Shown in pieces: positions 1 through 64,000 of a stretch of 64,000 nt of DNA. Made by a program: the position numbers and the translations under genes. The DNA comes from Candidatus Nanohalococcus occultus. Lineage in GTDB: Archaea > Nanohalarchaeota > Nanosalinia > Nanosalinales > Nanosalinaceae. The stretch is from NCBI RefSeq assembly GCF_029207735.1, contig NZ_CP104395.1, positions 850,692 through 914,691 of the forward strand, written 5' to 3'. The notes beneath the pieces are model-generated. The model was not told the origin of the DNA. It did no database searches and saw nothing but the letters and a program-made list of their open reading frames with translations. How positions within the stretch are numbered: the stretch's first letter is position 1; each line of letters begins with the position of its first letter.

Positions 1-60
1 GTTGTCGGAATCATCGTCCTAGGAGCAGGAATCTATTACTGGAGAAAGAAACGATCATAG
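1..60 (+). CDS. C-terminal end of a membrane-anchored protein (partial)
   Basis: Frame 1 is open from the window edge to a TAG at 58-60. The 19 visible residues form a hydrophobic stretch (VVGIIVLGAGIYYW) followed by a basic tail RKKRS, the usual shape of a C-terminal transmembrane anchor with a cytoplasmic stop-transfer tail. It ends one base before the first ABC permease, so it is probably in the same operon. In archaea such anchored proteins often sit beside MacB-type permeases, but the function cannot be read from this fragment. Confidence 0.6.
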   Translation, partial: VVGIIVLGAGIYYWRKKRS

Positions 61-61
61 G

Positions 62-1267
62 ATGATCCTAGACTTTTTCCGGCTATCCGTCAACAGTCTG
101 AGGCATCGGAAGAGACGCTCTTGGCTCACCATAATAGGAACTCTGATAGGAATAATGGCCGTTGTATCACTTGTCTCGATCGGTCAAGGCCTGGAATCAT
201 CTATTTCCTCGGAGCTAGAGGAGCTGGGCGGTCGGAACGTATTCATCTCTAGCGGCGGAGGTATCGGCGGAAGATTCTCCGATACTACTTTCGAACTCAC
301 AGAGAATGATATACAAGCCATTGATCGCGTACCGGAGATTGAAAACAGCATAGGAACTATTTCAGGCAGCGTGGCCGCAGACTACCGGCGAGAAACTGAG
401 TATATCTCTGTAACCGGCGTTCCAACCGGACAAAAAGCAGATCTAGTTCGAGAAATATCAGGACTGGAGATAAAAGAAGGCCGTTACATCAGACAGGCAG
501 ATGAAAGCGCAGTAATTGTAGAAACCGATCTAGCAGAAGATGCCTTCGAAGAAGAGCTGTTTTTACGTTCAAAAATAGATATAGATCAAGATTACAGCAT
601 AGTAGGGACCTACACTGTATCAGGCGGCTTTCAAGGCATAAACGGATTTGTGATGCCAATTGATCAGGCAAGAAAAGTATTAGATAAGGAAAACGAGTAC
701 GACCTCATAATAGCCCAGACACAAGACGGCGTTAGACCGGAGGAAGCTGCTGACGAAATTAGAGAGGCGTTAAGAAACGAAAGAGATGTTGAAGAAGGCT
801 CGGAGGATTTCCAAGTCAGAACAGCAGAAGACATACTGAGATCTTTCAGAAACCAGCTAAACATCGTACGCGGAGTTTTGCTAGGTATAGGAAGCATATC
901 GCTCCTGGTAGGCGGAATCGGAATAATGAATACCATGTACACCGCCGTCACCGAGCGGACGCGTGAAATCGGAGTTATGAAAGCTATAGGAGCCACACAG
1001 CGACAGATACTAGCGTTGTTTATGATAGAATCCGGCATAGTCGGTATGATAGGAGGCATTGCCGGAGCCACAGTCGGAATCGGTATAAGCTATATAGCAG
1101 GCATACTGATCGAACAGAGTGTGTCTATACCGTTTTCACCCTATGTTTCAGTTGAGCTAGTAGTTGGATCCGTCGGATTCTCCTTTATTATCGGCGTCAT
1201 CTCAGGAGTTCTGCCGGCACGGAAAGCATCGAAGAAAGAACCTGTGGAGGCGCTGCGTTTCGAATGA
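62..1267 (+). CDS. MacB/FtsX-type ABC transporter permease (copy 1)
   Basis: 401 aa. An N-terminal helix (about 20-45) is followed by a large extracytoplasmic MacB-like periplasmic core domain (about 50-270). Three C-terminal helices follow (about 275-300, 325-355, 365-390), with the family signature around TREIGVMKAIGAT and a C-terminal LPARKASKKEPVEALR. This is the MacB/FtsX (COG0577) permease layout. Such permeases work with an ATP-binding subunit in mechanotransmission, lipoprotein release or peptide export. The ATPase is not in view and probably lies upstream. The stop overlaps the start of the next permease by 4 nt, so they are co-translated and probably heterodimerise. Confidence 0.9.
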   Translation: MILDFFRLSVNSLRHRKRRSWLTIIGTLIGIMAVVSLVSIGQGLESSISSELEELGGRNVFISSGGGIGGRFSDTTFELTENDIQAIDRVPEIENSIGTISGSVAADYRRETEYISVTGVPTGQKADLVREISGLEIKEGRYIRQADESAVIVETDLAEDAFEEELFLRSKIDIDQDYSIVGTYTVSGGFQGINGFVMPIDQARKVLDKENEYDLIIAQTQDGVRPEEAADEIREALRNERDVEEGSEDFQVRTAEDILRSFRNQLNIVRGVLLGIGSISLLVGGIGIMNTMYTAVTERTREIGVMKAIGATQRQILALFMIESGIVGMIGGIAGATVGIGISYIAGILIEQSVSIPFSPYVSVELVVGSVGFSFIIGVISGVLPARKASKKEPVEALRFE

Positions 1268-2469
1268 TAGGAGACCTATTCGGCATCGCATTCCGGAATA
1301 TAAGCCACAGGAAACGCAGATCATGGCTGACAGTAGTAGGCGTGTTCATAGGTATAGCCGCAGTCGTAGGGCTGGTTTCACTCGGCCAAGGACTCCAGAA
1401 CTCCGTTGAATCCGAGTTCGAGCAGATAGGAAGCGACAAACTGTTCATAAACCCCGCAGGAAGTGCGACCTCGTACTCAGGAAGAAAGCTTAATGAAGAC
1501 GATTTAGCTGCCGTAGACTCCTCTAAAACTGTTGAAACAGCAACAGGGCTTATATTCGCGACAACGACCGGCGAATACAACGATCGGCAGGAGTTCGTAA
1601 CGGTTCTAGGCGTACCTGGAGATATAGAAAAACAGAAGCTGGTGAAAGAAAGCTGGGCGCTTGAAATAGACTCCGGGAGAGACATAGAATCTACTGATAG
1701 CGCGAACATAGTTCTTGGCAGCAGCGTAGCTCAGAGACATTTCGGCTCGGAAATCGGCTTGAGGGAAAACATAGAGGTGAATGGCAAAGATTTCCGAGTT
1801 GTTGGAACCTACAAGCCTTCGGGAGATCCAAGCATAGACCAGTCAGTTACACTTCCTTTCAACGCAGCCGCAGAGCTTATAGATCGGGAAGACGGCCAGT
1901 ACGACTGGATTCTTGTCCGGATACAGGACGGGACGACCCCGGAAGAAGCCAAGGTGGACGTTGAAAGAGCATTAAGAAGAGAACGTGGACTTGAGGAAGG
2001 TGAGGAAAACTTCTCAGTTTCCACACAGGAAGATCTTATCAGCTCCTTTAACAGCATCTTATCGATCGTCCGAGGCGTAGTAATTGGAATAGCCTCGATC
2101 TCACTTTTAGTCGGCGCAGTAAACATCATGAACACGATGTATACGTCCGTCACCCAGAGAACCCGTGAAATCGGAGTTATGAAAGCTATAGGAGCCTCCG
2201 AACGCCAGATAATGACCTTATTCCTTATGGAAGCCGGTATACTCGGAGCAATCGGCGGCACGATCGGAGTGGCTGTCGGAGTAGCGCTTTCAACAATCGC
2301 CTCCTATGCGGCCACAGAGATAGCTCAGCTACCGATCAACCCCTATCTCGGAGCAGAACTCTTACTTGGAGCCGCCCTCTTCTCGTTCATCATAGGGATG
2401 GTTTCCGGAGTGCTTCCAGCTCGCAGAGCCGCTAAAATGCCGCCCGCCGAAGCACTTAGATACGAATGA
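1264..2469 (+). CDS. MacB/FtsX-type ABC transporter permease (copy 2)
   Basis: 401 aa, the same length and layout as the preceding gene and clearly its paralog: an N-terminal RKRRSWLT stretch before helix 1, a large external core, the TREIGVMKAIGA motif near residue 300, and a C-terminal LPARRAAKMPPAEALRYE. The start ATG overlaps the upstream stop by 4 nt (ATGA). Its own stop overlaps the next start in the same way. Tandem duplication giving a heteromeric permease is the simplest reading. The substrate is unknown. Confidence 0.9.
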   Translation: MIGDLFGIAFRNISHRKRRSWLTVVGVFIGIAAVVGLVSLGQGLQNSVESEFEQIGSDKLFINPAGSATSYSGRKLNEDDLAAVDSSKTVETATGLIFATTTGEYNDRQEFVTVLGVPGDIEKQKLVKESWALEIDSGRDIESTDSANIVLGSSVAQRHFGSEIGLRENIEVNGKDFRVVGTYKPSGDPSIDQSVTLPFNAAAELIDREDGQYDWILVRIQDGTTPEEAKVDVERALRRERGLEEGEENFSVSTQEDLISSFNSILSIVRGVVIGIASISLLVGAVNIMNTMYTSVTQRTREIGVMKAIGASERQIMTLFLMEAGILGAIGGTIGVAVGVALSTIASYAATEIAQLPINPYLGAELLLGAALFSFIIGMVSGVLPARRAAKMPPAEALRYE

Positions 2470-3299
2470 ATACGTTCAATAAGAGTCAGAGACAACTACC
2501 GCCTATGGACAAACAAAAAGTTCTGATCGCAGGAAAAGGATTCATCGGAACCCGTATAGGAGAAAAACTGGGCGGTGAGGTTAAGTATCTCAGCCTCAAC
2601 TCCGGAGACTACCAGATCGATATCACCGAAGAGTTCGAAATCGAAGAAGAATTCGACGTCCTGATCCACACCGTTGGCCTAGAGCCAGGAACAAAGTCGA
2701 AAGAAGCTTACGAGGCCGTCCACGTCGATGGAACAAGGAACCTTCTCGACGGAGTTAAAGCCGATAAAGTAGTATACATCAGTGCTTTAGGCGTTGGAAA
2801 GATCGACCACCCGTACATGAACACCAAAGCGAAGGCAGAAGAGCTTGTTAAACAAGAGGAACGCTGGACGATAGTTCGGCCGTCTATAGTTTACGGAGAC
2901 GAAAACGTCTCGATGAAAAACATAGCAGAAAAATTCCCTGTGCTTTCATTCCCAGAGCTGGATGTTAAGATGCAGCCGATCATGGTAGAAGATCTGGTCG
3001 ATGTGATGATAGAGGCTGCAGAGGGTTACGACAACGAAACCCTGGAGATTGGCGGGCCAGAACAGCTCTACGCACACGAAATGTTTGAAAAATACTACCG
3101 AAGCCATGGAAAGCGGTTTTACTCGTTCCCGATGCCCATGTTTGTTCCAAGGACAGCGATGAAAGCCCTCTCAAAGCTGCCGCTGGGAACGCCGGAACTT
3201 TCCAGAGAGAACGTTAACCTGTTATCCGATAACGTGATCGAAGAGGAAAACGACGCGAAAAGAGTTCTCGGGCATTTGCGGAAGGTACCTGACTCATAG
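2466..3299 (+). CDS. NAD(P)-binding epimerase-like protein (atypical SDR, NDUFA9-like)
   Basis: 277 aa from the ATG overlapping the upstream stop. The Rossmann fold really begins at the second ATG (2505, MDKQKVLIAGKGFIG), so a 264-aa form starting there is equally plausible. The glycine-rich GKGFIGTRIG nucleotide loop, YISALGVG, and a Y-x3-K pair (YMNTK near 120) followed by IVRPSIVYG are typical of extended SDRs of the complex-I NDUFA9/epimerase group. Such proteins bind NAD(P) and act on nucleotide sugars or as chaperone-like factors. The substrate cannot be deduced. The gene is co-transcribed with the two permeases. Confidence 0.8.
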   Translation: MNTFNKSQRQLPPMDKQKVLIAGKGFIGTRIGEKLGGEVKYLSLNSGDYQIDITEEFEIEEEFDVLIHTVGLEPGTKSKEAYEAVHVDGTRNLLDGVKADKVVYISALGVGKIDHPYMNTKAKAEELVKQEERWTIVRPSIVYGDENVSMKNIAEKFPVLSFPELDVKMQPIMVEDLVDVMIEAAEGYDNETLEIGGPEQLYAHEMFEKYYRSHGKRFYSFPMPMFVPRTAMKALSKLPLGTPELSRENVNLLSDNVIEEENDAKRVLGHLRKVPDS

Positions 3300-4487
3300 C
3301 TACCGCGATAGAAGTTTGGAGAAGATTCCTTCCCCTCTCTGTAAGCTGTCTTTTTTCTTATCAACTATCCGTCTTTGCTGTAAGTCAAAGCCGTAGTATT
3401 CGTTCATTATTCTCAGGACTGCTTCGGTTGCTGATTCAACTCCGTCATAGCTGAAGGAAACAACATCTCGCTTCAACCCGTTTTCCTTCTCTTCTTGCCG
3501 GTAGGACCCCTCTCTGGTTAGAATCCATCTTATGGTCTCTAGATCCCCTGGGTTATCAATTTCAAAGTCCAGTGAGATCTTCCCGTTGGATCTTGAAGCG
3601 TTGATCGGCTTGTCCCTTCTCCGAGGACAGAACTCGACGTCAGCTCCGTACTTGAGTAAATGCGCCATCCGGGATTTGACAAGTCTTCTGACCTGTTTTT
3701 CGCCTTCAGAGTCTAGATACCGAGATTTAGCGTCTTTGAAACCTGATTCAACAGACTCCAAGTATCTCAGGTATTTTTCCTGACGTCCTTCCGCTAGCTC
3801 GGTTTCCCCAGCATCCAGTTTCTTTTTTATCCTATCAAACTTCTCGCTGGAGGATTTAACATCGATATTGCTTCTTATCAAGCCATCTTTCTTGATGTTC
3901 TCGAATACGTTGATGTGACGTCTGCGTTCTCCTCGAGTAACCGACTGCTGGTTAAGCTCTCTACGTATCCTACGTTTCACCATCAGCAAAAGCTTCTCAT
4001 GGGCTACATCCGCGTCAACTCTATCGCCCTCTAGGTAAGGTTTCCAGACCAGTTTACGGATCTTCCTCCGGTAAGATACGCCCAGCTCTTTTTGCTCTAC
4101 ATCCAGTCGCGTGAATAAAAACTCTTTACGATCCTCCTCGTTTTTCTGTAAGAGATCTTCAATCCGTTCCTGACCCCAGATCTCCATTCCCGCATCCTCT
4201 GCGATCTCACGCTCACCATCCTTTATCTCCTGGCCGTAAACCGCTAGAACAACGCAGTCCGCGCCGATAGACTCATTTTTACCCTTCCACTCGTGTATCC
4301 TGTTTTTGACATTCAGATTGCTTGATTCATACTGTTTGCACTCAACGATGACCTCTAAATCACCCATTTCGGCATGGACATCGACCTCATAGCCCGATAG
4401 ACGGACGTTAGTCTCTGATTCAAAACCAGCAGATGAAAAAACCGTATCAACCTGTTTTTCAAGCAAACTTCCCTTACGAGCAGACAT
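3300..4487 (-). CDS. Mrr-like restriction endonuclease fold protein
   Basis: About 395 aa; I prefer the ATG at 4487 over the in-frame GTG at 4493. The N-terminal 110 residues carry a PD-(D/E)XK core of the Mrr type: GYEVDVHAE supplies the Asp and VECKQY the E-x-K, after the family's RKGSLLEKQVD helix. The rest is charged, Lys/Arg/Glu-rich and predicted helical, with no domain I recognise. Mrr-like nucleases usually cut modified or foreign DNA, but related domains also serve in Holliday junction or repair work. It is divergent from the DUF262 protein, suggesting a small defence pair. The stop abuts the stop of the epimerase gene (convergent). Confidence 0.75.
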   Translation of the reverse strand: MSARKGSLLEKQVDTVFSSAGFESETNVRLSGYEVDVHAEMGDLEVIVECKQYESSNLNVKNRIHEWKGKNESIGADCVVLAVYGQEIKDGEREIAEDAGMEIWGQERIEDLLQKNEEDRKEFLFTRLDVEQKELGVSYRRKIRKLVWKPYLEGDRVDADVAHEKLLLMVKRRIRRELNQQSVTRGERRRHINVFENIKKDGLIRSNIDVKSSSEKFDRIKKKLDAGETELAEGRQEKYLRYLESVESGFKDAKSRYLDSEGEKQVRRLVKSRMAHLLKYGADVEFCPRRRDKPINASRSNGKISLDFEIDNPGDLETIRWILTREGSYRQEEKENGLKRDVVSFSYDGVESATEAVLRIMNEYYGFDLQQRRIVDKKKDSLQRGEGIFSKLLSR

Positions 4488-4611
4488 AAACACAACTTCT
4501 GAAGAATCTAATTAATAACCTCGTGTAGAAACAGAGCGCCCAAGGCAATGCCCTAGTCAAAACATCAAGGGCATCAATTAGATAAGCCTTAGGATTTTAA
4601 AATGTATCTGT

Positions 4612-6327
4612 ATGAGCATGCAACCGGGAGAAGAAGGACTAGTAGACCTTATTGACGAAAGCGAAAATGGAAGGTTAGTACTACCACACTTTCAAAGATC
4701 CTTCGTATGGAACCGGAACGAGGTGGAGGAGCTGCTAGTCTCAATATTAAACGATTATTTCATAGGCACATTACTTTTACTAAGAGTAGATCCAGAGGAC
4801 GCCCCCTTTGAACCACGAACCATAGAAGGCGTACAAGAAACCACAAAAAATCCAAGGAGAATGATATTAGACGGTCAGCAAAGAATAACTTCGCTCTATT
4901 ATGCCTTTAATTCTCATAGATTTCCTGAGGAAAAAGGTCTAGGAAACACTAACTACGTATACGAGTTCTTTATAGACATGGAACACGCTGTGGAAGAAGA
5001 ATGGGAGGACGCAGTGTTCAGCGAAAGGAGAGGTACAAGATCTTACAAGCCCTACGAAAGCGAGGAAAAATGCTTCAGAAAAAATGTGGTGCCTCTTAAG
5101 GCGCTCAGAAATTACAAAAATATGATTAACTGGAGCAACAAATACAAGGACTTGACAGGTAATGACGATCTATGGGACAACTTTGAGAACTATGCGGAGA
5201 ACATGATGGATTTTAGCGTTGCAACAGTCGAATTACCACGAGTAGAAGATGATGAAGACCTAAATACGGTCGTAGAAATATTCGAACGAATTAACAAAAC
5301 AGGAAAGCCTCTTGCCGTATTCGATCTACTTACTGCTCGTCTTTTTAGAGAAGACATTCGACTTCGAGATCTCTGGAACGGAATATACGAAAACAGAGAG
5401 GAGTTTCCCCGCATCCACGAATTTGCAGATGGAAAGGACGACAACACCTACAAAAAGAACATATTGCGTACTTTAGCACTGATAAGAGATCAGCCTCCTA
5501 AGAGAAAAAATCTCATTATGCTCGATACAGCGGACTTTGATGAAGATTGGAAAGAGTCCGCCAGAAGCTTCGAGAAAGCCCTTAACAGAATGAAAAGCAA
5601 TCAAGATGGCGGTTTCGGAGTTAAGAACTCGGACTGGATCCCTTATAATGGACTGGTTGCGCCTACGGCAGCTATTCTCAGATCGATAGACAATGAGAAC
5701 GATGAAGCTAAACAATATGAGAGATTACAGACCTGGTATTGGAGTACTGTTTTCAGCCAAAGATACAGCAGCCAGACCTCAACTAAGTCTCATAAAGACG
5801 TTAGAGATTTCGAAAAGTGGGATGATGCTAAACCAGAAGCTCTGATGTCAGACAATCAATTAAAAGAGATGGATCTCAGTTCGGTTAGTTCTAAGTCAAG
5901 TGGAGTCTACAAGGGCGTTATAAGTCTAGCTCTTCTCTCCGGAGCAAGAGACTTCCTTACAGGAGATTCTGTAGACCACCATAACCTTGAGGATCACCAT
6001 CTATTCCCTAAAAAATATCTAAAAGATCAGGGAGTTGACAGCAACAAACGCAATACTGTTTTGAATCGCTCACTGATTAAAAAGAAGACAAATCAAAAAA
6101 TTAAAGCTAAAGCCCCATCTAAATATATCGAGGAAATGGAAAACTCATTAGGGAGCGAGGAAGAAGTCAAAAAAGTCTTGGAAGACCATTTAATTCCTGA
6201 AGATGCCTATTACGCAATGAAAAACGACGACTACGACAAGTTCCTAAAGTTGAGAGAAAGAAGAATCATGAAAGAGATCCGGGAAAGAGTAGGCGCCACT
6301 CAACAGCTCGAGAGCTATACCTCCTGA
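4612..6327 (+). CDS. DUF262/HNH (GmrSD-like) restriction-type protein
   Basis: 571 aa. The N-terminal half is a DUF262 ParB-like domain: LPHFQRSFVWNRNEVEELLVS and ILDGQQRITSLYYAF (about 25-100) are its hallmarks, with DGQQR at the nucleotide-binding/catalytic site. The C-terminal part has an HNH-like DHHNLEDHHLFPKKYL (about 460-475), like the DUF1524 partner domain. GmrSD enzymes are NTP-dependent type IV endonucleases against glucosylated hydroxymethylcytosine DNA. Fused DUF262-HNH proteins are common in defence islands (family knowledge). The gene looks more A+T-rich than its neighbours, hinting at transfer. Starts at ATG 4612 or 4618 are equivalent. Confidence 0.8.
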   Translation: MSMQPGEEGLVDLIDESENGRLVLPHFQRSFVWNRNEVEELLVSILNDYFIGTLLLLRVDPEDAPFEPRTIEGVQETTKNPRRMILDGQQRITSLYYAFNSHRFPEEKGLGNTNYVYEFFIDMEHAVEEEWEDAVFSERRGTRSYKPYESEEKCFRKNVVPLKALRNYKNMINWSNKYKDLTGNDDLWDNFENYAENMMDFSVATVELPRVEDDEDLNTVVEIFERINKTGKPLAVFDLLTARLFREDIRLRDLWNGIYENREEFPRIHEFADGKDDNTYKKNILRTLALIRDQPPKRKNLIMLDTADFDEDWKESARSFEKALNRMKSNQDGGFGVKNSDWIPYNGLVAPTAAILRSIDNENDEAKQYERLQTWYWSTVFSQRYSSQTSTKSHKDVRDFEKWDDAKPEALMSDNQLKEMDLSSVSSKSSGVYKGVISLALLSGARDFLTGDSVDHHNLEDHHLFPKKYLKDQGVDSNKRNTVLNRSLIKKKTNQKIKAKAPSKYIEEMENSLGSEEEVKKVLEDHLIPEDAYYAMKNDDYDKFLKLRERRIMKEIRERVGATQQLESYTS

Positions 6328-6455
6328 TATTTGAAGCTCGACACCTCCTACTCTCAGCGCTCGTTTAGTTGAAAATCTAGCTGGTCACGACAGCGAAAGA
6401 CTGAATTTAGTATAGGCGAAAAATCAAATGACTGACTTAATTATGAAAGACAGAG

Positions 6456-6559
6456 CGCCCAGGGCAGGGCTCGAACCTGCGACCACGACGTGTCTGTTCA
6501 TTTTCGTTTTACGGAAAATAAGTAACAGCGTCGCGCTCTACCTGCTGAGCTACCTGGGC
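6456..6559 (-). tRNA. tRNA-Asn(GTT) with a 31-nt intron
   Basis: On the minus strand a full cloverleaf folds: acceptor GCCCAGG/CCTGGGC with discriminator G, D stem GCTC/GAGC, anticodon stem CGACG/CGTCG, T arm GCAGG-TTCGAGC-CCTGC. Removing 31 nt after position 37 restores a 7-nt loop CTGTTAA with anticodon GTT. The 3' CCA is not encoded. A TATA-like box (6585-6595) lies about 30 nt upstream. Confidence 0.95.
6492..6522 (-). other. tRNA intron with canonical bulge-helix-bulge
   Basis: The 31-nt intron sits at the canonical 37/38 site. The transcript can form a 4-bp central helix CUGU/ACAG flanked by two 3-nt bulges (UA|C and AC|A). Outside these are the anticodon stem on one side and an 8-bp intron stem UUAUUUUC/GAAAAUGA (one U-G pair) with an 8-nt loop on the other. 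This is the strict hBHBh form cut by archaeal splicing endonuclease after the second bulge nucleotide. Confidence 0.9.
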
Positions 6560-6584
6560 TGTATAATAGTGTATTTACAGAAAT

Positions 6585-6595
6585 GCTTTTTAATC
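6585..6595 (-). promoter_or_regulatory. Box A/TATA-like element of tRNA-Asn
   Basis: Minus strand reads GATTAAAAAGC, 26-36 nt upstream of the tRNA 5' end, the expected archaeal TBP-binding distance. Confidence 0.5.
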
Positions 6596-6610
6596 AAGTG
6601 CTTGTCTGGC

Positions 6611-7009
6611 TCAGATTCTGTAATCTTCCGCCCAATTCACGCCTTTTTTCTGACCGTTGTCAGCAGCCTCTATTCTTAGGCTCATAGTTGAGTTCGGCGC
6701 TTGTTCAACAGGTATTTTGAAAACCTCGTCCATCTCCTGGCACCAGACGTAGAAGACATCTATCTGTTCGGAGCTGAAGCTCTCTCGTACTATTTCACCA
6801 TTCTCTCTGTGGTTGCTATAGCATCTAAAAACCAGACAATCTTGCTTATATGCTGCTTTCCTTACCTGTGCTTTTTGGATGTCGCCGTCATCAACAAGGA
6901 GGTCGTAACGTTCATTGTCTCCGAACGGGAACGAAACAGATTTTCCCAAACTCATTACCTTCTTAGCCACCGCTATTTCGGCAAGATCCCCTATATCTTT
7001 GGTGTGCAT
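6611..7009 (-). CDS. PD-(D/E)XK nuclease-like protein
   Basis: 132 aa from ATG 7009 (MHTKDIGDLAE); an in-frame GTG/TTG-type extension to 7057 exists but looks non-coding. The layout KDIGDLAEIAVAKKVMSLGKSVSFPFGDNERYDLLVDDG...AQVRKA matches the small PD-(D/E)XK family related to group I intron endonucleases: an N-terminal helix with E, then RYDLLVD supplying the catalytic Asp, then the strand after it supplying Q-x-R where E/Q-x-K is usual. Known members are homing or repair nucleases; the role here is open. It lies directly upstream of the intron-containing tRNA-Asn on the same strand. Confidence 0.65.
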   Translation of the reverse strand: MHTKDIGDLAEIAVAKKVMSLGKSVSFPFGDNERYDLLVDDGDIQKAQVRKAAYKQDCLVFRCYSNHRENGEIVRESFSSEQIDVFYVWCQEMDEVFKIPVEQAPNSTMSLRIEAADNGQKKGVNWAEDYRI

Positions 7010-7082
7010 GCCTAGAATTTCCAATCGGCCCTGAAAAAGACTTATCCGGGCTAACAAACAAGTAAAAGAAGAGAAAATGAGG

Positions 7083-7098
7083 GGTGCCGTTAGGCACC
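7083..7098 (-). terminator. Hairpin terminator after top6A
   Basis: GGTGCC and GGCACC form a 6-bp stem with a 4-nt loop about 20 nt beyond the top6A stop. The minus strand continues into the T-rich CATTTTCTCTTCTTTTAC. Probable end of the topoisomerase operon. Confidence 0.55.
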
Positions 7099-7116
7099 AG
7101 TTACTGAACTAGCTTT

Positions 7117-8247
7117 TCAGTCCAGGAACTCTTCGTTCTCGATCTTGTTTGGCAGGTACTCGTTTGCCACGAATTCTAGGCTTTGTGCTGCTAGAGCCTG
7201 CTGTTCTACTCTGACTCCCATGTCCAGCATCTTCTGTAGCTGGTTCTGCCAGTCGTCGTTTTTCATCCACTCGTAGTCCATGACGTCGTGGATTCGCTTG
7301 AAGTCCTTTGTCGGTCCACCACTTCCTTTTGGCTTTCCTTTCAGGTCTTCTGTTACGTGATGGAGGTCATAAGTTTCGATGTCCTCCATTGTCATACCGA
7401 TTAGCTTCGCATCCGGTGTTGCCAGGCGGTCTGACTGGAATGCGAGGCTCATCGATCCGGATTTGAGAACTGAGTATATGTAGTATCCCCATGGGTCACC
7501 GTCAGTGAAGACGTATACCGGTAGATCCAGTTCGTTGTGCATCATGTTGATCAGGCGTCTGGCTCCTCTTGCTGGCTGTCCTCCTGTACCGATGATGATC
7601 GCGTTCTGTTCCTCGTGGAAGTCTTCTTCTACCAGTCGGTTAACCATAGCAGATGTCTCGACTACGAGGATGAAATCAGCGTTGTTCTCCTCAAATTCCA
7701 GGTGATCAACAATAGATGGAATCGCCATTCCGGCAGAACCCATGCTCATACCGTCGATAGTGTCACCGGAGTCGTTAATCTTGATAGGTCCGAAAAGCCG
7801 TCCTTTCGGCTCTGCGAACAGGTGTAGGTCCTCTCTGATCGCTCCTGTAGCAGTCTCGATGTCGACTACTACGTTGTTGGACTCGTCCTGATCTTCAAAT
7901 GTGTTCTCATCCAGTCCGGGAACTGTGTGCTTTAACTGGTAGTAAACCTCTCTGATTGAGGCAGTACGGCCGTTTTCAACCAGTTCCTTTGCCTTGCTTG
8001 CGACCAGAGTGGTCTGCATGAATTTTCTGGCGTGGCTGATATTCAGGAACTTTCTCTGGGAGAAGCTGTCTCCTAGCTCAAGTCTTCCGTCCTCTTCGTC
8101 GTACTCGACGTTGGACTTTGAGCGCACCTTTGTCTCTATCGTCAGATTCTCCGAGTCGGCATCGTAAAGCTGGTTTTTCAGCTTACGTCCTAGATGTGTT
8201 AGTTTTTCAATCGTTGTTTCGTCGTTTGCTAAGTCTTTCTTTGGCAT
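7117..8247 (-). CDS. top6A: DNA topoisomerase VI subunit A
   Basis: 376 aa from ATG 8247, which has GGTGAGG just upstream; a TTG one codon earlier is less likely. Subunit A of the type IIB topoisomerase makes the double-strand cut and is the Spo11 homolog. The winged-helix motif SIREVYYQLK holds the catalytic Tyr pair (about 102-103). The Toprim domain shows VVETSAM (Glu) and FTDGDPWGYYIYS (DxD). Length is normal for the family. It lies downstream of top6B in the same direction, the usual archaeal gyrase-like pair for decatenation and supercoil relaxation. Confidence 0.97.
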   Translation of the reverse strand: MPKKDLANDETTIEKLTHLGRKLKNQLYDADSENLTIETKVRSKSNVEYDEEDGRLELGDSFSQRKFLNISHARKFMQTTLVASKAKELVENGRTASIREVYYQLKHTVPGLDENTFEDQDESNNVVVDIETATGAIREDLHLFAEPKGRLFGPIKINDSGDTIDGMSMGSAGMAIPSIVDHLEFEENNADFILVVETSAMVNRLVEEDFHEEQNAIIIGTGGQPARGARRLINMMHNELDLPVYVFTDGDPWGYYIYSVLKSGSMSLAFQSDRLATPDAKLIGMTMEDIETYDLHHVTEDLKGKPKGSGGPTKDFKRIHDVMDYEWMKNDDWQNQLQKMLDMGVRVEQQALAAQSLEFVANEYLPNKIENEEFLD

Positions 8248-8324
8248 CAAACCTCACCAAGTTTGATCAGGTTGAGCCGCGCTCCGGCGGCTTTCTGGTT
8301 TTGATTTGCTGTCTGAGTCTTCAT
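8247..8324 (-). CDS. Possible 25-aa upstream ORF coupled to top6A
   Basis: Between top6B and top6A a small frame starts ATG at 8324 (MKTQTANQNQKAAGARLNLI...) behind GAAGAGAG. Its TGA overlaps the top6A ATG (TGATG), the arrangement of translational coupling. Its last codons form the Shine-Dalgarno of top6A. There is no similarity I recognise; it may be only untranslated leader. Confidence 0.25.
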   Translation of the reverse strand: MKTQTANQNQKAAGARLNLIKLGEV

Positions 8325-8351
8325 TGTATCTCTCTTCACTTGTAACTCCTC

Positions 8352-9941
8352 TTAGAGCTGTTCCGGGTTGTAGTCCGCATGGACCATTGCCTGGATTTTC
8401 TCTTCGATCTCTTCTGGGCTTCCTTCTCCTGCTAGCTCGACGATCGCCGGCCCCATCTCTTTTGCGTAGGACGTAAGCTGTCTTTTCTTCTTTTCCTGGA
8501 TCTCACGTCGCTCCTGGCGTTTAAGCTCTCGGCCTAGCTTGCGGCCGACTTCTTGCAAGGCTAGCTTCATCTCCTTGCGGATATCCTCATAGTTCGCTAC
8601 GGCTTCCTTTCCTTCGGATGTGAACGGAACCCATACCGATGCGATGTGGACTAGGATGTAAAGCGGTCCTTGCGGCCGGTCTCCTGTCTGTGAGACATTA
8701 TACCGATTCCAAGATACTTCCTCTACTGCTTTCGTGGTCACACACGAGGATTTCTTGTAAAGCAATGGAACCTTGTTTGCGAATCTTAGCTCGTCGAAGG
8801 ATCCTTCTTCATCGATGTCTCCTCCCCATGCCAGTCCTACCTCGACCTGGAACGGGTTTCCTTTGTACACCTTCGGTTTACGGGTTTCCGCAAAGATCAT
8901 ATCCGGGTTCAACTCTTTTTGAAGCCCTTTCTCGATTAACTCCTCTCCGATCGGGGAAAGACAGTCTTTCGGCGGAGACTGTAGCTTTACGTTCTGGGCT
9001 GCCTTCAACAGCGTCTCGATCTCGTCTTTGTCCAACGTGTTCGGTCTTCTATCGGAATCGATTCCTGCTTCCTCGCATATGTCGTCGGCTGAAGTTCTTC
9101 CGACACGTGTGAACTCGTTTTGTAGGAATGAGGAGACGGTTCTGGCCGATGAGCCTTCGATCATCCTCATCATGATTCCGAGTTCGACTCCGTGTGGGTG
9201 CGGTTTGATCTCCTTCGGTTTCTGAGGAAGATCTTTCGAGACCCTTGGGTACTCGATCTTGTTTCCGTCCGGCTCTCTTAGTACGATCCGTGCGTACGGG
9301 TTCATGATCGCGGTGTGCTTGAGGTAGTTTTTCACCGAGTGATGTCCGCCAGTGTACTTTGCCTCGATGTTCATCTCGATTGTGGTTCCGTGATCGAAGT
9401 AATAATCCTTCCCGCCTGGGAACTCATCGGAGTCCTTTCCAACTACTTCATCTTCTATAATTTCAGGTTCGTTTTTCTCCGTGTCGATACGGACAACGAA
9501 CTTGTGGCATGGCTCTCCTTCCTGTTTGGACCATACTGTCACCGGTTCTCCGGTTGTAAGCTGGGCGTACATCGCGGAAGCGGAGATTCCGATTCCCTGC
9601 TGTCCACGGCTCTGCTGAAGCTTGTGGAACTTCGAACCGTAGAGGAGCTTACCGAATACCTTCGGAATTGTCTCTCTGTCAAGTCCGATCGCGTTGTCTC
9701 TGATCTCGATACGGCATTTCTCATCGCCGATCTCATCAATTAGTACGTGTATTTCCGGCAGAATCTCGTCTCCTTCACATGCGTCCAGAGAGTTATCTAC
9801 TGCCTCTTTCGTAACCGTGATTATGGATTTCTGAGGGTTCTCAAATCCTAGTAGGTGTCTGTTCTTCTCGAAGAACTCGGCGACGGAAATCTCTTTGTGA
9901 TCAGATTCTTCCATCTCCGGTTGTTCCATGCCTTCGCTCAT
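8352..9941 (-). CDS. top6B: DNA topoisomerase VI subunit B
   Basis: 529 aa. GHKL ATPase subunit that closes around DNA and couples ATP to the A subunit. N-box TKEAVDNSLDAC (about 43-55), second motif RDNAIGL then IPKVFGKLLYGSKF, and glycine-lid RGQQGIGISA. A helix-two-turn-helix region (DICEEAGID...) and the transducer domain with a conserved Lys (QTGDRPQGP region) follow. The motif normally DxGxG reads DNAIG here, a Gly to Ala change. It is first of the two-gene top6 operon; top6A begins about 105 nt downstream. Confidence 0.97.
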   Translation of the reverse strand: MSEGMEQPEMEESDHKEISVAEFFEKNRHLLGFENPQKSIITVTKEAVDNSLDACEGDEILPEIHVLIDEIGDEKCRIEIRDNAIGLDRETIPKVFGKLLYGSKFHKLQQSRGQQGIGISASAMYAQLTTGEPVTVWSKQEGEPCHKFVVRIDTEKNEPEIIEDEVVGKDSDEFPGGKDYYFDHGTTIEMNIEAKYTGGHHSVKNYLKHTAIMNPYARIVLREPDGNKIEYPRVSKDLPQKPKEIKPHPHGVELGIMMRMIEGSSARTVSSFLQNEFTRVGRTSADDICEEAGIDSDRRPNTLDKDEIETLLKAAQNVKLQSPPKDCLSPIGEELIEKGLQKELNPDMIFAETRKPKVYKGNPFQVEVGLAWGGDIDEEGSFDELRFANKVPLLYKKSSCVTTKAVEEVSWNRYNVSQTGDRPQGPLYILVHIASVWVPFTSEGKEAVANYEDIRKEMKLALQEVGRKLGRELKRQERREIQEKKKRQLTSYAKEMGPAIVELAGEGSPEEIEEKIQAMVHADYNPEQL

Positions 9942-9984
9942 AATATCGTTTTACGTCCGATGATTCTTAACTGTCCGGCTCTAG

Positions 9985-10488
9985 CTACCGCACAATCTTC
10001 GATTGATTTCTCTCAAGGTAGTCATACGCCGTCGAATGAGTGCTGCCGTTTAACAGCATGTTAAGTGCTTCGACCGCTACCTGTATATTCTGTCCTTTAC
10101 CTATCAGCGCCACGGTCGTTCCGTAGACGGATAGATCTATGTTAGCTTCCTTTTCGATATGTCTGCGTGTTTCTCCATCTCTTCCGATCACACGGCCCTT
10201 TAACTCTTCCTGACGGGATGAGTTCTGCGTGAAGTCCTTTATGTTGATAATGTGAAACCCTACGTCTTTTTCAACAAGCTGTAGAGCTTTGTCAGGGTTG
10301 AAACCTCTTCCAACTGCTTTAACGGCTTTTTCCGCCATTAGTTCGTCGAATGCTTCTCCTTCAACTTTGACTACGTTGCCTTCTATCTTGACTTCGCAGT
10401 CGGTTAGCTCCTCGAAGTCCTGTTTGGTCTCGCCGCCTTCTCCGATGATAACGCCGATCCTGTCTTCAGGTATGCGTACTTGCTTCAC
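9985..10488 (-). CDS. KH-domain RNA-binding protein (Dim2/Pno1 family)
   Basis: 167 aa with two KH domains. The first has IGVIIGEGGETKQDFEE (GxxG loop GEGG, about 12-28). The second has GRVIGRDGETRRHIEKEANIDL (GRDG, about 105-125) followed by VYGTTVALIG. This is the archaeal homolog of Dim2/Pno1 (TIGR03665-type), acting with RIO1 in late 16S rRNA maturation. The RIO1 gene lies immediately upstream in the same orientation, the conserved archaeal pairing. Confidence 0.93.
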   Translation of the reverse strand: MKQVRIPEDRIGVIIGEGGETKQDFEELTDCEVKIEGNVVKVEGEAFDELMAEKAVKAVGRGFNPDKALQLVEKDVGFHIINIKDFTQNSSRQEELKGRVIGRDGETRRHIEKEANIDLSVYGTTVALIGKGQNIQVAVEALNMLLNGSTHSTAYDYLERNQSKIVR

Positions 10489-10542
10489 AGCTAATGGTCT
10501 CGTACAAGCTTTATAATAGTTCGATCTTGAGTAGAGAGCTTA

Positions 10543-11298
10543 TCAATCGGAAATAAGGCTGTTATAGAAGTTCTGTTCGTCGGTCTCCGCACCCTGGCTT
10601 CGGAAAAACTTCGCAGTGTTTTGAATATCTCTTTCCAGAAGCTCCTTTGCTCTCGGATGAGTTCTGTGAACCCCCTGTGAGAAGTCTATCCATGCCAGTG
10701 CTGGCTCATCAGTCACTAGGATATTGTACTCGGATAGGTCGCCGTGAACAAGTTTTTGCTCCTCCCAGAGTTTTTTGATCGCTTTCTTTGTCTTTTTCCA
10801 GCCTAGCTCCGGGTTCTCTATCTCAACTTCTTTGAGCTTCGGGAAAGGCGAAAAATCCTGGCCTATAAACTCCATGACTAAGATGTTTTTCTCTGTTGCG
10901 ATTGGTTTCGGGCATTTTACAACGTCTTGAGCTTTCTGAAGGTTACGGTATTCTTTTTTACACCATTCTTCAATTATGCTTCTTCTATCGGACTTGAAGC
11001 TCTCGAAACGTGGATCGCCACGCAGGTACTGTTCCATCTCTCTGAATCCACCGGCCCGAGTCATGTATATCTTTACAAGTACGCGTTCGCCGTCAGGCGT
11101 ATCGGCCAGGAAAACCTTCGATTCTTTACCGGACTCTATGGTTCCATAAAGCTGTGAGAGAACTCCGCGATCCGAGAGCTTCATCAAAGCCTTCTTTGTA
11201 TAATGGTCGAATACGTTATCGAAGGCTTTTTTCGCTTCCGAGTTATCGAACATTCTACGGCTTTTTTCCTGCCATCGACGTTCGAACTCTCTTTCCAT
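10543..11298 (-). CDS. rio1: RIO1-type serine/threonine kinase
   Basis: 251 aa. Atypical kinase/ATPase of small-subunit maturation. Visible motifs: ATP loop GTIESGKESKVFLA (about 48-61), Lys in VLVKIY, hinge VMEF, catalytic loop LVHGDLSEYNILV (about 190-202) and metal-binding WIDFSQGVH. It lies between aIF1A (upstream) and the KH protein (downstream), the conserved aIF1A-RIO1-KH order. The C-terminus is short with no extra domain. Confidence 0.95.
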   Translation of the reverse strand: MEREFERRWQEKSRRMFDNSEAKKAFDNVFDHYTKKALMKLSDRGVLSQLYGTIESGKESKVFLADTPDGERVLVKIYMTRAGGFREMEQYLRGDPRFESFKSDRRSIIEEWCKKEYRNLQKAQDVVKCPKPIATEKNILVMEFIGQDFSPFPKLKEVEIENPELGWKKTKKAIKKLWEEQKLVHGDLSEYNILVTDEPALAWIDFSQGVHRTHPRAKELLERDIQNTAKFFRSQGAETDEQNFYNSLISD

Positions 11299-11313
11299 TA
11301 GAAAAAGACTGGT

Positions 11314-11625
11314 CTATAGGAACTCGCTGATTTCATCCAGGTGACCGCGATCTTCAAGCCACCGAGTCTCAGCGTTCGAGTAAGAGTTTACAATATCTCC
11401 TTTCTCATCGCCTTGGATCTTCCATGGGTCTACAAGCACTACTTTGTCTCTTTCAACCCACATTCCACGTTTTTTGCTTCCAGGGATTCTACAGATTCTT
11501 TCATTGCCGTCCGTACAGTATACACGGTACTTTCCACCGCCTTCCTTTCTTAATACGACTCCTAGTACTTCATCGCCGCTTGGTTCACGTACGCGGCCAA
11601 TTCCCTGTTCTTCATCTTCCGGCAT
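11314..11625 (-). CDS. Translation initiation factor aIF1A
   Basis: 103 aa OB-fold factor that binds the A site of the 30S subunit during initiation. The family pattern is clear: VLGVVLRKEGGGKYRVYCTDG, then ERICRIPGSKKRGMWVERDKVVLVDPW. Normal length with an acidic N-terminus. Begins the aIF1A-RIO1-KH set, 15 nt before the RIO1 start. Confidence 0.96.
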   Translation of the reverse strand: MPEDEEQGIGRVREPSGDEVLGVVLRKEGGGKYRVYCTDGNERICRIPGSKKRGMWVERDKVVLVDPWKIQGDEKGDIVNSYSNAETRWLEDRGHLDEISEFL

Positions 11626-11664
11626 ACCTCAACTTTAGAACTCAGTCTTTTAAAACAGGAACAA

Positions 11665-12345
11665 CTACTCGATCCGGACCGATACAACGTTCCGGTAGAC
11701 TTCTTCCCCGTTTTCCTCGCCCATTAACTCGTAGCTTCGCTTGATATCGGGGTCGTAGTGCTTTCTCAGCCGGCTGAGGATCTGTTTTGCCATCGGCTCG
11801 GTTGATAGAAAGATGTCGTAGCCGCTGTGGTTTTTCTCGACGTTGGAAAGAAACTTGTTCCGGTCATCGTTGGTGATTTCGGCAGCATGATCCATGATCT
11901 CGTTTGAGACCTTCTCTAGGTCGCCGTCTCCCCGTAGCTGGATCTTGACCTTGAAGAATCCGCTGGCGAACTTCGAGCAGTTTTTACACTGAGTCTTGCT
12001 GAACCTGACCTCGGTATCATAAGACGCCTTTATTTCGCCTTTGGTGGCGTGTACGCGCACAAGGAAGTCTTCATCTTCCTCCCAGTACTGTAGCTGCATC
12101 TCGATCCCTTCCTCGTTGTACTCGGAGAACTTCGCCGATAGCTGGTCTATAACTGAGTACTCTTCGAGCCATTTTCCGCTCTGTTCCATCCGGCCGCAGA
12201 CACTACAGATCGTGATCTCTACGACGTCCGGGATCTCAAGAAGATCGTTTTTATCCGGGTAACAGTCGGCACACAGCTTTTTTCTCTCCCCGTAGAGCTT
12301 TTCGGTTTCTTTACCGCAACGCGGGCAGAATTTTGTTAAGTTCAT
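11665..12345 (-). CDS. NMD3-family ribosomal large-subunit factor
   Basis: 226 aa. N-terminal zinc-binding part with C-x2-C pairs: FCPRCGKE, LCADCYPDK, TICSVCGR and later TQCKNCSKF. This is the NMD3 pattern followed by its alpha/beta domain with YDIFLSTEPMAKQI near 170. Eukaryotic NMD3 is the 60S export adaptor; the archaeal form is thought to bind the 50S subunit interface. It sits upstream of aIF1A in the informational block. Confidence 0.9.
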   Translation of the reverse strand: MNLTKFCPRCGKETEKLYGERKKLCADCYPDKNDLLEIPDVVEITICSVCGRMEQSGKWLEEYSVIDQLSAKFSEYNEEGIEMQLQYWEEDEDFLVRVHATKGEIKASYDTEVRFSKTQCKNCSKFASGFFKVKIQLRGDGDLEKVSNEIMDHAAEITNDDRNKFLSNVEKNHSGYDIFLSTEPMAKQILSRLRKHYDPDIKRSYELMGEENGEEVYRNVVSVRIE

Positions 12346-12368
12346 ACCTTAGGTTCGTAGCTGAATCT

Positions 12369-12716
12369 TTAAAGCTCGAAGTCCACGGTATCGCCCTGAT
12401 CCAGTTCAAGCTCCTCGAAGCTTTCCAAAAGATACCTGTATTTTTCATCCGACCTGTAGAGTTTCCAACTCCGCGGATCGAAGCCCCAAGGCTCTGCTTC
12501 CATCTTCTCAATAACTTTTCTCTCGGGATCAAGGAAATACAGGTACAGCGGATCGGAAAGCAGCATCATATCGATGAATGCGTTGGTCTTGGCTCCGAAG
12601 TCGAAAAGCATCTTTCCCTCCGAACGGAAGCTTAGACCCCAGAACTGACGTATAAGGCTGTCAGCTAGCTCCACACTGTGTTTTTTCCCTGCGACCCGGA
12701 CACTGATTTCGTCCAT
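12369..12716 (-). CDS. DUF192 family protein
   Basis: 115 aa single-domain protein. VELADSLIRQFWGLSFRSEGKMLFDFGAKTN, FIDMMLLSDPLYLYFLD and PEWGF-like WGFDPRSW correspond to the DUF192 pattern (RGLM...MLF...F.M......D..F.D). The function of the family is not established; some members are membrane-associated. No signal peptide. It starts close to, and divergent from, the dehydrogenase gene. Confidence 0.8.
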   Translation of the reverse strand: MDEISVRVAGKKHSVELADSLIRQFWGLSFRSEGKMLFDFGAKTNAFIDMMLLSDPLYLYFLDPERKVIEKMEAEPWGFDPRSWKLYRSDEKYRYLLESFEELELDQGDTVDFEL

Positions 12717-12803
12717 ACAGGAAAATTTACAGCTCAGTGGTTAAATCAGGACGGATTCCAGTCGAGGCCGTGCTTTTTGTTCAAGGAAGCCAATAACCTC
12801 TCT

Positions 12804-13787
12804 ATGAAGGTAGCATGGTTCGACGCCGAAGACTGGGAGAAAGAATATTTAGAGGACAAAGAGTACGACTTGGAGATTGATTTCTTCGAAGAATCTTTGA
12901 ACTCCGAGACCGTCGAGCTTGCGGAAGGCTACGATGCGGTAGCTGTTTTCGTCTCCTCGGATGTCAACGGCGAGGTGCTTGACTCCCTGGATGCGGATCT
13001 TGTTGCCTGTCGTTCTACGGGTTTCGACCATGTTGATACTGAAAAAGCCCGTGAGCAGGGCATCGATGTCTGTAACGTCCCCTACTATGGCGCCAACACT
13101 GTGGCAGAACACACCTTCGGACTTATCCTGGCTTTGAGCCGGAAGATATACTCTGCTATAAGAAAGGTTGATGAAGGCGATTTCGATCACGAAGGACTGC
13201 GCGGCTTCGATCTAGAGGGAAAAAAGCTCGGAGTTGTAGGCACCGGTTCGATCGGAAAACACGTAATACAGATGGCAAACGGGTTTGGCATGGATGTAAT
13301 CGCCTCAGATCCAAAGCCAGATCACGAAGCCGCGGAAGAACTCGGTTTCATGTACGTCAGCAACGAAGACCTGTTCAGACAGTCAGACATCATAACACTT
13401 CACTGCCCGCTAGTCGAGCAGACAGAACACCTTCTAAGCGAAGAGGAATTCGACCTTATGGACGGAACCGTTCTAGTCAACACTGCTAGAGGCGGTCTGA
13501 TCGATACAGAGGCGTTAATCGAGGCTTTGGAGAAAGACCAGGTTAAATCAGCCGGCCTAGACGTCTTGGAAGAAGAATGTTTTCTAGAAGACGATATAGG
13601 ATATCTCAGCGAGATGGAAGATGAATGCGACCCGAAAACAATCCTGGAAGACCATATACTGATCGACAGAGAGGATGTGCTGATCACACCGCATAACGCG
13701 TTTAACAGTATCGAGGCGTTACAGAGAATTACAGATACGACCCTTGATAACTTGGAAAACAGGAAAAACGTGGTCAACGGTTTTTAA
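12804..13787 (+). CDS. D-2-hydroxyacid dehydrogenase (D-lactate dehydrogenase-like)
   Basis: 327 aa from ATG 12804; sequence further upstream belongs to the DUF192 promoter/N-terminus. NAD-binding GTGSIG at 146-151, then NTARGG with catalytic Arg229, DVLEEE with Glu258 and TPHNAF with His297. The insertion between Glu and His and the N-terminal GFDHVDTEKA place it with LdhA-type enzymes. Likely reduces pyruvate to D-lactate and regenerates NAD+, consistent with a fermenter using the glycolytic mutase nearby. The 3' end overlaps the convergent GIY-YIG gene by 14 nt. Confidence 0.88.
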   Translation: MKVAWFDAEDWEKEYLEDKEYDLEIDFFEESLNSETVELAEGYDAVAVFVSSDVNGEVLDSLDADLVACRSTGFDHVDTEKAREQGIDVCNVPYYGANTVAEHTFGLILALSRKIYSAIRKVDEGDFDHEGLRGFDLEGKKLGVVGTGSIGKHVIQMANGFGMDVIASDPKPDHEAAEELGFMYVSNEDLFRQSDIITLHCPLVEQTEHLLSEEEFDLMDGTVLVNTARGGLIDTEALIEALEKDQVKSAGLDVLEEECFLEDDIGYLSEMEDECDPKTILEDHILIDREDVLITPHNAFNSIEALQRITDTTLDNLENRKNVVNGF

Positions 13788-14154
13788 TTCTGTATAGATG
13801 GGTTTTACACTCACAGTCCGAAGATCCAAAGCTATCGACAGGTTCGCCTATAGCGTTCGCTGTTTCTGAGAGAACACATTCGTAGCTTGAATTCTCTGGA
13901 AGTATGAAATAGTCAATGGGCTGTGCTACTGCGGAAAAATAATCTATATGCCAGTGTTTGTTCTCTGTCCGGGAAAAATGCCGTTCTAACCTCTTTTCCA
14001 CGGAGTTCATGGCTGATCCGACGTAAACATAGATTCCTTCTGGGAACTGTATTTTCCCGAGCGCTCCGACCTCGATTTCCCTGCTCTTTTCCAGCCGGAA
14101 GAACGCCGCATAAACTGCTTTCACAGTTTTAACCTTAGAGTTAAGGAATTTCAA
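13774..14154 (-). CDS. DUF123 GIY-YIG-like endonuclease domain protein
   Basis: 126 aa. GIYVYVGSAMNSVEKRLERHFS carries the GIY-x-YVG motif and the basic Arg helix. HWHIDYF follows, and the C-terminal SSDCECKTHLYRI has the Cys-x-Cys typical of archaeal DUF123 proteins. The biological role is not established; it may be a repair nuclease. Single gene, convergent with and slightly overlapping the dehydrogenase. Confidence 0.85.
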   Translation of the reverse strand: MKFLNSKVKTVKAVYAAFFRLEKSREIEVGALGKIQFPEGIYVYVGSAMNSVEKRLERHFSRTENKHWHIDYFSAVAQPIDYFILPENSSYECVLSETANAIGEPVDSFGSSDCECKTHLYRIKNR

Positions 14155-14169
14155 GCCTACTGTTTAGCT

Positions 14170-14565
14170 ATGGAAACGCCAAGAACGGAAGAAGAGTTCA
14201 AGGAAAAACTTTCCAGCGAACAGTACCGCGTTATGCGTGAAAAAGGCACGGAGCCGCGTTTTTCAGGCGAGTACGTGGAAAAAGACGATGACGGCCTTTA
14301 CCGGTGTGCAGCCTGTGGAAACCAGCTTTTCTCCAGCAAGACCAAGTACAGCTCGAACTGTGGCTGGCCTTCCTTCTACGACGCCGATGAGGGATCGGTC
14401 GAGTTCCAGGAGGATAAATCCCACGGCATGGAGCGTACAGAAGTTCTTTGCACAGAATGCGGTTCGCATCTCGGCCATGTCTTCGACGATGGTCCGGAAC
14501 CGACCGGGAAACGTTTCTGTATAAACTCTGTAGCCCTCGAGTTCGAAGAAGTTTCGGACAGTTAA
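14170..14565 (+). CDS. msrB: Peptide-methionine (R)-S-oxide reductase MsrB
   Basis: 131 aa cytosolic repair enzyme reducing methionine-R-sulfoxide with thioredoxin. Zinc ligands C46/C49 (CAAC) and C94/C97 (CTEC), recycling C64 in NCGWPSF, catalytic C117 in RFCINSVAL; all present. Normal length, no signal peptide. It is divergent from the GIY-YIG gene with 15 nt between starts. Confidence 0.96.
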   Translation: METPRTEEEFKEKLSSEQYRVMREKGTEPRFSGEYVEKDDDGLYRCAACGNQLFSSKTKYSSNCGWPSFYDADEGSVEFQEDKSHGMERTEVLCTECGSHLGHVFDDGPEPTGKRFCINSVALEFEEVSDS

Positions 14566-14694
14566 CGGACAACCAGCGAATCACCGGTGGAAAACTTCTA
14601 GAACCGTGGAAAACAAGATATAGAGAACTCAAGCAGATTCTCGGACATCCGTAAATCGCCTTAATAGGGATATCATGAGCAATTATTCCTTACA

Positions 14695-14982
14695 ATGACT
14701 GTGCTGCTGAACGGACGATTCCGAGAATACCTGGAAACTGAAACCAACAAAACCCGCTTGGAGATGCGGAAAGCCCGCGAATCAATTAGAAGCCTTGCTC
14801 TTAGATACGAAAAGTTCGAAGACATCCGGTTCGAGGAGTTAAATGAACGGGAAAAAGACGCGCTGAGACATTTCATGAACTACCGGATACTTGTGGAAAG
14901 TGACGGCTCAAAAGACACACAGGAAACCGTCGATGAGATCAAATTCCTTGTGAAAAGTTCCGGGCAGCCAAGCCTCAGCTAA
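14695..14982 (+). CDS. Hypothetical protein, 95 aa
   Basis: A small charged protein, mostly helical, with no signal peptide, membrane segment or Cys motif; I do not recognise it. It has an ATG start after a 130-nt gap from msrB and codon use like its neighbours. The core reads RLEMRKARESIRSLALRYEK. Preceded by an A/T-rich stretch (TTAATAGGGATATCATG). Confidence 0.6.
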   Translation: MTVLLNGRFREYLETETNKTRLEMRKARESIRSLALRYEKFEDIRFEELNEREKDALRHFMNYRILVESDGSKDTQETVDEIKFLVKSSGQPSLS

Positions 14983-15096
14983 ACTTTCAACATCGATCCG
15001 TCCATAACCACAATTTCTTATAAAGAAGAATAAACCCAGATTTTTACCCGAAAGCCGCTTTTATGCGACCTCTGATGATGAAACTTTCAGAAGTTT

Positions 15097-15168
15097 CGCC
15101 CGCACAGGGATTTGAACCCTGGATCTGCACCTCCGCAAGGTGCCGTCTTTCCACTAGACCATGCGGGC
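15097..15168 (-). tRNA. tRNA-Arg(GCG)
   Basis: Minus strand: acceptor GCCCGCA/TGCGGGC with discriminator G, D stem GTCT/AGAC, anticodon stem GCACC/GGTGC with loop TTGCGGA (anticodon GCG), T arm CAGGG-TTCAAAT-CCCTG. No intron, CCA not encoded. Confidence 0.95.
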
Positions 15169-15192
15169 TTCTAATAGTATTCAGGAGCTGAA

Positions 15193-15207
15193 GCTTTTTT
15201 AAAAAGC
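15193..15207 (-). promoter_or_regulatory. Palindromic TATA-like element upstream of tRNA-Arg
   Basis: GCTTTTTTAAAAAGC, centred about 32 nt upstream of the tRNA 5' end, at the archaeal box A distance. Confidence 0.5.
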
Positions 15208-15270
15208 TGTTAGGGCTGGCTTGAAAAGCCCGGGGTACTAATCGTTTTTCCCGAGGTGACTAAACCACAA
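15206..15270 (+). other. Stretch resembling the 3' end of 23S rRNA (possible remnant)
   Basis: The + strand reads GTTAGGGCTGG, then AAGCCCGGGGTACTAATCG, a T run, then CCCGAGGTGACTAAACC. From memory the ends of many 23S rRNAs read (GTTGATAGGC)...AGC(C)...CCGGTACTAAT(C/A)G...CCGAGG...CTTAACC. The order and spacing agree but the upstream 23S gene is absent. It is either a displaced fragment or chance similarity. Confidence 0.3.
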
Positions 15271-15318
15271 ATGAAAGAGCTACTGAAGAAACTGAAGCAG
15301 AAGCTAGGCCTAGCCTAG
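15271..15318 (+). CDS. Candidate 15-aa amphipathic microprotein
   Basis: ATG at 15271 opens MKELLKKLKQKLGLA and stops at TAG. GAGGTGA lies 12 nt upstream, a little far for an ideal Shine-Dalgarno. The spacing of Leu and Lys gives a strongly amphipathic helix. It has no known family and may be untranslated. Confidence 0.25.
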   Translation: MKELLKKLKQKLGLA

Positions 15319-15371
15319 AGCGCGCAGGAGAGTCAAATCCTGTTTTATACTTTTCTCTTTCATTTACGTTT

Positions 15372-15626
15372 ATGGGAAAGATTGCTTGTGTTTTCAAACT
15401 TATGCCGGAAGATGCCGAAACCGACTTAGAAGAGATAAAGGAACAGGTACGTGAAAAGGTAGACGTAACAGATATTGGAGAGGAAGATGTGGCTTTCGGA
15501 CTGAAAGCTATCAAGGTATCGGCTATTACGACAGATGAGAAAGGAGGTACGGACTTCGTTGAGAACCAGCTCGAGGAAGTTGAAGGCCTTCAAAGCATAG
15601 AGCTAGAGCATTTCGACAAGCTCTAA
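15372..15626 (+). CDS. Translation elongation factor aEF-1beta
   Basis: 84 aa. Guanine nucleotide exchange factor for aEF1A. MGKIACVFKLMPEDAETDLEEIKEQV and the conserved DVAFGLKAIKVSAITTDEKGGTDFVENQLEEVEGLQS are the EF1-GNE fold. Normal archaeal length (about 85-90). The start ATG is fixed by the family N-terminus. Confidence 0.95.
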   Translation: MGKIACVFKLMPEDAETDLEEIKEQVREKVDVTDIGEEDVAFGLKAIKVSAITTDEKGGTDFVENQLEEVEGLQSIELEHFDKL

Positions 15627-15628
15627 GC

Positions 15629-15781
15629 TCATCCTTCTTTTTTCATCCAAAAACTCTTTGTTCCGCCGCCACAGACTTTACATCCGTACTCTAGCTTACA
15701 GTTCGAGCAAACGTTCGAACCGCAGACCTCGCAGCTCTCGGTTGCCTTTTTCTGACCGCAGTACCCACATAGATCATCCAT
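15629..15781 (-). CDS. Small zinc-ribbon protein, 50 aa
   Basis: Minus-strand frame from ATG 15781 to TGA 15629 encodes a Cys-rich protein: LCGYCGQ, CEVCGSNVCSNC and CKVCGGG give about nine cysteines in C-x2-C spacing, enough for two zinc sites. The C-terminus is Lys-rich. This is the layout of archaeal zinc-finger microproteins of the HVO_2753 kind, some of which act in ribosome-linked or biofilm functions. The precise role is unknown. Convergent with aEF1B and divergent from FEN1. Confidence 0.75.
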   Translation of the reverse strand: MDDLCGYCGQKKATESCEVCGSNVCSNCKLEYGCKVCGGGTKSFWMKKEG

Positions 15782-15818
15782 ACCCGGTTATTAAGCTTGG
15801 AAGCCTAAACGTTTTTCT

Positions 15819-16841
15819 ATGGGCGTAGATCTAGGAGAGCTGATAGAGCCTGAAGAAATAGGTTTCGAGGATTTACATAACAAAGAACTGGCCATCGACG
15901 CTATGAACACGTTGTACCAGTTTTTATCAATAATAAGACAGAGAGACGGCACCCCGTTGAAAGACAGCGACGGAAATGTAACATCTCATCTTTCAGGGCT
16001 TTTCTACAGAACAATCAACTTGATGGAAAATGAGATACGTCCTGTCTATGTTTTCGACGGCGAGATGCCGGATTTAAAGTCAAAGGAATCTTCCAAGCGC
16101 CGTAAAAAACGAGAAGAGGCGAGAGACGAGTGGGAGAAGCTCAAAGATGAGGGAAAGATATCAGAAGCCTACTCGAAGGCAACACAGTCCTCTAAACTTA
16201 CAGGAGATATGATAGAAGAGTCCAAACGACTGCTTGATGCGATGGGCGTTCCTTACGTCGAAGCGCCAAGCGAAGGAGAGGCTCAAGCCGCCTCCATGGT
16301 AGGAGATGAGGTCTATGCGGTTGGAAGCCAGGACTGGGACTGTATGCTTTTCGGAGCCGACCGGATGGTCAGGAACCTTACATCCCGGAAAACCCGCAAG
16401 AGTTCCGGCGGAGGCACGAAAAAGATCTCAGTCGAGAGAATAGAACTCGAGAACGTGCTGGACGAACTAGAAGTAAGCCACAGACAGCTTGTCTGGATGG
16501 GAATCCTGATGGGAACCGATTTCAACCCGGACGGAGTTCACGGCATCGGCCCTAAGACAGCTTTAAAGATCGTAAGAGAGCATGATAGTCTGGAAGATAT
16601 TCTAGAAGAGGACAAGGTCAAGGACACGGAGTTTGAAAACGATCCGGAGCTTATCGAGGAGTTTTTCCTGAATCCGCCTGTCGAGGAAACCAGTTACGAG
16701 TTCGGAGAGCCGGATAAAGACGAAATCAGAAAGGTTCTGGTCGAAGACCATGGTTTCTCGGAGAAAAGAGTCAACTCCGGCCTTAAAAAGCTCGAAACTG
16801 CTCTAGAATCCCGTCAGCCAGGTCTTGACAGTTTCGTATAA
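15819..16841 (+). CDS. fen: Flap endonuclease FEN1
   Basis: 340 aa structure-specific 5' nuclease of Okazaki-fragment maturation and repair. Metal ligands sit in AIDAMNTLYQF, YVFDGEMPDLK, EAPSEGEAQAA, GSQDWDCMLFG and GTDFNPDGVHGIGPKTAL (helix-hairpin-helix). The C-terminal QPGLDSFV is a PCNA-interacting PIP box. All catalytic acids are present and length is standard. Confidence 0.97.
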   Translation: MGVDLGELIEPEEIGFEDLHNKELAIDAMNTLYQFLSIIRQRDGTPLKDSDGNVTSHLSGLFYRTINLMENEIRPVYVFDGEMPDLKSKESSKRRKKREEARDEWEKLKDEGKISEAYSKATQSSKLTGDMIEESKRLLDAMGVPYVEAPSEGEAQAASMVGDEVYAVGSQDWDCMLFGADRMVRNLTSRKTRKSSGGGTKKISVERIELENVLDELEVSHRQLVWMGILMGTDFNPDGVHGIGPKTALKIVREHDSLEDILEEDKVKDTEFENDPELIEEFFLNPPVEETSYEFGEPDKDEIRKVLVEDHGFSEKRVNSGLKKLETALESRQPGLDSFV

Positions 16842-16862
16842 AAAATAAGGGCGAATAGGAGA

Positions 16863-18140
16863 CTAGCGTGTCTCTCTTAGCTCTTTGAGAATGACTCTCA
16901 TCATCTCTCCAAGTTCCTGATATCCTTCACGGATGTCCCGAACTTCCTCTTCCTGTCTTTCGATTTCGTTGAGGATTGGTTCAATATCTGGCTGTTTTTC
17001 AGCTTCAAGAGCTTCAATTCTATCCTCCAAGGTATCTATAAACTCTGCTTCAATACCAGAGTTACTTTCGACCTGATTAAGTCGTTCCCTGATTAATCCA
17101 AGCTCTTCATCGCTGCCGACGCCGCCAAGTTCGTCTTTAAGATCGTAATGTGCGTCTTCAAGTTCATCAAATCTTTCCTGTAAACCATTAACTCTGTCTT
17201 CGATGCTTTCCACATCTACGTCGAACTCTTGATCTGAGGCCTTTAGATCCTCGAACTCTTCATCTGTTAGAAGTTTAAGCTCCGCTAGATCCTCGAAGTC
17301 GTTGAATATCCATCTGATATCGGACAATGATGCTTCAAGCTCGTCAATCCTGTCCTCGAACTCTGAGACGTCTTTAGCATCGGAATCTTCAAGGCTCTCA
17401 ATCCTAGACTCGAGGTTATCCGCTTTAACCCGTGCTTTGTCAAGTTCATTGGTATCTGCCCCGGATTCTTCAACTTCTTCAATTCTTTCAATCAGGTTTT
17501 CTCTTACATCCGATATTAAATCTGATTTTTCCGCTACGCGGTCTTTAACCTCTTCAAGCTCCGATTCAATGTCTTTTACGATATCAGAATCCGGTAGATC
17601 TTCAATGCTTGCTTTCAGGTTCTTGATCTCTTCTTCCGACACATCGCCGTCTTGAGAATCAAGCTCTTCAATTTTTTCGTTTAGTTCTTCTCTGGCGTTT
17701 TCAAGTCCGTCCAGTCTCGCTTCTAAGTCCTCTACGAACTCTGCTTTAAGCCCTGAGTTAGATTCCAGTACGTTAATTCTCTGTTCTAACTCGTCCAGAC
17801 CATCGCTGGCTTTTTCCTCTTCGAGCTGGTTCTCAAGGGACTCGATACGGCCTTCGAACCGATTTTCCATCTCATCCAGTCTTTCCTGGAACTGTTCTTC
17901 GAGATCCGAGTTGCCCTCTGGCTCGGAGACCTCATCTTTCTCTGTGTTTTCTCCAGTTTCTTCCGTCTGTAGAAGTTCTTCGGAAGAGTCTTTGTCTTCA
18001 TCTTCCTGTTCTGTTTCTTCTGGTACTTTTTCCGACTCTTCTTCAGTTTCTTCCTTCTGTTCGTCTAGAAGGGATTTCTGAGAGTCCTGTTGTTCTGTTT
18101 GGTCTTCTTCATCTCCACCGAAAATTACCTCTTCCGCCAC
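16863..18140 (-). CDS. Long acidic coiled-coil protein (425 aa)
   Basis: Starts at GTG 18140. An extremely Glu-rich first 90 residues is followed by heptad-repeat coiled coil to the C-terminus. There is an internal duplication: LESNSGLKAEFVEDLEARLDGLE (about 128-150) recurs as VESNSGIEAEFIDTLEDRIEALE (about 355-380). The tail MMRVILKELRETR resembles the tail of the next gene. No enzyme motif. It may be a cytoplasmic scaffold of the kind that accompanies archaeal surface filaments, but this is inference from coiled-coil character only. Confidence 0.8.
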   Translation of the reverse strand: MAEEVIFGGDEEDQTEQQDSQKSLLDEQKEETEEESEKVPEETEQEDEDKDSSEELLQTEETGENTEKDEVSEPEGNSDLEEQFQERLDEMENRFEGRIESLENQLEEEKASDGLDELEQRINVLESNSGLKAEFVEDLEARLDGLENAREELNEKIEELDSQDGDVSEEEIKNLKASIEDLPDSDIVKDIESELEEVKDRVAEKSDLISDVRENLIERIEEVEESGADTNELDKARVKADNLESRIESLEDSDAKDVSEFEDRIDELEASLSDIRWIFNDFEDLAELKLLTDEEFEDLKASDQEFDVDVESIEDRVNGLQERFDELEDAHYDLKDELGGVGSDEELGLIRERLNQVESNSGIEAEFIDTLEDRIEALEAEKQPDIEPILNEIERQEEEVRDIREGYQELGEMMRVILKELRETR

Positions 18141-18184
18141 TTTTGAATCACTTAATACCGTGAAGTGGTCAAAGAATTAAAACG

Positions 18185-19174
18185 CTACCGGAGTCCGTCC
18201 TTCACTAGCTCGGTGAGCTGTACCATCTGATCGAGAAGCTGCTCGTTTTGGCGCTTGTTGTCCTCTATGCGTTTTTCAAGCATCGAGACTTCTTCATCCA
18301 TCGCCTCCCATAACTCCTCGACATTTCCAGAGTCGTCTTCGAGATTCTCGAGCCTTGAACGCATTTCCTCCTCTAAACTATCTGTTTTTTCCCGTAGCTC
18401 AACTATCTCAGTTTTCAGCTGGTCGAACTCCTCTTGCTGTACGCCTTCGTTTGACTCCAGCTTCTGTTGGAAGTCCTCCAGCCGGTCTTCAACCGAGTCA
18501 AGCCTGTTTTCAAGCCCTGAAGTATCGAAATCTAGGTCGAGCCGGTCTTCTAGGCCGTTTTCGATAAGCCAGTTCATCCGGCGCTCAGGGTTCTCTACAA
18601 GGTCTTCTAGCTCCGTGAGACGATTGTCAAGTATTTCAGGCGAGTCAAGTGTTTCAAGTTCGGCTTCAAGCCGATTCATTCTCTGCTCGAACTCTTCGAA
18701 GCCTGCCTCATCTTTCTGTTCGTCTACTTCTAGCTGTGTTACTCTCTGTTCAAGATCGCCGATTTCCGATAGTTTCTCGGTTTCAGCGGACATCAGTTCT
18801 TTTTCTACTTCCGTTATACGTTCCTCGAGTTCTTCCAGAGTTTCATCGTCCGCCCCGGACTCTGATTCGAGTTCTGCGATTTCATCCATCAGCTCTTCTT
18901 TGTCAGGGCCTTGTTCTTCCTTGATACTTTTCGGCTCAGAGTTTACCTTCGGGCCTTGTTCTTTGTCTTCGTCGTCAGCCACGGTCTCTTCTACCTGTCT
19001 GCGCATCGAAGAGTTTTCTAGGTCTGTTACACTTGTCTTGGGCGTTCCTGTTATCTCGTCTTTGATCTGCTGTAAATTATCCTCTATAGTCTCGTAGTTA
19101 GCAGAAGATTCCTCAACGTCTTTATCGCCCGAGACCTTCTCCGTTGCGTGTTTCAGCCTATCGGTTAAACCCAT
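18185..19174 (-). CDS. Acidic coiled-coil protein (329 aa)
   Basis: Begins MGLTDRLKHATEKVSG, a short basic amphipathic segment. An acidic linker (to about 90) then leads into coiled coil built of LEDR/LEER heptads to the end. A break PERRMNWLIENGLEDRLDLD occurs near 195-215. The C-terminus NEQLLDQMVQLTELVKDGLR parallels the end of the downstream coiled-coil gene, so the two are probably paralogs in one operon (44 nt apart). It is divergent from phosphoglycerate mutase. Function not recognised. Confidence 0.8.
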   Translation of the reverse strand: MGLTDRLKHATEKVSGDKDVEESSANYETIEDNLQQIKDEITGTPKTSVTDLENSSMRRQVEETVADDEDKEQGPKVNSEPKSIKEEQGPDKEELMDEIAELESESGADDETLEELEERITEVEKELMSAETEKLSEIGDLEQRVTQLEVDEQKDEAGFEEFEQRMNRLEAELETLDSPEILDNRLTELEDLVENPERRMNWLIENGLEDRLDLDFDTSGLENRLDSVEDRLEDFQQKLESNEGVQQEEFDQLKTEIVELREKTDSLEEEMRSRLENLEDDSGNVEELWEAMDEEVSMLEKRIEDNKRQNEQLLDQMVQLTELVKDGLR

Positions 19175-19199
19175 CGGTACTTGATTCCTTTTTCTCGAA

Positions 19200-19206
19200 T
19201 ATAAAA
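19200..19206 (+). promoter_or_regulatory. TATA box for gpmI
   Basis: TATAAAA, 39-45 nt upstream of the gpmI ATG, predicts a transcript start about 15 nt before the gene. Confidence 0.5.
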
Positions 19207-19244
19207 CCAGAACTAACTAATTCACGCCGCCCGAATCAAACCGT

Positions 19245-20702
19245 ATGGAACCGGTAGTACTAGTAGTAATGGACGGAGTAGGTCTCAGAGATGAAAAACA
19301 GGGTAACGCGTTCAAGCAGGCGGATACACCGACGCTTGACAGTTTGATGGAGACCGGATTCCAGAGACTTGAAGCCTCCGGACCTGCCGTCGGGCTGCCG
19401 GAAGGCTATACCGGGAACAGCGAAGTAGGTCACCTACACATGGGCGCCGGCAGAGCCATACCACAGCGGCTGACACGGATCAACAACGCAGTTGAATCAG
19501 GCAAACTACAGGACAATGACGGGCTTGTACAGGCCTTGGAAAGAGCTGAGAAAAACGATACTACAGTTCATTTCGCAGGAATCATCAGCGATGGAGGAAT
19601 CCATGGACACATAGACCACTTAGAAGCGTTGATGGAAGCGGCTTCGGACTACGATGTGGAAGTACGCATCCACTGTTTTGCCGATGGAAGGGACGTAGAC
19701 CCGAAGAGCGCGGAAAAATACCTGGAAAAGGTCGGCGAGTTCTGCGATCTATACGGCGGAGAGATCGCAACTGTCATGGGTCGTTTTTACTCGATGGACC
19801 GCGATAGCAACTGGGAGCGGACAGAGAAAGCCTACCGTGCGATGACCGCGGGAGAAGGCTTTGAGTTCAGCGAACCCGCAGAAGCAGTCGAAAAATGCTA
19901 CGAGGACGGAGACTACGATTATTTCATCCAACCAAGTATAGCGGAAAACTATGAAGGCATGAAAGACGATGAGGAGGTAGTTTTCTACAACTTCCGTGCG
20001 GACCGTGAACGTCAGATAGCGGATGCGCTGATAAAGGAAGGTTTCAGCGAGTTCGAAGCCGCCATTAAGCCGAACTTTACCTCGATGTTCCGTTATCGAG
20101 AGGAGTTCGAGAACCCTGTGCTTTTCGAAAAGCAGGTAGTGGAAAACACGTTAGGCGAGAAGATACAGGCCGCAGGACAAAGTCAGCTGCGGGTGGCAGA
20201 AAGCCAGAAGAAACCGCATGTAACCTACTTTTTCAACGGACAGAGAGAGCTTGAGTTCGAAGACGAGGACAGAGAGTTCATTGAAAGCGATAAGATCAAG
20301 GCCTACGATCAGAAACCGGAGATGCATGCCGAACAGACAACAGACATTGTTCTGGACGCTATAGAAGATGGAAAATACGATTTCATCCTTTTGAACTACG
20401 CAAACGGAGATCTGGTAGGACACACCGGAGACCTGGACGCATCTATCACCGCAGTAGAAACAGTTGACAGAAATCTGGGGCGGCTAGTTGAGGCAGTCAA
20501 GGACTCGGATTATGGAATGGTTGTTACCGCAGACCATGGAAACTGTGAGGACTTAGGAACCGCAGATGAGAACAAGACCTCTCATACATTGAACCCTGTG
20601 CCGCTGATAGGAGTAGATTTAGAGTTCGAAAAGGAACACAGCGAACTCTGGGAGATAGAGAACATTATTTCCAGCGAGCTGTCCTTGGAAGCTAAAAAAT
20701 AA
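19245..20702 (+). CDS. gpmI: 2,3-bisphosphoglycerate-independent phosphoglycerate mutase
   Basis: 485 aa. Interconverts 3- and 2-phosphoglycerate with two Mn ions. DGVG near 10-13, catalytic Ser59 in TGNSEVGHLHMGAGR, the DGRD loop (ADGRDVDPKS), FYSMDRDSNWER, and the C-terminal NYANGDLVGHTGD and TADHGNCED metal sites are all visible. This is the bacterial-type GpmI (alkaline phosphatase superfamily), not the archaeal ApgM branch, so an old acquisition from Bacteria is likely. It ends 2 nt from the convergent pilus locus. Confidence 0.96.
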   Translation: MEPVVLVVMDGVGLRDEKQGNAFKQADTPTLDSLMETGFQRLEASGPAVGLPEGYTGNSEVGHLHMGAGRAIPQRLTRINNAVESGKLQDNDGLVQALERAEKNDTTVHFAGIISDGGIHGHIDHLEALMEAASDYDVEVRIHCFADGRDVDPKSAEKYLEKVGEFCDLYGGEIATVMGRFYSMDRDSNWERTEKAYRAMTAGEGFEFSEPAEAVEKCYEDGDYDYFIQPSIAENYEGMKDDEEVVFYNFRADRERQIADALIKEGFSEFEAAIKPNFTSMFRYREEFENPVLFEKQVVENTLGEKIQAAGQSQLRVAESQKKPHVTYFFNGQRELEFEDEDREFIESDKIKAYDQKPEMHAEQTTDIVLDAIEDGKYDFILLNYANGDLVGHTGDLDASITAVETVDRNLGRLVEAVKDSDYGMVVTADHGNCEDLGTADENKTSHTLNPVPLIGVDLEFEKEHSELWEIENIISSELSLEAKK

Positions 20703-20704
20703 GC

Positions 20705-20962
20705 TTAATCGCCGTATTTAGTCTGGCATTTACTGGAAACGCTACCGGAGCCACAGTTTTTCTCATAGAGGTAGCGAGCCCTATTACACCCGTCAGAACT
20801 CTCACTTCTCTGAACCTCCCAGAGATCACACTTAGCCGAAGTGACCTGAGAATCAAGAGTCGAATCCGCGCTCTGAGTCTGATCCTGAGCGATAGAACCT
20901 GCCAGAAGAGCCATTATGCCCAACAATGCGAAGGCAACTATCATTCGAAGCGTTACTTCCAT
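20705..20962 (-). CDS. Small exported protein with prepilin-like N-terminus (85 aa)
   Basis: One N-terminal hydrophobic helix (LRMIVAFALLGIMALLAGS) is followed by a short exterior domain with five cysteines (CDLWE, CNRARYLYEKNC, SSKC). There is no Lys-Gly processing motif, so it could be a minor pilin or simply a membrane-anchored peptide. Last gene of the minus-strand surface locus, 1 nt after its upstream neighbour. Confidence 0.6.
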   Translation of the reverse strand: MEVTLRMIVAFALLGIMALLAGSIAQDQTQSADSTLDSQVTSAKCDLWEVQRSESSDGCNRARYLYEKNCGSGSVSSKCQTKYGD

Positions 20963-20963
20963 T

Positions 20964-21251
20964 TTAATTTCCTGAACAGATGTATCTTCCGTCCTCGTAG
21001 TTGTAGCTCGCTATATCGACGTGGCTGGTTATACTGCCATCATCCGATCTTTCCACACATTGAGAGGGAGCCGGAACCGATTCAGACAGACCACAGGCGC
21101 CTTCAACTGCTTGAACGCATGCGTCACGGTTCAAGTTTTCGCTGCTATCTAGAAGAGTTGTTCGTCCCAGTACCGCGACCGTCAAAGCCGTCATCATAAG
21201 TACGGATGCGATTACTACCAGGGTCAGTGTCTGGGACATTCCTTTGTTCAT
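20964..21251 (-). CDS. Prepilin-like protein (95 aa)
   Basis: N-terminus MNKG followed by a hydrophobic helix MSQTLTLVVIASVLMMTALTVAVLG: a class III signal of the kind cut by archaeal prepilin peptidase after Gly. The exterior part holds five Cys. It lies after alba and before another small exported gene. Confidence 0.6.
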   Translation of the reverse strand: MNKGMSQTLTLVVIASVLMMTALTVAVLGRTTLLDSSENLNRDACVQAVEGACGLSESVPAPSQCVERSDDGSITSHVDIASYNYEDGRYICSGN

Positions 21252-21318
21252 ATCAGCTAATTTTGTAGAAGTCGTATAAAAAACATGAAGTTTTGAGGCC
21301 GAGAAGGCCTCTCTTGGA

Positions 21319-21597
21319 TTATCTTGCTAGGTCGATCTGGATTGATGATACCTTCATGCTGTCTCCTTCATCCGTCTCGATCTCGTCTGTGCCAATCTCT
21401 ATGTCCTCTACGTCTGCTTCCTCGACGTGATCTCTTGTCACCATCTCCGCTACATCGACTGCCCGGGAAATGGCTTTACCTCTTGCTTTAACGTGTACTT
21501 CATCTCTGTCGCCGCTGAACTGAGTTACAACCGCTAGAACGTAACTCATCGGCGGTTTGGATCCAATGTATACTGTGTTGTCGTCTTCTTCTGGCAC
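21319..21597 (-). CDS. alba: Alba-family DNA/RNA-binding protein
   Basis: About 92 aa. I choose GTG 21597 because GGTAGGTGATC precedes it at normal Shine-Dalgarno spacing; an in-frame GTG at 21615 gives 98 aa but puts that site inside the gene. [21 protein letters not shown] and [19 protein letters not shown] are the Alba core, with Lys in the loop that contacts nucleic acid. It is a chromatin or RNA-binding protein, unrelated to the surrounding pilus genes. A TATA-like box (21631-21638) gives it its own promoter. Confidence 0.92.
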
Positions 21598-21630
21598 TGT
21601 TTGATCACCTACCACGATTTTTGTAAGGAA

Positions 21631-21638
21631 AATTTAAA
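21631..21638 (-). promoter_or_regulatory. TATA-like box of alba
   Basis: TTTAAATT on the minus strand, 34-41 nt upstream of the chosen GTG start, giving a short leader with a Shine-Dalgarno. Confidence 0.5.
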
Positions 21639-21649
21639 CCGTTGATCCG

Positions 21650-22705
21650 TCAATCCGAGTTAAAACTCTGCGTATAATCGCTTATTTTGAATTCCAAGGG
21701 TTGAAAGCCGCGTTCGCCGAGTATTTTGTACTTATCGTCCTTTAAAGTCATGCTAGCCTGTGCTTCATCTACTCTGATCTCGGAAACTGACTCGAACTCG
21801 GTTTTATCACATATGACTCTGGTACAGGTACCGGTTTTACATGGAACCGGTTCAGGATCGCAGCTACAGACCCCGGAAGAATCAGTTTCGGATCTGGTCT
21901 CAGTTACTTCTGAAAGACGGTAGTCTTCATCCTGTATGCTCGTGTCTTCGAGGTTTGTTGAGACAGCCTGCTCAGCTTCCCGGCTGTAGAGATCATACGC
22001 ATCAGATCTTGCCTCTGAGTTAGCCTCAGCTGCTAAACCTGCTGTAGTCCCACATGCTGAAGCTGTTCCTGTATACCGTCTTCGGTTGCCTTCCCATTCT
22101 GACTGTAGGTCGTAGAGTATCTTTGCTGCCTCTGCGGCGTAAGTACCGTAACGGTTGTTCCGGGAGTTGAACGCGGCCGTTGTGGAAGACTCCTTAGTAG
22201 CAGTCACAGTTGTCTTTTGTGCGCTACATTCGACCGCAAGATAGTTCTCAGGGCTTAACTCTCCTTTTAACACATCCTGTGTTTCCGTGATCGCTATATC
22301 GATTTCCGGGTTGGTTATGCGACATGGTACCGGTTTTTCATCAGCCACATAGTTTTCATGAAAGTAGCTCTCGGAGGCAGTCTCAAGGTTGCTGACTGCG
22401 GTACTTCGTAAGTTTTCAGCGGTAAAAGTTGAGACCTTTTGACCAGTCCAGGAAATATCGCCGCCCGCCCTTGCTTTCTCAAGTGTTTTCTGCTCGATGG
22501 ATCTTTCAACCCCTACCTGAGCGTAATCATACAGGTAGCTGTCAGCTGCTGAACTCGCCCTTGAGACCATGCGCAGATCATCTACAACGTAAGATGTCTG
22601 CTGGGTTACGGACTCAGAAAGCAGCAGCGACTGACCCGAGAGCGTTAAACTCATTCCGAACATTATAGTAATAGCTAATACATCTGCTGCTACGCCTTTC
22701 CTCAA
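21650..22705 (-). CDS. Large prepilin-like surface protein (351 aa)
   Basis: MRKG then VAADVLAITIMFGMSLTLS: class III-type signal with a Lys-Gly site and long hydrophobic helix. The exterior domain has many Ser/Thr, a Cys-rich knot near 285-310 (VCSCDPEPVPCKTGTCTRVIC) and no recognisable fold. The ATG overlaps the stop of its upstream neighbour by 4 nt. Probably a minor or tip pilin of the locus. Confidence 0.7.
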   Translation of the reverse strand: MRKGVAADVLAITIMFGMSLTLSGQSLLLSESVTQQTSYVVDDLRMVSRASSAADSYLYDYAQVGVERSIEQKTLEKARAGGDISWTGQKVSTFTAENLRSTAVSNLETASESYFHENYVADEKPVPCRITNPEIDIAITETQDVLKGELSPENYLAVECSAQKTTVTATKESSTTAAFNSRNNRYGTYAAEAAKILYDLQSEWEGNRRRYTGTASACGTTAGLAAEANSEARSDAYDLYSREAEQAVSTNLEDTSIQDEDYRLSEVTETRSETDSSGVCSCDPEPVPCKTGTCTRVICDKTEFESVSEIRVDEAQASMTLKDDKYKILGERGFQPLEFKISDYTQSFNSD

Positions 22706-23244
22706 CTTTCATCACCTACAGAATCCTGTACCCACAGCTCGAACTCTGCGGTCTCTCCACCGGCAAGAGGAATCATCCTGGAATACGAGATCTGGCGGTT
22801 TGCCTGACCGTCGCTGACCTCTATAACAGATGCCCTGTTTTCCACTTTCATCCGGTAATACGATGAGTCAAGTGAGGCATCAAGTGTGTAATTAAAATGC
22901 TGTTCGAGATCGCTTTGAACCTCTGATTCCGAGAAAGTATCCTCTCCCAGCCTTATGTTGCCGTTTGTCGACAGGTAAAGTGACAGAAGCTCTTTAGGAG
23001 CTATTTGACCGTACTTGGAGCTAGGTTGTTCGTCGATGTAGATATCTCCGTTTAATGAGGTTTTGATCGCAGAGCCGGCTTTCACTTCATTTAGAGAGTA
23101 ATCGACTCTCGGCCTTATATCTTCCTCCAACCTTGCCTCCCCCAGTGTAATTATTAAGAAGAATGCGAGCGCTGTGAAGATCGCCGCACCGTATACCACA
23201 ATCTCCCCGATCATCTCCTGACCTTTAGAGGATCTGATAGACAC
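22702..23244 (-). CDS. Prepilin-like protein (180 aa)
   Basis: GTG start. MSIRSSKG-QEMIGEIVVYGAAIFTALAFFLI has a Lys-Gly site with Glu shortly after it, close to the classical type IV pilin pattern. The exterior domain is about 145 aa and lacks Cys. Overlaps the upstream gene by 20 nt and the downstream gene by 4 nt. Confidence 0.7.
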   Translation of the reverse strand: MSIRSSKGQEMIGEIVVYGAAIFTALAFFLIITLGEARLEEDIRPRVDYSLNEVKAGSAIKTSLNGDIYIDEQPSSKYGQIAPKELLSLYLSTNGNIRLGEDTFSESEVQSDLEQHFNYTLDASLDSSYYRMKVENRASVIEVSDGQANRQISYSRMIPLAGGETAEFELWVQDSVGDES

Positions 23245-23752
23245 TCACCCGTGCTAAAACGTTTTCTTTTTCGCCTTGTAAAGTTACAGGAGCGCTTACA
23301 GGCTCTGTGTAAACCGTTACCTGTCTCCTGGTCGAGATTCCTTGCTGTTGAGTACATTCAAGGTCATAGGAGGTCTCGGAAAGAGGTTCAATGAAGACCG
23401 CGAAGTTTTCCCCATCAAGGCCGTTGACCTCCGGTATGTAACAGTAAGAACTTTCTTCCATGTAGCCTAGCTGTGAGTCCGTTGCCTCCTGTGTGAAAAG
23501 CTCTACCGGCAGAGTCGCTCTGCGCCCACTGTATTCGTAGTTCAAGCTGCCCTGTTTTGACTCCGGCACCTGATAAGTCAAGAGATTCTGGAGAACAGTT
23601 GCAGCCATGAACTCGTCTTCCCCCAGATCCTCGGTCTGTATGTTTATATCGACCAGTCCTGTGAAAAACAGCGATACAATTATTCCGAACCCAGTCAACA
23701 TCATCAGCGTATAAGGTATTTTCTTCAGGGCGTTTTCCGCGGTAAGACTCAA
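23225..23752 (-). CDS. Exported pilus-locus protein (175 aa)
   Basis: TTG start overlapping the preceding stop. N-terminal KKIPYTLMMLTGFGIIVSLFFTGLVDI is a membrane helix without a Gly cleavage motif. The external domain is beta-rich with three Cys (YCYIPE, LECTQQ). It is likely an anchored component or minor pilin. No family recognised. Confidence 0.6.
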   Translation of the reverse strand: MSLTAENALKKIPYTLMMLTGFGIIVSLFFTGLVDINIQTEDLGEDEFMAATVLQNLLTYQVPESKQGSLNYEYSGRRATLPVELFTQEATDSQLGYMEESSYCYIPEVNGLDGENFAVFIEPLSETSYDLECTQQQGISTRRQVTVYTEPVSAPVTLQGEKENVLARVSVYQIL

Positions 23753-24144
23753 CTAGCACACCCTTCTACATCAAGATACAGTACGTCGTTTTCACTGTAA
23801 ATACAAAGCTGTGAGTCTATAGTACGGAAATCTGTAGGCGCAACGACACCAGAATAAGACTCATATACAAGAGAAAAATCTTCTGAAATAGACTCACCGT
23901 CATACCTCAAACTAACTGTCTGCTCGCTAGGATCATGTGCTATCTCGTAACCCTTCATTTTAAGCTTAGCCTCGGCATCAGCCGAATCTACGGAAAGCGC
24001 GGTAGAGCTAATACGTGTAGACTGTACGTCCAGAGTAGAGGTCTTAAGAAAAGCCGTGCTGTTGAAGGCCAATGTCAGATTTACCGTTAGCAGGACCATA
24101 GCTGTGAGAAGCGGATCGATGTTTTCCAGAAAGCTGGCACTCAC
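23749..24144 (-). CDS. Exported pilus-locus protein (131 aa)
   Basis: I start it at GTG 24144, which overlaps the previous TGA (GTGA) and puts the hydrophobic helix PLLTAMVLLTVNLTLAF near the N-terminus. A longer reading to 24240 lies wholly inside the upstream gene. Short N-terminal VSASFLENID, one helix, then an external domain with two Cys (LCIYSE, VEGCAS). No Lys-Gly site. Confidence 0.6.
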   Translation of the reverse strand: MSASFLENIDPLLTAMVLLTVNLTLAFNSTAFLKTSTLDVQSTRISSTALSVDSADAEAKLKMKGYEIAHDPSEQTVSLRYDGESISEDFSLVYESYSGVVAPTDFRTIDSQLCIYSENDVLYLDVEGCAS

Positions 24145-24581
24145 TGTTTTTCCGCTTCCACAACGATCTTGGGACTTGAAGGGTTTTGAGCCGAGACGTT
24201 GATCGACCATTCCGCCCCATCGATGCTTGTACCCGGCCATTCATACGAACAGTCATCGTTCAGCACATGAGTTCTTGTAGAAGACTCTAGCTCCGCTACA
24301 AGCCGTGATTCGGAGTCCTCTGTATCTATCTTCAGGTTTGAAATCGTACCCAATACGTATTTTTGTTCATCATAGCTTTCTTTGTCTTCTTCATTTACGG
24401 CCTGGCATCTATCGGCGATCTGGTTTGCTATCGACTCTACCTTATCCTTAGGACTGCCTGTTATATCGTCTGTAGCTAGCATCATAGACATGCTAGTAAC
24501 TATTACTATAGCTGTTAAGGCTACTAGAAAGCCGACTGTAACCTCTCCAACAGCTTCTTCTGCTATACCTTTACGTCGCAT
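24141..24581 (-). CDS. Prepilin-like protein (146 aa)
   Basis: MRRKG-IAEEAVGEVTVGFLVALTAIVIVTS: basic stretch, Lys-Gly, Glu residues and a hydrophobic helix, a good class III signal. The external domain has Cys in DRCQAV and DDCSYEW. Overlaps neighbours on both sides. Confidence 0.7.
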   Translation of the reverse strand: MRRKGIAEEAVGEVTVGFLVALTAIVIVTSMSMMLATDDITGSPKDKVESIANQIADRCQAVNEEDKESYDEQKYVLGTISNLKIDTEDSESRLVAELESSTRTHVLNDDCSYEWPGTSIDGAEWSINVSAQNPSSPKIVVEAEKQ

Positions 24582-24795
24582 GAGTTCTCAACCTGTTTTC
24601 CGTGTAATCAGTACACTCTGCGGCGTTTTCCAGACCCTGTTCTTCAAAGATACATTCCGCATCTTCGCTTAAAGAATCTGTTTGTTTACCGACTTGACTA
24701 TCAGCTCTCCGCTCTGTAACTGTTAAAACGCCTATAACTGCTAGTACAATAATTATTCCGAGCGCCAGCGCTATTACGAAGTCTCGGGATATCAT
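24571..24795 (-). CDS. Small anchored pilus-locus protein (74 aa)
   Basis: MISRDFVIALALGIIIVLAVIGVLTV is a single helix at the very N-terminus, followed by an acidic domain with two Cys (AECIFEE, AECTDYT). ATG overlaps the previous TGA (ATGA). No Gly site. Possible minor pilin. Confidence 0.6.
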   Translation of the reverse strand: MISRDFVIALALGIIIVLAVIGVLTVTERRADSQVGKQTDSLSEDAECIFEEQGLENAAECTDYTENRLRTHAT

Positions 24796-24935
24796 CCGAG
24801 TGTGGCGTTGGTTGCGAAGTTACTGAGGTTTTGAGCATGTGACTGTGCGAAAACCGAGGCTAGCACAAGAACTATCATCCCGATTACAAGTAAAACTACG
24901 TAGTTCAGCGGCATGATGAATCCTTTACGGCGCAT
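24792..24935 (-). CDS. Prepilin-like microprotein (47 aa)
   Basis: Starts ATG 24935 with MRRKG-FIMPLNYVVLLVIGMIVLVLA, a class III-type signal, then a 20-residue Asn-rich tail ending NATLG. It stops at TGA overlapping the next ATG. The length suits a bare pilin core like those of archaeal Tad-type pili. Confidence 0.65.
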   Translation of the reverse strand: MRRKGFIMPLNYVVLLVIGMIVLVLASVFAQSHAQNLSNFATNATLG

Positions 24936-24965
24936 AATCTAACTATTGACTCTCGGAGGTTAATA

Positions 24966-25121
24966 TTACTGCGGTGAAGGAAACTCAACAGAGTTCGCGA
25001 AATCACCGAGCAGCTGATCTACCCATCCTGTGGCCGCAGCCAGGATTAAAGCCACTGTTATGACGCCTATGACGATTTTCATCGTAAAACTTATCGATAT
25101 CATTCCTTTCCTGTATTTCAT
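24966..25121 (-). CDS. Prepilin-like microprotein (51 aa)
   Basis: Starts ATG 25121, overlapping the preceding TGA (ATGA). MKYRKG-MISISFTMKIVIGVITVALILAAA has a basic Lys-Gly signal and helix, then WVDQLLGDFANSVEF. Possible major pilin or assembly peptide. Confidence 0.65.
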   Translation of the reverse strand: MKYRKGMISISFTMKIVIGVITVALILAAATGWVDQLLGDFANSVEFPSPQ

Positions 25122-26656
25122 TGTTCCACCCATTTCCTGTTTCCCGGTTCACATACGTATATCTTCTCCTCTCCCTGTTCATGGACCCTGACCCTTCTAG
25201 GGCCGGGTAGTGCTTCATCACATACAGCCCAAACCGATCTCTGCCGGTTATCGGAGGCAAGATCGCCACAGATCAGATCGCCGTACGGCTGGAAGACCTG
25301 ATCGCTATCCTTTTTACTGCCCTTCAAGAAGTCAATCTCGGTACTATCGACAGTTTCATCGCTGAAACCTTCAGCCACAAGTTTGTCTCTGTAGAGATCG
25401 CCTGAGCCTTTCTCGAAGTTATGACTTACCGAAAACGCCGTTGACGATACCTCGACCGAGTTTACAGGCGGAAACGTACCATCGTGCTGTATAACCGTGC
25501 CGTTCCAGTAGTAAGCTCCGCCAGGGTCGTCAAACGAGTTGGGATCGTTGTCCATGAAATGAAGCGCGCACTGCGAGTTGGTAGGTTCATGCCATTCGTA
25601 AAAAGCCGTAGTCCATCCACTGGCAGAGAATGAAAGCGCCATCTGCCGAGTCTTCGTAGGGAACTGTCGATAGTTAACTCTTAAGGCCATGTACGGCGAA
25701 GAGGTCGGACCGTCAGGCTGTACGCCCGTAACAGAGCCGCAATTCGGTTCTTCAACCTCTGTTATAACTATGCGGGCGAATTTCGGTGCGTTACCTGTGC
25801 CATACTCCTCTCCGGCCTCACCGTCGTTTGTTGGAGAGCCTTTGTTTATCTGGATGTATCCTTTATCACCCTTACAGAGTTTTACCGAGTCCTTACCGTC
25901 TAAACCCTTGACGGTTTCACTGCCGCTCACTTCCTGTTCGCCACCACAGTAAGGACTGTTTTCAAGATCGTTAACGCTCCAGTCGCTGGCACGGCCGTCA
26001 ATATCTTGCTCGACATCGAAGTAAAGAGTATAGGACTGTGATGAGAGAACAGTTCCCTCACATAGTTCTGCCCAGCGATCGTAGGATTTATCGGAGAATC
26101 CTTTCAGCTTGGACTCAAGGTACGTCGAATCGTCGTTCGAAGTCAAAGTAATCGTCTCTTTTACCTCGAACCGCTCACGGGAGAAGATTCCTTCCATATC
26201 CTGTCCTGTTCTCTGAGCCACCCCTGTCTGACCCAGCCCCGTGGATCTCGCGCCGTAACAGTCCGGGTACTGACCCAGGTAAGTATCGGCAAGAGCAGGG
26301 TAACCGGATTGAGGCCAGTAACCTTTCTTTTTTACATCAAAATTTCTTTGAGACGGATTGTTCTGGTAGCAGACCATCGGATGCATACCCTGTTTACACA
26401 GCAGTTCTCCGTTTTCATCGGTGTCGTATCTGCATCCGTCGTTTGAACCTCTCTGGTAGACAAGCATTGCGAGATCGGAGACATCCTGCTTATTTGCGAC
26501 ATCGACTGTGTAATCGGACTGCTGTCCTATGGCTTCAGTTCCCTGATCTATAATATCTGCGATAGGGCCGTCGGTGTAAGCAGTCATTACTGTCCCGGCC
26601 GCTCCAAATGCGGCAACGATCGCCAGAATTGTACCTATCGCTATCGAGCCTTTCAC
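25118..26656 (-). CDS. Large prepilin-like surface protein (512 aa)
   Basis: MKG-SIAIGTILAIVAAFGAAGTVM is a class III-like signal with very short leader. About 480 external residues follow, with at least 12 Cys, aromatic-rich loops and Asn/Gly repeats; no domain recognised. Length is far above ordinary pilins, so a tip adhesin is a reasonable inference. Confidence 0.65.
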   Translation of the reverse strand: MKGSIAIGTILAIVAAFGAAGTVMTAYTDGPIADIIDQGTEAIGQQSDYTVDVANKQDVSDLAMLVYQRGSNDGCRYDTDENGELLCKQGMHPMVCYQNNPSQRNFDVKKKGYWPQSGYPALADTYLGQYPDCYGARSTGLGQTGVAQRTGQDMEGIFSRERFEVKETITLTSNDDSTYLESKLKGFSDKSYDRWAELCEGTVLSSQSYTLYFDVEQDIDGRASDWSVNDLENSPYCGGEQEVSGSETVKGLDGKDSVKLCKGDKGYIQINKGSPTNDGEAGEEYGTGNAPKFARIVITEVEEPNCGSVTGVQPDGPTSSPYMALRVNYRQFPTKTRQMALSFSASGWTTAFYEWHEPTNSQCALHFMDNDPNSFDDPGGAYYWNGTVIQHDGTFPPVNSVEVSSTAFSVSHNFEKGSGDLYRDKLVAEGFSDETVDSTEIDFLKGSKKDSDQVFQPYGDLICGDLASDNRQRSVWAVCDEALPGPRRVRVHEQGEEKIYVCEPGNRKWVEQ

Positions 26657-26692
26657 AGTTTCTATTGTCTTCTCTGTATTATTAATTCAACC

Positions 26693-26881
26693 TTATCCGC
26701 AGATGTTCCTGCCAGTCATATCTGCGACCATTGAGGCTGTTGCTCGCCAAGGACCCACACACATAGTATTTCCTCCCTGGGCCTGAAGAAGCGGCACTAT
26801 CACAGTTATCAGAATCAGGGCTGCGAATATAGAAATCACCAGTTTCACAACGACTGTTATGGGAATACTGCCTTTCTCCAT
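26693..26881 (-). CDS. Prepilin-like protein (62 aa)
   Basis: MEKG-SIPITVVVKLVISIFAALILITVIVPLLQ: Lys-Gly site with hydrophobic helix, then a short tail with two Cys (MCVGPW, NICG). Candidate major pilin. Confidence 0.65.
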   Translation of the reverse strand: MEKGSIPITVVVKLVISIFAALILITVIVPLLQAQGGNTMCVGPWRATASMVADMTGRNICG

Positions 26882-26907
26882 ACCCTAGTTTATCACCCCC
26901 GGTATAA

Positions 26908-27063
26908 TTAACTGAGCGTGCCTGGACGTGCGTTCTGAATTATCTCTTCGAAACCTGTAGACAGTATACCTGCTACGACGAGAGTTACAATACCTGCTAT
27001 GACTATAAGCACCAGTATCTCCGTAGGCAGGGTTACAGAGCCTATCCTGTTGCGACCGATGAT
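26908..27063 (-). CDS. Prepilin-like microprotein with apparent ATC start (51 aa)
   Basis: The hydrophobic frame reads I-I-GRNRIG-SVTLPTEILVLIVIAGIVTLVVAGIL... and ends at TAA 26908. It has the helix and Gly site of its neighbours. Upstream in frame the only codons before a stop are CTG GCT GTT TGG AGG TGT TGT ATC ATC, with no ATG, GTG or TTG. GGAGGTG lies 4 nt before the first ATC. Another frame through the same bases gives a hydrophilic, unpilin-like peptide. Either an ATC (or CTG) start or a sequence error. Confidence 0.5.
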   Translation of the reverse strand: MIGRNRIGSVTLPTEILVLIVIAGIVTLVVAGILSTGFEEIIQNARPGTLS

Positions 27064-29201
27064 ACAACACCTCCAAACAGCCAGCTAATGGTTATCATGA
27101 CCAGCGAGTAAATTATGACGCCAGATATAAGCATTTTACCGATTGTAAGCGCCCTGTAAGTAGGTTCCTCGCCTTTAGTTATCTTTGTGCTGAACGTGCC
27201 AAGAATGTAAAGCAGCTGGATCAGATAAACCCCGACAACAAGCTGTAAGGCTTCTGGAGGTATAGCGCCACCGATGTCCTGGGCGAAACCGAAACCGGCA
27301 CTCGGCGCCTGGTTCGACTCAAGATCGGTAAAAGACTGAGATATCTTAAACATTGCTGTCATAATCGTCTGGGACATTCCAACCGCGATCGCCGATACTA
27401 TCGGCGCCAGAATATAGGAGAGCATCACAAGAGTGGTTGTAGTTTCTTCAAGCAAGTCATTAAGCGTCTCCTGAGTTCTGTGAATGTTCTGGAGGTAACG
27501 GGAGATAGTCATCATTGTTACCGCCGCCATCTGTGTTCCTTTCTGCGAAGACTGGGTTATAGCCTTCATAACTGTCTCGATAGTCTGACTTGGATACTCT
27601 CTGATCGCGCCGTGCGTTGAATCGAAAAGAGCGTCTTCAAAGGTCATTCCCATCCTTGTAACGTTTTCAGAGGCTTTCTGGAAAAGCCCTGATATCTCCA
27701 TGTCCTTTGAATCCTCTGCTGCTTTCTGAAGTGCCACCTCAACAGGTGTGCCGCCGGAAACCTTGTTACCTAACTGGAAGAGTACGTCAGGGAACTGGCG
27801 CTCTATCTTCTGAAGTTTCTCGATAGCCTCCTTCCGATTACGGTTCCCGAGGTACATCGTGGCGCCTATACCGAGTCCAAGCCCGGAAGTGATCGAAAGA
27901 CTTCTAAGCAACATCATAAGCGAGTCAGGATTGCTGACAGAACCGTAAAGACCTGGAACAGACGATACCTCCTCTGCGGTAAACGGATACATATGAGGGA
28001 ACTGTAAATACCCAAGTAAACCGTAAACCGACAGCAAACCGAATATAACAACGCCTACAACCCATGAAGGTATCCGGATTTTCTGACCTGCTATTGTAAA
28101 ACCTGTTTTTCCGCGTTCAGGCAGATAATCATCGTCAACAGGCTGTGTAGATGTTGTAGGCGGCCGAGACGTCAGAAGTCTCTGCATGAACCACCACAGC
28201 CCGGTAGGCAGCATAATATTGAACAGCATCACCAAATGAACCGGTGTTATGACACCCCCCATGAAAATCGAGACAAGAGGAAGCATAATAAGACCTAAGA
28301 CCGGTAAAAGCGCACCCAATGCGTTAAGTATCATCACAGGTGTTTTCAGGCCCTGTGCATAGTGTTTCATCTTTTCCTGTGTGCCTTCGAGTATGTTATC
28401 AATTGAGTCCTGTAGCATGTCTTTCCGTCGCTCAGTGTTTGATTCACGCATAGCAGCCTCCAGCATCTGTAAGGACTGAAGATAATCGTCATTGTAGTCT
28501 TTCCAGACCTTAGTGTACTCTTCAAGCGATTTAGAAACCCTGGAATAGTTACCTACCTCCACATTCCAAAGAACCCTTTTCAGATCCGAGGCGATTTCTC
28601 CGTTGAGATTCAAAGCCGCGAAACGGACTGCGCCCTCGATGTTCGGAGAGCTACGCATATAGACAACCATGTAAAGTATAGACAGTATCATCTCTCCGGA
28701 AGACGTTATCATCTTCTCTTTAGCATCATAGACCGGTTTCAGGTAGGTATATGCCGTCGCGGAAATAGGGAATATTATAAGCAAAAACAGCATCTCCATC
28801 GGCAGCAGGTACTGAACAGTCGTCCCATCAGGCGTGCTGACAGTTGTGCCTGTCAGAAAGTTCAGGCCGATCAGAACCATCCACATCATGAAAGTTATGA
28901 AACCTACAAGCGTCGAAGCGCTAAGAACCATTCCTGGAGAGACTTCCCATCCAAGTAAACGAAGTGGAGGGCCGAGACGTTTCATAGACGATTCTCCTGC
29001 TCTTATATTAAACAAAGAGCCGGCTTTCTGGCAAAGACGTTCATAACGCGACAGACCTTGCTCTTGGACCTCCTCTTTCTTGTACTTCTTGTAATCCCTG
29101 GAATAACCTCTCTGAGTGTCGTTATCGTACGGCGGAAGCTCTATATCACGGTTAAGATTATTTACAATTCCTTTGAGCTTGTCTTTTTCATCTTCATTCA
29201 T
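27042..29201 (-). CDS. TadC/FlaJ-like pilus platform protein, two T2SSF domains
   Basis: 719 aa polytopic protein. An acidic cytoplasmic N-terminus (1-85) is followed by two type II secretion F domains, about 95-345 and 395-715, each with paired helices around a cytoplasmic loop (SSGEMILSILYMVVYMRSS..., FPDVLFQLGNKVSGG...). Membrane platform of type IV-like filaments that converts ATPase motion into pilin extrusion. Double-domain TadC is the common archaeal form. It lies 6 nt after the ATPase gene and overlaps the next pilin-like gene. Confidence 0.9.
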   Translation of the reverse strand: MNEDEKDKLKGIVNNLNRDIELPPYDNDTQRGYSRDYKKYKKEEVQEQGLSRYERLCQKAGSLFNIRAGESSMKRLGPPLRLLGWEVSPGMVLSASTLVGFITFMMWMVLIGLNFLTGTTVSTPDGTTVQYLLPMEMLFLLIIFPISATAYTYLKPVYDAKEKMITSSGEMILSILYMVVYMRSSPNIEGAVRFAALNLNGEIASDLKRVLWNVEVGNYSRVSKSLEEYTKVWKDYNDDYLQSLQMLEAAMRESNTERRKDMLQDSIDNILEGTQEKMKHYAQGLKTPVMILNALGALLPVLGLIMLPLVSIFMGGVITPVHLVMLFNIMLPTGLWWFMQRLLTSRPPTTSTQPVDDDYLPERGKTGFTIAGQKIRIPSWVVGVVIFGLLSVYGLLGYLQFPHMYPFTAEEVSSVPGLYGSVSNPDSLMMLLRSLSITSGLGLGIGATMYLGNRNRKEAIEKLQKIERQFPDVLFQLGNKVSGGTPVEVALQKAAEDSKDMEISGLFQKASENVTRMGMTFEDALFDSTHGAIREYPSQTIETVMKAITQSSQKGTQMAAVTMMTISRYLQNIHRTQETLNDLLEETTTTLVMLSYILAPIVSAIAVGMSQTIMTAMFKISQSFTDLESNQAPSAGFGFAQDIGGAIPPEALQLVVGVYLIQLLYILGTFSTKITKGEEPTYRALTIGKMLISGVIIYSLVMITISWLFGGVVSSVATG

Positions 29202-29207
29202 GGAACC

Positions 29208-31469
29208 CTACCCCGTATTCCTCTCAAGCCATTCATTCCAGCGCGCATAGATGCGCTCGGCGTTTTGCTCCCCATATTCTTGACTGACCTTATTAGCCAG
29301 TTTATGATACTTCTGATTGGCTTCAACTACGAAATCAGCCTCCATAATCTCCTGATTGTCGACCTCATGGGATCTCTCAACAAGTCTCTGTTTCATCTTC
29401 TTTCTGAGCTGTATGTTGTCCCATACAGCCTCCCAGTCGTTTTTCCACTCCCGGATATTTTCAGCGATCCTGTTAAGAACCATTGATTCGCCGTTAAGCA
29501 ATGTATCAGTTGGTACAAGCTCGTCTTTGTTCGAATCATACCGCATAAGATCAACGAAGCCGTTTTCCTCTTCAGGATCGTCTGTCCAGTCCTTTCTAAC
29601 TTCTGTTATGCCCGTTATACGTCTGTAGGTCTCCATACCATCCGGTGAACGGATCTTGTTGACGCTGACGATGACGTCAGTTGCTTTGAAAGAGGTTTTT
29701 GGAACCCCTAGGTCGTTTACAACCCGGTCGAATACAGAGTAGGCTGACTCTCCGTGGATAGTTCCTCCAACAAAGTTTGCTACGGCCCCCACACGCATGG
29801 CCTCGTAAAGAGTTTTAGCCTCATCGCTTCTAACCTCTCCAATTACAAGCGCGGAGTCTCCAAGCCGCAGAGAAGTACGGATAGCCTCATCCGCTCCGAG
29901 TTCGTTTTCCACCTGTGTAATTACCGAACGTGATTTCATCCTTTCGACGTTGTAACCCAAGTCCTTCATCTGATTGATCGGCAACTCGAGAGTGTCCTCT
30001 ACGGAGACTATCCTGTGTTTTTTCATTATCTCAAGCATGGAGGCGCCTAATAGAGATGTCTTTCCGGCTCCACGGGTTCCTGAGAAAAGCACAGAACGGT
30101 TTCCGTCCACGATGAAAGATATCAATGCGGCTCCTAGCGGGTTAACCATGTCCTGGTCCATGAAAAGCGGTAATGTCCAGGCCTTGGATCTGTGACGTCG
30201 GAAGGCAAAGGCCAGGCCCTCTGGCGAGAGGCTTTCCTGTATTATAGCTACTCTTGCCCGACCTCCCGGTACCTGTGCTTCCGTATCGAGTACAGGGTTG
30301 GCTTCATCCAGTGGACGGCCTGATTTGATTCTGAAACGTGTTGCCCAGGATTCTGCCTCGTCTTTGGTCGGTATAAGGTTGGTCTCACACTCTTCGTACT
30401 CTTCGTGAGTTATGAATATCTCCGAGTCTCCGATAGGCGAGTTTACAAAAACGTCTTGGATCTTCGGATCGCTTAGTAAAAGCTCTAGAACTCCCAGACC
30501 AGAAGTGTACCTGTTCAGTATTGCTGTCAGGTCCTCGAGTTCTTCCTGATTGAGAGAGATGTTCATCTGGTTGGATATATCCCGCAGCATGTCCCTTCCA
30601 ATGTTTTCGAAAACCTGGCGCATACGTTCCGGGCGGGCGAACTCTCCGCTTTCCGGCTGGTGAGAGGCCATAAACCGCCGGGCGGCATCCAGTATCCGGT
30701 ACTTTTCCTCGCTTAACTGGAACTCCGGAGCATTCACATGGTAGACCGGCTGGACCTTGTCCGGTACCTCGTAGATCGAGACCTCGATGTTGTTTCTAAC
30801 CGTATACCGGTCGATCTCCTTGCCTCTCTCCGGAGGCAGGCTCATGTACTTTGTAAGCATGAAGTTCGGACGTACAAGCGGGTGGAAAAACTCTCTGTAG
30901 ACCTCACGATCGCCGACGTGATGACCTGTCACGTAGTCGTTGTCTCTTGCCTGCTGTATTAGCTGCGTTTCCTCCAGCTCATCGAGTATTGGATCGATTA
31001 CATCCTGGAAAAAGTATTTGATACACCTATCCTTCCGTTCGTATGTTTCTCCACGCTGCTGGTTGAGATGCCGTCGTTTACGCAGCAGTTCGACGTAGGC
31101 ACCGACCGGATCCTTTCTTAACGTATCTACGATTATGCTCTGGACCTCAGGCAGCTGTTCGCTGTAAAAGGAATCGCAGCGAGATCCAGGGTTCTGGGAA
31201 AGGTATCCCTGTGCGGATATATCCTGTATTACATGCGCTATCTCTCTAAGCAGATCGATCTGTTCTTCGCCGTATTCGTAATCCCGTGATTCGGAGAGTA
31301 CTACCGAGTTCGCATCCGGGACTTCCTGTAGTATGTTTATTACACGGCTCATTACCTGTTCGTAGTCCTCGATGGATGCTCCGTAGATAGAGCCGAGGAC
31401 GTTGACACTGACTGTAGCCGTGTCTTCATCGTACTCGTAGTCGAAAACGTCGAGATTGTGAACAGTCAT
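29208..31469 (-). CDS. TadA/PilB-like secretion ATPase
   Basis: 753 aa from ATG 31469; the open frame runs further but that part is antisense to the coiled-coil gene. The N-terminal 250 residues are variable. The ATPase core holds Walker A GTRGAGKTS (about 465), an Asp box, Walker B ALVIGEVRSDEA (about 540) and the His box GGTIHGESAYSVFDR. Hexameric motor for pilus assembly or secretion in the FlaI/TadA/GspE family. First gene of the minus-strand pilus operon. Confidence 0.92.
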   Translation of the reverse strand: MTVHNLDVFDYEYDEDTATVSVNVLGSIYGASIEDYEQVMSRVINILQEVPDANSVVLSESRDYEYGEEQIDLLREIAHVIQDISAQGYLSQNPGSRCDSFYSEQLPEVQSIIVDTLRKDPVGAYVELLRKRRHLNQQRGETYERKDRCIKYFFQDVIDPILDELEETQLIQQARDNDYVTGHHVGDREVYREFFHPLVRPNFMLTKYMSLPPERGKEIDRYTVRNNIEVSIYEVPDKVQPVYHVNAPEFQLSEEKYRILDAARRFMASHQPESGEFARPERMRQVFENIGRDMLRDISNQMNISLNQEELEDLTAILNRYTSGLGVLELLLSDPKIQDVFVNSPIGDSEIFITHEEYEECETNLIPTKDEAESWATRFRIKSGRPLDEANPVLDTEAQVPGGRARVAIIQESLSPEGLAFAFRRHRSKAWTLPLFMDQDMVNPLGAALISFIVDGNRSVLFSGTRGAGKTSLLGASMLEIMKKHRIVSVEDTLELPINQMKDLGYNVERMKSRSVITQVENELGADEAIRTSLRLGDSALVIGEVRSDEAKTLYEAMRVGAVANFVGGTIHGESAYSVFDRVVNDLGVPKTSFKATDVIVSVNKIRSPDGMETYRRITGITEVRKDWTDDPEEENGFVDLMRYDSNKDELVPTDTLLNGESMVLNRIAENIREWKNDWEAVWDNIQLRKKMKQRLVERSHEVDNQEIMEADFVVEANQKYHKLANKVSQEYGEQNAERIYARWNEWLERNTG

Positions 31470-31498
31470 GCCCCTAGGATTATTATTCAGGCGGGCGT

Positions 31499-31508
31499 GA
31501 ATAAAAGA
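31499..31508 (-). promoter_or_regulatory. Possible TATA box of the pilus ATPase operon
   Basis: Minus strand CTTTTATTC, 30-39 nt before ATG 31469, in the short gap between two divergent genes. Confidence 0.35.
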
Positions 31509-31509
31509 T

Positions 31510-31959
31510 GTGGCCCGCCAGCAAGACACTTTAAACCAGGTTGTAAACCGAGTAAACGACTTCAACCGTCGTATCCGAGACCTGGAAGAGAAGATCCGTA
31601 ACATGAACGCAAGGGTAAACACCTTGGATGACAGTCTTTTAGACAAGACCCAGTCTCTAAGCAACAACATGCAGGACTTAGAGGATGAGATCGAGGAGGT
31701 TCGGGACCGTATCGCGAACATGGAAGTCGACATCAAAGAGATAAACAGGGAGAAAAGAAAGTTTGTCTCCGAACAGCAGCTGGATGAGATGGAGAACTTC
31801 ATGAAGCTGATGAATCCTTTGAACTCGAACTTCGTGACCCAGAACCAGTTAGAGGATGAACTGGACGGCCGGGAAACGGTTTCGAAAAAGGAAGTTGAGA
31901 AAATGATAGACAGAAAGATAAAAAGCAAGCAGAGCGAATCTAAAACTGGTTTGGAATGA
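31510..31959 (+). CDS. Coiled-coil protein (149 aa), FlaC/D/E-like position
   Basis: GTG start. Residues 5-95 form continuous heptads (LNQVVNRVNDFNRRIRDLEEKIRNM...); a break follows (LMNPLNSNFVTQNQLEDEL) and a basic C-terminus. No signal peptide: cytoplasmic. It is divergent from the pilus ATPase and coupled to the next gene by an ATGA overlap. Archaellum operons carry cytoplasmic coiled-coil FlaC/D/E beside FlaI/FlaJ, so a similar motor-associated role is inferred. Confidence 0.7.
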   Translation: MARQQDTLNQVVNRVNDFNRRIRDLEEKIRNMNARVNTLDDSLLDKTQSLSNNMQDLEDEIEEVRDRIANMEVDIKEINREKRKFVSEQQLDEMENFMKLMNPLNSNFVTQNQLEDELDGRETVSKKEVEKMIDRKIKSKQSESKTGLE

Positions 31960-32813
31960 AGTTTGAACTATTCGGCCGATTACGGGACAATGATGGCGGA
32001 GACAGTGCTTCGAGCGACAGCGAGTACGGCTCGAGTTTTGGAACCGCCAACGACCAGATGAGTATGGGCGATAGCCTAGACAGAACTGTAGAAAGCATGT
32101 TTTCACAGGGCTACAGCGAAGACGAGATAAAACAGGAACTGGCCGGACAGTACAACGAATCGGATATAGATCAGGCAATCACTAACGCGGTTGCCTCATC
32201 GGCGCAGGGTAATTCCCGTTCCAACGGACCGGAACCGATGACACCGTACCAGAGCGATCAAAGCGGTGGCGCGGTAAGCCCTATGGACGAAGGCTTCAAT
32301 AGGAACCAAGAGCAAAACGATAGTATGGATAACGGAAACTTCGACCAGCAGCCCGATCAAGACCCGGAGCCTATACCTCAGCAAGGCGGGCAGATGGATC
32401 AGCCTTCACGTAGCGGGAACGTCGATCCAAGGGTAGAAGAGCTGGTTGAGACAGTTATAGCCGAGAACATCGATGATATTTTCTCAGAGTTCGAAAACGT
32501 TTACGGCGAAATTGATAGTATCAAAGAACAGATGGAGGATATGGAACAGCGTCTTCACGACCTCGAGGTTCGTGACGATGAGGACCAACAGCAGTTCGTC
32601 CAGAAAGTCGAAGAGATGGAGAGCCATGTCGATAACTACCAGTCACGTATCGGCGGACTCGAGAAAGCATTCCAGCAGGTACTTCCATCACTTGTGGACA
32701 ACGTCCAGGATCTCACCGGTCTTGTACAAGAGATCAAAGACGAGAGAGGTATCGAGACAGAAAAAGACATCGATACCGAGAAGATCGAAAACATGAATAT
32801 GGAAGACTGGTAA
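31956..32813 (+). CDS. FlaC/D/E-like protein with Gln/Asn-rich linker (285 aa)
   Basis: A small N-terminal helical module (SMFSQGYSEDEIKQELAGQY, about 48-70) is joined by a low-complexity Gln/Asn/Pro/Gly linker (about 85-155) to a C-terminal coiled coil (158-255). The end RIGGLEKAFQQVLPSLVDN resembles the conserved FlaC/FlaD/E stretch. Cytoplasmic. ATG overlaps the previous stop. Likely works with the secretion ATPase. Confidence 0.7.
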   Translation: MKFELFGRLRDNDGGDSASSDSEYGSSFGTANDQMSMGDSLDRTVESMFSQGYSEDEIKQELAGQYNESDIDQAITNAVASSAQGNSRSNGPEPMTPYQSDQSGGAVSPMDEGFNRNQEQNDSMDNGNFDQQPDQDPEPIPQQGGQMDQPSRSGNVDPRVEELVETVIAENIDDIFSEFENVYGEIDSIKEQMEDMEQRLHDLEVRDDEDQQQFVQKVEEMESHVDNYQSRIGGLEKAFQQVLPSLVDNVQDLTGLVQEIKDERGIETEKDIDTEKIENMNMEDW

Positions 32814-32882
32814 AACAGCCAGTCAGATAATTTTTCCCTGAATATTAGCCTCTGCTTGTTTCAGTCAGATCAAAATAAACTT

Positions 32883-33398
32883 TTACTCGTCGTCTCCGCC
32901 GCCACCGCCTGCGGTCACTGCTACGAGAATAATTATGAATATCATTGTCAAGACCGGCATTACCGCATCCTCCCAGACGCTGCCTGATGTCTGTGGGATC
33001 AGACCAGTTATATCGTACTGGTAGAGGAATACAAGCACTAAGGCGATTAAGCTGAACCCGATGGCAATACCTCCGATCGGATTGTCCTCTCTATCAATCT
33101 CTGAGAAATCGATCCCGCCGATCGCAGCCAGGACGATTATCCCGATCAAGCCTACAGCCACGAAAGCCAAGGCCGCCATAAAATTGGTGAAAAGACCTTC
33201 TGGGACGAACATCACCATACCTGCCGAGGTAAGGAATCCTAGGGAAAGTGCGATGGCGCCATTAACCATTTCATCCTCAAAGTACTCGTACTTGCTGAGC
33301 GCACCGTAAGTCACAGACATGACAATCAGCCATGGGAAGATCACCTGGAACACTCCCATGTCCATCATAGTTCTGACTAGTTCATCAAATACTCCCAT
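32883..33398 (-). CDS. Polytopic membrane protein (171 aa)
   Basis: Five or so membrane helices with a C-terminal Gly/Asp tail (GGGGGDDE). N-terminus VFDELVRTMMDMGVFQVIFPWLIVMSV parallels that of the next gene upstream (GFNELIRLFMEQDVFTGVLPFVLTYV), so they are paralogs. I recognise no family. Part of a run of small membrane genes beside the pilus ATPase locus. Confidence 0.75.
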   Translation of the reverse strand: MGVFDELVRTMMDMGVFQVIFPWLIVMSVTYGALSKYEYFEDEMVNGAIALSLGFLTSAGMVMFVPEGLFTNFMAALAFVAVGLIGIIVLAAIGGIDFSEIDREDNPIGGIAIGFSLIALVLVFLYQYDITGLIPQTSGSVWEDAVMPVLTMIFIIILVAVTAGGGGGDDE

Positions 33399-33411
33399 TT
33401 ATTTTCTCACC

Positions 33412-34026
33412 TCAGTCATCGTCCCAGTCCTCAGTCCATGCCGATGGATCAAGCATCAGTCTTCTTAGAGGCGGGCCTCCGCCACCGTCATCGCCGCCCT
33501 CGCTTAACGTCCATAGGAGGACTCCTCCGATGACAACCGCCCAGATCAAACCGGATTCAACTAATCCGTTGATGATAGGAGCTATAGCTCCGACGTTAAG
33601 CTCTGTTAATATTGGTGGCCCGAAACCTCCTGCAGAGGTGAAAGCCGCACCTGCCATAGCAACAGCAGCGAGTATCAGTAGCGGGCCTGGGAAGTAGCTA
33701 TTGTCGTCTCCGAGATCCAGTCCCAGGAACGCAAGTATAGTCATTAAACCCAGCAGACCGACCATTCCAACCGCGAACTTCCCGAAATACTGGATGAAAA
33801 ACTGCTGGTAGAAAGGCCGGGCGATAAGGAAGCGCGCTACATAAAACGCGCCTACAATAGATACAAGGGCTGCGAACTGCTCTCCTCTTCCATCATCTGT
33901 GTCAAATATAGGTACTCTCTTGACACCAAGGAACAAGATGACATAAGTCAGTACAAACGGAAGTACCCCTGTAAACACATCCTGCTCCATGAAGAGTCTG
34001 ATCAGTTCGTTAAAGCCCGTTGCCAT
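33412..34026 (-). CDS. Polytopic membrane protein (204 aa), paralog of its neighbour
   Basis: About five helices, a loop RVPIFDTDDGRGEQ between the first two, and a C-terminal tail GGDDGGGGPPLRR... with acidic end. It shares the N-terminal half and general topology with the 171-aa protein 13 nt downstream. No known domain. Possible two-subunit membrane channel or pilus base component. Confidence 0.75.
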   Translation of the reverse strand: MATGFNELIRLFMEQDVFTGVLPFVLTYVILFLGVKRVPIFDTDDGRGEQFAALVSIVGAFYVARFLIARPFYQQFFIQYFGKFAVGMVGLLGLMTILAFLGLDLGDDNSYFPGPLLILAAVAMAGAAFTSAGGFGPPILTELNVGAIAPIINGLVESGLIWAVVIGGVLLWTLSEGGDDGGGGPPLRRLMLDPSAWTEDWDDD

Positions 34027-34031
34027 CTGAA

Positions 34032-34274
34032 TTACTCACTCATGTTCCGGTTCATCAACCAAAGCTCACGTGCGATAATCATCAACGCCAATGGTGTGAG
34101 CCACGGGCTGACAACCTGCTTTCCGAACTCTATCATGCTGACGTCTCCTGCCGCGAAGAAAAACGCCCAGATCGTAACAACTACAAATCCGAACGATAGA
34201 GCCACGATTGTAAACTCATCAACTATATTTTCAATGTTGTAAATGAAGTCAGAGAAAGATCTTTTTTCACTCAT
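34032..34274 (-). CDS. Small two-helix membrane protein (80 aa)
   Basis: SFSDFIYNIENIVDEF precedes helix 1 (TIVALSFGFVVVTIWAFFFA); helix 2 is WLTPLALMIIARELWL. N- and C-termini hydrophilic. It is 5 nt upstream of the 204-aa membrane gene, hence same operon. Function unknown. Confidence 0.7.
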   Translation of the reverse strand: MSEKRSFSDFIYNIENIVDEFTIVALSFGFVVVTIWAFFFAAGDVSMIEFGKQVVSPWLTPLALMIIARELWLMNRNMSE

Positions 34275-34285
34275 TTTACTTCCAC

Positions 34286-34432
34286 CTACATGAACCCTCC
34301 CATTTGATTCTTTCTTTTATTCCGGTTTTGGGCCCAACTGATAAGGTATCCTGCCGCGACACCTAGAATTAGCACGTCCGGGTTAGCCATAGCCGCCGAC
34401 ATTAACTGTTGCATTAATCCTGCTTCTGCCAT
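34286..34432 (-). CDS. Membrane microprotein (48 aa)
   Basis: ATG 34432 to TAG 34286: MAEAGLMQQLMSAAMANPD, then one helix VLILGVAAGYLISWA and a basic tail NRNKRKNQMGGFM. A single-span peptide in the membrane-protein run, 11 nt before the 80-aa gene. No family recognised. Confidence 0.65.
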   Translation of the reverse strand: MAEAGLMQQLMSAAMANPDVLILGVAAGYLISWAQNRNKRKNQMGGFM

Positions 34433-34482
34433 TTTGAATCTACCTAAAGGTTAATTGCCTGTTTCTGGTTTAAATAAATGAA

Positions 34483-35406
34483 CTAGTGACCTAGCTGCTC
34501 GAGTTTTTGCTCTAGACGCATAACCTTAGTACCTGCCTCTCGAATCACAACCTCTTCTTCATGTTCTTTGGACAGCTTGTTCTCAATAGATTGGAGTTTT
34601 CCGATGATATCATTCACAGTCTTCATTTTTGAGGAATTATTTAGATGATCAACCATCTGAAGAAGTGTAGATTCTAGCTGTTCGATTAACTTTACCTCCG
34701 TTTCCATTTGAGAGTCCTCCTGCCTATCCATATCTAGATCGTTCTCTATTATCGCTAGCGTCTCTTCAAGCACACTTTTTAATTGACCCTCAAGATCTTC
34801 AATGTGGTTAACCCACTCTTCAGCTGATTTTTCAGATGGCGTTTGAGACATTATTTGAAGCAGATCTTGTCTATTCTCTCTCTGAGCATACTGTCTCATC
34901 GAACGTTCCATGACCTTAAGCTGATTCCATTTGTGAGTATCTTTGAACTCAGCTATTCGGCGGTATGCCACAATAAACTCTGAGGCCATAGCACCCAGCT
35001 CATGAAGCTCATCATCCATTAAATTTTCCTCCTCAACAATATTGCCCTGAAGCAAGTCAACATCTGCATTAATCTGCTTTAACTGCTCTTCTATATCTTC
35101 AAAGGACTTTGTCTCAGTATCTTCAGAAAGCTCTCCTTTTTCAGCTTTTAGAATCCTATTTATGTCAGACCTCACATTATCGAGGCGACTTTTTATGTCC
35201 TGTATATTACCCTCATCTTCTTTTGCGTCCCGCAAACACTGCTTAGCTTCAGGAACGACCCTTTCCTCCATCTCTTGTATGTCTTCTTCAAGCTGATGTC
35301 CTGCGGCATTGAGGCCGCGTACAGTCTTAGATAGATGATCGACGTACGCCTCGTAGATAGATTTTGGGTTGTTACCTGCTGAACCAGATGTTGAATTAGT
35401 CGCCAT
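34483..35406 (-). CDS. Cytoplasmic coiled-coil protein (307 aa)
   Basis: ATG 35406 has GGTGA 5 nt upstream; the in-frame GTG at 35415 is too close to that site. After a Ser/Asn-rich start (ATNSTSGSAGNNP) the protein is almost entirely alpha-helical heptads, acidic, without membrane segments. A+T content looks higher than in neighbouring genes. It may bridge the membrane proteins encoded on either side; inference only. Confidence 0.75.
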   Translation of the reverse strand: MATNSTSGSAGNNPKSIYEAYVDHLSKTVRGLNAAGHQLEEDIQEMEERVVPEAKQCLRDAKEDEGNIQDIKSRLDNVRSDINRILKAEKGELSEDTETKSFEDIEEQLKQINADVDLLQGNIVEEENLMDDELHELGAMASEFIVAYRRIAEFKDTHKWNQLKVMERSMRQYAQRENRQDLLQIMSQTPSEKSAEEWVNHIEDLEGQLKSVLEETLAIIENDLDMDRQEDSQMETEVKLIEQLESTLLQMVDHLNNSSKMKTVNDIIGKLQSIENKLSKEHEEEVVIREAGTKVMRLEQKLEQLGH

Positions 35407-35415
35407 TGAAATCAC

Positions 35416-36177
35416 CTATGGCAGTGGATCTCCGCAGTTTGAGCAGTTAGTAGCACTGCCGTCATTCAGGTTTCCACAGTTGTAGCAGGGCTGATAACCC
35501 TGACTCTCAAGAAAGTCATTCCATTGCTGGTTAACTCCGTCAATACCAGGTAGGCCGTCAGCCGCTCTGTCAAAAAATCTTCCTACTGGAGAATTCCTCA
35601 AATCCATGTATGAACTAGCAGCATAGTTTGAAGTGGAAGCTAAACCCTGAGCTCCAAAACTAAACAAGCCGAAAACAATGCTCGGACCCATTAGCAGAGT
35701 TCCAACCAAGAAAGACAACGCTAAAAAGCCTCCGAAGATTGCCATAGACCAATATACATTACCTACTAGGAAATCCAGAGGGCCACCTAAAAGAGTGATT
35801 AGTGAGAGAGCTGTCAGCACAAGAACCCCATTCTTTGGGCTAATAGAGCCTCTTGCCGGAGGACTTGTACTAGAATCCGCCATTAAGAACTCAACAACAT
35901 GATTAAAACTCCAGGGACCTCTCTGAGCTACTATATTCACAAAGATTGCTATTGACGCATAGACAAATCCCCATATAACTACAAAACCCGCCAAGTAGGA
36001 AGGGTCGCTGAAATTACCGATACCCTGTGTAAAACCAGACCACAATCCAAGCAGAAAACCTACGGGATCTAAAGAAGAAGCTGAAGGGCCTCTCCAGTCT
36101 GTTTGCGCCGCGCCTAACCCCAAAATCGATAAGAAAGCGGCCAAAAACGAATAATACTTGTATCTCTTCACAGCCAC
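35416..36177 (-). CDS. Multi-span membrane protein with C-terminal zinc ribbon (253 aa)
   Basis: Signal-like first helix ending AAQTDW, external loop, then about four more helices (to about 190). A cytoplasmic tail ends CYNCGNLNDGSATNCSNCGDPLP, a four-Cys zinc ribbon. GTG start (36177, or GTG 36171, which suits the TATA box better). Layout resembles the 151-aa protein upstream: short exported N-terminal segment plus helices. Not recognised. Confidence 0.75.
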   Translation of the reverse strand: MAVKRYKYYSFLAAFLSILGLGAAQTDWRGPSASSLDPVGFLLGLWSGFTQGIGNFSDPSYLAGFVVIWGFVYASIAIFVNIVAQRGPWSFNHVVEFLMADSSTSPPARGSISPKNGVLVLTALSLITLLGGPLDFLVGNVYWSMAIFGGFLALSFLVGTLLMGPSIVFGLFSFGAQGLASTSNYAASSYMDLRNSPVGRFFDRAADGLPGIDGVNQQWNDFLESQGYQPCYNCGNLNDGSATNCSNCGDPLP

Positions 36178-36192
36178 AATTTTGTAGCTTGT

Positions 36193-36200
36193 TTTTATAA
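36193..36200 (-). promoter_or_regulatory. TATA box before the zinc-ribbon membrane gene
   Basis: TATAAAAA on the minus strand, about 25 nt from GTG 36171; implies a leaderless transcript. Confidence 0.4.
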
Positions 36201-36202
36201 TG

Positions 36203-36658
36203 TTAACCGGTTATGACCCTGTAGAAAACCCACAAGAGCGCCATTAAGATAGCGCCGTAGAGCAGAAAAGTAATACTTCCAAAGACAGCAGCTGTAATCG
36301 TATCTAAATTCTGGAAAAATTTCGTAGGTACGATCATCCCTGTGATAGCAAGCGCCATAACTATAGAATATTTCTTTAGGCGCTTTTTCTCCTGTTTGAC
36401 GTTATTCCAGGGATTACTATCATCTTCATCTAACGTAACCATCAGTGCTTTTTCCAGACCTCGCTGAAATATTAAGAATAAAAGCAAGAAAGGAGCTACA
36501 AAACCAGAGAGCAACTCTGTAGTGGAAGAATAGTCTGAGAAAGAAGTTGCCGAATAATCACTGTTCGAAAAGATATCATTGTTATTTTGATGAGTTCCTG
36601 TCGCCAATCCTGTAGCCATCAACGCCGTTACGACTAAAATACATATCTTCCTAGTCAA
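36203..36658 (-). CDS. Membrane protein with N-terminal signal (151 aa)
   Basis: N-terminal signal sequence (ICILVVTALMATGLATG) and a 35-residue Ser/Asn-rich exterior stretch precede a helix, a basic cytoplasmic loop (VKQEKKRLKKYS) and two more helices. Topology resembles the 253-aa neighbour. Overlaps the upstream gene by 8 nt. Function unknown. Confidence 0.7.
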   Translation of the reverse strand: MTRKICILVVTALMATGLATGTHQNNNDIFSNSDYSATSFSDYSSTTELLSGFVAPFLLLFLIFQRGLEKALMVTLDEDDSNPWNNVKQEKKRLKKYSIVMALAITGMIVPTKFFQNLDTITAAVFGSITFLLYGAILMALLWVFYRVITG

Positions 36659-36920
36659 AGTCTAGATCACCTGAATCGAAGTCCATGTCGCCTCCGCCAG
36701 TCCCTGTACCAGATGTTCCGTGGACTTTCTCTATGTATGCTGGTATGAGTTCATCGACCATGAAGCCGGATACTAGTCCTGCTCCTCCGATCACTGTGAG
36801 TCGTGATGCGAACTCTGTTAGGCCTGCGATCTCAGCTACCTGTTGTGTGAGTACAAGTGATGCCAGGTACCCTATTACTGCGGCGGCAGGGAAGGCTATG
36901 TATTTCCAGGGATCGTTCAT
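36651..36920 (-). CDS. Small two-helix membrane protein with acidic Gly tail (89 aa)
   Basis: ATG 36920 chosen; a TTG two codons earlier is less likely. Two helices (IAFPAAAVIGYLASLVL, VIGGAGLVSGFMVDEL), then HGTSGTGTGGGDMDFDSGDLDFD, an acidic Gly/Asp tail like those of the other small membrane proteins in this run. Confidence 0.7.
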   Translation of the reverse strand: MNDPWKYIAFPAAAVIGYLASLVLTQQVAEIAGLTEFASRLTVIGGAGLVSGFMVDELIPAYIEKVHGTSGTGTGGGDMDFDSGDLDFD

Positions 36921-36984
36921 AGTCAAGTTTTTGGAGAAGCTGTTTTTATCGGTAACGAAAAGGAAAAATGAGGAAAGGAGGTCT

Positions 36985-38718
36985 CTACCATTCGTGGTAG
37001 AGGATTGCTGCGGTGATCAGGATTCCGAGGATGAGTGCTGCGGTGATTCTTCCGGCAACGGTCTGTGTTGCCTCGAGTCCTGGAACGTTCGAAAAGAAGC
37101 TGCCTGTCGGTGTGTTGTCCTCTTCGCTGAGGATTTTCTGCATGACGCCGTCGTCGACGATCAGCATTGCCGACATGTTTTTCTCAATTTCTGTTCCTTC
37201 TGCCATGGCTGTGATCTGGATCTCTCCTCTCTTCTCGAACGGAACTCCTGCGTAGATGTATCCGTAACGGGTCTGTCCTGCTGGAACCGTCTTGCTTTCA
37301 GGTGTGACTGTTACCCAGTCAGGTGCCTGAACTGAAAGATTGTAGGTGTTTTCTCTTGTTCCGGTGTTGGTTAGTGCGATCTGGTAGATTGCTGCCTTAT
37401 TCTCTCCTGCGGATTTCTCGTAGCTTACGAGATTCATCTCAAGGTCGTGGCAGTTTTCCTTGACTGCGGTAAGCGTTGATGTGCTGCTTGGAGCGTCAAA
37501 GGTTGCGGCTGTTGATGTAAGCGTTACGTTGTTCGCTCCCATCGCCATGTTTGCGGAGTTAAGCTCCAGTTCGACTTCTTCGGATTCCCCTGGGTCGAGT
37601 TCAACTGCGGAGTCGGAAAGATTTCCTCTAGTCGATGTAAGCGCGAAGCTTTCCTCTGCCTCTCCTGTGTTTGTGACAGTTGCGTCTGCTGTGAACTGTT
37701 CGGTTTCACAGACCGTTGTTCCGCTGTCTTCGAATGCTACGGTTGAGGCCATTCCGTTGTAAACCTCTAGAGTGGCTGAACCTCTGGTCGAGACATGGGA
37801 TTCGGCTGTAACTGTTAACGTCTGTGTTCCGAGTTCTTCAGGCGTTACTTCAAGTGTTGTTGAAGCTGTCTGTCCTGATTCGATTTCGAAGTTTGTTTCT
37901 TCAAGATCTCCGACGTTACTTGTCAGTGTGAATGTGTCGTCTTTTGTTCCTGTGTTTCTGACTGTTACGCCGTACTCTGTTCCTGTGTAAGCTGCGGTTT
38001 CCTTGTTACCCGGTTGAATTGAAACTTGGGAAGCCCAGCATCTTTCTGCGTTAAACTCTACGTTGATAATGTCCTGTGCGTAGCTTGTCTTCGAGCTTGC
38101 GATAATGTTGAAGTTCTCCGTTGTTGAACTGTTAGAGGAGGCTACTACTTTGACGCTTCTGGTCTCGCCTGGCTCGAGTGCGATCTCGCTCTGTGTTAGC
38201 TGTCCGTAACGTGTTATAAGCTCGAAGTTCTCTGCCTGCGTTCCTCCGTTGGTAACGTCTACGTTGTAGACTGCTTTGTTCCCTAGACATACTGTCTGGG
38301 AGCTGGTTGTCTCCAGAGTTACATCGTGGTCCCGGATTACTTTCACACGGCCTTCGGTCGAATAGGTCTTCCCTGAAGCTCGTGAAGTAGCTTTTATGTC
38401 AAAACTGTATGTTCCTGCTTCCTGGTTCGGCTTCGGGTCGTACCATACGTTGACCGTGGCTTTCTGACCAGGCTCAAGTGTGTCTTCTTCAGGTACTCTT
38501 TGCGGCGCTATCTGTACCTGATCTTGGTCCGCGGACATCATGTAGACGTCCTCTGCTGTACCCGTGTTCTCGATCGTTAGCTCATACTGAGCGTAAGATT
38601 CGATCTCCGTCTGTCGTTCCGGGCTTGTAAAATATAGATCGGCTGTGCTTGCGGCAGCTGAGCCGACGAATAAAAGCATTATTACCGATGCTGCGATTGT
38701 TCTTCCTAAGTTGTCCAT
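36985..38718 (-). CDS. Surface protein with NEW3/Ig-like repeats and C-terminal anchor (577 aa)
   Basis: ATG 38718 lies 6-7 nt after GGTGAT; the GTG at 38730 is less likely. Signal peptide (TIAASVIMLLFVGSAAAS), then about five beta-sandwich repeats of 95-100 aa, each with the NTGTxEDxFxL...LxPGxTxxxxV pattern of NEW3/COG1470 domains, and a final helix AGRITAALILGILITAAILY. Extracellular adhesin or S-layer-associated stalk by inference. Confidence 0.82.
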   Translation of the reverse strand: MDNLGRTIAASVIMLLFVGSAAASTADLYFTSPERQTEIESYAQYELTIENTGTAEDVYMMSADQDQVQIAPQRVPEEDTLEPGQKATVNVWYDPKPNQEAGTYSFDIKATSRASGKTYSTEGRVKVIRDHDVTLETTSSQTVCLGNKAVYNVDVTNGGTQAENFELITRYGQLTQSEIALEPGETRSVKVVASSNSSTTENFNIIASSKTSYAQDIINVEFNAERCWASQVSIQPGNKETAAYTGTEYGVTVRNTGTKDDTFTLTSNVGDLEETNFEIESGQTASTTLEVTPEELGTQTLTVTAESHVSTRGSATLEVYNGMASTVAFEDSGTTVCETEQFTADATVTNTGEAEESFALTSTRGNLSDSAVELDPGESEEVELELNSANMAMGANNVTLTSTAATFDAPSSTSTLTAVKENCHDLEMNLVSYEKSAGENKAAIYQIALTNTGTRENTYNLSVQAPDWVTVTPESKTVPAGQTRYGYIYAGVPFEKRGEIQITAMAEGTEIEKNMSAMLIVDDGVMQKILSEEDNTPTGSFFSNVPGLEATQTVAGRITAALILGILITAAILYHEW

Positions 38719-38770
38719 TTGTTTAATCACCTTGTGATAACATCACGCTGTAAGTTTTTTATATCAGTCG

Positions 38771-41647
38771 TTACCACGACGGGAACAATGAGCGGATTCG
38801 CTCATGCCACGTTACCTGCGGCTGGGTTGTTCCCTGTGCCTTTATCGGCACGTTCGTGGTTTGGATCTGCTCGCCGTTACGGCTTACTTCGATCTCTGTG
38901 TAGAACCGGCCTTCTCTTTCCGGTACGAAGTAAAAGTAGACCGTCTTCCGGTCTCCTTTCGCAAGCTCGAATGCCTTATCGGTGGTTGTGAACCATCCGT
39001 TCGGCAGTCCATCGACCGATACCTCATACAGCCCGCTGTCTTCCCTGTTGTTATAGACTTCGACTTTCACGAGTCCGTCTTCGGCACGTACCGTTGCGAC
39101 CTTCTCAGGGAACGTATCGACCTCTGAACCTAACTCGAGGACTTCTATTTCCCGTTCCTGTCCGCTTCGTACCCCGTAGGCCGAGGCAAGTATGCCATAG
39201 GTATGTTCACCGGTCTCAACGGTGCTTGTATCGAAACAGACATCGCCTTCAGCGGACTTCGAGTCAATGACAGTGCCGTCTCTTACAAGCTGTACCTGGG
39301 GCGTTACCTGCGATTTTACCTCCGCACATACCTCGAACTCACGGGACTGGAAGCTTCTCTCCGGTAACTTCAAGGACGCAACGTTGACTGTAGGTATGAC
39401 GTTAACCGAGGATCTCGCAGTTGCCTGACCTGCCTCAACTCTTATGTCCTGTCTTCCGGCGTTCGTCGGACGGACGAACAAGCTGTAGCGTCCGCGCCGA
39501 TCCGTAGTTGTTTCACCGAGTTTTATTCCATCGACGAATACCTCTACCTGCTGTCTGCGATCTTCCGCTTCCACATAACCAGATACTTCGATGTTCTGGC
39601 CGTAAGTTATCTCTCTAGGTCTTACATTGACTGAGATATCGTCGGTGCTACCGCAGTCATTTACCTTTACTTCCTGAGTGAAACGTCTTTCTCTGCCGTT
39701 TTCAAGCATTAAAACTGCGTTGAACTCTTCGCCGCCGATGTTCTCGGCCGTAATACGGCGAAGCTCTGTTGAGTACTTATCTATCTCTATGTCTTTACCT
39801 GCGATCGAGCTTCCGGCCACAAGTCGCAACTCAAGGTGTTCGCTGCCTCCGTTGTTGGTTATACCTATTTCCGCGGTCAGATCGTCTCCGCGGCAGACGG
39901 TTCGAGGTATACGAGCGTAGAGTACTTCGATGTCTTCAGGCTCGCGTTCAAGCTCGAAGTCCAGGGTTTCTTCCTCTCCCTCTGAAAGCTCTATGTCCTC
40001 AGTTTCCGTCCTGTAGCCGGACTTCGAGACTGTTACCTCATAGTCTCCGGGTTCCAGATCAAAGTCGATCTCTCCATCCGATCCTGTCGTACCGGATTCA
40101 TCTTCTGGGCCTTCTACCTCGACTTCCGCATCGAGTTCGTCCCCGTCCTCGTCTTCTACCTCGATTTCAAGGTTGGCTTCGTCTCCATCGTAGTCACCGT
40201 CTCCGTCGTCTTCCGTGGTCGTGAACTCGAATACCTCGGAGCGATGGTATCCGCCCTGCCCATCATCTGCCTTGATTCCCCAGACATAGACAGTATCCTC
40301 ATCTAAGTCAACTGTCCTGGACTGGACTAAGTCAGTCATATCGGAGATATCATAGCTTTTTCCGTTATCCCAAGGCCTGTCGCCGTTGTAGTCTTTTTCC
40401 TCAACAACTAGCTTGGTATCATCCATCGAGGAATCATCTCCGTCAGTTATCTTCCATCTGAACCGGACATCCGGATCGACCTCCTCTCCGTCTTCAGGCG
40501 ATCTAAGCTCGATCTCCGGCACGTCATCGTCAGATGTAACCGTATAATCGTATTCGTCTGTATCTGCGGCTCCGTCGTTATCAACCGCTCTGACCCTTGC
40601 CTCCTTCCGACCGTCGTCATAGATTCGCTTATAGACCACTGAATCGCTCGTAGTTCTATCCCAGTCGCCGTCGCCGTCGAAATCATATCTGTAGAAATCG
40701 ATGAAGCCATCGTCATCATCCGAGTCCGAGGCATCGAACTTGAACCGCGTACCTGACTCAGCGCGGTCCGGAGTTACAACTAGATCAGCATGCGGATCCT
40801 CATTCCAATCAGTATCGTCTCCGTTACCGTTATCCTCGTCCTCACCGTCACCCTCATCTTCTTCCTCTGTTGTGAAACTACGGATCTCTGATTTAGCCGG
40901 TTCATCCCCATCGCCGTCATCAGCTTTTACCGCCCAAACATAGCTTTTCCCAGGATCCAGTAAAGCTCCAGAGAAATCGAACTGCTGAGCGTAATTCCGA
41001 CCGGACACATACACATCCGAGCCGTACTCCGTTACCGTATAAGTTTTAGCCCGCTGGCCTTCACCGTAATAACTCCAAGGGCTGTCACTGCTACCGTGTT
41101 TTTCCTCTATAGCCAGCGTTACAGACTCCATAGCGTAACTGTCCTCATCAGTTACCGTAAACCGGAAGCTCGGATTCGTACCGACATCTTCCGCATCATT
41201 AGCCGGACTTCCAAGAGAAACGGAAGCATCCTTTCCCTGATCGGTTTCGCCATTATCTTCGTCCTCGCCCGAGTTAGAAATCCATTCGATAGTTATAGGG
41301 CCTTCTGTGTAAGTGCTACCGTCCCTGGACCTTGCTTTCGCCTTGAATTCGATCGTGGTTCCAGCAGGTTGAGACTCCTTTAATTCCACACTACAGTAGC
41401 CATCAGCACATCCAGAAGCCTGCATTTCCTCAGAGGAAACCCATTCTCCAGCGTCTTCCCGAGAATATATTCTGAGGTATTCTACCCCGTTAGAACGGTA
41501 AGTTGATGCCTCCGCGAATATATCAATTTTCTGATTCGAACCTAGTTCTTTATCTTCTTCAGGCTGTAGACCCACCGAGATCTGTGCTGTAGCTGTAGGC
41601 ACCAAGATAAGAAGCACAAGAACAATCCTTGAGAATTTCACTGACAC
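38771..41647 (-). CDS. Giant acidic secreted protein with FN3/PKD/PEGA-like domains (958 aa)
   Basis: GTG start (41647 or 41641). A signal peptide ends TATAQ. Modules follow: an Ig-like domain, two FN3-type repeats with SLGSPANDAEDV/ELRSPEDGEEV and VWAVKADDGDGD/VWGIKADDGQGG, a PKD-like domain (KFDASDSDDDDGFIDFYRYDFDGDGDWD), a carboxypeptidase regulatory-like domain, and further Ig-like repeats. Asp-rich DGDGD loops suggest calcium sites. There is no C-terminal anchor. Probable adhesin or surface polymer. Its start overlaps the upstream gene by 10 nt. Confidence 0.85.
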   Translation of the reverse strand: MSVKFSRIVLVLLILVPTATAQISVGLQPEEDKELGSNQKIDIFAEASTYRSNGVEYLRIYSREDAGEWVSSEEMQASGCADGYCSVELKESQPAGTTIEFKAKARSRDGSTYTEGPITIEWISNSGEDEDNGETDQGKDASVSLGSPANDAEDVGTNPSFRFTVTDEDSYAMESVTLAIEEKHGSSDSPWSYYGEGQRAKTYTVTEYGSDVYVSGRNYAQQFDFSGALLDPGKSYVWAVKADDGDGDEPAKSEIRSFTTEEEDEGDGEDEDNGNGDDTDWNEDPHADLVVTPDRAESGTRFKFDASDSDDDDGFIDFYRYDFDGDGDWDRTTSDSVVYKRIYDDGRKEARVRAVDNDGAADTDEYDYTVTSDDDVPEIELRSPEDGEEVDPDVRFRWKITDGDDSSMDDTKLVVEEKDYNGDRPWDNGKSYDISDMTDLVQSRTVDLDEDTVYVWGIKADDGQGGYHRSEVFEFTTTEDDGDGDYDGDEANLEIEVEDEDGDELDAEVEVEGPEDESGTTGSDGEIDFDLEPGDYEVTVSKSGYRTETEDIELSEGEEETLDFELEREPEDIEVLYARIPRTVCRGDDLTAEIGITNNGGSEHLELRLVAGSSIAGKDIEIDKYSTELRRITAENIGGEEFNAVLMLENGRERRFTQEVKVNDCGSTDDISVNVRPREITYGQNIEVSGYVEAEDRRQQVEVFVDGIKLGETTTDRRGRYSLFVRPTNAGRQDIRVEAGQATARSSVNVIPTVNVASLKLPERSFQSREFEVCAEVKSQVTPQVQLVRDGTVIDSKSAEGDVCFDTSTVETGEHTYGILASAYGVRSGQEREIEVLELGSEVDTFPEKVATVRAEDGLVKVEVYNNREDSGLYEVSVDGLPNGWFTTTDKAFELAKGDRKTVYFYFVPEREGRFYTEIEVSRNGEQIQTTNVPIKAQGTTQPQVTWHERIRSLFPSW

Positions 41648-42354
41648 ACCCCCTCCAAAGACCCTCTATAGTCCATAGAACCCTTGTAATCAAGAAGTCC
41701 ATCCTGGAAAACATAAACATCCAAATCCTCGCCGTTCAGCTCGTAGAACGTATCTGAGACCTCAGCGTCAAGATCCAAAGTCTCACGGACTTCTTCGTCC
41801 GTCTTATCGCAAGGCGGACTACTCATATAACCCGCCCTAGGATCTTCCATGGCTCCCCATCCATCTATGTCGTCCTGACCAAATCTTACGCCACCCGTTC
41901 CCGGATGGTCTCCTTCAAAACTGTTGAAAAAGTCAGTTCCGATCAAACCACCAATAGCTGTTGCTGCTCCGGCCAGTACTGCTCTTCTAGTAGTAACTTT
42001 ATCAGCAAACCAATCAAAACCCGCACTATCATCAACATCAACTCTGCTTAGACCTACATCTTCGAAGGGCATGTCATAACCATGACGTACAAAAGTAGCA
42101 TCTATATCGTTTTCTGCCTGCCGAGCATCGCTTTTAGTATCATAATCCGTATTGTAATGTCTTTCTATATCTCTAAGACCTTTAACAAAATCTTGATGAC
42201 CCATCCTATCAAGAACATCTCTTTGACGCTCAATCTCATCTCTCATATCCTCTATCTGATTGTTCGTCCTATCTCTGATACCTTCGAGCATTCTATCGAC
42301 ACCATCTAGAGAAGAGTCGACACCCGAAGCATGGCGGTCAAGATCATTAGTCAT
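41638..42354 (-). CDS. Coiled-coil protein with internal twin-Arg segment and exterior domain (238 aa)
   Basis: N-terminal 1-60 is coiled coil starting MTNDLDRHA, the same N-terminus as the adjacent gene. Residues about 118-142 read VTTRRAVLAGAATAIGGLIG, a twin-arginine-like signal placed inside the protein. The C-terminal 95 residues, with two Cys, would be outside. It could be a type II membrane protein. No family recognised. Confidence 0.65.
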   Translation of the reverse strand: MTNDLDRHASGVDSSLDGVDRMLEGIRDRTNNQIEDMRDEIERQRDVLDRMGHQDFVKGLRDIERHYNTDYDTKSDARQAENDIDATFVRHGYDMPFEDVGLSRVDVDDSAGFDWFADKVTTRRAVLAGAATAIGGLIGTDFFNSFEGDHPGTGGVRFGQDDIDGWGAMEDPRAGYMSSPPCDKTDEEVRETLDLDAEVSDTFYELNGEDLDVYVFQDGLLDYKGSMDYRGSLEGVCQ

Positions 42355-42376
42355 ATGTTATCACTCTGTAGTAAAC

Positions 42377-42385
42377 ACTTATATG
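42377..42385 (-). promoter_or_regulatory. TATA-like box before the 238-aa gene
   Basis: CATATAAGT on the minus strand, 23-31 nt upstream of the ATG at 42354, suggesting a nearly leaderless transcript. Confidence 0.4.
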
Positions 42386-42427
42386 TTTTTTGAGAAAAAA
42401 GAAGAAAAGAAAATGTAGAAACCCGAT

Positions 42428-43090
42428 TTAAAGATCTAGTCGGGAATCTGCTCGGTCCATTCGTGCTTCTGCGTGATCTAGTTCGTTGCTCATGAAGTCA
42501 ATGTAGGACTCCAAATTGGATAGCTGAGTATCCATCTCGTTGGAGATCTGCTGAGCGTACTGTTCATGCTCGTCAACTCTATCTCGGACTTCGTCTTTCA
42601 TATCGACTACCTTGTCTACAAGATCTTCGTACCTGTCAGCGAACTGTCTAGCCTGACCGTATCCAACCTCCTCCGTCATATACTGGTGGAGGCCTTCAAT
42701 AGCATCAGCCTTGTTCAAATCGCCGTTTTCCACTCCATCTAGGATCCTTCCAATGTTGTTTGCGTGTCTGTCTAAATCGTTTGTCATTCTATTCTCACCT
42801 CCGTCTGTATCTGTTCCAGGGTTTTGACCTAACATATTTTCATCTGTAGGGTCGACATCGTTTTCTGTATCCTGTCCTGCCCTCGAGGCCGGTTCGTATA
42901 CTACGTAACCTTCTCCCTGCTCGGAAAGCACTAGATCGGAGTCTTCGAAGCCCACATCAGATTCCGTGTCTTCAAGGAAACCTCTGTCGTCTAAAATAGT
43001 TCTTGCTCTGCTATCGCCCTCATCGAGGGCTTTGGCAATGCCTTTGGCAACAAGAGGCTCTATAACTCCATGGTATAGATGTACGACCAT
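42428..43090 (-). CDS. Acidic helical protein with a probable second internal start (220 aa)
   Basis: Outer start ATG 43090 has no Shine-Dalgarno but a TATA box (43116-43125) about 27 nt upstream, fitting a leaderless message. An in-frame ATG at 42787 is preceded by GGAGGTGA and opens MTNDLDRHANN, the N-terminus shared with the neighbouring gene. So a 119-aa product (42428-42787) is likely made as well. The first 100 residues are acidic with a small helical start; the rest is coiled coil. Unknown function. Confidence 0.65.
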   Translation of the reverse strand: MVVHLYHGVIEPLVAKGIAKALDEGDSRARTILDDRGFLEDTESDVGFEDSDLVLSEQGEGYVVYEPASRAGQDTENDVDPTDENMLGQNPGTDTDGGENRMTNDLDRHANNIGRILDGVENGDLNKADAIEGLHQYMTEEVGYGQARQFADRYEDLVDKVVDMKDEVRDRVDEHEQYAQQISNEMDTQLSNLESYIDFMSNELDHAEARMDRADSRLDL

Positions 43091-43115
43091 TACAAAATAT
43101 CTACTACATCCAATC

Positions 43116-43125
43116 TTTATATTTG
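43116..43125 (-). promoter_or_regulatory. TATA box for the leaderless 220-aa gene
   Basis: CAAATATAAA on the minus strand, about 27-35 nt before ATG 43090. Confidence 0.45.
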
Positions 43126-43146
43126 TCACCGCTAGGTGCTAACCTA

Positions 43147-44172
43147 TCAGACCTGGTTTCTCAGCATTATATCCACACATACTCTCTGTGATGACGGTGA
43201 GCGTTCACCACAGACCGTTCTGTCTAAAACGTCGAACTCCTCTGCCAACGCCTCTATTTCTTGATCCAGAGACTCCCAGTTTCCCTCCTCTAGGAAACGG
43301 TAGTAATGAACCACAGCATTTTCAGCAGCCGAATCAACCGCCAGTGAAAGGAATTTATCAGCCATTCCGGGTAGAGGCATAATTATCCGATCGAACTTCT
43401 CACCTAACTCAGGGACTATCTCCTCTACATCGCCCTCATAGCCCTCAACTAAGCCCTCTAAACTGTTCAATTCGATGTTTTCCTCCAGATATTCAGCGGC
43501 AATCGGATTTTTCTCAACTGCAACAACTTTCTCTGGATTCGCATGTTTAGCTGCCAGTATAGCAAATGGTCCAACCCCGGCAAACATTACCAAGACCTTC
43601 TCCCCATCTTCTATCTGATCGATTACTCTTTTTCTCTCGGTTGAGAACCTTTCGGAAAAGTAGACCTTGGTTGGATCGACCTTCAGCCGGCAGCCAAACT
43701 CCTTGTGAACCGTCTCGGTTTCCTCGCCGTAAAGTTTCTCGTAGTCGCCCACTCGGAACTCTCCGCTCAAAGAATCTGTCTTCAAAAGTATTGTTTCTAC
43801 GTTCGGATTCGAGTTCAGTATTCCTTCAACGGCCTCTTCTCTGGAAAGATCAACCAGCTCGTTGATAACCGCGATATCGCCTATTATCTCGAAAGACGGC
43901 AAGTCGTATTCTTCATCATTTCTTTCCTCTAGAACCGATACATCGACATTCAGCTGGTCTTTGACAGCTGATAACGGTTCGTCGACGAAAACAAGGTCTT
44001 TTTCCACAGATTCCATGACCTGTTTTTCACTGTGTTTTTCCGAGGAGAAAACCTGGATTTCGAAGCTTTGCCTCTCCTTCTCTGCTTTATACCCGAAACC
44101 TGTTTTTTCGACCTCAAAGCCCTGCTGCTCGAAGATCTGTCTTACTCGTTCCTCGAGCTGTGTCTGTTTCAT
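43147..44172 (-). CDS. Trm5-family tRNA (guanine37-N1)-methyltransferase
   Basis: 341 aa. The C-terminal Met_10/Trm5 domain shows [25 protein letters not shown]-binding [18 protein letters not shown] (about 195-212), VVAVEKNP and [12 protein letters not shown] where Trm5/Tyw2 enzymes have N-P-P-like residues. The N-terminal 100 residues look like a separate alpha/beta domain ([25 protein letters not shown]), resembling nuclease-fold N-termini. Methylates G37 to prevent frameshifting, or is the related Tyw2-type enzyme. Confidence 0.85.
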
Positions 44173-44200
44173 AACTCTTAGGTACCAGTTACTAGATGAA

Positions 44201-44902
44201 ATGCTTTATTTGGTTGGTCTCGGACTTGACGATGGAGAAATAACACAGAAAGGACTGAAAGCCCTGGAAAACGCTGAGAAAGCGTACGCAGAGTTTTACA
44301 CTAACACCGAGACAGTCTCAGTAGAAGAGCTGGAAGAAAAGACAGGCACAGAGATAGAAAAACTCTCAAGAGAAAAGGTCGAACAGGAAGACATCATACT
44401 AGAGTCCGCAGAGGAGAAAGACACAGCATTCCTTGTTTCAGGCGATCCTTTAACTGCTACGACCCATTACGAGATAAAACACCGTGCGGTACAGAGAGGT
44501 ATTGAGACAACCGTTGTTCATGCGCCTTCGATCTTTACAAGCATCGCGGAGACAGGTTTAAACGTTTACAAGTTCGGCCGAACCGTTACACTTCCCGAGG
44601 ATTTCGCACCAGAATCAATAACCGAGCATATCGAGAAAAACGATTCAATCGGACTACACACACTTGTTTTGCTTGATATCAACTATGACGGCTCCAAGGC
44701 CGCAGACAAACTTGTCAAGATAGATGAAAGCTTGGAAGGCAGGAGAGCAGTGCTGGTTGAGCGTGCGAACGCAGATTCTATGAACGCGAAGGTTATAGAG
44801 CTAGGAGAAGAGTTCGAAACAGGAGAAACACCTCACTGCCTGGCAATCGTTGGAAAGACAGACCACATGGAAGAGGAGTTTTTGGAGAGTCACGATGGAT
44901 AA
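44201..44902 (+). CDS. dphB: Diphthine synthase
   Basis: 233 aa from ATG 44201; frame further upstream is antisense to trm5. MLYLVGLGLDDGEITQKGLKALENAEKAYAE, LVSGDPLTATTH and HAPSIFTSIAETGLNVYKFG are the SAM-dependent tetrapyrrole-methylase fold of Dph5/DphB, which trimethylates the modified His of aEF2. Slightly shorter than the usual 255-265 aa. Coupled to the DUF357 gene by an 8-nt overlap. Confidence 0.93.
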   Translation: MLYLVGLGLDDGEITQKGLKALENAEKAYAEFYTNTETVSVEELEEKTGTEIEKLSREKVEQEDIILESAEEKDTAFLVSGDPLTATTHYEIKHRAVQRGIETTVVHAPSIFTSIAETGLNVYKFGRTVTLPEDFAPESITEHIEKNDSIGLHTLVLLDINYDGSKAADKLVKIDESLEGRRAVLVERANADSMNAKVIELGEEFETGETPHCLAIVGKTDHMEEEFLESHDG

Positions 44903-45125
44903 GACTCAGGAAAAACTCGAGGAAGAAACCGAAAAATGGCTGGAAAAGCTAAACGAACGTATAGAAAAACGCGACGAATCCGTAGAACAGATGGAAAACG
45001 TTCTAGCATACAGAGACGATACAAGCCATTTCTTGGAGGAAAACGATTACATTCGGGCCTGGGAGTCGGTTATCTACGCCTGGGGGATACTTGAGACGCT
45101 TGAAAGGTTAGGCAGATTTAACTAA
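44895..45125 (+). CDS. DUF357 family protein (76 aa)
   Basis: ATG 44895 overlaps the end of dphB. Helical protein with EKWLEKLNERIEKRDES and the conserved DYIRAWESVIYAWGILETL, the DUF357 signature. The family is archaeal and often beside diphthamide or tRNA genes; function unknown. Confidence 0.85.
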   Translation: MDKTQEKLEEETEKWLEKLNERIEKRDESVEQMENVLAYRDDTSHFLEENDYIRAWESVIYAWGILETLERLGRFN

Positions 45126-46245
45126 TATCCACATCATCAATCACGAGTCTTGTAGGAGACTGTAACCGGAGAGCGGACGTACAGGTCTCCTCTGATTCTC
45201 TTAGACCGATATTCAACTGATTACGGGCAGGCGTATCCGTCCAGCTCGGCTGCGATATCTCAAGCCTCCAAGTACCCGTTTCCGAGACGTCATCATCGTA
45301 GTCAACGATTTCCTCTTGGCTGCCCCACCAGATACCGACTTCGCCAGGGTTTATCCCTGTATTGAGCTGATAGTCGACGCTGACGGTCTTGGCGCGACCA
45401 GGCTGAACTGTAACGGTTTTTCTGATAACTGCGTCACCGCAGAAACCGGTATCGCCGGAGTCAATGAGAACAAAGCTGTTATCACGTGGCGTTGTAAACT
45501 CCAGATAATTTTCTAACTGCGATGCCGTCTCCCAGTGTGGCTCCCAGTCGCTGAACTCTCCTCCTAGCTCCGGTTTATTTTCCGGCGGCAATCCTTTAGC
45601 AACCGCCTGGAAGCTTCTTTGTAAACTCACGGTACGTCCATCCGAGGTCTGAGCTTCCGCTTTAACTGTATACTCCCCGGAAAACTGAGGAGTGACTTCT
45701 TTAGAAGCAGTACATGTATTCGGATCCGGAGTGCCTTCACAGGAAACACTGCTCCGATCCCCAGAATGAGGGGTGCTTACCGTGAAAGTTATCTTCGAAT
45801 CATCGTAGAACTTTTTCTCCTGGTTGCTTAGATCTCTTAGATCCGTTGCCTTGACACTCAGAGTGTTAGCAGTGTATAACGGAGTAGATTCTGTGAAAGC
45901 AGATGTTTCTCGTATGGCGAGTTCGCCAGGATTAGCTTTATCGTCGCCATTGTCATCAGATCTGCTTTCTCCATACCACACCTCATATGGAGTGGCAGAC
46001 AGTTGCGAAGCCTTAGACTCATAGCAGGACCCAACCTGCTCATAATTTCCTTTAATAAAACAGTTGTAAAGGACGTTGAGAGTATCAACAGACCCCTCTT
46101 TAGGATTGGAGCTGCTTATGAAGCTATTATAGATCTGATTTAGAAAAGATTCGTCTATCGTAGTCTGCTCAAAACTATCCTGAGCTACAGCCGTGGGAAC
46201 GATTAAGGCCGTCAGAACAATAGCTGAAATAACGAGCCGCTTCAT
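45118..46245 (-). CDS. Secreted beta-rich protein (375 aa)
   Basis: ATG 46245 with GAGG upstream. A signal peptide ends ALIVPTAVAQDS. The middle part is PKD/Ig-like (FTVSTPHSGDRSSVSCEG..., FSGEYTVKAEAQTSDGR); the final 150 residues resemble a jelly-roll carbohydrate-binding module. Five or more Cys. Last gene of a run of four related surface genes. Confidence 0.7.
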   Translation of the reverse strand: MKRLVISAIVLTALIVPTAVAQDSFEQTTIDESFLNQIYNSFISSSNPKEGSVDTLNVLYNCFIKGNYEQVGSCYESKASQLSATPYEVWYGESRSDDNGDDKANPGELAIRETSAFTESTPLYTANTLSVKATDLRDLSNQEKKFYDDSKITFTVSTPHSGDRSSVSCEGTPDPNTCTASKEVTPQFSGEYTVKAEAQTSDGRTVSLQRSFQAVAKGLPPENKPELGGEFSDWEPHWETASQLENYLEFTTPRDNSFVLIDSGDTGFCGDAVIRKTVTVQPGRAKTVSVDYQLNTGINPGEVGIWWGSQEEIVDYDDDVSETGTWRLEISQPSWTDTPARNQLNIGLRESEETCTSALRLQSPTRLVIDDVDIS

Positions 46246-46249
46246 AACC

Positions 46250-47440
46250 TCAATCCTCCTGACAGCCCAATTCATCATAGAAAGATGTTTCCACATCCGC
46301 ATCATCTTGTTCTGCCTCGTGATATGCGGAACAAATTGTTTCAGCATTTCTGTCCTCAGCGTCACTTTCAGAGAGATAACCTTCTGAAACTAATTCAGCA
46401 ACGCCGCCCGTTCCGGAGGCCGTATTCCAGAAGGCATCAATCTGTGCCTGCTCTCTTTCATCCGCCCAAGAGTCATAACTCCACGTCCAGCTCGAAGAGT
46501 CATCGCCGCTGTCCGGTGCGTTGAGACCTCCTTCTCCTCTGCCGTTGACTGTAACTGTTGTTGAGTCCATCATCTGGTATCTGTAGTCAGCTCTGACTGT
46601 GATCGGAAGTGTTAGCTGACCTGAGACGCTTCCAGGTGCCTTGATGTAGAAACAGTTCTGGGAGCTTGAGCGTCCGCCGATGAACTGGATCGGTGCTGAG
46701 GCCGCTGTACCGTAGTCTCCGTCTCTCTGTTCTGATACTTCGAGCGTTCCGGAGGTCTCTACGGATACATCGACTGAGTCTCCGACAATGTTTCCTGTAC
46801 CTGCGTTCTCAGCTGTCACGCAGAACCGGGAGTTCTGTACGCTGGTTGAACCGCCCGTGCTGTAGTATACTATAGGATTCCTAGTGTCTGTCTCCAGTTG
46901 GATTGGCCCTCCCGAGTTATCGAGTGAGACCGATGATTTCGATGTACCGGTTTCCTGGTACTGGCTGCGAGACATCAAGGTAACGTCTGTGACGCCTATA
47001 GTGCTGTAATCATAGGTTACGTTCGCATTCATTGTGTAAGGAATTGAAAGACCCTGGCTCAGATCCGGAGCTGAAATCGTCGGGTGAATGGATCTCCGAC
47101 CTGCCTGCTGACCCGTCTCCGGGTTTCCTGCGGCAACACGCAGGTTCTGCTGTTCGAAACCACCTTCCTTACTCCATGTACGTGATCCTTCGAACGGAAT
47201 GTTTTCAATGCTCCAGTCGACGTTTGTGGCCTCACGTTCTCCTTTGTTAACCATTACAAGATCGATCTGTACCTGGGTCTTTTCAGGTACGTCGGCCGGG
47301 AAGGCCGCGAACTCATCTATGACAAGTCCTTCTGTCTGGGAGATTTGTACATCCGATGAGCTGTTTTCAGGATCTGTACACCCGGATGCTGCTACAATTA
47401 TCATTAACGCTAGAACAATCTTGCTGTTGGTAATATTCAC
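46250..47440 (-). CDS. Surface lipoprotein (396 aa)
   Basis: Lipobox ASGC at residues 18-21. Two beta-sandwich regions, the first with a VMVNKGEREATNVDW element, then PYTMNANVTYDYS...MSRSQYQETGTSKSS, a pattern shared with the next two genes. A helical C-terminus LVSEGYLSESDAEDRNAETICSAYHE. Overlaps its upstream neighbour by 4 nt. Confidence 0.75.
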   Translation of the reverse strand: MNITNSKIVLALMIIVAASGCTDPENSSSDVQISQTEGLVIDEFAAFPADVPEKTQVQIDLVMVNKGEREATNVDWSIENIPFEGSRTWSKEGGFEQQNLRVAAGNPETGQQAGRRSIHPTISAPDLSQGLSIPYTMNANVTYDYSTIGVTDVTLMSRSQYQETGTSKSSVSLDNSGGPIQLETDTRNPIVYYSTGGSTSVQNSRFCVTAENAGTGNIVGDSVDVSVETSGTLEVSEQRDGDYGTAASAPIQFIGGRSSSQNCFYIKAPGSVSGQLTLPITVRADYRYQMMDSTTVTVNGRGEGGLNAPDSGDDSSSWTWSYDSWADEREQAQIDAFWNTASGTGGVAELVSEGYLSESDAEDRNAETICSAYHEAEQDDADVETSFYDELGCQED

Positions 47441-48273
47441 TGGCTTAAGACCTCTACATTCAAACTTGGCGCTTTCTGGTATTTATAGGATGTGGAGAAG
47501 ATCAGGTTCCGTGTTGTCGAGGTCTGAGGGTTCAGAACACAGTTGAACTGAGCGCTCCCGCTTGGTTCGACCGCTACATCCAAGGAAAGTCTTCCGTTCT
47601 GTGGCTCTCTGCCGTCACAGCTCGCGATCATTGATGTAGGCGATATTTCAAAACCGTAGTTTTCCGATACTACGTGCTGGCTGTTCGCATCTATAGAGAC
47701 CGTTACAGGAGATTCAATACCGACAGCTACAGGGCTTTCAGCTTTTATCGATGTCGAGATCTCGCCGTTCGAAAAACTGCTTGAGACCTGGCTAGTTGAT
47801 TCTATTTCACGCGCTTCCTTGGTATGTATTTTCACGGGGCGGTCTGAGTTGGAAAGCTCGGAGCGGTATCTCAACATCAAGCCAGGCGAATACGACTTCG
47901 AGTTGAAGTTCCCTAGCTCTGATTCAGGTGGCGCCCGGACCTCCCAGCTACACTCCATGACACCCGGATTCCCATTTACAGGCTCAGGTAGCTCGGCAGC
48001 GCTACACCGCTGACTCCATGAACCGTCCTGGATTTTGAGCGCCCCCGTATTTACAAGCTTGAGGTCTGTTATCTCGGCTTGGGAGTTATAATTTTCTACC
48101 ACCAGGGTTATCACCGCCTGTTGGTCGGCGTAAAGACTCTGGTCGTTTATCGAAAAATCAGCTATCTGGACCGCAGAACCTGATGAAGACGTCGGTGACG
48201 TGGAACCCGGCAAAACATCCGTACAACCGGATGCTGTAATCACCAATGCCATGAAAATTATTTTCTTATCCAC
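47437..48273 (-). CDS. Surface lipoprotein (278 aa)
   Basis: Lipobox TASGC at 13-17. CARDB-like beta domain (YADQQAVITLVVENYNSQAEITDL), then PGLMLRYRSELSNSDRPVKIHTKEAREIE and a second beta domain. Same plan as the flanking lipoproteins. Overlaps the upstream gene by 8 nt. Confidence 0.75.
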   Translation of the reverse strand: MDKKIIFMALVITASGCTDVLPGSTSPTSSSGSAVQIADFSINDQSLYADQQAVITLVVENYNSQAEITDLKLVNTGALKIQDGSWSQRCSAAELPEPVNGNPGVMECSWEVRAPPESELGNFNSKSYSPGLMLRYRSELSNSDRPVKIHTKEAREIESTSQVSSSFSNGEISTSIKAESPVAVGIESPVTVSIDANSQHVVSENYGFEISPTSMIASCDGREPQNGRLSLDVAVEPSGSAQFNCVLNPQTSTTRNLIFSTSYKYQKAPSLNVEVLSQ

Positions 48274-49294
48274 GAGGATTCACCCTTACCGTTCTTGACG
48301 GCATATCTCTAGTATAAGTGTAGTTAACAGAGGCTTGAAGCTCCGAGACAATACTGGATGACGTACCAATGCTTACATCCTCGGATAGGTCCTGAGGTAG
48401 TTCGACGTTACATCTTATCGTCCTTGAGTTCGAATCTGTTAGCCGGAAAGCTTCTAGTTCATCGATATTACATTTTGTCTCATCTGCTATGTTTGAACTC
48501 CATTTTACAGCTCTCTCGTTTGTCACGCAGAATGCTTGCTGTCGTGTGATCATAGAACTGCCGCTGCCGGATCCGCATGCTCCTTCAACAACTTCTGTCG
48601 AAGTAACAGTCTCAAAACCTTCATCTATTCCGAATTCAGGAGCCTTGATCTGTAAACTTTCTTCTTTGATGTCTATTGAGCCTTGACCGGATCTACGATT
48701 CCTCATCTGCATCAACAACGTCACTGTCTTACTTCTGCCATCTTCAGGCATTGTAAAGACCGGTGACTGTCCTGAAGGCGACATAGTGGCAACCACAAAC
48801 TTTAGAGGGCCGGAAGAGGATTCATAACCCAGATTTCTAGAAGCTGAGACATCAGAAGAACTTCTTAACTGGATTTGTCTGTAAACAGACGCAGAGTACT
48901 GGAAAGGAAGCCTGAACTCGACTTGGCATTCAGATCCTATGTTAAGTACTTCCCCGGACTGTTCAAGCTCCCAGTTCAAAACTATGTCCTCTCCTGATCC
49001 AAGACTTGTGCTGCCTGTTTTCTGGAAACTTCCCAGGTCGAAGAGGTACGGACAGTAGTTTGTAAGTATTTTCGAGCCTTTTTCTCCAATTTCTAGCTCA
49101 GCAGGAGCTTCTCCTATGTTCGATACCTTCATGTTTACGCCTACTGTTCCACCAGTGTATATTTCCCTTGCATCCGGCCTGAAGTTAAGGTAATCGACGT
49201 GTATTGCGCCGGTAGGTTCATCGGTTCCGGAGTCTATACAGCCTGAGGCAATTGCCGTCAGGGCTAGGAGACTTAAGGCTAGTATCTTCTTCAC
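48266..49294 (-). CDS. Surface lipoprotein (342 aa)
   Basis: GTG start. Lipobox IASGC at 15-19. YTGGTVGVNMKVSNIGEAPAELEI is a CARDB-type beta domain; FRLPFQYSASVYRQIQLRSSSD carries the Y-x-Y/R-S element common to the group. First of the lipoprotein operon. Its GTG faces the DUF63 ATG only 5 nt away. Confidence 0.75.
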   Translation of the reverse strand: MKKILALSLLALTAIASGCIDSGTDEPTGAIHVDYLNFRPDAREIYTGGTVGVNMKVSNIGEAPAELEIGEKGSKILTNYCPYLFDLGSFQKTGSTSLGSGEDIVLNWELEQSGEVLNIGSECQVEFRLPFQYSASVYRQIQLRSSSDVSASRNLGYESSSGPLKFVVATMSPSGQSPVFTMPEDGRSKTVTLLMQMRNRRSGQGSIDIKEESLQIKAPEFGIDEGFETVTSTEVVEGACGSGSGSSMITRQQAFCVTNERAVKWSSNIADETKCNIDELEAFRLTDSNSRTIRCNVELPQDLSEDVSIGTSSSIVSELQASVNYTYTRDMPSRTVRVNPRG

Positions 49295-49299
49295 TATGT

Positions 49300-50106
49300 A
49301 TGAGTGTTGTCTCCGCGGTTAAAAGCTTTCTAGCTCAGAAGTTCTGGAGACCTGTAGCGGACGAGTCAGTCTACTACAACCCTTTCAATACCGCGGTTTA
49401 TTCACTGGCGTTCGCAGCCGCAGCTGCCTACATAGGCAAGCCTTTACTGGAAAAACTGGATGTCGAACTCAATAGAAAGTTCTTTCTATCCATAGCACCC
49501 TATATATTTCTTGGAGGCGCAGCCAGATCGCTTAAAGACGCTAATATAGTTAATACAATACTTCTAGAGACTCCGTTCATCTATCTAATGCTTTTCGGCT
49601 TTACGACAGCAGTTTTACTCGGTTCCCTGAAAATCGAGGAGTATTCGAGTCTTAGCTACAGCAAGGTTTTCGGTTCAATCGGCCTTATCAGCCTCATCGC
49701 CGTACTAAGTGCTTACAGCTACCCAAACCCGTTGGTATTTGTCGAAACCGGTTTGATTTTCGCCCCACTGGCTTTTCTATCGATTTACGGCCCGAGAGTT
49801 TTGGGATCAGATATAGACACTTATTCTTTCGGCATACCGGTATCCGCTCATTTTTTCGATGCCTCGACCAGTTTCGTAGCTCTGTCTCGTGGTGCGGCAG
49901 AGAAACACGTCTTAGCCAACTATTTTATCGATTTAATGGGGCCGGCAGGGATGTTCGTGATGAAGGCGCTGATCGTGATACCTGCTGTCTACATTATATG
50001 TATGGACATGGAAGGCGACGAGAGACGTTACTATCTTTTCCTGATCGCAGTTCTAGGATTTGCTCTTGGAACCCGGAATATTATTTCGGCAGCCGTAGTT
50101 GGCTGA
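49300..50106 (+). CDS. DUF63 membrane protein
   Basis: 268 aa from ATG 49300 (MSVVSAVKSFLAQKFWRP), which matches the family N-terminus before VYYNPFNTAVYSLAFA. Seven or eight helices; PVSAHFFDASTSFVAL carries the conserved HxxDAST of DUF63. Archaea-specific integral membrane family of unknown function. Confidence 0.85.
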   Translation: MSVVSAVKSFLAQKFWRPVADESVYYNPFNTAVYSLAFAAAAAYIGKPLLEKLDVELNRKFFLSIAPYIFLGGAARSLKDANIVNTILLETPFIYLMLFGFTTAVLLGSLKIEEYSSLSYSKVFGSIGLISLIAVLSAYSYPNPLVFVETGLIFAPLAFLSIYGPRVLGSDIDTYSFGIPVSAHFFDASTSFVALSRGAAEKHVLANYFIDLMGPAGMFVMKALIVIPAVYIICMDMEGDERRYYLFLIAVLGFALGTRNIISAAVVG

Positions 50107-50132
50107 TAAGCCCTTGGATCGAATTATAGAGC

Positions 50133-52307
50133 TTACAAACCCCCATTAACTTCGGAAGGATCGATAATACCGGAACAGGAATTGTAAATCGACTCGCCGA
50201 CGTACCTGCCCGGGTCAGCTCCCTCCTCACATTTTTGCCCGGAGATATGTAAGATAAGATCGGTTTCACCGTCCTCTTCGGCGCTTATTATAGAGTACTG
50301 CTCCCAGTTACCTTGCTCTATGTCTCCGTCCATATCCGGATCAAGCCGCCGCCATTTTGACTCGCTGAAACCTGTAGCGTTTCTCATACCGAAGTTACTG
50401 AGCGATACCGCCACATCACCTTCCTCTACAACTCCCCGTGTGATCGAACCCATAGTCGGATCCTGCCAGTCCTCTCCGGAAACAATCGTACAGCCTCCGT
50501 AAGAATCAACTCCCGTACAAGTAGTCTTGTAACTGTAATCCGGATTACTATCATTGAAATCAACAGTCACCAGCCGAGGGCATTCCATCTGACTACACGC
50601 ACCTTGCGCATTCACGTTAAAGTTATCTAACGGCTCTTTTTCTGATACCGTGTAGTTAGCGCGGACTCTGTACGCCAAAGTCTCTCCTGTGCGGCTTATC
50701 TGATCCAAACTATCCTCATCCAGTAGCATACGGCATCCTAGAAGTGGAGGAGTATTGCTTTCAGAGTACCAGTAATCAATGTTTCCAATCTCCGGCTGGT
50801 AGACGACTCTGTTCTCAACTTCTTCCTTTAACGTCATCCTATCACCTGGCTCAAGATTATTGAAAGAACAGGAACTTGAGACACCGCGCGTATAACGAGA
50901 GTTGATGACCTCAACCCCTTTAATACGGTATCTGATGCCCGAATCATCAGTCTCCGTGAAAACATCCATTCCAAACGGCACAGGACTGCGACCACCGCTT
51001 TCTGTAAATGTTACAGGCGATTTAACGTTTACTGCTGCGCTTACAGGAGTGTCTGGAGCTTTAGATGGTTGAACTTCCTGCTTTATGTTTTCCTCAAGCA
51101 TGTAATCTCTTGACATCGCATTAAACGTAACACGGCCTCCAGAATAGTAATCATACCTTAAACGAAGCATTATTCTACGATTTTCACCTAGAGCTGGCTG
51201 AAGCATCTCACAAGACTTGTAAGTAAGCGCAGAATTGTTTTTATACCTCAATCCATACTCCTCATGGTCTTTTACAGCTGTTTCCTCGATGAAATCCTCG
51301 TTAAGATCCATGAAACCTGATCCGGCGGTCGTTCCTTTCCTGATATCATCGCTCCTGCCATCGCCATCGACATCCGAGTTACCGAGATGTAACCAGCCGG
51401 TATCACAGTACGGGTTATCTACCCCGCGATCTCCGTCGATAACCTTGATACGGTATATGACGTCCTGAGCATCGATACCTTTACCGCCCTCCATATCGTT
51501 AGAGACCGTAAAACCGACAGGGATCGAGCTATCACGCGCCCTATACGACACATCTATGGAATCACCGTTGCCAACCCGGAAATTCTCAATCTCCAAGCCG
51601 TAACTCTGCCCTACTTCCTGTGCGCCCGGTCGCTGATCGGCCTGCCGCTGACGCATACAGCCTGGACCCTCTATGAAACACATCAACGACTCAATCGGAC
51701 CACGGACCTCATTAGAAACCTCCTGAACAGTATCAGACTCCCCTGCCAAACGGTCGTCGGCCTGATCCAGACCAAACCCTGCGTAAGCCGTTAACGGATT
51801 ATCCGTTACCAGACCTGCCGCCGAGGCAACTGTCGGAACAACCGCCAAAAGCACACCTATAACTACAACAGCAGTTACCCCACGGACAAGCCATTTCAAA
51901 GCCGGAGAACCATCCTCGCTCCTTAAATTATCGAAACCTACGTTATTAGCCGTATCTGAGCTTTTAGAGCTTGTAGGATCCATAAGATTCTTATCAAGCG
52001 TAGGATTATTATCGCGAATTTCTGCGCTTTCAAATACATCTATAAAACCTCCAGAAAGCAACCTGACGACGTTCCGGTCAACAGCATTCGGTAAAAGAAG
52101 AAATATTATTTGAATCATATTCAATCTCCCTATATCTAGCGGTTTAGCGCCCGTGGCTTTCATGAAATTCACTAAGAACTGCGGCACAATATCGAGACCT
52201 TTCAGTTCCATGATGCCTAATAAGAACCCTGCTGTTTCCTGATCAAAAAACGGGATAGGAATACACCAGAAAAGATCGCCCAGCCGGTCTTTAATCCAAC
52301 TTGAAAT
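50133..52307 (-). CDS. Large membrane-anchored surface protein, apparent ATT start (724 aa; 692 aa from ATG 52211)
   Basis: A conventional ATG at 52211 lacks a Shine-Dalgarno, while the frame stays open and protein-like upstream (WIKDRLGDLFWCIPIPFF...) to an ATT at 52307 placed 4 nt after GGAGTGA. Cytoplasmic N-terminal region of about 130 aa, one helix (WLVRGVTAVVVIGVLLAVVP), then a 570-aa exterior part. It includes MLRLRYDYYSGGRVTFNAMSRDYMLEE, matching the lipoprotein group, and many Cys. First residues remain uncertain. Confidence 0.7.
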   Translation of the reverse strand: MSSWIKDRLGDLFWCIPIPFFDQETAGFLLGIMELKGLDIVPQFLVNFMKATGAKPLDIGRLNMIQIIFLLLPNAVDRNVVRLLSGGFIDVFESAEIRDNNPTLDKNLMDPTSSKSSDTANNVGFDNLRSEDGSPALKWLVRGVTAVVVIGVLLAVVPTVASAAGLVTDNPLTAYAGFGLDQADDRLAGESDTVQEVSNEVRGPIESLMCFIEGPGCMRQRQADQRPGAQEVGQSYGLEIENFRVGNGDSIDVSYRARDSSIPVGFTVSNDMEGGKGIDAQDVIYRIKVIDGDRGVDNPYCDTGWLHLGNSDVDGDGRSDDIRKGTTAGSGFMDLNEDFIEETAVKDHEEYGLRYKNNSALTYKSCEMLQPALGENRRIMLRLRYDYYSGGRVTFNAMSRDYMLEENIKQEVQPSKAPDTPVSAAVNVKSPVTFTESGGRSPVPFGMDVFTETDDSGIRYRIKGVEVINSRYTRGVSSSCSFNNLEPGDRMTLKEEVENRVVYQPEIGNIDYWYSESNTPPLLGCRMLLDEDSLDQISRTGETLAYRVRANYTVSEKEPLDNFNVNAQGACSQMECPRLVTVDFNDSNPDYSYKTTCTGVDSYGGCTIVSGEDWQDPTMGSITRGVVEEGDVAVSLSNFGMRNATGFSESKWRRLDPDMDGDIEQGNWEQYSIISAEEDGETDLILHISGQKCEEGADPGRYVGESIYNSCSGIIDPSEVNGGL

Positions 52308-52311
52308 AGTA

Positions 52312-53442
52312 TCACTCCACCATTTCCGAGTTTACTCTGAAGTTTTCAAGTTCGAAGCTTCCATCGCTCCGGATTTCAAGAGAGTTCATGTCGTTTAGCT
52401 CAGAGTTGACTTCTATACGGTTTTCTCCATTACTTGGCGTGATGTTGTACTGTCGGTCGTTAAGTTCAAGGCTCATCGATCGCGGAGAACCAAGAAGACC
52501 AGTGTAATCAAAGCTGATCTGTTCGACCGTGTTGTTTCTTTCCGCATAATTTAGCTCGGACTGTGTAAGCTCGAACACTTCGTTTATGTTAACTTCCTGT
52601 GTTGATCCGAGGTACTGTACAGTTAGAGCTGCGTTTTCTATGTCGTAGCTGGCTTCTCCATCGGTTTTGAACTTGACTGTGTTTATTCCGTTACGTAGCT
52701 CTGCGTTCTGCGGTGTTATATTCACTGTCTGTGTGCTTCGGACCGATGAGAATTCATAGAGCTTGTTGTCGTTCACGTATACTTCAAGAGGTTCTGTTAT
52801 GACCGAGTTTGCGATGTTAAAGCTTATCTGTCCGTTTACATAGTCTTGAAGTTCGTAGCCATACATTTGGAAGGTATCGACGTGGTCGTTGAATTTTCTG
52901 TCGTTTACTCGGACCTGTAAGTCTTCTATCCGATATTCTGTTGAGGAGAAGAATCCTCCTTTTGTAGTACCTATTTTGATTGTATTATCCCCGTTTTTCA
53001 GGACGCCTTCTGGTATTCGGATTTCAGGCGTTGCTTCCGTTACTAGCGGGTTCGAAAACACTCGTTGGCCGTTGGCTTCGACGTATAATGCGCCGTACCC
53101 TTCTTTCCCGAGGACTTCGAAGCTTACTGTTCCGCCTCGGGGCTGTGTTCCGTTGTAATCGAACTCAAGGCTCTGGGAGGAAAGCAACTCTGCGCTTACA
53201 GTTTCATCGTCACGTCTTTCGACTAGTATGTCGCCTCGGCCTTCTCCGACGCTGAAGCTTCCGAATGCGGATGTGCGAGAGGCCGGTTTCGCGTTTCCTA
53301 GTTCGCCGTAGTTTCTCTCTAGAAATACAATGTCTTCTGTAGTCCTCTGTTGTTGGTCTAGATTTACTGCTTCTGATGCTACGAATACTAGGCCGAATAC
53401 TGCGAGACCTACCGCTATAACTGCGCCGAACTCCTGTCCCAT
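52312..53442 (-). CDS. Surface protein with N-terminal anchor (376 aa)
   Basis: MGQEFGAVIAVGLAVFGLVFVASEAV is a pilin-like N-terminal helix beginning right after a Gly. The exterior has two or three carbohydrate-binding-like beta domains with NGDNTIKIGT / RNGINTVKFKT motifs, the pattern of carbohydrate-binding-module-like sandwiches. Probably translationally coupled to the next gene. Function unknown; surface role inferred. Confidence 0.7.
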   Translation of the reverse strand: MGQEFGAVIAVGLAVFGLVFVASEAVNLDQQQRTTEDIVFLERNYGELGNAKPASRTSAFGSFSVGEGRGDILVERRDDETVSAELLSSQSLEFDYNGTQPRGGTVSFEVLGKEGYGALYVEANGQRVFSNPLVTEATPEIRIPEGVLKNGDNTIKIGTTKGGFFSSTEYRIEDLQVRVNDRKFNDHVDTFQMYGYELQDYVNGQISFNIANSVITEPLEVYVNDNKLYEFSSVRSTQTVNITPQNAELRNGINTVKFKTDGEASYDIENAALTVQYLGSTQEVNINEVFELTQSELNYAERNNTVEQISFDYTGLLGSPRSMSLELNDRQYNITPSNGENRIEVNSELNDMNSLEIRSDGSFELENFRVNSEMVE

Positions 53443-53493
53443 AATTTTTCAGAGGTTCGCAGGTTTTTATTGTTAGCCAGCTCATTCTCAGAT

Positions 53494-54480
53494 ATGAAAC
53501 TACTGAAAACCAATCGAGGAGACGGTTACGCCAGGATACGTGTGGAAAATGAAGACGATCTCTGGCAGCTTGAAGGCATTATAGGCAAGGGAGACCGGGT
53601 CCGGGCGCTCACTCAGCGAACCAAGATCGATGGACGGGAGAAAAAAACCTTGAACCTGACAGTTCGAGCGGAGAAAATAGAGTTACAGAACGACCGACTC
53701 CGGGTTACCGGGGAGATCCAGCAGGCCGGAGAGGAAGTCGAACACGGCTACCACACCCTGAATATTGAAGACGACGATGAGTTCGAACTCTGGAAAGACT
53801 TTTCCGATAGCGAGTGGGAGCATTTGAAGGAAGCCGAGGCCAAACAGTCCTACGAAGTTCTTTTCTGTATAGTTGAATCCGGTCAGGCCGATCTCTACCT
53901 GGTAAGAGAATCGGGAGTTCAGGACCTCTCGAAGCTAAGTGAAAACGTTCCCGGGAAGATGTATGGCGACCAGAAAGAAGGAAGTTTCCGCAACGAGTTA
54001 AAGCAGGTCTTGGAAAGAAGCGGAAAAGAAGTCGATAACCTCGTCCTGGCAGGCCCTGGATTCGAAAAACAGAAGATCTACGATCTTTTGAAACAAGAAA
54101 TACAGCAGAAAACCCTGGTCCAAGACACCTCGGTTACCGGGCAAACCGGTTTCCAGGAGGCTGTAAAGCGCGGAGCGTTAAAACAGGTCGTGGAAGGCTC
54201 CCGGATAGAAGAGGAGACAAATGACCTAGAAGAGTTTTTCGATGAGTTACGCGGCGATGGAAACGCAGATTACGGCGTCGAGCGAATAAAGGAGCTTGCG
54301 GAAATGGGAGCGGTAGAAAAACTCCTGATAACAGTTCCAACCTTCAGAGACAACCAAGAACTCGTCAAAAAAGTCGAACAAGCCGGCGGATCGGTAAAAA
54401 GAGTTCACACAGATCACGAACCCGGCGAACGCCTCGAGAACCTGGGAGGAGCGGCCGCACTCCTACGTTTCAAGCCTTAA
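53494..54480 (+). CDS. pelA: Pelota (Dom34) ribosome rescue factor
   Basis: 328 aa from ATG 53494 (MKLLKTNRGDGYARIRVENEDDLWQL). N-terminal Sm-like domain, then the central and C-terminal eRF1-like domains ending with the VKRVHTDHEPGERLENLGGAAALLRF signature. No GGQ motif, as expected of Pelota. Acts with aABCE1 to split stalled ribosomes. Convergent with htrA, 4-nt overlap. Confidence 0.95.
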   Translation: MKLLKTNRGDGYARIRVENEDDLWQLEGIIGKGDRVRALTQRTKIDGREKKTLNLTVRAEKIELQNDRLRVTGEIQQAGEEVEHGYHTLNIEDDDEFELWKDFSDSEWEHLKEAEAKQSYEVLFCIVESGQADLYLVRESGVQDLSKLSENVPGKMYGDQKEGSFRNELKQVLERSGKEVDNLVLAGPGFEKQKIYDLLKQEIQQKTLVQDTSVTGQTGFQEAVKRGALKQVVEGSRIEEETNDLEEFFDELRGDGNADYGVERIKELAEMGAVEKLLITVPTFRDNQELVKKVEQAGGSVKRVHTDHEPGERLENLGGAAALLRFKP

Positions 54481-55598
54481 CGTTCTGAACGAGCAGCAAG
54501 CGTCAACGGAACCTCAACCCGCTGCCCATCACGCACCACAGTCATGTTAACCGTCTGACCTACCTCCGTCTCAACCGCCAGATACTGTAGGATATCGTTT
54601 ATCCCGCCGACTTCTCTGTCGTTTATAGCAACTATGACATCGCCTCCGATAACCATTTGACGCTCATTAATGTCTGTGGTCTGGTTGCCGGCTCGGAGAC
54701 CTGCTTGATCAGCCGGGCTTCCTTCGACAACATCAAGAACCAGGAAACCGCGCGTATCCTCTAAATCCATTTTATTAGCTATCTCCGAGTTCACATCTAT
54801 GCCTTCCACTCCTATCCACGGATGATCGAACTCTCCTTCCTCTATCATCTGAGGCACGATATTTTTAACCGAGCTAACCGGTATGGCGAATCCTACTCCG
54901 GAGAAAGTACCTGTATTGGTTTCTATCGCCGTGTTTACACCTATAACCTTACCTTCTGCGTTCAAAAGAGGTCCTCCAGAGTTACCAGGGTTGATCGCGG
55001 CATCTGTCTGTAAAACATTTGGTATGGAGAAACCTCCCTGTACCGGAAGAGTTCTGCCTTTCTGCGAGACAATTCCAGCCGTCATTGTGCCAGGAAGTCC
55101 AAATGGATTCCCTATAGCAACGGTAGGCTGGCCTACATCCACTGTTGAGAGATTTCCTAGCTCAAGAGGCTCAAGGTTTCGTCTTGAAACCTTCAAGACA
55201 GCTAGATCGCTGTAAGGGTCGGCTCCAATTTTTCGAGCATTGAATGCGCGTCCGCTGGAAAATACGACTTCCACACTGTCCGCGTTATCTACTACGTGTT
55301 CATTTGTTACAATATAACCATTTTCTGTGTACACAAAACCGCTTCCCTGTGCCTGTGCGTCTCCGTAAGCTCTTATTGACACAACCGAGCCTTCTACATC
55401 TTCAAATATATGGGAAAATCCCTGTGAGTCATTATAATGTATTACCTTCGTTGTTTTCGAGTCCTCGAACCTGTCTTCAAGTCGATCCATCTGCTGTTGG
55501 GCATGTACGTAAGCGACTGTGCCGCCTGCTACAGCTCCTAAGAGCAGCAAGATGGAGGCGATAGCGAAAAAACTTTGATCAGATTCACGGAGATTCAT
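54477..55598 (-). CDS. HtrA/DegP-type serine protease with PDZ domain
   Basis: 373 aa. N-terminal membrane helix (FFAIASILLLLGAVAGGTVAYV) keeps it anchored outside. Trypsin-like domain with His101 (TNEHVV), Asp131 (YSDLAVLKV) and Ser207 (NPGNSGGPL). One C-terminal PDZ domain (about 265-365: GFLVLDVVEGSPADQAGLRAGN). Surface protein quality control; fitting for an organism with many secreted proteins. Bacterial-type family. Confidence 0.95.
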   Translation of the reverse strand: MNLRESDQSFFAIASILLLLGAVAGGTVAYVHAQQQMDRLEDRFEDSKTTKVIHYNDSQGFSHIFEDVEGSVVSIRAYGDAQAQGSGFVYTENGYIVTNEHVVDNADSVEVVFSSGRAFNARKIGADPYSDLAVLKVSRRNLEPLELGNLSTVDVGQPTVAIGNPFGLPGTMTAGIVSQKGRTLPVQGGFSIPNVLQTDAAINPGNSGGPLLNAEGKVIGVNTAIETNTGTFSGVGFAIPVSSVKNIVPQMIEEGEFDHPWIGVEGIDVNSEIANKMDLEDTRGFLVLDVVEGSPADQAGLRAGNQTTDINERQMVIGGDVIVAINDREVGGINDILQYLAVETEVGQTVNMTVVRDGQRVEVPLTLAARSER

Positions 55599-55668
55599 AC
55601 CGTCTTATTCTGGCTTAACGGTTTTAACTCCCGCGGATTTATTTAACAGTCCATAGATCTAGTTAACT

Positions 55669-56049
55669 GTGAAGCTAAAATCGCTTGCTTTCGAACTGAC
55701 TCCTCTAGGGAAGGCCGATAAGGAAGTCAGAGGTTTTCTGAAAAAGAGGCTTGCGGAACATCAGATGGAGCGGTACCGGGACGCATTAACCCATTACCGG
55801 CATATGAAAGCTATTCAGGCCAGTCTGAAGACTCTTTTCTACGCAAGTATTATAACCTCTGTAGCAGCCACTGTCGGCTTGGAGAGCGAAGCCAGTGTTG
55901 TAGAGCGACTTGCGTCGTATTTAGGTACGACAGCGATATTCGTACTGTTTGCTATAACCAGCTACATCACTATGATACGTAAGGAAAACTATCATGTACA
56001 GAGAGAGATTTTAATAGCTGAAGCTGCGACTTCATCGCTTGACAGTTAA
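55669..56049 (+). CDS. Two-helix membrane protein (126 aa)
   Basis: GTG start. Basic helical N-terminal half, then two membrane helices (ASLKTLFYASIITSVAATVGL, YLGTTAIFVLFAITSYITMI), and a short helical tail. I do not recognise a family. Ends 4 nt inside the convergent nuclease gene. Confidence 0.65.
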   Translation: MKLKSLAFELTPLGKADKEVRGFLKKRLAEHQMERYRDALTHYRHMKAIQASLKTLFYASIITSVAATVGLESEASVVERLASYLGTTAIFVLFAITSYITMIRKENYHVQREILIAEAATSSLDS

Positions 56050-56549
56050 TTACAGCTCCAGACTCCTCTATTATTCAACTTTGCTCTGGTCTGGGCTTCA
56101 AGAAACAGAGATCTCTGTTTGAAACGCGACTCGTAGACCCGAGCGTAACCTTCTTCCACTAGCATGTAGTTAAAAGACGTTGAGCGATTCTCAACGTAGA
56201 GATAACCCAGTAGTCGGCCGTAAGTTCCGCGCTCGCCGTTGTGAGCCAATCTGACTTCCTGAGCTTCCAGTTTCTTTGCTTTCCTCGATGCTTTTTCCGC
56301 CCAGTTTGACAGACAGCGTCTGCCTTCTTCGGTATCAGGCACGTTGAACTCTTCAGGAGATACTTCAGTATGTATTTCAGGAGTATCGACGCCTATAAGC
56401 CGGACAGTCTCCACAGATCCGTTGAAACGGACATCAACAGTGTCGCCATCAGCTACGTCGACAACAGTGGCTTCCTGGCTTGCTATACAGCCAGACGCCA
56501 TTACTAGTAACGCGATTAAAGCTATCTGAGTTCGTGACAGTGGCGGCAC
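56046..56549 (-). CDS. Staphylococcal-nuclease-like lipoprotein
   Basis: 167 aa. Lipobox MASGC at 17-21 anchors it outside. SNase core: VVDVADGDTVDVRF, VRLIGVDTPEIH, and HNGERGTYGRLLGYLYVE with the catalytic Glu and Arg. Degrades external DNA or RNA. Its start lies inside the 3' end of thymidine kinase (28-nt overlap), so the two are co-expressed: extracellular nuclease plus nucleoside kinase suggests nucleotide scavenging. Confidence 0.9.
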   Translation of the reverse strand: MPPLSRTQIALIALLVMASGCIASQEATVVDVADGDTVDVRFNGSVETVRLIGVDTPEIHTEVSPEEFNVPDTEEGRRCLSNWAEKASRKAKKLEAQEVRLAHNGERGTYGRLLGYLYVENRSTSFNYMLVEEGYARVYESRFKQRSLFLEAQTRAKLNNRGVWSCN

Positions 56550-57085
56550 CTCGCCTCGTAGGATTCTTCTGCTCCCACAAGTATTGTCGGAGAGTCTTTC
56601 TCAGCAGGCTCTCCATCAACTAGACGTTGGTTTCTGGTGGCAACGCCACCGCATTTTACACATACCGCATTCAGTTTCTCGACTTCTTCTGCGATAGCAC
56701 AAAGCTTTGGTAGTGGCGGGAACGGCTCTCCACGGAACGTCTGGTCAGTTCCTGCTAATATAACGCGTTTTCCTCCCTCTGCGAGGTTCTGGCATACCTC
56801 TACAAGTTCATCCGGGAAGAAGTTAGCTTCATCGATGATTACGACATCTTCCTTGAGGTCTTCGAAGTTTTCAGCGAGATCTTCTTCCGGTTCCAGAACT
56901 TCGGCTTCCAGGCTTCTTCCGACATGTGAGCTGATCTTTTCTTCCTCGTATCGGTCATCGATCGAAGGTTTGAACGCTTTGATGGAGTTGCCTGCGATCT
57001 CGGCGCGTTCAGCTCTTGAGATAAGCTCCCGGGTTTTACCTGAAAACATCGCTCCTGTAATCACTTCTATTCGTCCAGAGGACAT
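56522..57085 (-). CDS. tdk: Thymidine kinase (type II)
   Basis: 187 aa from ATG 57085. Walker A GAMFSGKT at 11-18, catalytic Glu86 in IIDEANFF, and structural zinc Cys142/145 and Cys180/183, which are all present. Phosphorylates salvaged thymidine. Upstream of, and overlapping, the nuclease lipoprotein gene. Confidence 0.95.
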   Translation of the reverse strand: MSSGRIEVITGAMFSGKTRELISRAERAEIAGNSIKAFKPSIDDRYEEEKISSHVGRSLEAEVLEPEEDLAENFEDLKEDVVIIDEANFFPDELVEVCQNLAEGGKRVILAGTDQTFRGEPFPPLPKLCAIAEEVEKLNAVCVKCGGVATRNQRLVDGEPAEKDSPTILVGAEESYEARCRHCHELR

Positions 57086-57124
57086 CAAGCTAAAGATCAA
57101 AGCGCAGAGTTAACAAAGTTTCAC

Positions 57125-57862
57125 TCAGCCCAAAGCCGGTTTTATCAGTACTATCGCATACATAACCGCGACACCAGTGAAAAATGATACCGCGAGATAG
57201 AAGTTGTTCAAGTGGTGTTCTTTGATCTCCGGGAAAAGATCGGTTCCTCCAATGTAGATCAAAGATCCGATCGCAACAGGCAGCAGAACCGATTCAACAA
57301 CCGCCGATCCCTGGAAAAGCAAAACCACTCCTCCACCGAGAAGCATGAAAACACCGACACCGAAATTGAAAAGAAGTGCCTCCCTTTCGCTAAAACCACC
57401 GGTTACAAGCGTAGCGAAGTCCCCGATCTCCTTTGGAATCTTGTGAAGTATTATGCCGATCGTTGCGACTATACCTGCCTGCGTTGAGATAACAAAACCT
57501 GAGGCGATTATTATGCCGTCGAAGATGTTGTGGATGGCGTCTCCGAACAAGACCATGTAAGAAAACGGCTCCTTGTCGCTTTCGCTGTGATGGCAGTGCC
57601 AGTGAATTATTTTTTCAAGGAAGAGCATTCCTCCGATCGTCGAAGCGATCGTCAGACCGGTCAAGCGCGTGAAACCATACTTGTTGATATACTTGAAAAT
57701 TAGGTGAATAAAGACTCCACCGAAGATCGCTCCCGTGGATAAAGCAATCAGGTACGGCAGAACGGCCTCCCGCTTTTCCGGGTTAAAAGCAAGCAGAAAA
57801 GCTCCTAGAGTGGCTAAAAGACTGGTTAATATTATTGCCGTTACGGCTAGTGCTGCTACCAC
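57125..57862 (-). CDS. ZIP-family metal transporter
   Basis: 245 aa, eight helices. Conserved GDAIHNIFDGIIIASGF (helix 4) and LHKIPKEIGDFATLV (helix 5) supply the metal-binding His/Asn/Glu. A His-rich loop WHCHHSESDKE precedes helix 4. Imports Zn, Fe or Mn. Single gene. Confidence 0.92.
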   Translation of the reverse strand: MVAALAVTAIILTSLLATLGAFLLAFNPEKREAVLPYLIALSTGAIFGGVFIHLIFKYINKYGFTRLTGLTIASTIGGMLFLEKIIHWHCHHSESDKEPFSYMVLFGDAIHNIFDGIIIASGFVISTQAGIVATIGIILHKIPKEIGDFATLVTGGFSEREALLFNFGVGVFMLLGGGVVLLFQGSAVVESVLLPVAIGSLIYIGGTDLFPEIKEHHLNNFYLAVSFFTGVAVMYAIVLIKPALG

Positions 57863-57926
57863 AAGTTTAACATTGAACTATAGGTTTTATAGAACAATCA
57901 TTAGGCGAACATGAAGACGTATTGAG

Positions 57927-58016
57927 CGTCAGGGGCGGGATTTGAACCCGCGTGGGAGCATACACCCCCAATGGCTTAGCAAGCCACCGCAATGGACCAG
58001 GCTATGCGACCCCGAC
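57927..58016 (-). tRNA. tRNA-Ser(GCT)
   Basis: Minus strand: acceptor GTCGGGG/CCCTGAC (one G-T pair), discriminator G, anticodon stem GTGGC/GCCAT with loop TTGCTAA (anticodon GCT), long variable arm (TGGG...CCCA) typical of serine, T arm GCGGG-TTCAAAT-CCCGC. CCA not encoded. Confidence 0.95.
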
Positions 58017-58048
58017 TTGGTCTGCATCTACTTGTTTGGCAGTTAACT

Positions 58049-58057
58049 GTTTAAAAT
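58049..58057 (-). promoter_or_regulatory. TATA-like element of tRNA-Ser
   Basis: Minus strand ATTTTAAAC, 33-41 nt upstream of the tRNA 5' end. Confidence 0.4.
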
Positions 58058-58092
58058 ACCTGTAGGCCGGAAGTGTTTTTCGGCCGCCGGGT

Positions 58093-58100
58093 TATATAAA
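58093..58100 (+). promoter_or_regulatory. TATA box for the PRC-barrel operon
   Basis: TATATAAA, 38-45 nt before the GTG start at 58138: the best TATA match in the window. Confidence 0.6.
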
Positions 58101-58137
58101 ATTCTGAACTCTAAAACTTGTTTAGAGGCCGAGATTC

Positions 58138-58410
58138 GTGACAGAGAACATCATTGACTTCTCCGACATTACAGAAAAAGACGTATTTACGAAAGAAGGA
58201 TCGTACTGCGGCGAACTAAAGGATATAGAGATAAACATGGGGAAGTTCGGCGTCAGAGCCGTAGTTGTAGGTGCTAAGAAAGGTAGCTATCTTGCCCAGA
58301 AAGTCGGCGGGGCGAAAAACGTTGTTATTCCTTACCACATGGTTGAAGCCATCGACGATATCGTGCTGATCAAGGATTTCCAGACAAGCGATGCTCAAAA
58401 GGAAGCGTAA
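58138..58410 (+). CDS. PRC-barrel domain protein
   Basis: 90 aa, GTG start. DVFTKEGSYCGELKDIEINMG...AVVVGAKKG and NVVIPYHMVEAIDDIVLIKD form the small PRC-barrel beta fold. In archaea such proteins associate with RNA processing or, in the CdpB family, with cell division. This one is short and single-domain. The next gene begins right after its stop. Confidence 0.85.
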   Translation: MTENIIDFSDITEKDVFTKEGSYCGELKDIEINMGKFGVRAVVVGAKKGSYLAQKVGGAKNVVIPYHMVEAIDDIVLIKDFQTSDAQKEA

Positions 58411-58701
58411 ATGGTTTTACAGTCCGCTACCGGATTAGCTTACGAAATCGTACAGGCAACCTGGAGGACCGCAACATTACTTGTACCTGTTTTCCTGACC
58501 TCCAAACTAAGTATTTATTATCTGAGAGAGAGCTATGATAGTTTAGAAGAAGCGTTGTCCGATAGTTCAAGAGAGTTCGTAGCAGTTCTGGCGTTGATAG
58601 GGACTCTTTCAGTCCTGACAGACATGGCGGTTCCTCGTTTCAAGCTAATAGGAGATATTATAGCAGTGCTTTACTTTGGATTTCTTTTCTGGAAGTTTTG
58701 A
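58411..58701 (+). CDS. Small membrane protein (96 aa)
   Basis: Begins directly after the PRC-barrel stop. Three likely helices (TATLLVPVFLTSKLSIYYL, FVAVLALIGTLSVLTDMA, LIGDIIAVLYFGFLFW). No family recognised. Co-transcribed with the PRC-barrel gene. Confidence 0.65.
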   Translation: MVLQSATGLAYEIVQATWRTATLLVPVFLTSKLSIYYLRESYDSLEEALSDSSREFVAVLALIGTLSVLTDMAVPRFKLIGDIIAVLYFGFLFWKF

Positions 58702-58709
58702 TCTGGGAT

Positions 58710-59033
58710 TCAAAGCTTTGATTTTACCTGCTCGTGCCAGTCATCCAGCGCGTCACGTGTCAAATCCTTGATATCATCGAGCGGAAGCGTGGTGTAAAGG
58801 TAGTATACTGTTTGATCTGTGCGCCCTTCTCTCATAATCAGGTCTTTTTCCATAAGCTCCTGTAAAGCTCTTTGAACAGTCGATCGGTTTCTATCAACTC
58901 TGGATGCGACCTCCTGTACCGTAAGCTTGTGGTCCTCTAACTCCTGGAAAATCGACTTCTGAAGATCGTTCAGGCCGAAAACTGTGAATATAACATCTCT
59001 ATCATCCTTCCCCTCTAAATTCAACAACTCCAT
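58710..59033 (-). CDS. Winged-helix transcription regulator (TrmB-like)
   Basis: 107 aa. Winged HTH: LNDLQKSIFQELEDHKLTVQEVASRVDRNRSTVQRALQELMEKDLIMREGR, then a beta wing with VYYLYTTLPLDD. The recognition helix is RNRSTVQRAL. C-terminal helix DWHEQVKSKL may dimerise. Target unknown; it lies next to genes for a ubiquitin-like protein and a MazG-like protein. Confidence 0.85.
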   Translation of the reverse strand: MELLNLEGKDDRDVIFTVFGLNDLQKSIFQELEDHKLTVQEVASRVDRNRSTVQRALQELMEKDLIMREGRTDQTVYYLYTTLPLDDIKDLTRDALDDWHEQVKSKL

Positions 59034-59064
59034 ATCTACTCGTTGAAATCATTACAGTTAAAAT

Positions 59065-59277
59065 TTAGCCCCCTGCTATAACATCGAAGACTCTAATCGA
59101 GTCACCGTCCTCAAGAACCCGACTTTTCGATACAACCGTTCCATCGATCGATACCAAGACCTCCTCGGAAGCAATGCCCTGTTCCTCAAGCAAGTCCTTT
59201 ACCGTGGATCCGTCATCCAACTCGAGGTCTTTTTCGACTTCTTTTTCCAGATCATCTCTTACGAGAGTTATTTTGAT
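59065..59277 (-). CDS. MoaD/ThiS/SAMP-like ubiquitin-fold protein with apparent ATC start (70 aa)
   Basis: Frame reads IKITLVRDDLEKEVEKD...TVKDLLEEQG...VLVSIDGTVVSKSRVLEDGDSIRVFDVIAGG and ends in Gly-Gly, the mark of MoaD/ThiS and archaeal SAMP modifiers. Family members begin M-K-hydrophobic; here the first codon is ATC. The frame is closed by TGA nine codons upstream with no ATG, GTG or TTG between. It overlaps the mazG-like stop by 10 nt. May supply sulfur for tRNA or cofactors or tag proteins. Confidence 0.75.
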   Translation of the reverse strand: MKITLVRDDLEKEVEKDLELDDGSTVKDLLEEQGIASEEVLVSIDGTVVSKSRVLEDGDSIRVFDVIAGG

Positions 59278-59573
59278 CCAGGATCCCCTTTTTCTTCAAT
59301 TCTTGATTTGTACTTGGCTAGAGATTTTTCCAAGGCTTCTTCAGCGTCAATCCCTAGATCAGAGGCAACTCTGAGAAGTGAGAAAAGAGCATCTCCTATC
59401 TCATCTTCTTTGACTTCAATTTCATCCTCTTTAACCCCATAACCCGCAGATTTAGCCGCATCCCCGGCTATTTCCCCTATTTCCGCAGCCAGATCAAGTA
59501 TTCTGAACGCAGTCTTACCCCGGAGCTGGTTTTCACGGACAAACTCTTCAACACGACGCTGAGCATCTCTCAT
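59268..59573 (-). CDS. MazG-like nucleotide pyrophosphohydrolase
   Basis: 101 aa. LAAEIGEIAGD (E-x-G-E like) and the second acidic helix VKEDEIGDALFSLLRVASDLG match the all-alpha MazG fold with its metal-binding E/D residues. Probably cleaves aberrant or surplus NTPs or dNTPs. Located between the OGG-like glycosylase (upstream) and the ubiquitin-like gene (overlap). Confidence 0.85.
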   Translation of the reverse strand: MRDAQRRVEEFVRENQLRGKTAFRILDLAAEIGEIAGDAAKSAGYGVKEDEIEVKEDEIGDALFSLLRVASDLGIDAEEALEKSLAKYKSRIEEKGDPGSK

Positions 59574-59604
59574 ATTTCAAAGATCCTCAGTGATATTCAA
59601 ATCC

Positions 59605-60471
59605 TTATTCATCTTCGACCTCCAAGACGCCGTTTCTGGCTGCATGGAAAACATATTCTAGCGCGTAGCCGGCATCGGAACCGAAGTACTCTCGGATATT
59701 AACGGAGGCTTCATCGTAGTCTTCAGAATGTAGCTCGGGGAACTGGGATTTCAACGCTTTTTTCGCCCAGGTATCCAGCGGCGCTGCCTCCGTAAAATCC
59801 TTTGAGAAAAGCAGCACACAGTCCGCTACCTTATCTCCTACACCGTAAAGTTTTTTCATCTCCTCACGCGCCTCTTCATAGCTCATATCGTCGAGATCGG
59901 TGTGTTCGAACTCTTCAAGTATTTTCATCGATTCTGCGATGTACTTCGCTCGGTAGCCTACGCCTATGTCTCTAAGCTCGTCCTCCGATAGCTCTAACAG
60001 TGTCTCGTGATCCGGGAACTTCAATAATGTCTCTCCTTTGTACTCGATTTTTTCTCCGTGTTGCTCAGCTATCTTATTAAACATTTTCTTGATACGTGGA
60101 ATCCTCATCTGCGGAGACATCAGGTAGCTGATCAGGCACGGGAAAAACTCGTCTTGAATTATACGCAGGCCCTCGAACTCTTCTCTGGCTTTCTCGATCC
60201 TTTCGTCCTCTGGAAAGTTATCGAAGATCTTATCTACGTCTTTGTGAAGCCCAAGGGCTTCCTCGACCTCCTGTTTTTCCAGAGGAGTTTCTACAATTAC
60301 TTTTCCGTCTTTTTCCTCAACTATAACAGGTTGGTCTTTTACAAAGCTGTAAAACCGTTTTTCGCCGTCTTCGTCGTAGAGCTGGCCTTCAAATCTGTGC
60401 CAGCAGAATGTCTGTCCACAGGTAAGTGTTTGTTCGAGATCGAAGGTTTCAGGATTTAATTCGTGTCTCAC
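59605..60471 (-). CDS. ogg: 8-oxoguanine DNA glycosylase, OGG1 type
   Basis: 288 aa. N-terminal TATA-like fold domain (FDLEQTLTCGQTFCWHRF), then helix-hairpin-helix with catalytic Lys214 (LYGVGDKVADCVLLFS) and Asp233 (APLDTWAKK). Removes 8-oxoguanine and nicks the strand. Normal length of the OGG1 branch, found in some archaea and most eukaryotes. It starts a three-gene set with MazG-like and ubiquitin-like genes. Confidence 0.93.
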   Translation of the reverse strand: MRHELNPETFDLEQTLTCGQTFCWHRFEGQLYDEDGEKRFYSFVKDQPVIVEEKDGKVIVETPLEKQEVEEALGLHKDVDKIFDNFPEDERIEKAREEFEGLRIIQDEFFPCLISYLMSPQMRIPRIKKMFNKIAEQHGEKIEYKGETLLKFPDHETLLELSEDELRDIGVGYRAKYIAESMKILEEFEHTDLDDMSYEEAREEMKKLYGVGDKVADCVLLFSKDFTEAAPLDTWAKKALKSQFPELHSEDYDEASVNIREYFGSDAGYALEYVFHAARNGVLEVEDE

Positions 60472-60501
60472 AGAAACCTTAGTAATCGCAAACTTTTTGT
60501 C

Positions 60502-60675
60502 TCAGTTCTTGCTGTACTTGAAGAAACCTGTCCCTTTCTCCTCGTCCGGAGTTTTCTTGACCTTTTTCGCATCTCGTTTCAGGTAGCTGCGGCCGCAGCG
60601 ATGGCATTTAACCCGTTTTTGAGCCTTGGATCTCTGTGCGTAACCACAGTCCGGACACTGAAAGTAGACAGCCAT
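60502..60675 (-). CDS. Zinc-ribbon protein (57 aa)
   Basis: ATG 60675; the open frame upstream is not protein-like. YFQCPDCGYAQRSKAQKRVKCHRCGRSYLKRDAKKVKK: two C-x2-C pairs and a basic C-terminus, DUF1922-like. Possible nucleic-acid or ribosome-associated factor. Confidence 0.75.
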   Translation of the reverse strand: MAVYFQCPDCGYAQRSKAQKRVKCHRCGRSYLKRDAKKVKKTPDEEKGTGFFKYSKN

Positions 60676-60697
60676 ACTATCTTCTTCGAACTGAAGT

Positions 60698-61027
60698 GTG
60701 AAAAGTATTTCAGAAATTGTTTTTACTCGCCGAGTTCTGCTTGAGGTTGTGAATAAGATAGTTTCTGATGCGATGGTCGGAAGCACGGCTGCGAGCCTTG
60801 GACTGATTGCAGTCCGGTTCAACGGGTTTAACTGGATTACATTGACCGCTATTCTTTACTTGACTGTATGTGCGACGGTTTTGGCTGGTTTTAAGGAACG
60901 TTCCGGTCTTTCAAGCGGTTTTCTTCACCGACTCGTACTTGTAGCGGAAGGCGAAGAGATGAAGATGAAGAAATTGGCAACAGGTGAAAAATATAAAATA
61001 AAAGGGGATTTGGAGAAGCTTCAGTAG
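60698..61027 (+). CDS. Membrane protein (109 aa)
   Basis: GTG 60698 gives 109 aa; a later GTG 60749 with GAGGT upstream gives 92 aa and starts just before the first helix (MVGSTAASLGLIAVRF). The second helix is ITLTAILYLTVCATVLAG. The cytoplasmic tail is Lys-rich. Unknown family. Confidence 0.55.
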   Translation: MKSISEIVFTRRVLLEVVNKIVSDAMVGSTAASLGLIAVRFNGFNWITLTAILYLTVCATVLAGFKERSGLSSGFLHRLVLVAEGEEMKMKKLATGEKYKIKGDLEKLQ

Positions 61028-61875
61028 CTTTTCTCAGCTACAAGCTCTCCGTCAGGGTTTCTGAGCTTTGCTGTGTCTCCTCCGTTCTCCCATGTAAGTC
61101 CTGTGTCTGTGATGCCGTCTGTATCGATGTCACTCGAGTAGATTCTGACCGACTCTCCGTTTGAGACCGTAACGTCTCCGAGTTCGGCGAACTCAGGGTT
61201 ATTATTCCCGAGCTCCCAGCCTTCAAGATCGACTGATTCTCCGTTGTTAACAAGTACAACGTGTTCTCTGGTGTTGTTACCGTAGCCAGAACCAGTTGAT
61301 TCGTTGGCTCTTAGCTCTAAGCTACTGGAAACTGTACTGGAGCCTTCTCCGAACTTTTCTCTCTTTCTGTCGATTTCTGCTTTTTTCTTTTCAAGTAGCT
61401 CCTTGAGATCTTGACGGGCGGATTCAACAGCTTCTCTGTCAGCGCCTTCGAAGCTTGTGCTTACGGTTCCTCCGGCACGTACTTTTCGAAGTGTGCCACT
61501 AGGAGTTTCAACTTCTTCAAGTACTTTCTGGGGTGTTTGAACAAGCTTCATCGAGCCTGTAGACGTTGAAAGCTTCCAGACTGTCTTGCCTGCTTGTTTT
61601 TCCACCTGTAGCCTTGAAGCGGCAGACTGTACCGTGGCATTTGCCTCTTCAGGCCTGACGTTGGTTGTAAACTCCGTGAAAGCTGTCTGTACCTGAGCTC
61701 TGAATCCATCAGTGCTTACGGTCTTCGAGACTTCACTTGTCGTCGAGTTATCGGAGATATTAGGCATCTCCGCACTCATTGCGGAAGGCTCGACCGCAGT
61801 CTTTGATACTGCGGGTATAGAGACCAGACCTACTAGAACCGATGCAGCGGCTGCTGCCTGTACAACTGATGTCAT
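61021..61875 (-). CDS. Exported protein with C-terminal lamin-tail domain (284 aa)
   Basis: ATG 61875; TTG one codon before is less likely. N-terminal helix (MTSVVQAAAAASVLVGLVSIPAVS), helical/coiled middle (DLKELLEKKKAEIDRKREKF), and a C-terminal lamin-tail fold: EHVVLVNNGESVDLEGWELGN...VRIYSS...GGDTAKLRNPDGELVA. LTD domains occur on secreted nucleases and surface proteins in halophiles. Likely extracellular; partner unknown. Confidence 0.8.
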   Translation of the reverse strand: MTSVVQAAAAASVLVGLVSIPAVSKTAVEPSAMSAEMPNISDNSTTSEVSKTVSTDGFRAQVQTAFTEFTTNVRPEEANATVQSAASRLQVEKQAGKTVWKLSTSTGSMKLVQTPQKVLEEVETPSGTLRKVRAGGTVSTSFEGADREAVESARQDLKELLEKKKAEIDRKREKFGEGSSTVSSSLELRANESTGSGYGNNTREHVVLVNNGESVDLEGWELGNNNPEFAELGDVTVSNGESVRIYSSDIDTDGITDTGLTWENGGDTAKLRNPDGELVAEKSY

Positions 61876-61913
61876 CAAAACGATTTTCCTGCGTTCTGTT
61901 AATAAATACGTGT

Positions 61914-62915
61914 TTAGGAGCGAGTATAGTATCTGGTAAAGACCATAAGAATTGATTTGAGCGCCCCAAGAACTACAGGACCGATGAAAAGACCTATAGC
62001 TCCGAATATGTGTAGTCCTCCCAACACGCCGATGATTATGACTGCAGGATGAATATTCGCCGAGCGGTCTACTGCGAGCGGCCTGACAATGTTATCTACA
62101 AGCCCAACCATGATTGTTCCGTACAGGAAGAGCAGTATAGCAGCGTTGACGCGGCCTACCAGAACTAGGTATCCTACAGCAGGCACCCAGACACCTGCAG
62201 TTCCTATTATCGGTATAAATCCTAGCATTATCATGACAAACGTCCAGAACACAGCGTTTGGAACACCTGTTGCGGCCAGTCCGATTCCTGCGACCGCTCC
62301 CTGTATTACAGCGACAAGCACATGGCCTTTAAGCACCGCCCAGGTCGAGCGATTGATCTGATCGTAAAGATCGCTCTGTATGTTCTCAGATACAGGAGTT
62401 AGATCTTTGACCCATCTAATAAACGAGTCTCCATCCTTCAGTAAGTAATATGAGAGGAAAGTCATTAGAGTAAATCCTATAAACATGTTTCCAACTACAT
62501 TAAGTATTCTAGAGAAGTTTCCGAACACGAGAGATGTGAAGCGATTTGTTGTCTCCTCTGTAAGTCTTTCTATATCTATATCCTGTCCGGTGTATCGGTG
62601 GAACTGTTCTTCAAGTACCGTGGTGTTTACAACGTCAGTACTGTTTAAGTCTTCAGATAAATCGCTGGCGTCATTTACGACTGCGGCAGAAGCAAGTGTT
62701 AAAGGTATTATAGCTGCTAGAACAGCCAGTAAAACCACAGTTATGCTTGAAATACTGTCTCCAAGGTATTTCCGGGTTTTCTTGTGGACAGGATGTAGCA
62801 TGAATGCTAAAAGCACAGACGCTAGTATGTATCCGAGAAATGGACGTACCATGAGCCATGCGACAACCGTCAAAAGCCCTGTCAGAATCAGCAAGAACGC
62901 TTTCTGCACATCCAT
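61914..62915 (-). CDS. AI-2E family (PerM-type) membrane transporter
   Basis: 333 aa, eight helices in the typical pattern. The soluble loop is VVNDASDLSEDLNSTDVVNTTVLEEQF, then MTFLSYYLLKDGDSFIRWVKDLTP and FIPIIGTAGVWVPAVGYLVLVG, family hallmarks. Some members export autoinducer-2, others are Na+(Li+)/H+ antiporters; the substrate here is unknown. Confidence 0.9.
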   Translation of the reverse strand: MDVQKAFLLILTGLLTVVAWLMVRPFLGYILASVLLAFMLHPVHKKTRKYLGDSISSITVVLLAVLAAIIPLTLASAAVVNDASDLSEDLNSTDVVNTTVLEEQFHRYTGQDIDIERLTEETTNRFTSLVFGNFSRILNVVGNMFIGFTLMTFLSYYLLKDGDSFIRWVKDLTPVSENIQSDLYDQINRSTWAVLKGHVLVAVIQGAVAGIGLAATGVPNAVFWTFVMIMLGFIPIIGTAGVWVPAVGYLVLVGRVNAAILLFLYGTIMVGLVDNIVRPLAVDRSANIHPAVIIIGVLGGLHIFGAIGLFIGPVVLGALKSILMVFTRYYTRS

Positions 62916-62930
62916 ACAGGCTTATTTGTA

Positions 62931-64000
62931 CTAAACAATTAAACCGGTTGCGTAAAACTTCATCGCAGGCACTATGAGAACAGCCATACAGCTTTTACGC
63001 TCTCCTTTTATAGAAGCCGCATAGCCGATCATTGAAGACGTCAGGAGAATTAAAATCCCTAGGACTCCTGTAAGATAGAAACTTACTCCGAGAACAGTCA
63101 AACCGGTAGCGGATAAAATATGAGCGAATTTGAATCCATCAACAACCTTGAGGAAATACTTCGCTACCCTGAAGACTGTAAAGCCGGACAAGCCTGCGGC
63201 AAACACAGATACACCGATTAAAAATACTGCCTGAGCATAATTGAAACTTGAAAGATAGTTCAAAGCCACTGACGCTCCTGAACGCGACTTACCTATCATC
63301 ATTAACGCTACAAATGAGAAAAATATATCCGCGGTATTTACAGCCCCCATCGCGGTTAGAAACTGGTTTTCCTCCTCAATTAACGGCGAGAAAAAGGATG
63401 TGGAGATAGCAGAGCCGATACCTGGTAAAAGTCCGGCAGCCAAGCCTGATAGAAAACCTGTAGAAACTCCGGGGAGATCAAAGTCGGTTTCCAGATTTTT
63501 TCGCTGCTCAGGTAGATTGAGTTCATTAGATATGCCTTTGACAATTGCTGGGGCAGAAAAAAGCCCGGAGAAAACAGGCATCAGCGCATAAGACTGGTTA
63601 ACATTAGAATTAAAGGTTAAAACACCTAATAAACCGGAAAGAGCTACGATAGTAACTGAGGCAAACATGTTTTCTGAACGAAATACCGCAAAGCCAAGGA
63701 AAAACACCAGTATGTAGAACATGTAAGTTGAGAGAAAGCCATAGAGAGGTTCAACTACGAGAAAAAGTACCGGTGCGAGAACCAAAAACCCTGTTACGGT
63801 GTATAAACCGCCCGATACTGTTCTAGCGAATGCTTCAAGCCCTCTTCCCTGTGCTGCCATCCGTGGACCTGGAAGCGCTGCGAGAGCAGTTTCTGCCTCC
63901 GCGAGACCGAAGAATATAGACGGCAGAAAATCGTGGAACGTGTGTGCGACTGAGACCGCTGCGATAAAACTCATGTATGCCATGAGAGAAGGAGAGTAAC
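62931..64000 (-). CDS. TctA-like (COG1784) membrane protein, 5' end cut by the window
   Basis: The frame is open to the window edge. An ATG at 63983 exists but the family's N-terminal helix with its Gly-rich GxxPGxHxN stretch is missing, so the real start lies outside. VAHTFHDFLPSIFFGLAEAETALAALPGPRMAAQGRGLEAF and FLSGLAAGLLPGIGSAIS are family motifs. About ten helices. Permease of unknown substrate, related to the tripartite tricarboxylate transporter. Confidence 0.85.
   Translation of the reverse strand, partial: YSPSLMAYMSFIAAVSVAHTFHDFLPSIFFGLAEAETALAALPGPRMAAQGRGLEAFARTVSGGLYTVTGFLVLAPVLFLVVEPLYGFLSTYMFYILVFFLGFAVFRSENMFASVTIVALSGLLGVLTFNSNVNQSYALMPVFSGLFSAPAIVKGISNELNLPEQRKNLETDFDLPGVSTGFLSGLAAGLLPGIGSAISTSFFSPLIEEENQFLTAMGAVNTADIFFSFVALMMIGKSRSGASVALNYLSSFNYAQAVFLIGVSVFAAGLSGFTVFRVAKYFLKVVDGFKFAHILSATGLTVLGVSFYLTGVLGILILLTSSMIGYAASIKGERKSCMAVLIVPAMKFYATGLIV

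Follow-up and report, generated by a model that had tools for sequence, protein, structure and literature searches.

An ordered array of strongly diverged prepilin-like genes behind a type IV filament machine in a DPANN archaeon

Introduction

What kind of machine is encoded by an archaeal locus in which a secretion ATPase and a membrane platform are followed by a long chain of short genes, and what might such a machine do for the cell? The question is raised by Candidatus Nanohalococcus occultus, a tiny and probably host-dependent DPANN archaeon, and concerns a window of 64,000 bases (bases 850692-914691 of the complete 948,351-base genome). For the attachment organelle of DPANN, the literature states that the component proteins are unknown (PMC11420986, PMC11104419). 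Two DPANN loci that combine CpaF, TadC and coiled-coil proteins were described by Hamm et al. 2024, who report synthesis of proteins from such pilus loci in Nha. antarcticus and whose main text and legend name filament proteins (FlaF, PilA) for locus 1 only (PMC11291902); unrecognisable short proteins near FlaI/TadC in DPANN were proposed by Makarova et al. 2019 to be diverse pilins (PMC6393860).

Results

A secretion ATPase and a platform head a chain of short genes

A sequence-only reading of the window had placed a type IV filament operon at 20705-31469 on the minus strand, and both these coordinates and its outline, one secretion ATPase and one two-domain platform gene followed by short genes of 47 to 512 aa that mostly overlap at start and stop codons, proved correct (Table 1). 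The ATPase exceeds the T2SSE cut-off, retains an intact Walker A motif (GTRGAGKTS) and has 2OAP as its nearest relative in the PDB (E = 4.6e-46, profile positions 200-638), its N-terminus remaining unmatched; the platform matches T2SSF in two stretches (best E = 3e-7, 30.9 bits against a cut-off of 25.2). Together with class III prepilins (8 of 12 ORFs) and a prepilin peptidase encoded in the genome, the Walker-motif ATPase and T2SSF/TadC platform are features of the type IV filament (TFF) superfamily; against the BasE model of the Bindosome (Bas), on the other hand, the ATPase scores only 65.5 bits (cut-off 1000).

In two genomes, ATPase and platform at first looked fused (open frames of 1471 and 1651 aa), but the fusion was discounted because a stop codon separates the two. 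The pilus ATPase carries intein-like insertions in three related genomes: after ITVED in L070 and L072, and at a second site, within the Walker A motif, in L071.

Table 1. Features of the filament locus, in window coordinates. Leaders are written up to the slash; leave-one-out values are correct top matches per case.
Feature	Position	Strand	Remarks
Secretion ATPase, TadA/FlaI/CpaF-type, 753 aa	29208..31469	-	N-terminal extension of ~200 aa; PF00437 2e-15
Membrane platform, TadC/FlaJ type, 719 aa	27042..29201	-	two T2SSF domains, PF00482
P1, probable mini-prepilin, ~51 aa (RNRIG/SVTLPTEILVLIVIAG)	26908..27063	-	P1 HMM of relatives
P2, prepilin, 62 aa (MEKG/)	26693..26881	-	two conserved Cys; leave-one-out 10/10
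P3, large prepilin, 512 aa (MKG/)	25118..26656	-	leave-one-out 10/11
P4, prepilin, 55 aa (RKG/)	24966..25133	-	leave-one-out 9/9
P5, prepilin, 47 aa (MRRKG/)	24792..24935	-	leave-one-out 6/6
P6, 74 aa, N-terminal TM helix, no class III leader	24571..24795	-	leave-one-out 8/9
P7, prepilin, 146 aa (MRRKG/)	24141..24581	-	leave-one-out 10/10
P8, 163 aa, leader absent or degraded	23749..24240	-	leave-one-out 10/11
P9, 175 aa, single TM, no leader	23225..23752	-	leave-one-out 9/10
P10, prepilin, 180 aa (SKG/)	22702..23244	-	leave-one-out 9/10
P11, prepilin, 351 aa (MRKG/)	21650..22705	-	leave-one-out 11/11
Alba-family nucleic-acid-binding protein, 98 aa	21319..21615	-	PF01918 1.2e-18
TATA box TTTTTATAC, upstream of P12	21274..21282	-	TTTATAC conserved before P12
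P12, prepilin, 95 aa (MNKG/MSQTL), conserved Cys residues	20964..21251	-	proposed major pilin
P13, leaderless TM protein, 85 aa, directly behind P12	20705..20962	-	leave-one-out 9/9
CCP1, coiled-coil protein, divergent from ATPase	31510..31959	+	position kept across cluster 2 DPANN
CCP2, coiled-coil protein, small N-terminal helical domain	31956..32813	+	coiled-coil pair with CCP1

Eight of the twelve short ORFs carry a class III leader

With a leader defined as KG or RG within the first 22 residues and followed by a helix, P2, P3, P4, P5, P7, P10, P11 and P12 combine this motif with a hydrophobic helix. The 6.4-kb array holds eight such ORFs versus four in the remaining 57.6 kb of the window, all four being internal starts of longer ORFs; likewise, in the ~10 kb downstream of the ATPase at 40 homologous loci, a mean of 2.6 leader ORFs lie on the ATPase strand versus 0.1 on the opposite one. 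This double enrichment indicates that the array is more than a product of chance.

The earlier picture of about a dozen prepilin-like genes, nearly all with a Lys-Gly or Arg-Gly leader, thus needs correcting in part: twelve short ORFs do have an N-terminal hydrophobic helix, but P6, P8, P9 and P13 lack the leader, so that several members are not processable as prepilins, and the 98-aa gene in the chain encodes a soluble Alba protein rather than a pilin. P6, P9 and P13 are also leaderless in relatives, with few exceptions for P6 and none for P9; P8 has a KG leader in most relatives, and it is in the window genome that this is missing or degraded. The same reading overlooked P1, which lies in a different frame from the platform gene, overlaps its end and has no ATG, GTG or TTG start. 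An HMM built from relatives matches P1 weakly (13.3 bits, E = 2.9e-6 in a search of this one sequence only), and the counterparts of relatives at this place are KG prepilins of 37-60 aa; P1 is a probable ninth prepilin with a non-standard start, whose gene may begin at ATC or be damaged.

No prepilin peptidase is encoded in the window and one lies elsewhere in the genome (C1:239280-240092; PF01478 match at C1:239301, 30.4 bits against a cut-off of 26.5), suggesting that the array depends on a peptidase acting in trans. The gene adjoins the ATPase and platform of L061, one of two further T4P loci in the genome, the other (L062) being located beside a thermosome gene. Peptidase homologs occur in the seven relatives tested, two of which have fragments or weak matches only; those relatives with no PF01478 match that were rechecked with the peptidase of the window genome did give a match. 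Absence of a peptidase from the genome, or of the ATPase/platform pair from related genomes that have homologs, had been named at the outset as grounds for abandoning the filament interpretation: the peptidase is present and the pair is kept.

The array consists of thirteen families in fixed order

Eleven arrays of the same family, all from Nanohaloarchaea and including that of the window, were compared by assigning positions by eye and then testing them with leave-one-out HMMs, each built for one position from the other genomes and run on every ORF of the omitted locus. The assigned ORF was the top match in 129 of 137 cases with Alba and in 119 of 127 without it, the failure of P12 in L051 probably reflecting a wrongly set start or frame; each of the thirteen positions thus stands for a family of its own rather than for an interchangeable helix. 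Their size plan runs, from P1 to P11, ~45, 60, 350-835, 60, 50-65, 75, 140, 140, 120-200, 130-220 and 320-510 aa, followed by Alba, P12 (92-120 aa) and P13 (80-120 aa). Identity to the window among the genomes of the same family is 73-80% for the ATPase, 55-60% for the platform, 63-77% for Alba, 59-64% for CCP1 and 52-58% for CCP2, against medians of 14-33% for array members. The machine is thus conserved, whereas the parts of the array have diverged almost beyond recognition with their order retained.

Cysteines are kept in several families (P2, P3, P11 and P12), and P3, which spans 348-835 aa in the aligned relatives, conserves DMEG and LCxGxxGYIQ motifs. Searches of the array families against Pfam, NCBIfam and the PDB gave no convincing match. 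The AlphaFold model of P3 was unusable (pLDDT 47.5) and no fold could be identified from it; that of P11, an AF2 model of low confidence (pLDDT 67), consists of a long N-terminal helix and alpha/beta domains, with neither PDB nor viral folds matching at E <= 0.001. P3 is duplicated in two Nanohaloarchaea (L043 and L051), and in L070 the series P8-P9-P10-P11 occurs twice in tandem, with one P11 copy split, which suggests that P8-P11 form a working unit.

The Alba gene occupies the same place between P11 and P12 throughout the family. Two more coiled-coil proteins (16863-18140 and 18185-19174) are encoded downstream of the array, separated from it by a phosphoglycerate mutase-like gene of opposite orientation; in other family members the array is followed by similar proteins, with an EDVIFG N-terminus.

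P12 has its own TATA box

A TTTATAC element is found 27-31 nt ahead of the P12 start in all eleven family genomes but is no more than sporadic in the rest of the array, so that P12-P13 are set apart by a promoter of their own; the full box, TTTTTATAC, occurs three times in the 64-kb window, against 0.46 expected. The spacing between TATA box and start implies a leaderless transcript, as judged from sequence. P12 has the most conserved N-terminal helix, and its relatives occur in order and also in Aenigmatarchaeota. Promoter and conserved helix together make P12 the best candidate for, and likely identity of, the major pilin. On genomic grounds, this promoter, the large P3 and P11 and the duplicated P8-P11 cassette also render plausible the earlier suggestion of several structural and tip subunits.

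A coiled-coil pair faces away from the ATPase

Most ATPase loci have a pair of coiled-coil genes whose transcription runs away from the ATPase. By inspection, CCP1 and CCP2 have neither a signal peptide nor a TM helix. The published likeness of such coiled coils to a viral attachment protein could be reproduced (sigma-1-like, 6GAO, E = 4.7e-6) but is unspecific, since keratin, GCN4 and further coiled coils match that region as well.

The region beside the pair (32883-36926) encodes small multi-pass membrane proteins, a zinc-ribbon membrane protein and a further coiled-coil protein (34483-35415); in several other DPANN, comparable membrane proteins are encoded upstream of the ATPase. The genes at 36985-38730 and 38771-41647 code for candidate surface proteins, large and secreted, whose domains are Ig-like, PKD and carboxypeptidase-regulatory-like.

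The machine recurs among DPANN, with or without the array

The ATPase search returned at least 559 pattern matches, and among the 80 that were kept the ATPase belongs mainly to Nanohaloarchaea, Aenigmatarchaeota, Woesearchaeota and Nanoarchaeota. An aenigmatarchaeote locus (L117) follows the same plan with ORFs of 51, 62, 316, 69 (leaderless), 91, 197, 157 (leaderless), 299 and 436 aa, and L094 has a similar one. Woesearchaeota keep ATPase and platform, with zero or one class III ORF in the next 10 kb; this implies that the machine can exist without an array beside it, the pilins there being encoded elsewhere or of a different kind. Loci of this type, with no adjoining pilin array, include L118, L124 and L139.

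Discussion

The type of locus was already known. Like locus 2 of Hamm et al. 2024 as described in the main text, it combines a CpaF-type ATPase and a TadC platform with coiled coils in cluster 2 DPANN, and its distribution over Nanohaloarchaeota, Aenigmarchaeota, Woesearchaeota and Nanoarchaeota agrees; matched by description rather than by locus tags, it is very probably the same locus, and the thermosome-linked L062 fits locus 1 (PMC11291902). What differs is that the ATPase/TadC operon here bears a thirteen-family array and the P12 promoter. Compared with the "dark matter" pilus islands of Makarova et al. 2019, about which that text makes a general statement (PMC6393860), families, order, leaderless members and promoter are now defined; as far as these two texts go, the ordered array, its leaderless members and the P12 promoter are not described in them, and these are what is new relative to them. 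Euryarchaeal PilB/PilC (PilA-based) pili share the ATPase, the TadC-like platform, class III pilins and a peptidase in trans (PMC4858521), but no subunit tested here convincingly matches a Pfam or NCBIfam family.

The evidence supports the presence, in this DPANN archaeon, of a type IV filament-type machine that comes with many prepilins, and the reading that we favour, and consider probable, is that of a dedicated DPANN machine making a host-contact surface filament with P12 as its major subunit. ATPase and platform would push prepilins, cleaved in trans by the peptidase encoded elsewhere, into a surface filament built mainly of P12 expressed from its own TATA promoter; P1-P5, P7, P8, P10 and P11 would be minor pilins that start or cap it, the large P3 (and P11) bearing an exposed contact domain. 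Leaderless P6, P9 and P13 would stay membrane-bound and serve as anchors or as assembly factors, and the soluble coiled-coil pair would work from the cytoplasmic side. Contact with a host cell is the most likely task of this filament, judging by lifestyle and divergence: a conserved machine carrying almost unrecognisable surface parts fits adaptation to different hosts.

Other machines could be assembled from similar components. Bacterial T2SS/T4P minor-pilin sets (GspH-K, FimT/PilVWX, ComG) comprise different minor pilins with the largest last, a resemblance of layout only, to which the array adds no sequence or fold match. The P7-P11 size series, with P11 the largest of its block, nevertheless recalls the minor pseudopilins of T2SS, and large Ig-rich secreted proteins are encoded next door (36985-41647), as might suit a pseudopilus-like device in which minor pilins form a short piston that expels effectors or enzymes and no long filament is made. 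This is improbable in view of the conserved promoter of P12, as for an abundant subunit, and of the lack of any detected linkage to a substrate; moreover, a secretin is not expected in a single-membrane archaeon. A leaderless member within the minor-pilin block resembles ComGF, which may be counted in favour of a competence-like pilus whose DNA uptake would feed a cell presumed to rely on imported nucleotides. Pilus-mediated DNA import has indeed been proposed for related Nanohaloarchaeota (PMC9563170), but the extreme divergence of the subunits is unexpected for DNA binding, and a ComEC-type channel (PF03772) was found in none of 19 related genomes, a weak argument given that archaeal controls lack it too; on balance, we regard DNA uptake as quite unlikely.

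An archaellum-derived rotary filament, with a FlaI-like ATPase and a FlaC-like cytoplasmic part in CCP2, is highly improbable. FlaI is the top NCBIfam match of the ATPase, but at 134.9 bits it lies far below the cut-off of 550; FlaC_arch (PF05377) matches 11 of 38 CCP2 proteins (best E = 1.9e-6), but the CCP2 of the window falls under the cut-off and many coiled-coil proteins of these genomes match likewise. Because generic coiled coils score alike genome-wide, an identification of CCP2 as FlaC was dropped. FlaD/E (PF04659) was found in none of the 19 relatives, and no FlaH-like gene was seen beside the ATPase at the locus.

To the problem of how DPANN cells grip their hosts the locus offers a short, ordered list of candidates, with P12 as the likely major pilin and P3 as the likely exposed subunit. 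It also suggests a cytoplasmic location for the coiled-coil proteins that were published as resembling viral attachment proteins. A bolder and quite unlikely proposal is that the DPANN attachment organelle itself has its thin tube or filament encoded by the array, each of the thirteen families occupying a set position and the exposed ones being tuned to the host species. Cryo-tomography shows attachment structures in DPANN, for whose proteins the array supplies candidates, and the locus illustrates that position can find such genes where sequence similarity fails.

Follow-up and report, generated by a model that had tools for sequence, protein, structure and literature searches.

An AUC codon as the probable start of a SAMP/MoaD-type gene in a nanohaloarchaeal family that appears to use near-cognate starts for a few genes

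Introduction

Gene callers and most models of translation initiation treat AUC and AUU as near-dead start codons. The closest described systems are infC, which encodes IF3, and pcnB of Escherichia coli, both of which have natural AUU starts; the AUU of infC makes its translation sensitive to an initiation factor. A survey of start-codon turnover in 36 groups of close genomes counted one AUG to AUU and two AUG to CUG changes among 61,358 ancestral AUG starts (PMC5622118). For archaea, a 2021 review describes non-canonical events as shown only for elongation and termination (PMC8211752), and in Sulfolobus aIF1 discriminates against non-canonical starts (PMC6237735). We found no report of AUC or AUU starts in nanohaloarchaea in the open-access literature.

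Here, we describe a ubiquitin-like gene of the SAMP/MoaD type in Candidatus Nanohalococcus occultus, a salt-loving, symbiotic nanoarchaeon; the gene is very probably genuine and translated from AUC, judging from comparative sequence evidence, in a family that would use AUC or AUU, and rarely CUG, for a few genes. As with infC and pcnB, a translation-related gene here has a conserved AUU as its only start, but the case is archaeal, involves AUC as well, and concerns the genes for SAMP, methionyl-tRNA synthetase (MetRS) and a KefB-like transporter, with any regulation being hypothetical. The events are of the same type as those in the turnover survey, AUG being replaced by a near-cognate codon; we found several in about 655 ortholog pairs, but over longer divergence and independently of annotation.

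Results

The genome of strain SVXNc (G000 in our comparison) is a single contig of 948,351 bp with 47.4% GC, the values given when it was described (PMC10266531). The window, a stretch of 64,000 nt of this contig, contains the features listed in Table 1.

Table 1 Coordinates of the features discussed, numbered from the first position of the window
Feature	Position	Strand	Basis or remarks
SAMP/MoaD/ThiS-type ubiquitin-like gene	59065..59277	-	70 aa, C-terminal Gly-Gly
Proposed SAMP start ATC (AUC)	59275..59277	-	sole start-like codon between upstream TGA and conserved core
Shine-Dalgarno (S-D)-like GGGGATCC of SAMP	59281..59288	-	sequence, 16S 3′ end, relatives
MazG-like pyrophosphohydrolase gene	59268..59573	-	Pfam MazG 24.6 bits vs gathering cut-off 22
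Overlap of MazG 3′ end and SAMP start, 10 nt	59268..59277	-	sequence
Small pilin-like membrane protein gene, 3′ of FlaJ/TadC-like gene	26908..27063	-	ATCATC behind GGAGGTG
Large conserved protein gene, proposed ATT start at 52307-52305	50133..52307	-	S-D GGTGGAGTGAT

The SAMP frame translates as IKITLVRDDL...DVIAGG*. The initial annotation had called this product a MoaD/SAMP family member ending in Gly-Gly, and profile searches bear this out: Pfam ThiS matches at 1e-10, Pfam SAMP2 scores 27.5 bits, barely above its cut-off of 27, and the best solved relative is SAMP2 (5lda_B; phmmer, 4e-7). The match to NF006231, a 70-residue model, pairs model positions 10-70 with protein positions 10-70, which places the ATC at model residue 1. 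The equivalog model for SAMP2 (NCBIfam NF041919) gives 29.7 bits, under its curated cut-off of 70, and the protein is also under the NCBIfam equivalog cut-off for ThiS. We therefore assign it to the beta-grasp family with a terminal Gly-Gly, as far as profile matches can place it, and not to one exact subtype. The same genome encodes an E1-like protein (PF00899 at C1:747408, 129 bits) and an NcsA/TtuA-like protein. Going by its family, the SAMP-like protein probably serves in sulfur transfer for tRNA thiolation and/or in protein conjugation. Fold family, length of 70 aa, Gly-Gly terminus and E1-like and NcsA/TtuA-like partner genes are all as in described SAMP2/MoaD/ThiS proteins (5lda SAMP2; PF1061, 1rws); the gene described here differs in its probable AUC start.

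An ATC start with no ATG, GTG or TTG to replace it had been proposed from the sequence, and we confirmed that no such codon lies between the in-frame TGA and the conserved core, although the TGA precedes the ATC by seven codons (the six in between read RKRGSW) and not by nine as first stated. The 16S rRNA 3′ end is GGATCACCTCC, with a normal anti-S-D. We expressed the spacing of each S-D as its offset, counted from the first base that the consensus GGAGGTGATCC would occupy. In G000, ATG starts with an S-D match of at least 6 nt peak at offsets of 14–16 nt; the SAMP ATC is at offset 14, and its spacing is thus normal. In relatives, the SAMP S-D sequences are GGTGATNN, with a perfect GGAGGTGATCC in G002.

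The arrangement of an S-D, five nucleotides and ATC is found at the same SAMP residue in seven genomes of five genera (G000, G015, G008, G007, G002, G018 and G010), and in the six relatives of G000 it reads GGTGAT-N5-ATC. All of these except G000 carry an in-frame TGA inside the S-D, two codons before the ATC; since this TGA closes the frame, ATC is the only plausible start in those six. The homologous codon is ATG in G016, a congener of G010, and GTG in G009. In G006, SAMP starts with ATG one codon upstream, and in G003 and G012, which belong to one genus, it starts a few codons upstream with GTG or ATG. The initial annotation had pointed to the codon in close relatives as a check on the ATC, and to a frameshift-corrected upstream ATG as evidence against it. 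ATC is kept in the five genera, and we found no such ATG in the relatives that have it; only G003 and G012 start upstream.

The genomes compared are related, so that counts across them are not independent. Pairwise synonymous divergence among the seven SAMP sequences is near saturation (pS 0.58–0.94; pN 0.04–0.35), and sharing of S-D-N5-ATC by sequences that differ at 58–94% of synonymous sites is beyond chance. Twenty-two residues are invariant in the seven proteins, and codon 1 alone among them has no synonymous variation; the invariant Ile35 and Ile67 vary among ATA, ATC and ATT. The codon is conserved across genera, and AUG or GUG stands in its place elsewhere in the family, from which we infer that it is the site of initiation.

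The SAMP start lies inside the end of the MazG-like gene, whose stop codon is at 59270-59268. As in ATGA/TGATG overlapping pairs, for which translational coupling is described, SAMP starts within the final codons of the gene before it and has its S-D in that gene's 3′ end; unlike in those pairs, the start is ATC, since ATG in this register would cut MazG short. Read in the frame of MazG, the A of the ATC closes GGA and its TC opens TCA or TCG (Gly-Ser), and an ATG in its place would convert the TCA (Ser) to a stop (GGA TGA). A GDPGS-type tail (D-P-G-S) is also present in the haloarchaeal MazG proteins L024 and L025, which have no downstream SAMP, indicating that selection on MazG itself probably maintains the Ser. 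The overlap is thus the likely reason for ATC at SAMP, as ATG would truncate MazG and remove its conserved, Ser-containing tail. Since the ATC supplies part of the MazG Gly-Ser in six of the seven genomes, the overlap would partly explain why the codon is conserved. G010 retains the ATC though no MazG gene was found in its genome; the overlap cannot account for this case, the only overlap-free one of the seven. In G012 (L007) and G003 (L009), the two genomes with GTG or ATG starts a few codons upstream, the overlap is solved otherwise, with AGT as the Ser codon.

Since the two frames overlap, with SAMP in the -1 frame, SAMP might instead arise through -1 frameshifting as part of a MazG-SAMP fusion, to be cleaved off or used in fused form; in G000, a run of AAAA directly precedes the MazG stop. 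We consider this very unlikely. The AAAA run is missing in G015, G002, G007 and G008, and the TGA inside the S-D of the six relatives leaves few codons for slippage. Moreover, G010 keeps the ATC without MazG, and relatives lacking MazG begin SAMP at or beside the same residue with ATG or GTG.

MetRS is an essential enzyme, and it charges the initiator tRNA. The MetRS gene of G000, at C1:569035 (+) outside the window, starts with ATT. It scores strongly against methionine--tRNA ligase models; in the alignment to NF001100, MetRS residue 3 is model position 3, so that the model Met falls on the ATT. Only one MetRS copy was found in G000; the other hits, weaker in score, are long open reading frames sized like other class I synthetases. 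Across the family, 15 of 18 genomes (L142-L159) have ATT or ATC behind AGGTG or AGGTG(A/G) at S-D offsets of 13–16, placed 7–9 codons (12 in G009) ahead of the TSALPY motif. No canonical start codon occurs from the upstream stop to TSALPY in 11 of the 18, or as far as the HxGN class I signature in 7; a possible upstream GTG or TTG is present in G015, G009, G011, G001 and G003. The homologous start is ATG in G016 and GTG in G004, and it is ATA in none of the 18 genomes, though ATA makes up about 30% of Ile codons. MetRS of G007 (L147) has neither a canonical start nor a well-placed ATT or ATC; AGGTGA is followed there directly by ATC ACC TTC. We rejected an order-wide trait, since MetRS of other families in the order has an ATG or GTG start or upstream canonical codons; from these gene sequences, the use of near-cognate starts looks family-specific.

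The initial annotation had listed two further genes in the window with the feature seen at SAMP, those starting at 27063 and 52307, and both proved to have an S-D and ATG-starting counterparts. The pilin-like gene could start at the ATC at 27060 (S-D offset 14) or that at 27063 (offset 11), and small genes at the same place start with ATG in G002 and G015. The N-terminal SWIK of the 52307 gene aligns with ATG-S-W-I-K of the G015 ortholog. Elsewhere in the family, the KefB-like transporter has ATC in G015, G008 and G011 and ATT in G017, covering two genera, with GAGGTGAT and a stop one codon upstream; its orthologs have ATG in G000 and most other genera. MsrA has CTG in G000 (C1:542001, -) against ATG in G015, and a zinc-type small protein has CTG in G015 against ATG in G000, each with an S-D match of 6-7 nt. 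A separate pilin-like protein begins ATT AAA GGC in G015 and ATG in G000.

An unbiased comparison of orthologs covered 655 non-overlapping pairs between G000 and G015, plus about 64% of G002. Among 12 codons that align to an ortholog's ATG in genes with no canonical start of their own, seven were ATC, ATT, ATA or CTG, of which two (G000_1822 and an antisense-type match) were not counted as real; all three of the 12 with an S-D match of at least 6 were near-cognate. G000_1822 (ATT) was rejected for an ATG seven codons downstream, and G015_9186 (ATA, weak homology; S-D run of at most 5) as a misalignment or shadow frame, as were the GCC, ACG, CTC and GAC rows, which have no S-D run above 5. In genome-wide counts of codons behind S-D sequences, ATC and ATT were not enriched, ATG was, and GTG and TTG were more weakly so. 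The lack of bulk enrichment is consistent with use of ATC and ATT in few genes only, too few for bulk counts to reveal; S-D matching alone is noisy. We conclude that near-cognate starts are rare (about 1% of genes) yet conserved.

G000, G015 and the examined part of G002 each have one initiator-type tRNA, with a CAU anticodon and a GGG:CCC anticodon stem, by which we rejected an altered initiator anticodon. Loss of aIF1 (SUI1) was likewise rejected as a cause: the gene is present in G000 and most relatives, and a gross loss of stringency is therefore not evident. In G000 it is duplicated in tandem (C1:780976-781185 and 781272-781481, +), and the N-terminus of the second copy is rich in Cys (MSVCPDCGMEKELCVCD); most relatives carry a single copy. 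With a normal initiator tRNA and anti-S-D, and aIF1 present, the data argue for near-cognate initiation and not for a changed code. The MetRS and SAMP sites hold ATC and ATT, the codons that a GAU anticodon can read, and not ATA; this would fit a special initiator, for example elongator tRNA-Ile(GAU) or an additional initiator tRNA, that reads AUC and AUU to give proteins starting with Ile. However, no GAU initiator-type gene was seen in addition to the single CAU initiator of each of the three genomes, GAU could not read the CTG starts, and selection or sampling could leave ATA absent. A special initiator is, in our view, highly improbable.

The first canonical codon in the SAMP frame is a TTG at 59220. 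It is a standard start and the choice of automatic callers, and its use would give a 51-aa protein with the upstream part untranslated. This is extremely unlikely, since loss of the first 19 residues would deprive the ubiquitin fold of its first beta strand and its hairpin. The TTG is not conserved, and no relative starts the protein at that codon. Furthermore, SAMP codons 2-12 have a pooled pN of 0.18 against a pS of 0.81, indicating that the N-terminus is under purifying selection. A sequencing or assembly error hiding an ATG deserves almost no credence: metagenome-derived assemblies can carry errors, but we found no sign of one here, independent genomes share the ATC (seven, complete single-contig ones among them), and an ATG would place a stop in MazG.

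Discussion

The SAMP, MetRS and KefB-like comparisons support the proposal of the initial annotation that AUC and AUU serve as real starts in this lineage, for few genes only. A small set of genes in this nanohaloarchaeal family would have AUC or AUU, rarely CUG, as sole start. At SAMP, the S-D within the MazG 3′ end would position the 30S subunit at the AUC, and ribosomes terminating on MazG could re-initiate there. Ordinary Met-tRNAi (CAU) would pair with AUC or AUU by the first two bases, the third being mismatched, with help from the strong S-D; the SAMP product would accordingly begin Met-Lys-Ile.

MetRS has no overlap that would explain its start codon, which was probably selected to keep translation low or regulated. 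The MetRS AUU/AUC might be a conserved control element that ties synthesis to aIF1 stringency or to the supply of Met-tRNAi, SAMP and the other genes with AUC or AUU starts being part of one regulon with it; we offer this tentatively and consider it doubtful as a whole. Such control would parallel the AUU loop of infC in an archaeon. MetRS is a better example of near-cognate starts than SAMP, and possibly the more important finding.

In one family, an essential enzyme and a ubiquitin-like modifier appear to rely on a retained AUC or AUU alone for initiation. Annotation of genomes in this group is probably faulty, with MetRS and SAMP missing or truncated. A co-culture and RNA-seq data exist for the SVXNc host system (PMC10266531), which makes the AUC and AUU starts directly testable. 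If confirmed at the protein level, they would provide a natural archaeal test system for the control of start-codon stringency by aIF1 and initiator tRNA.
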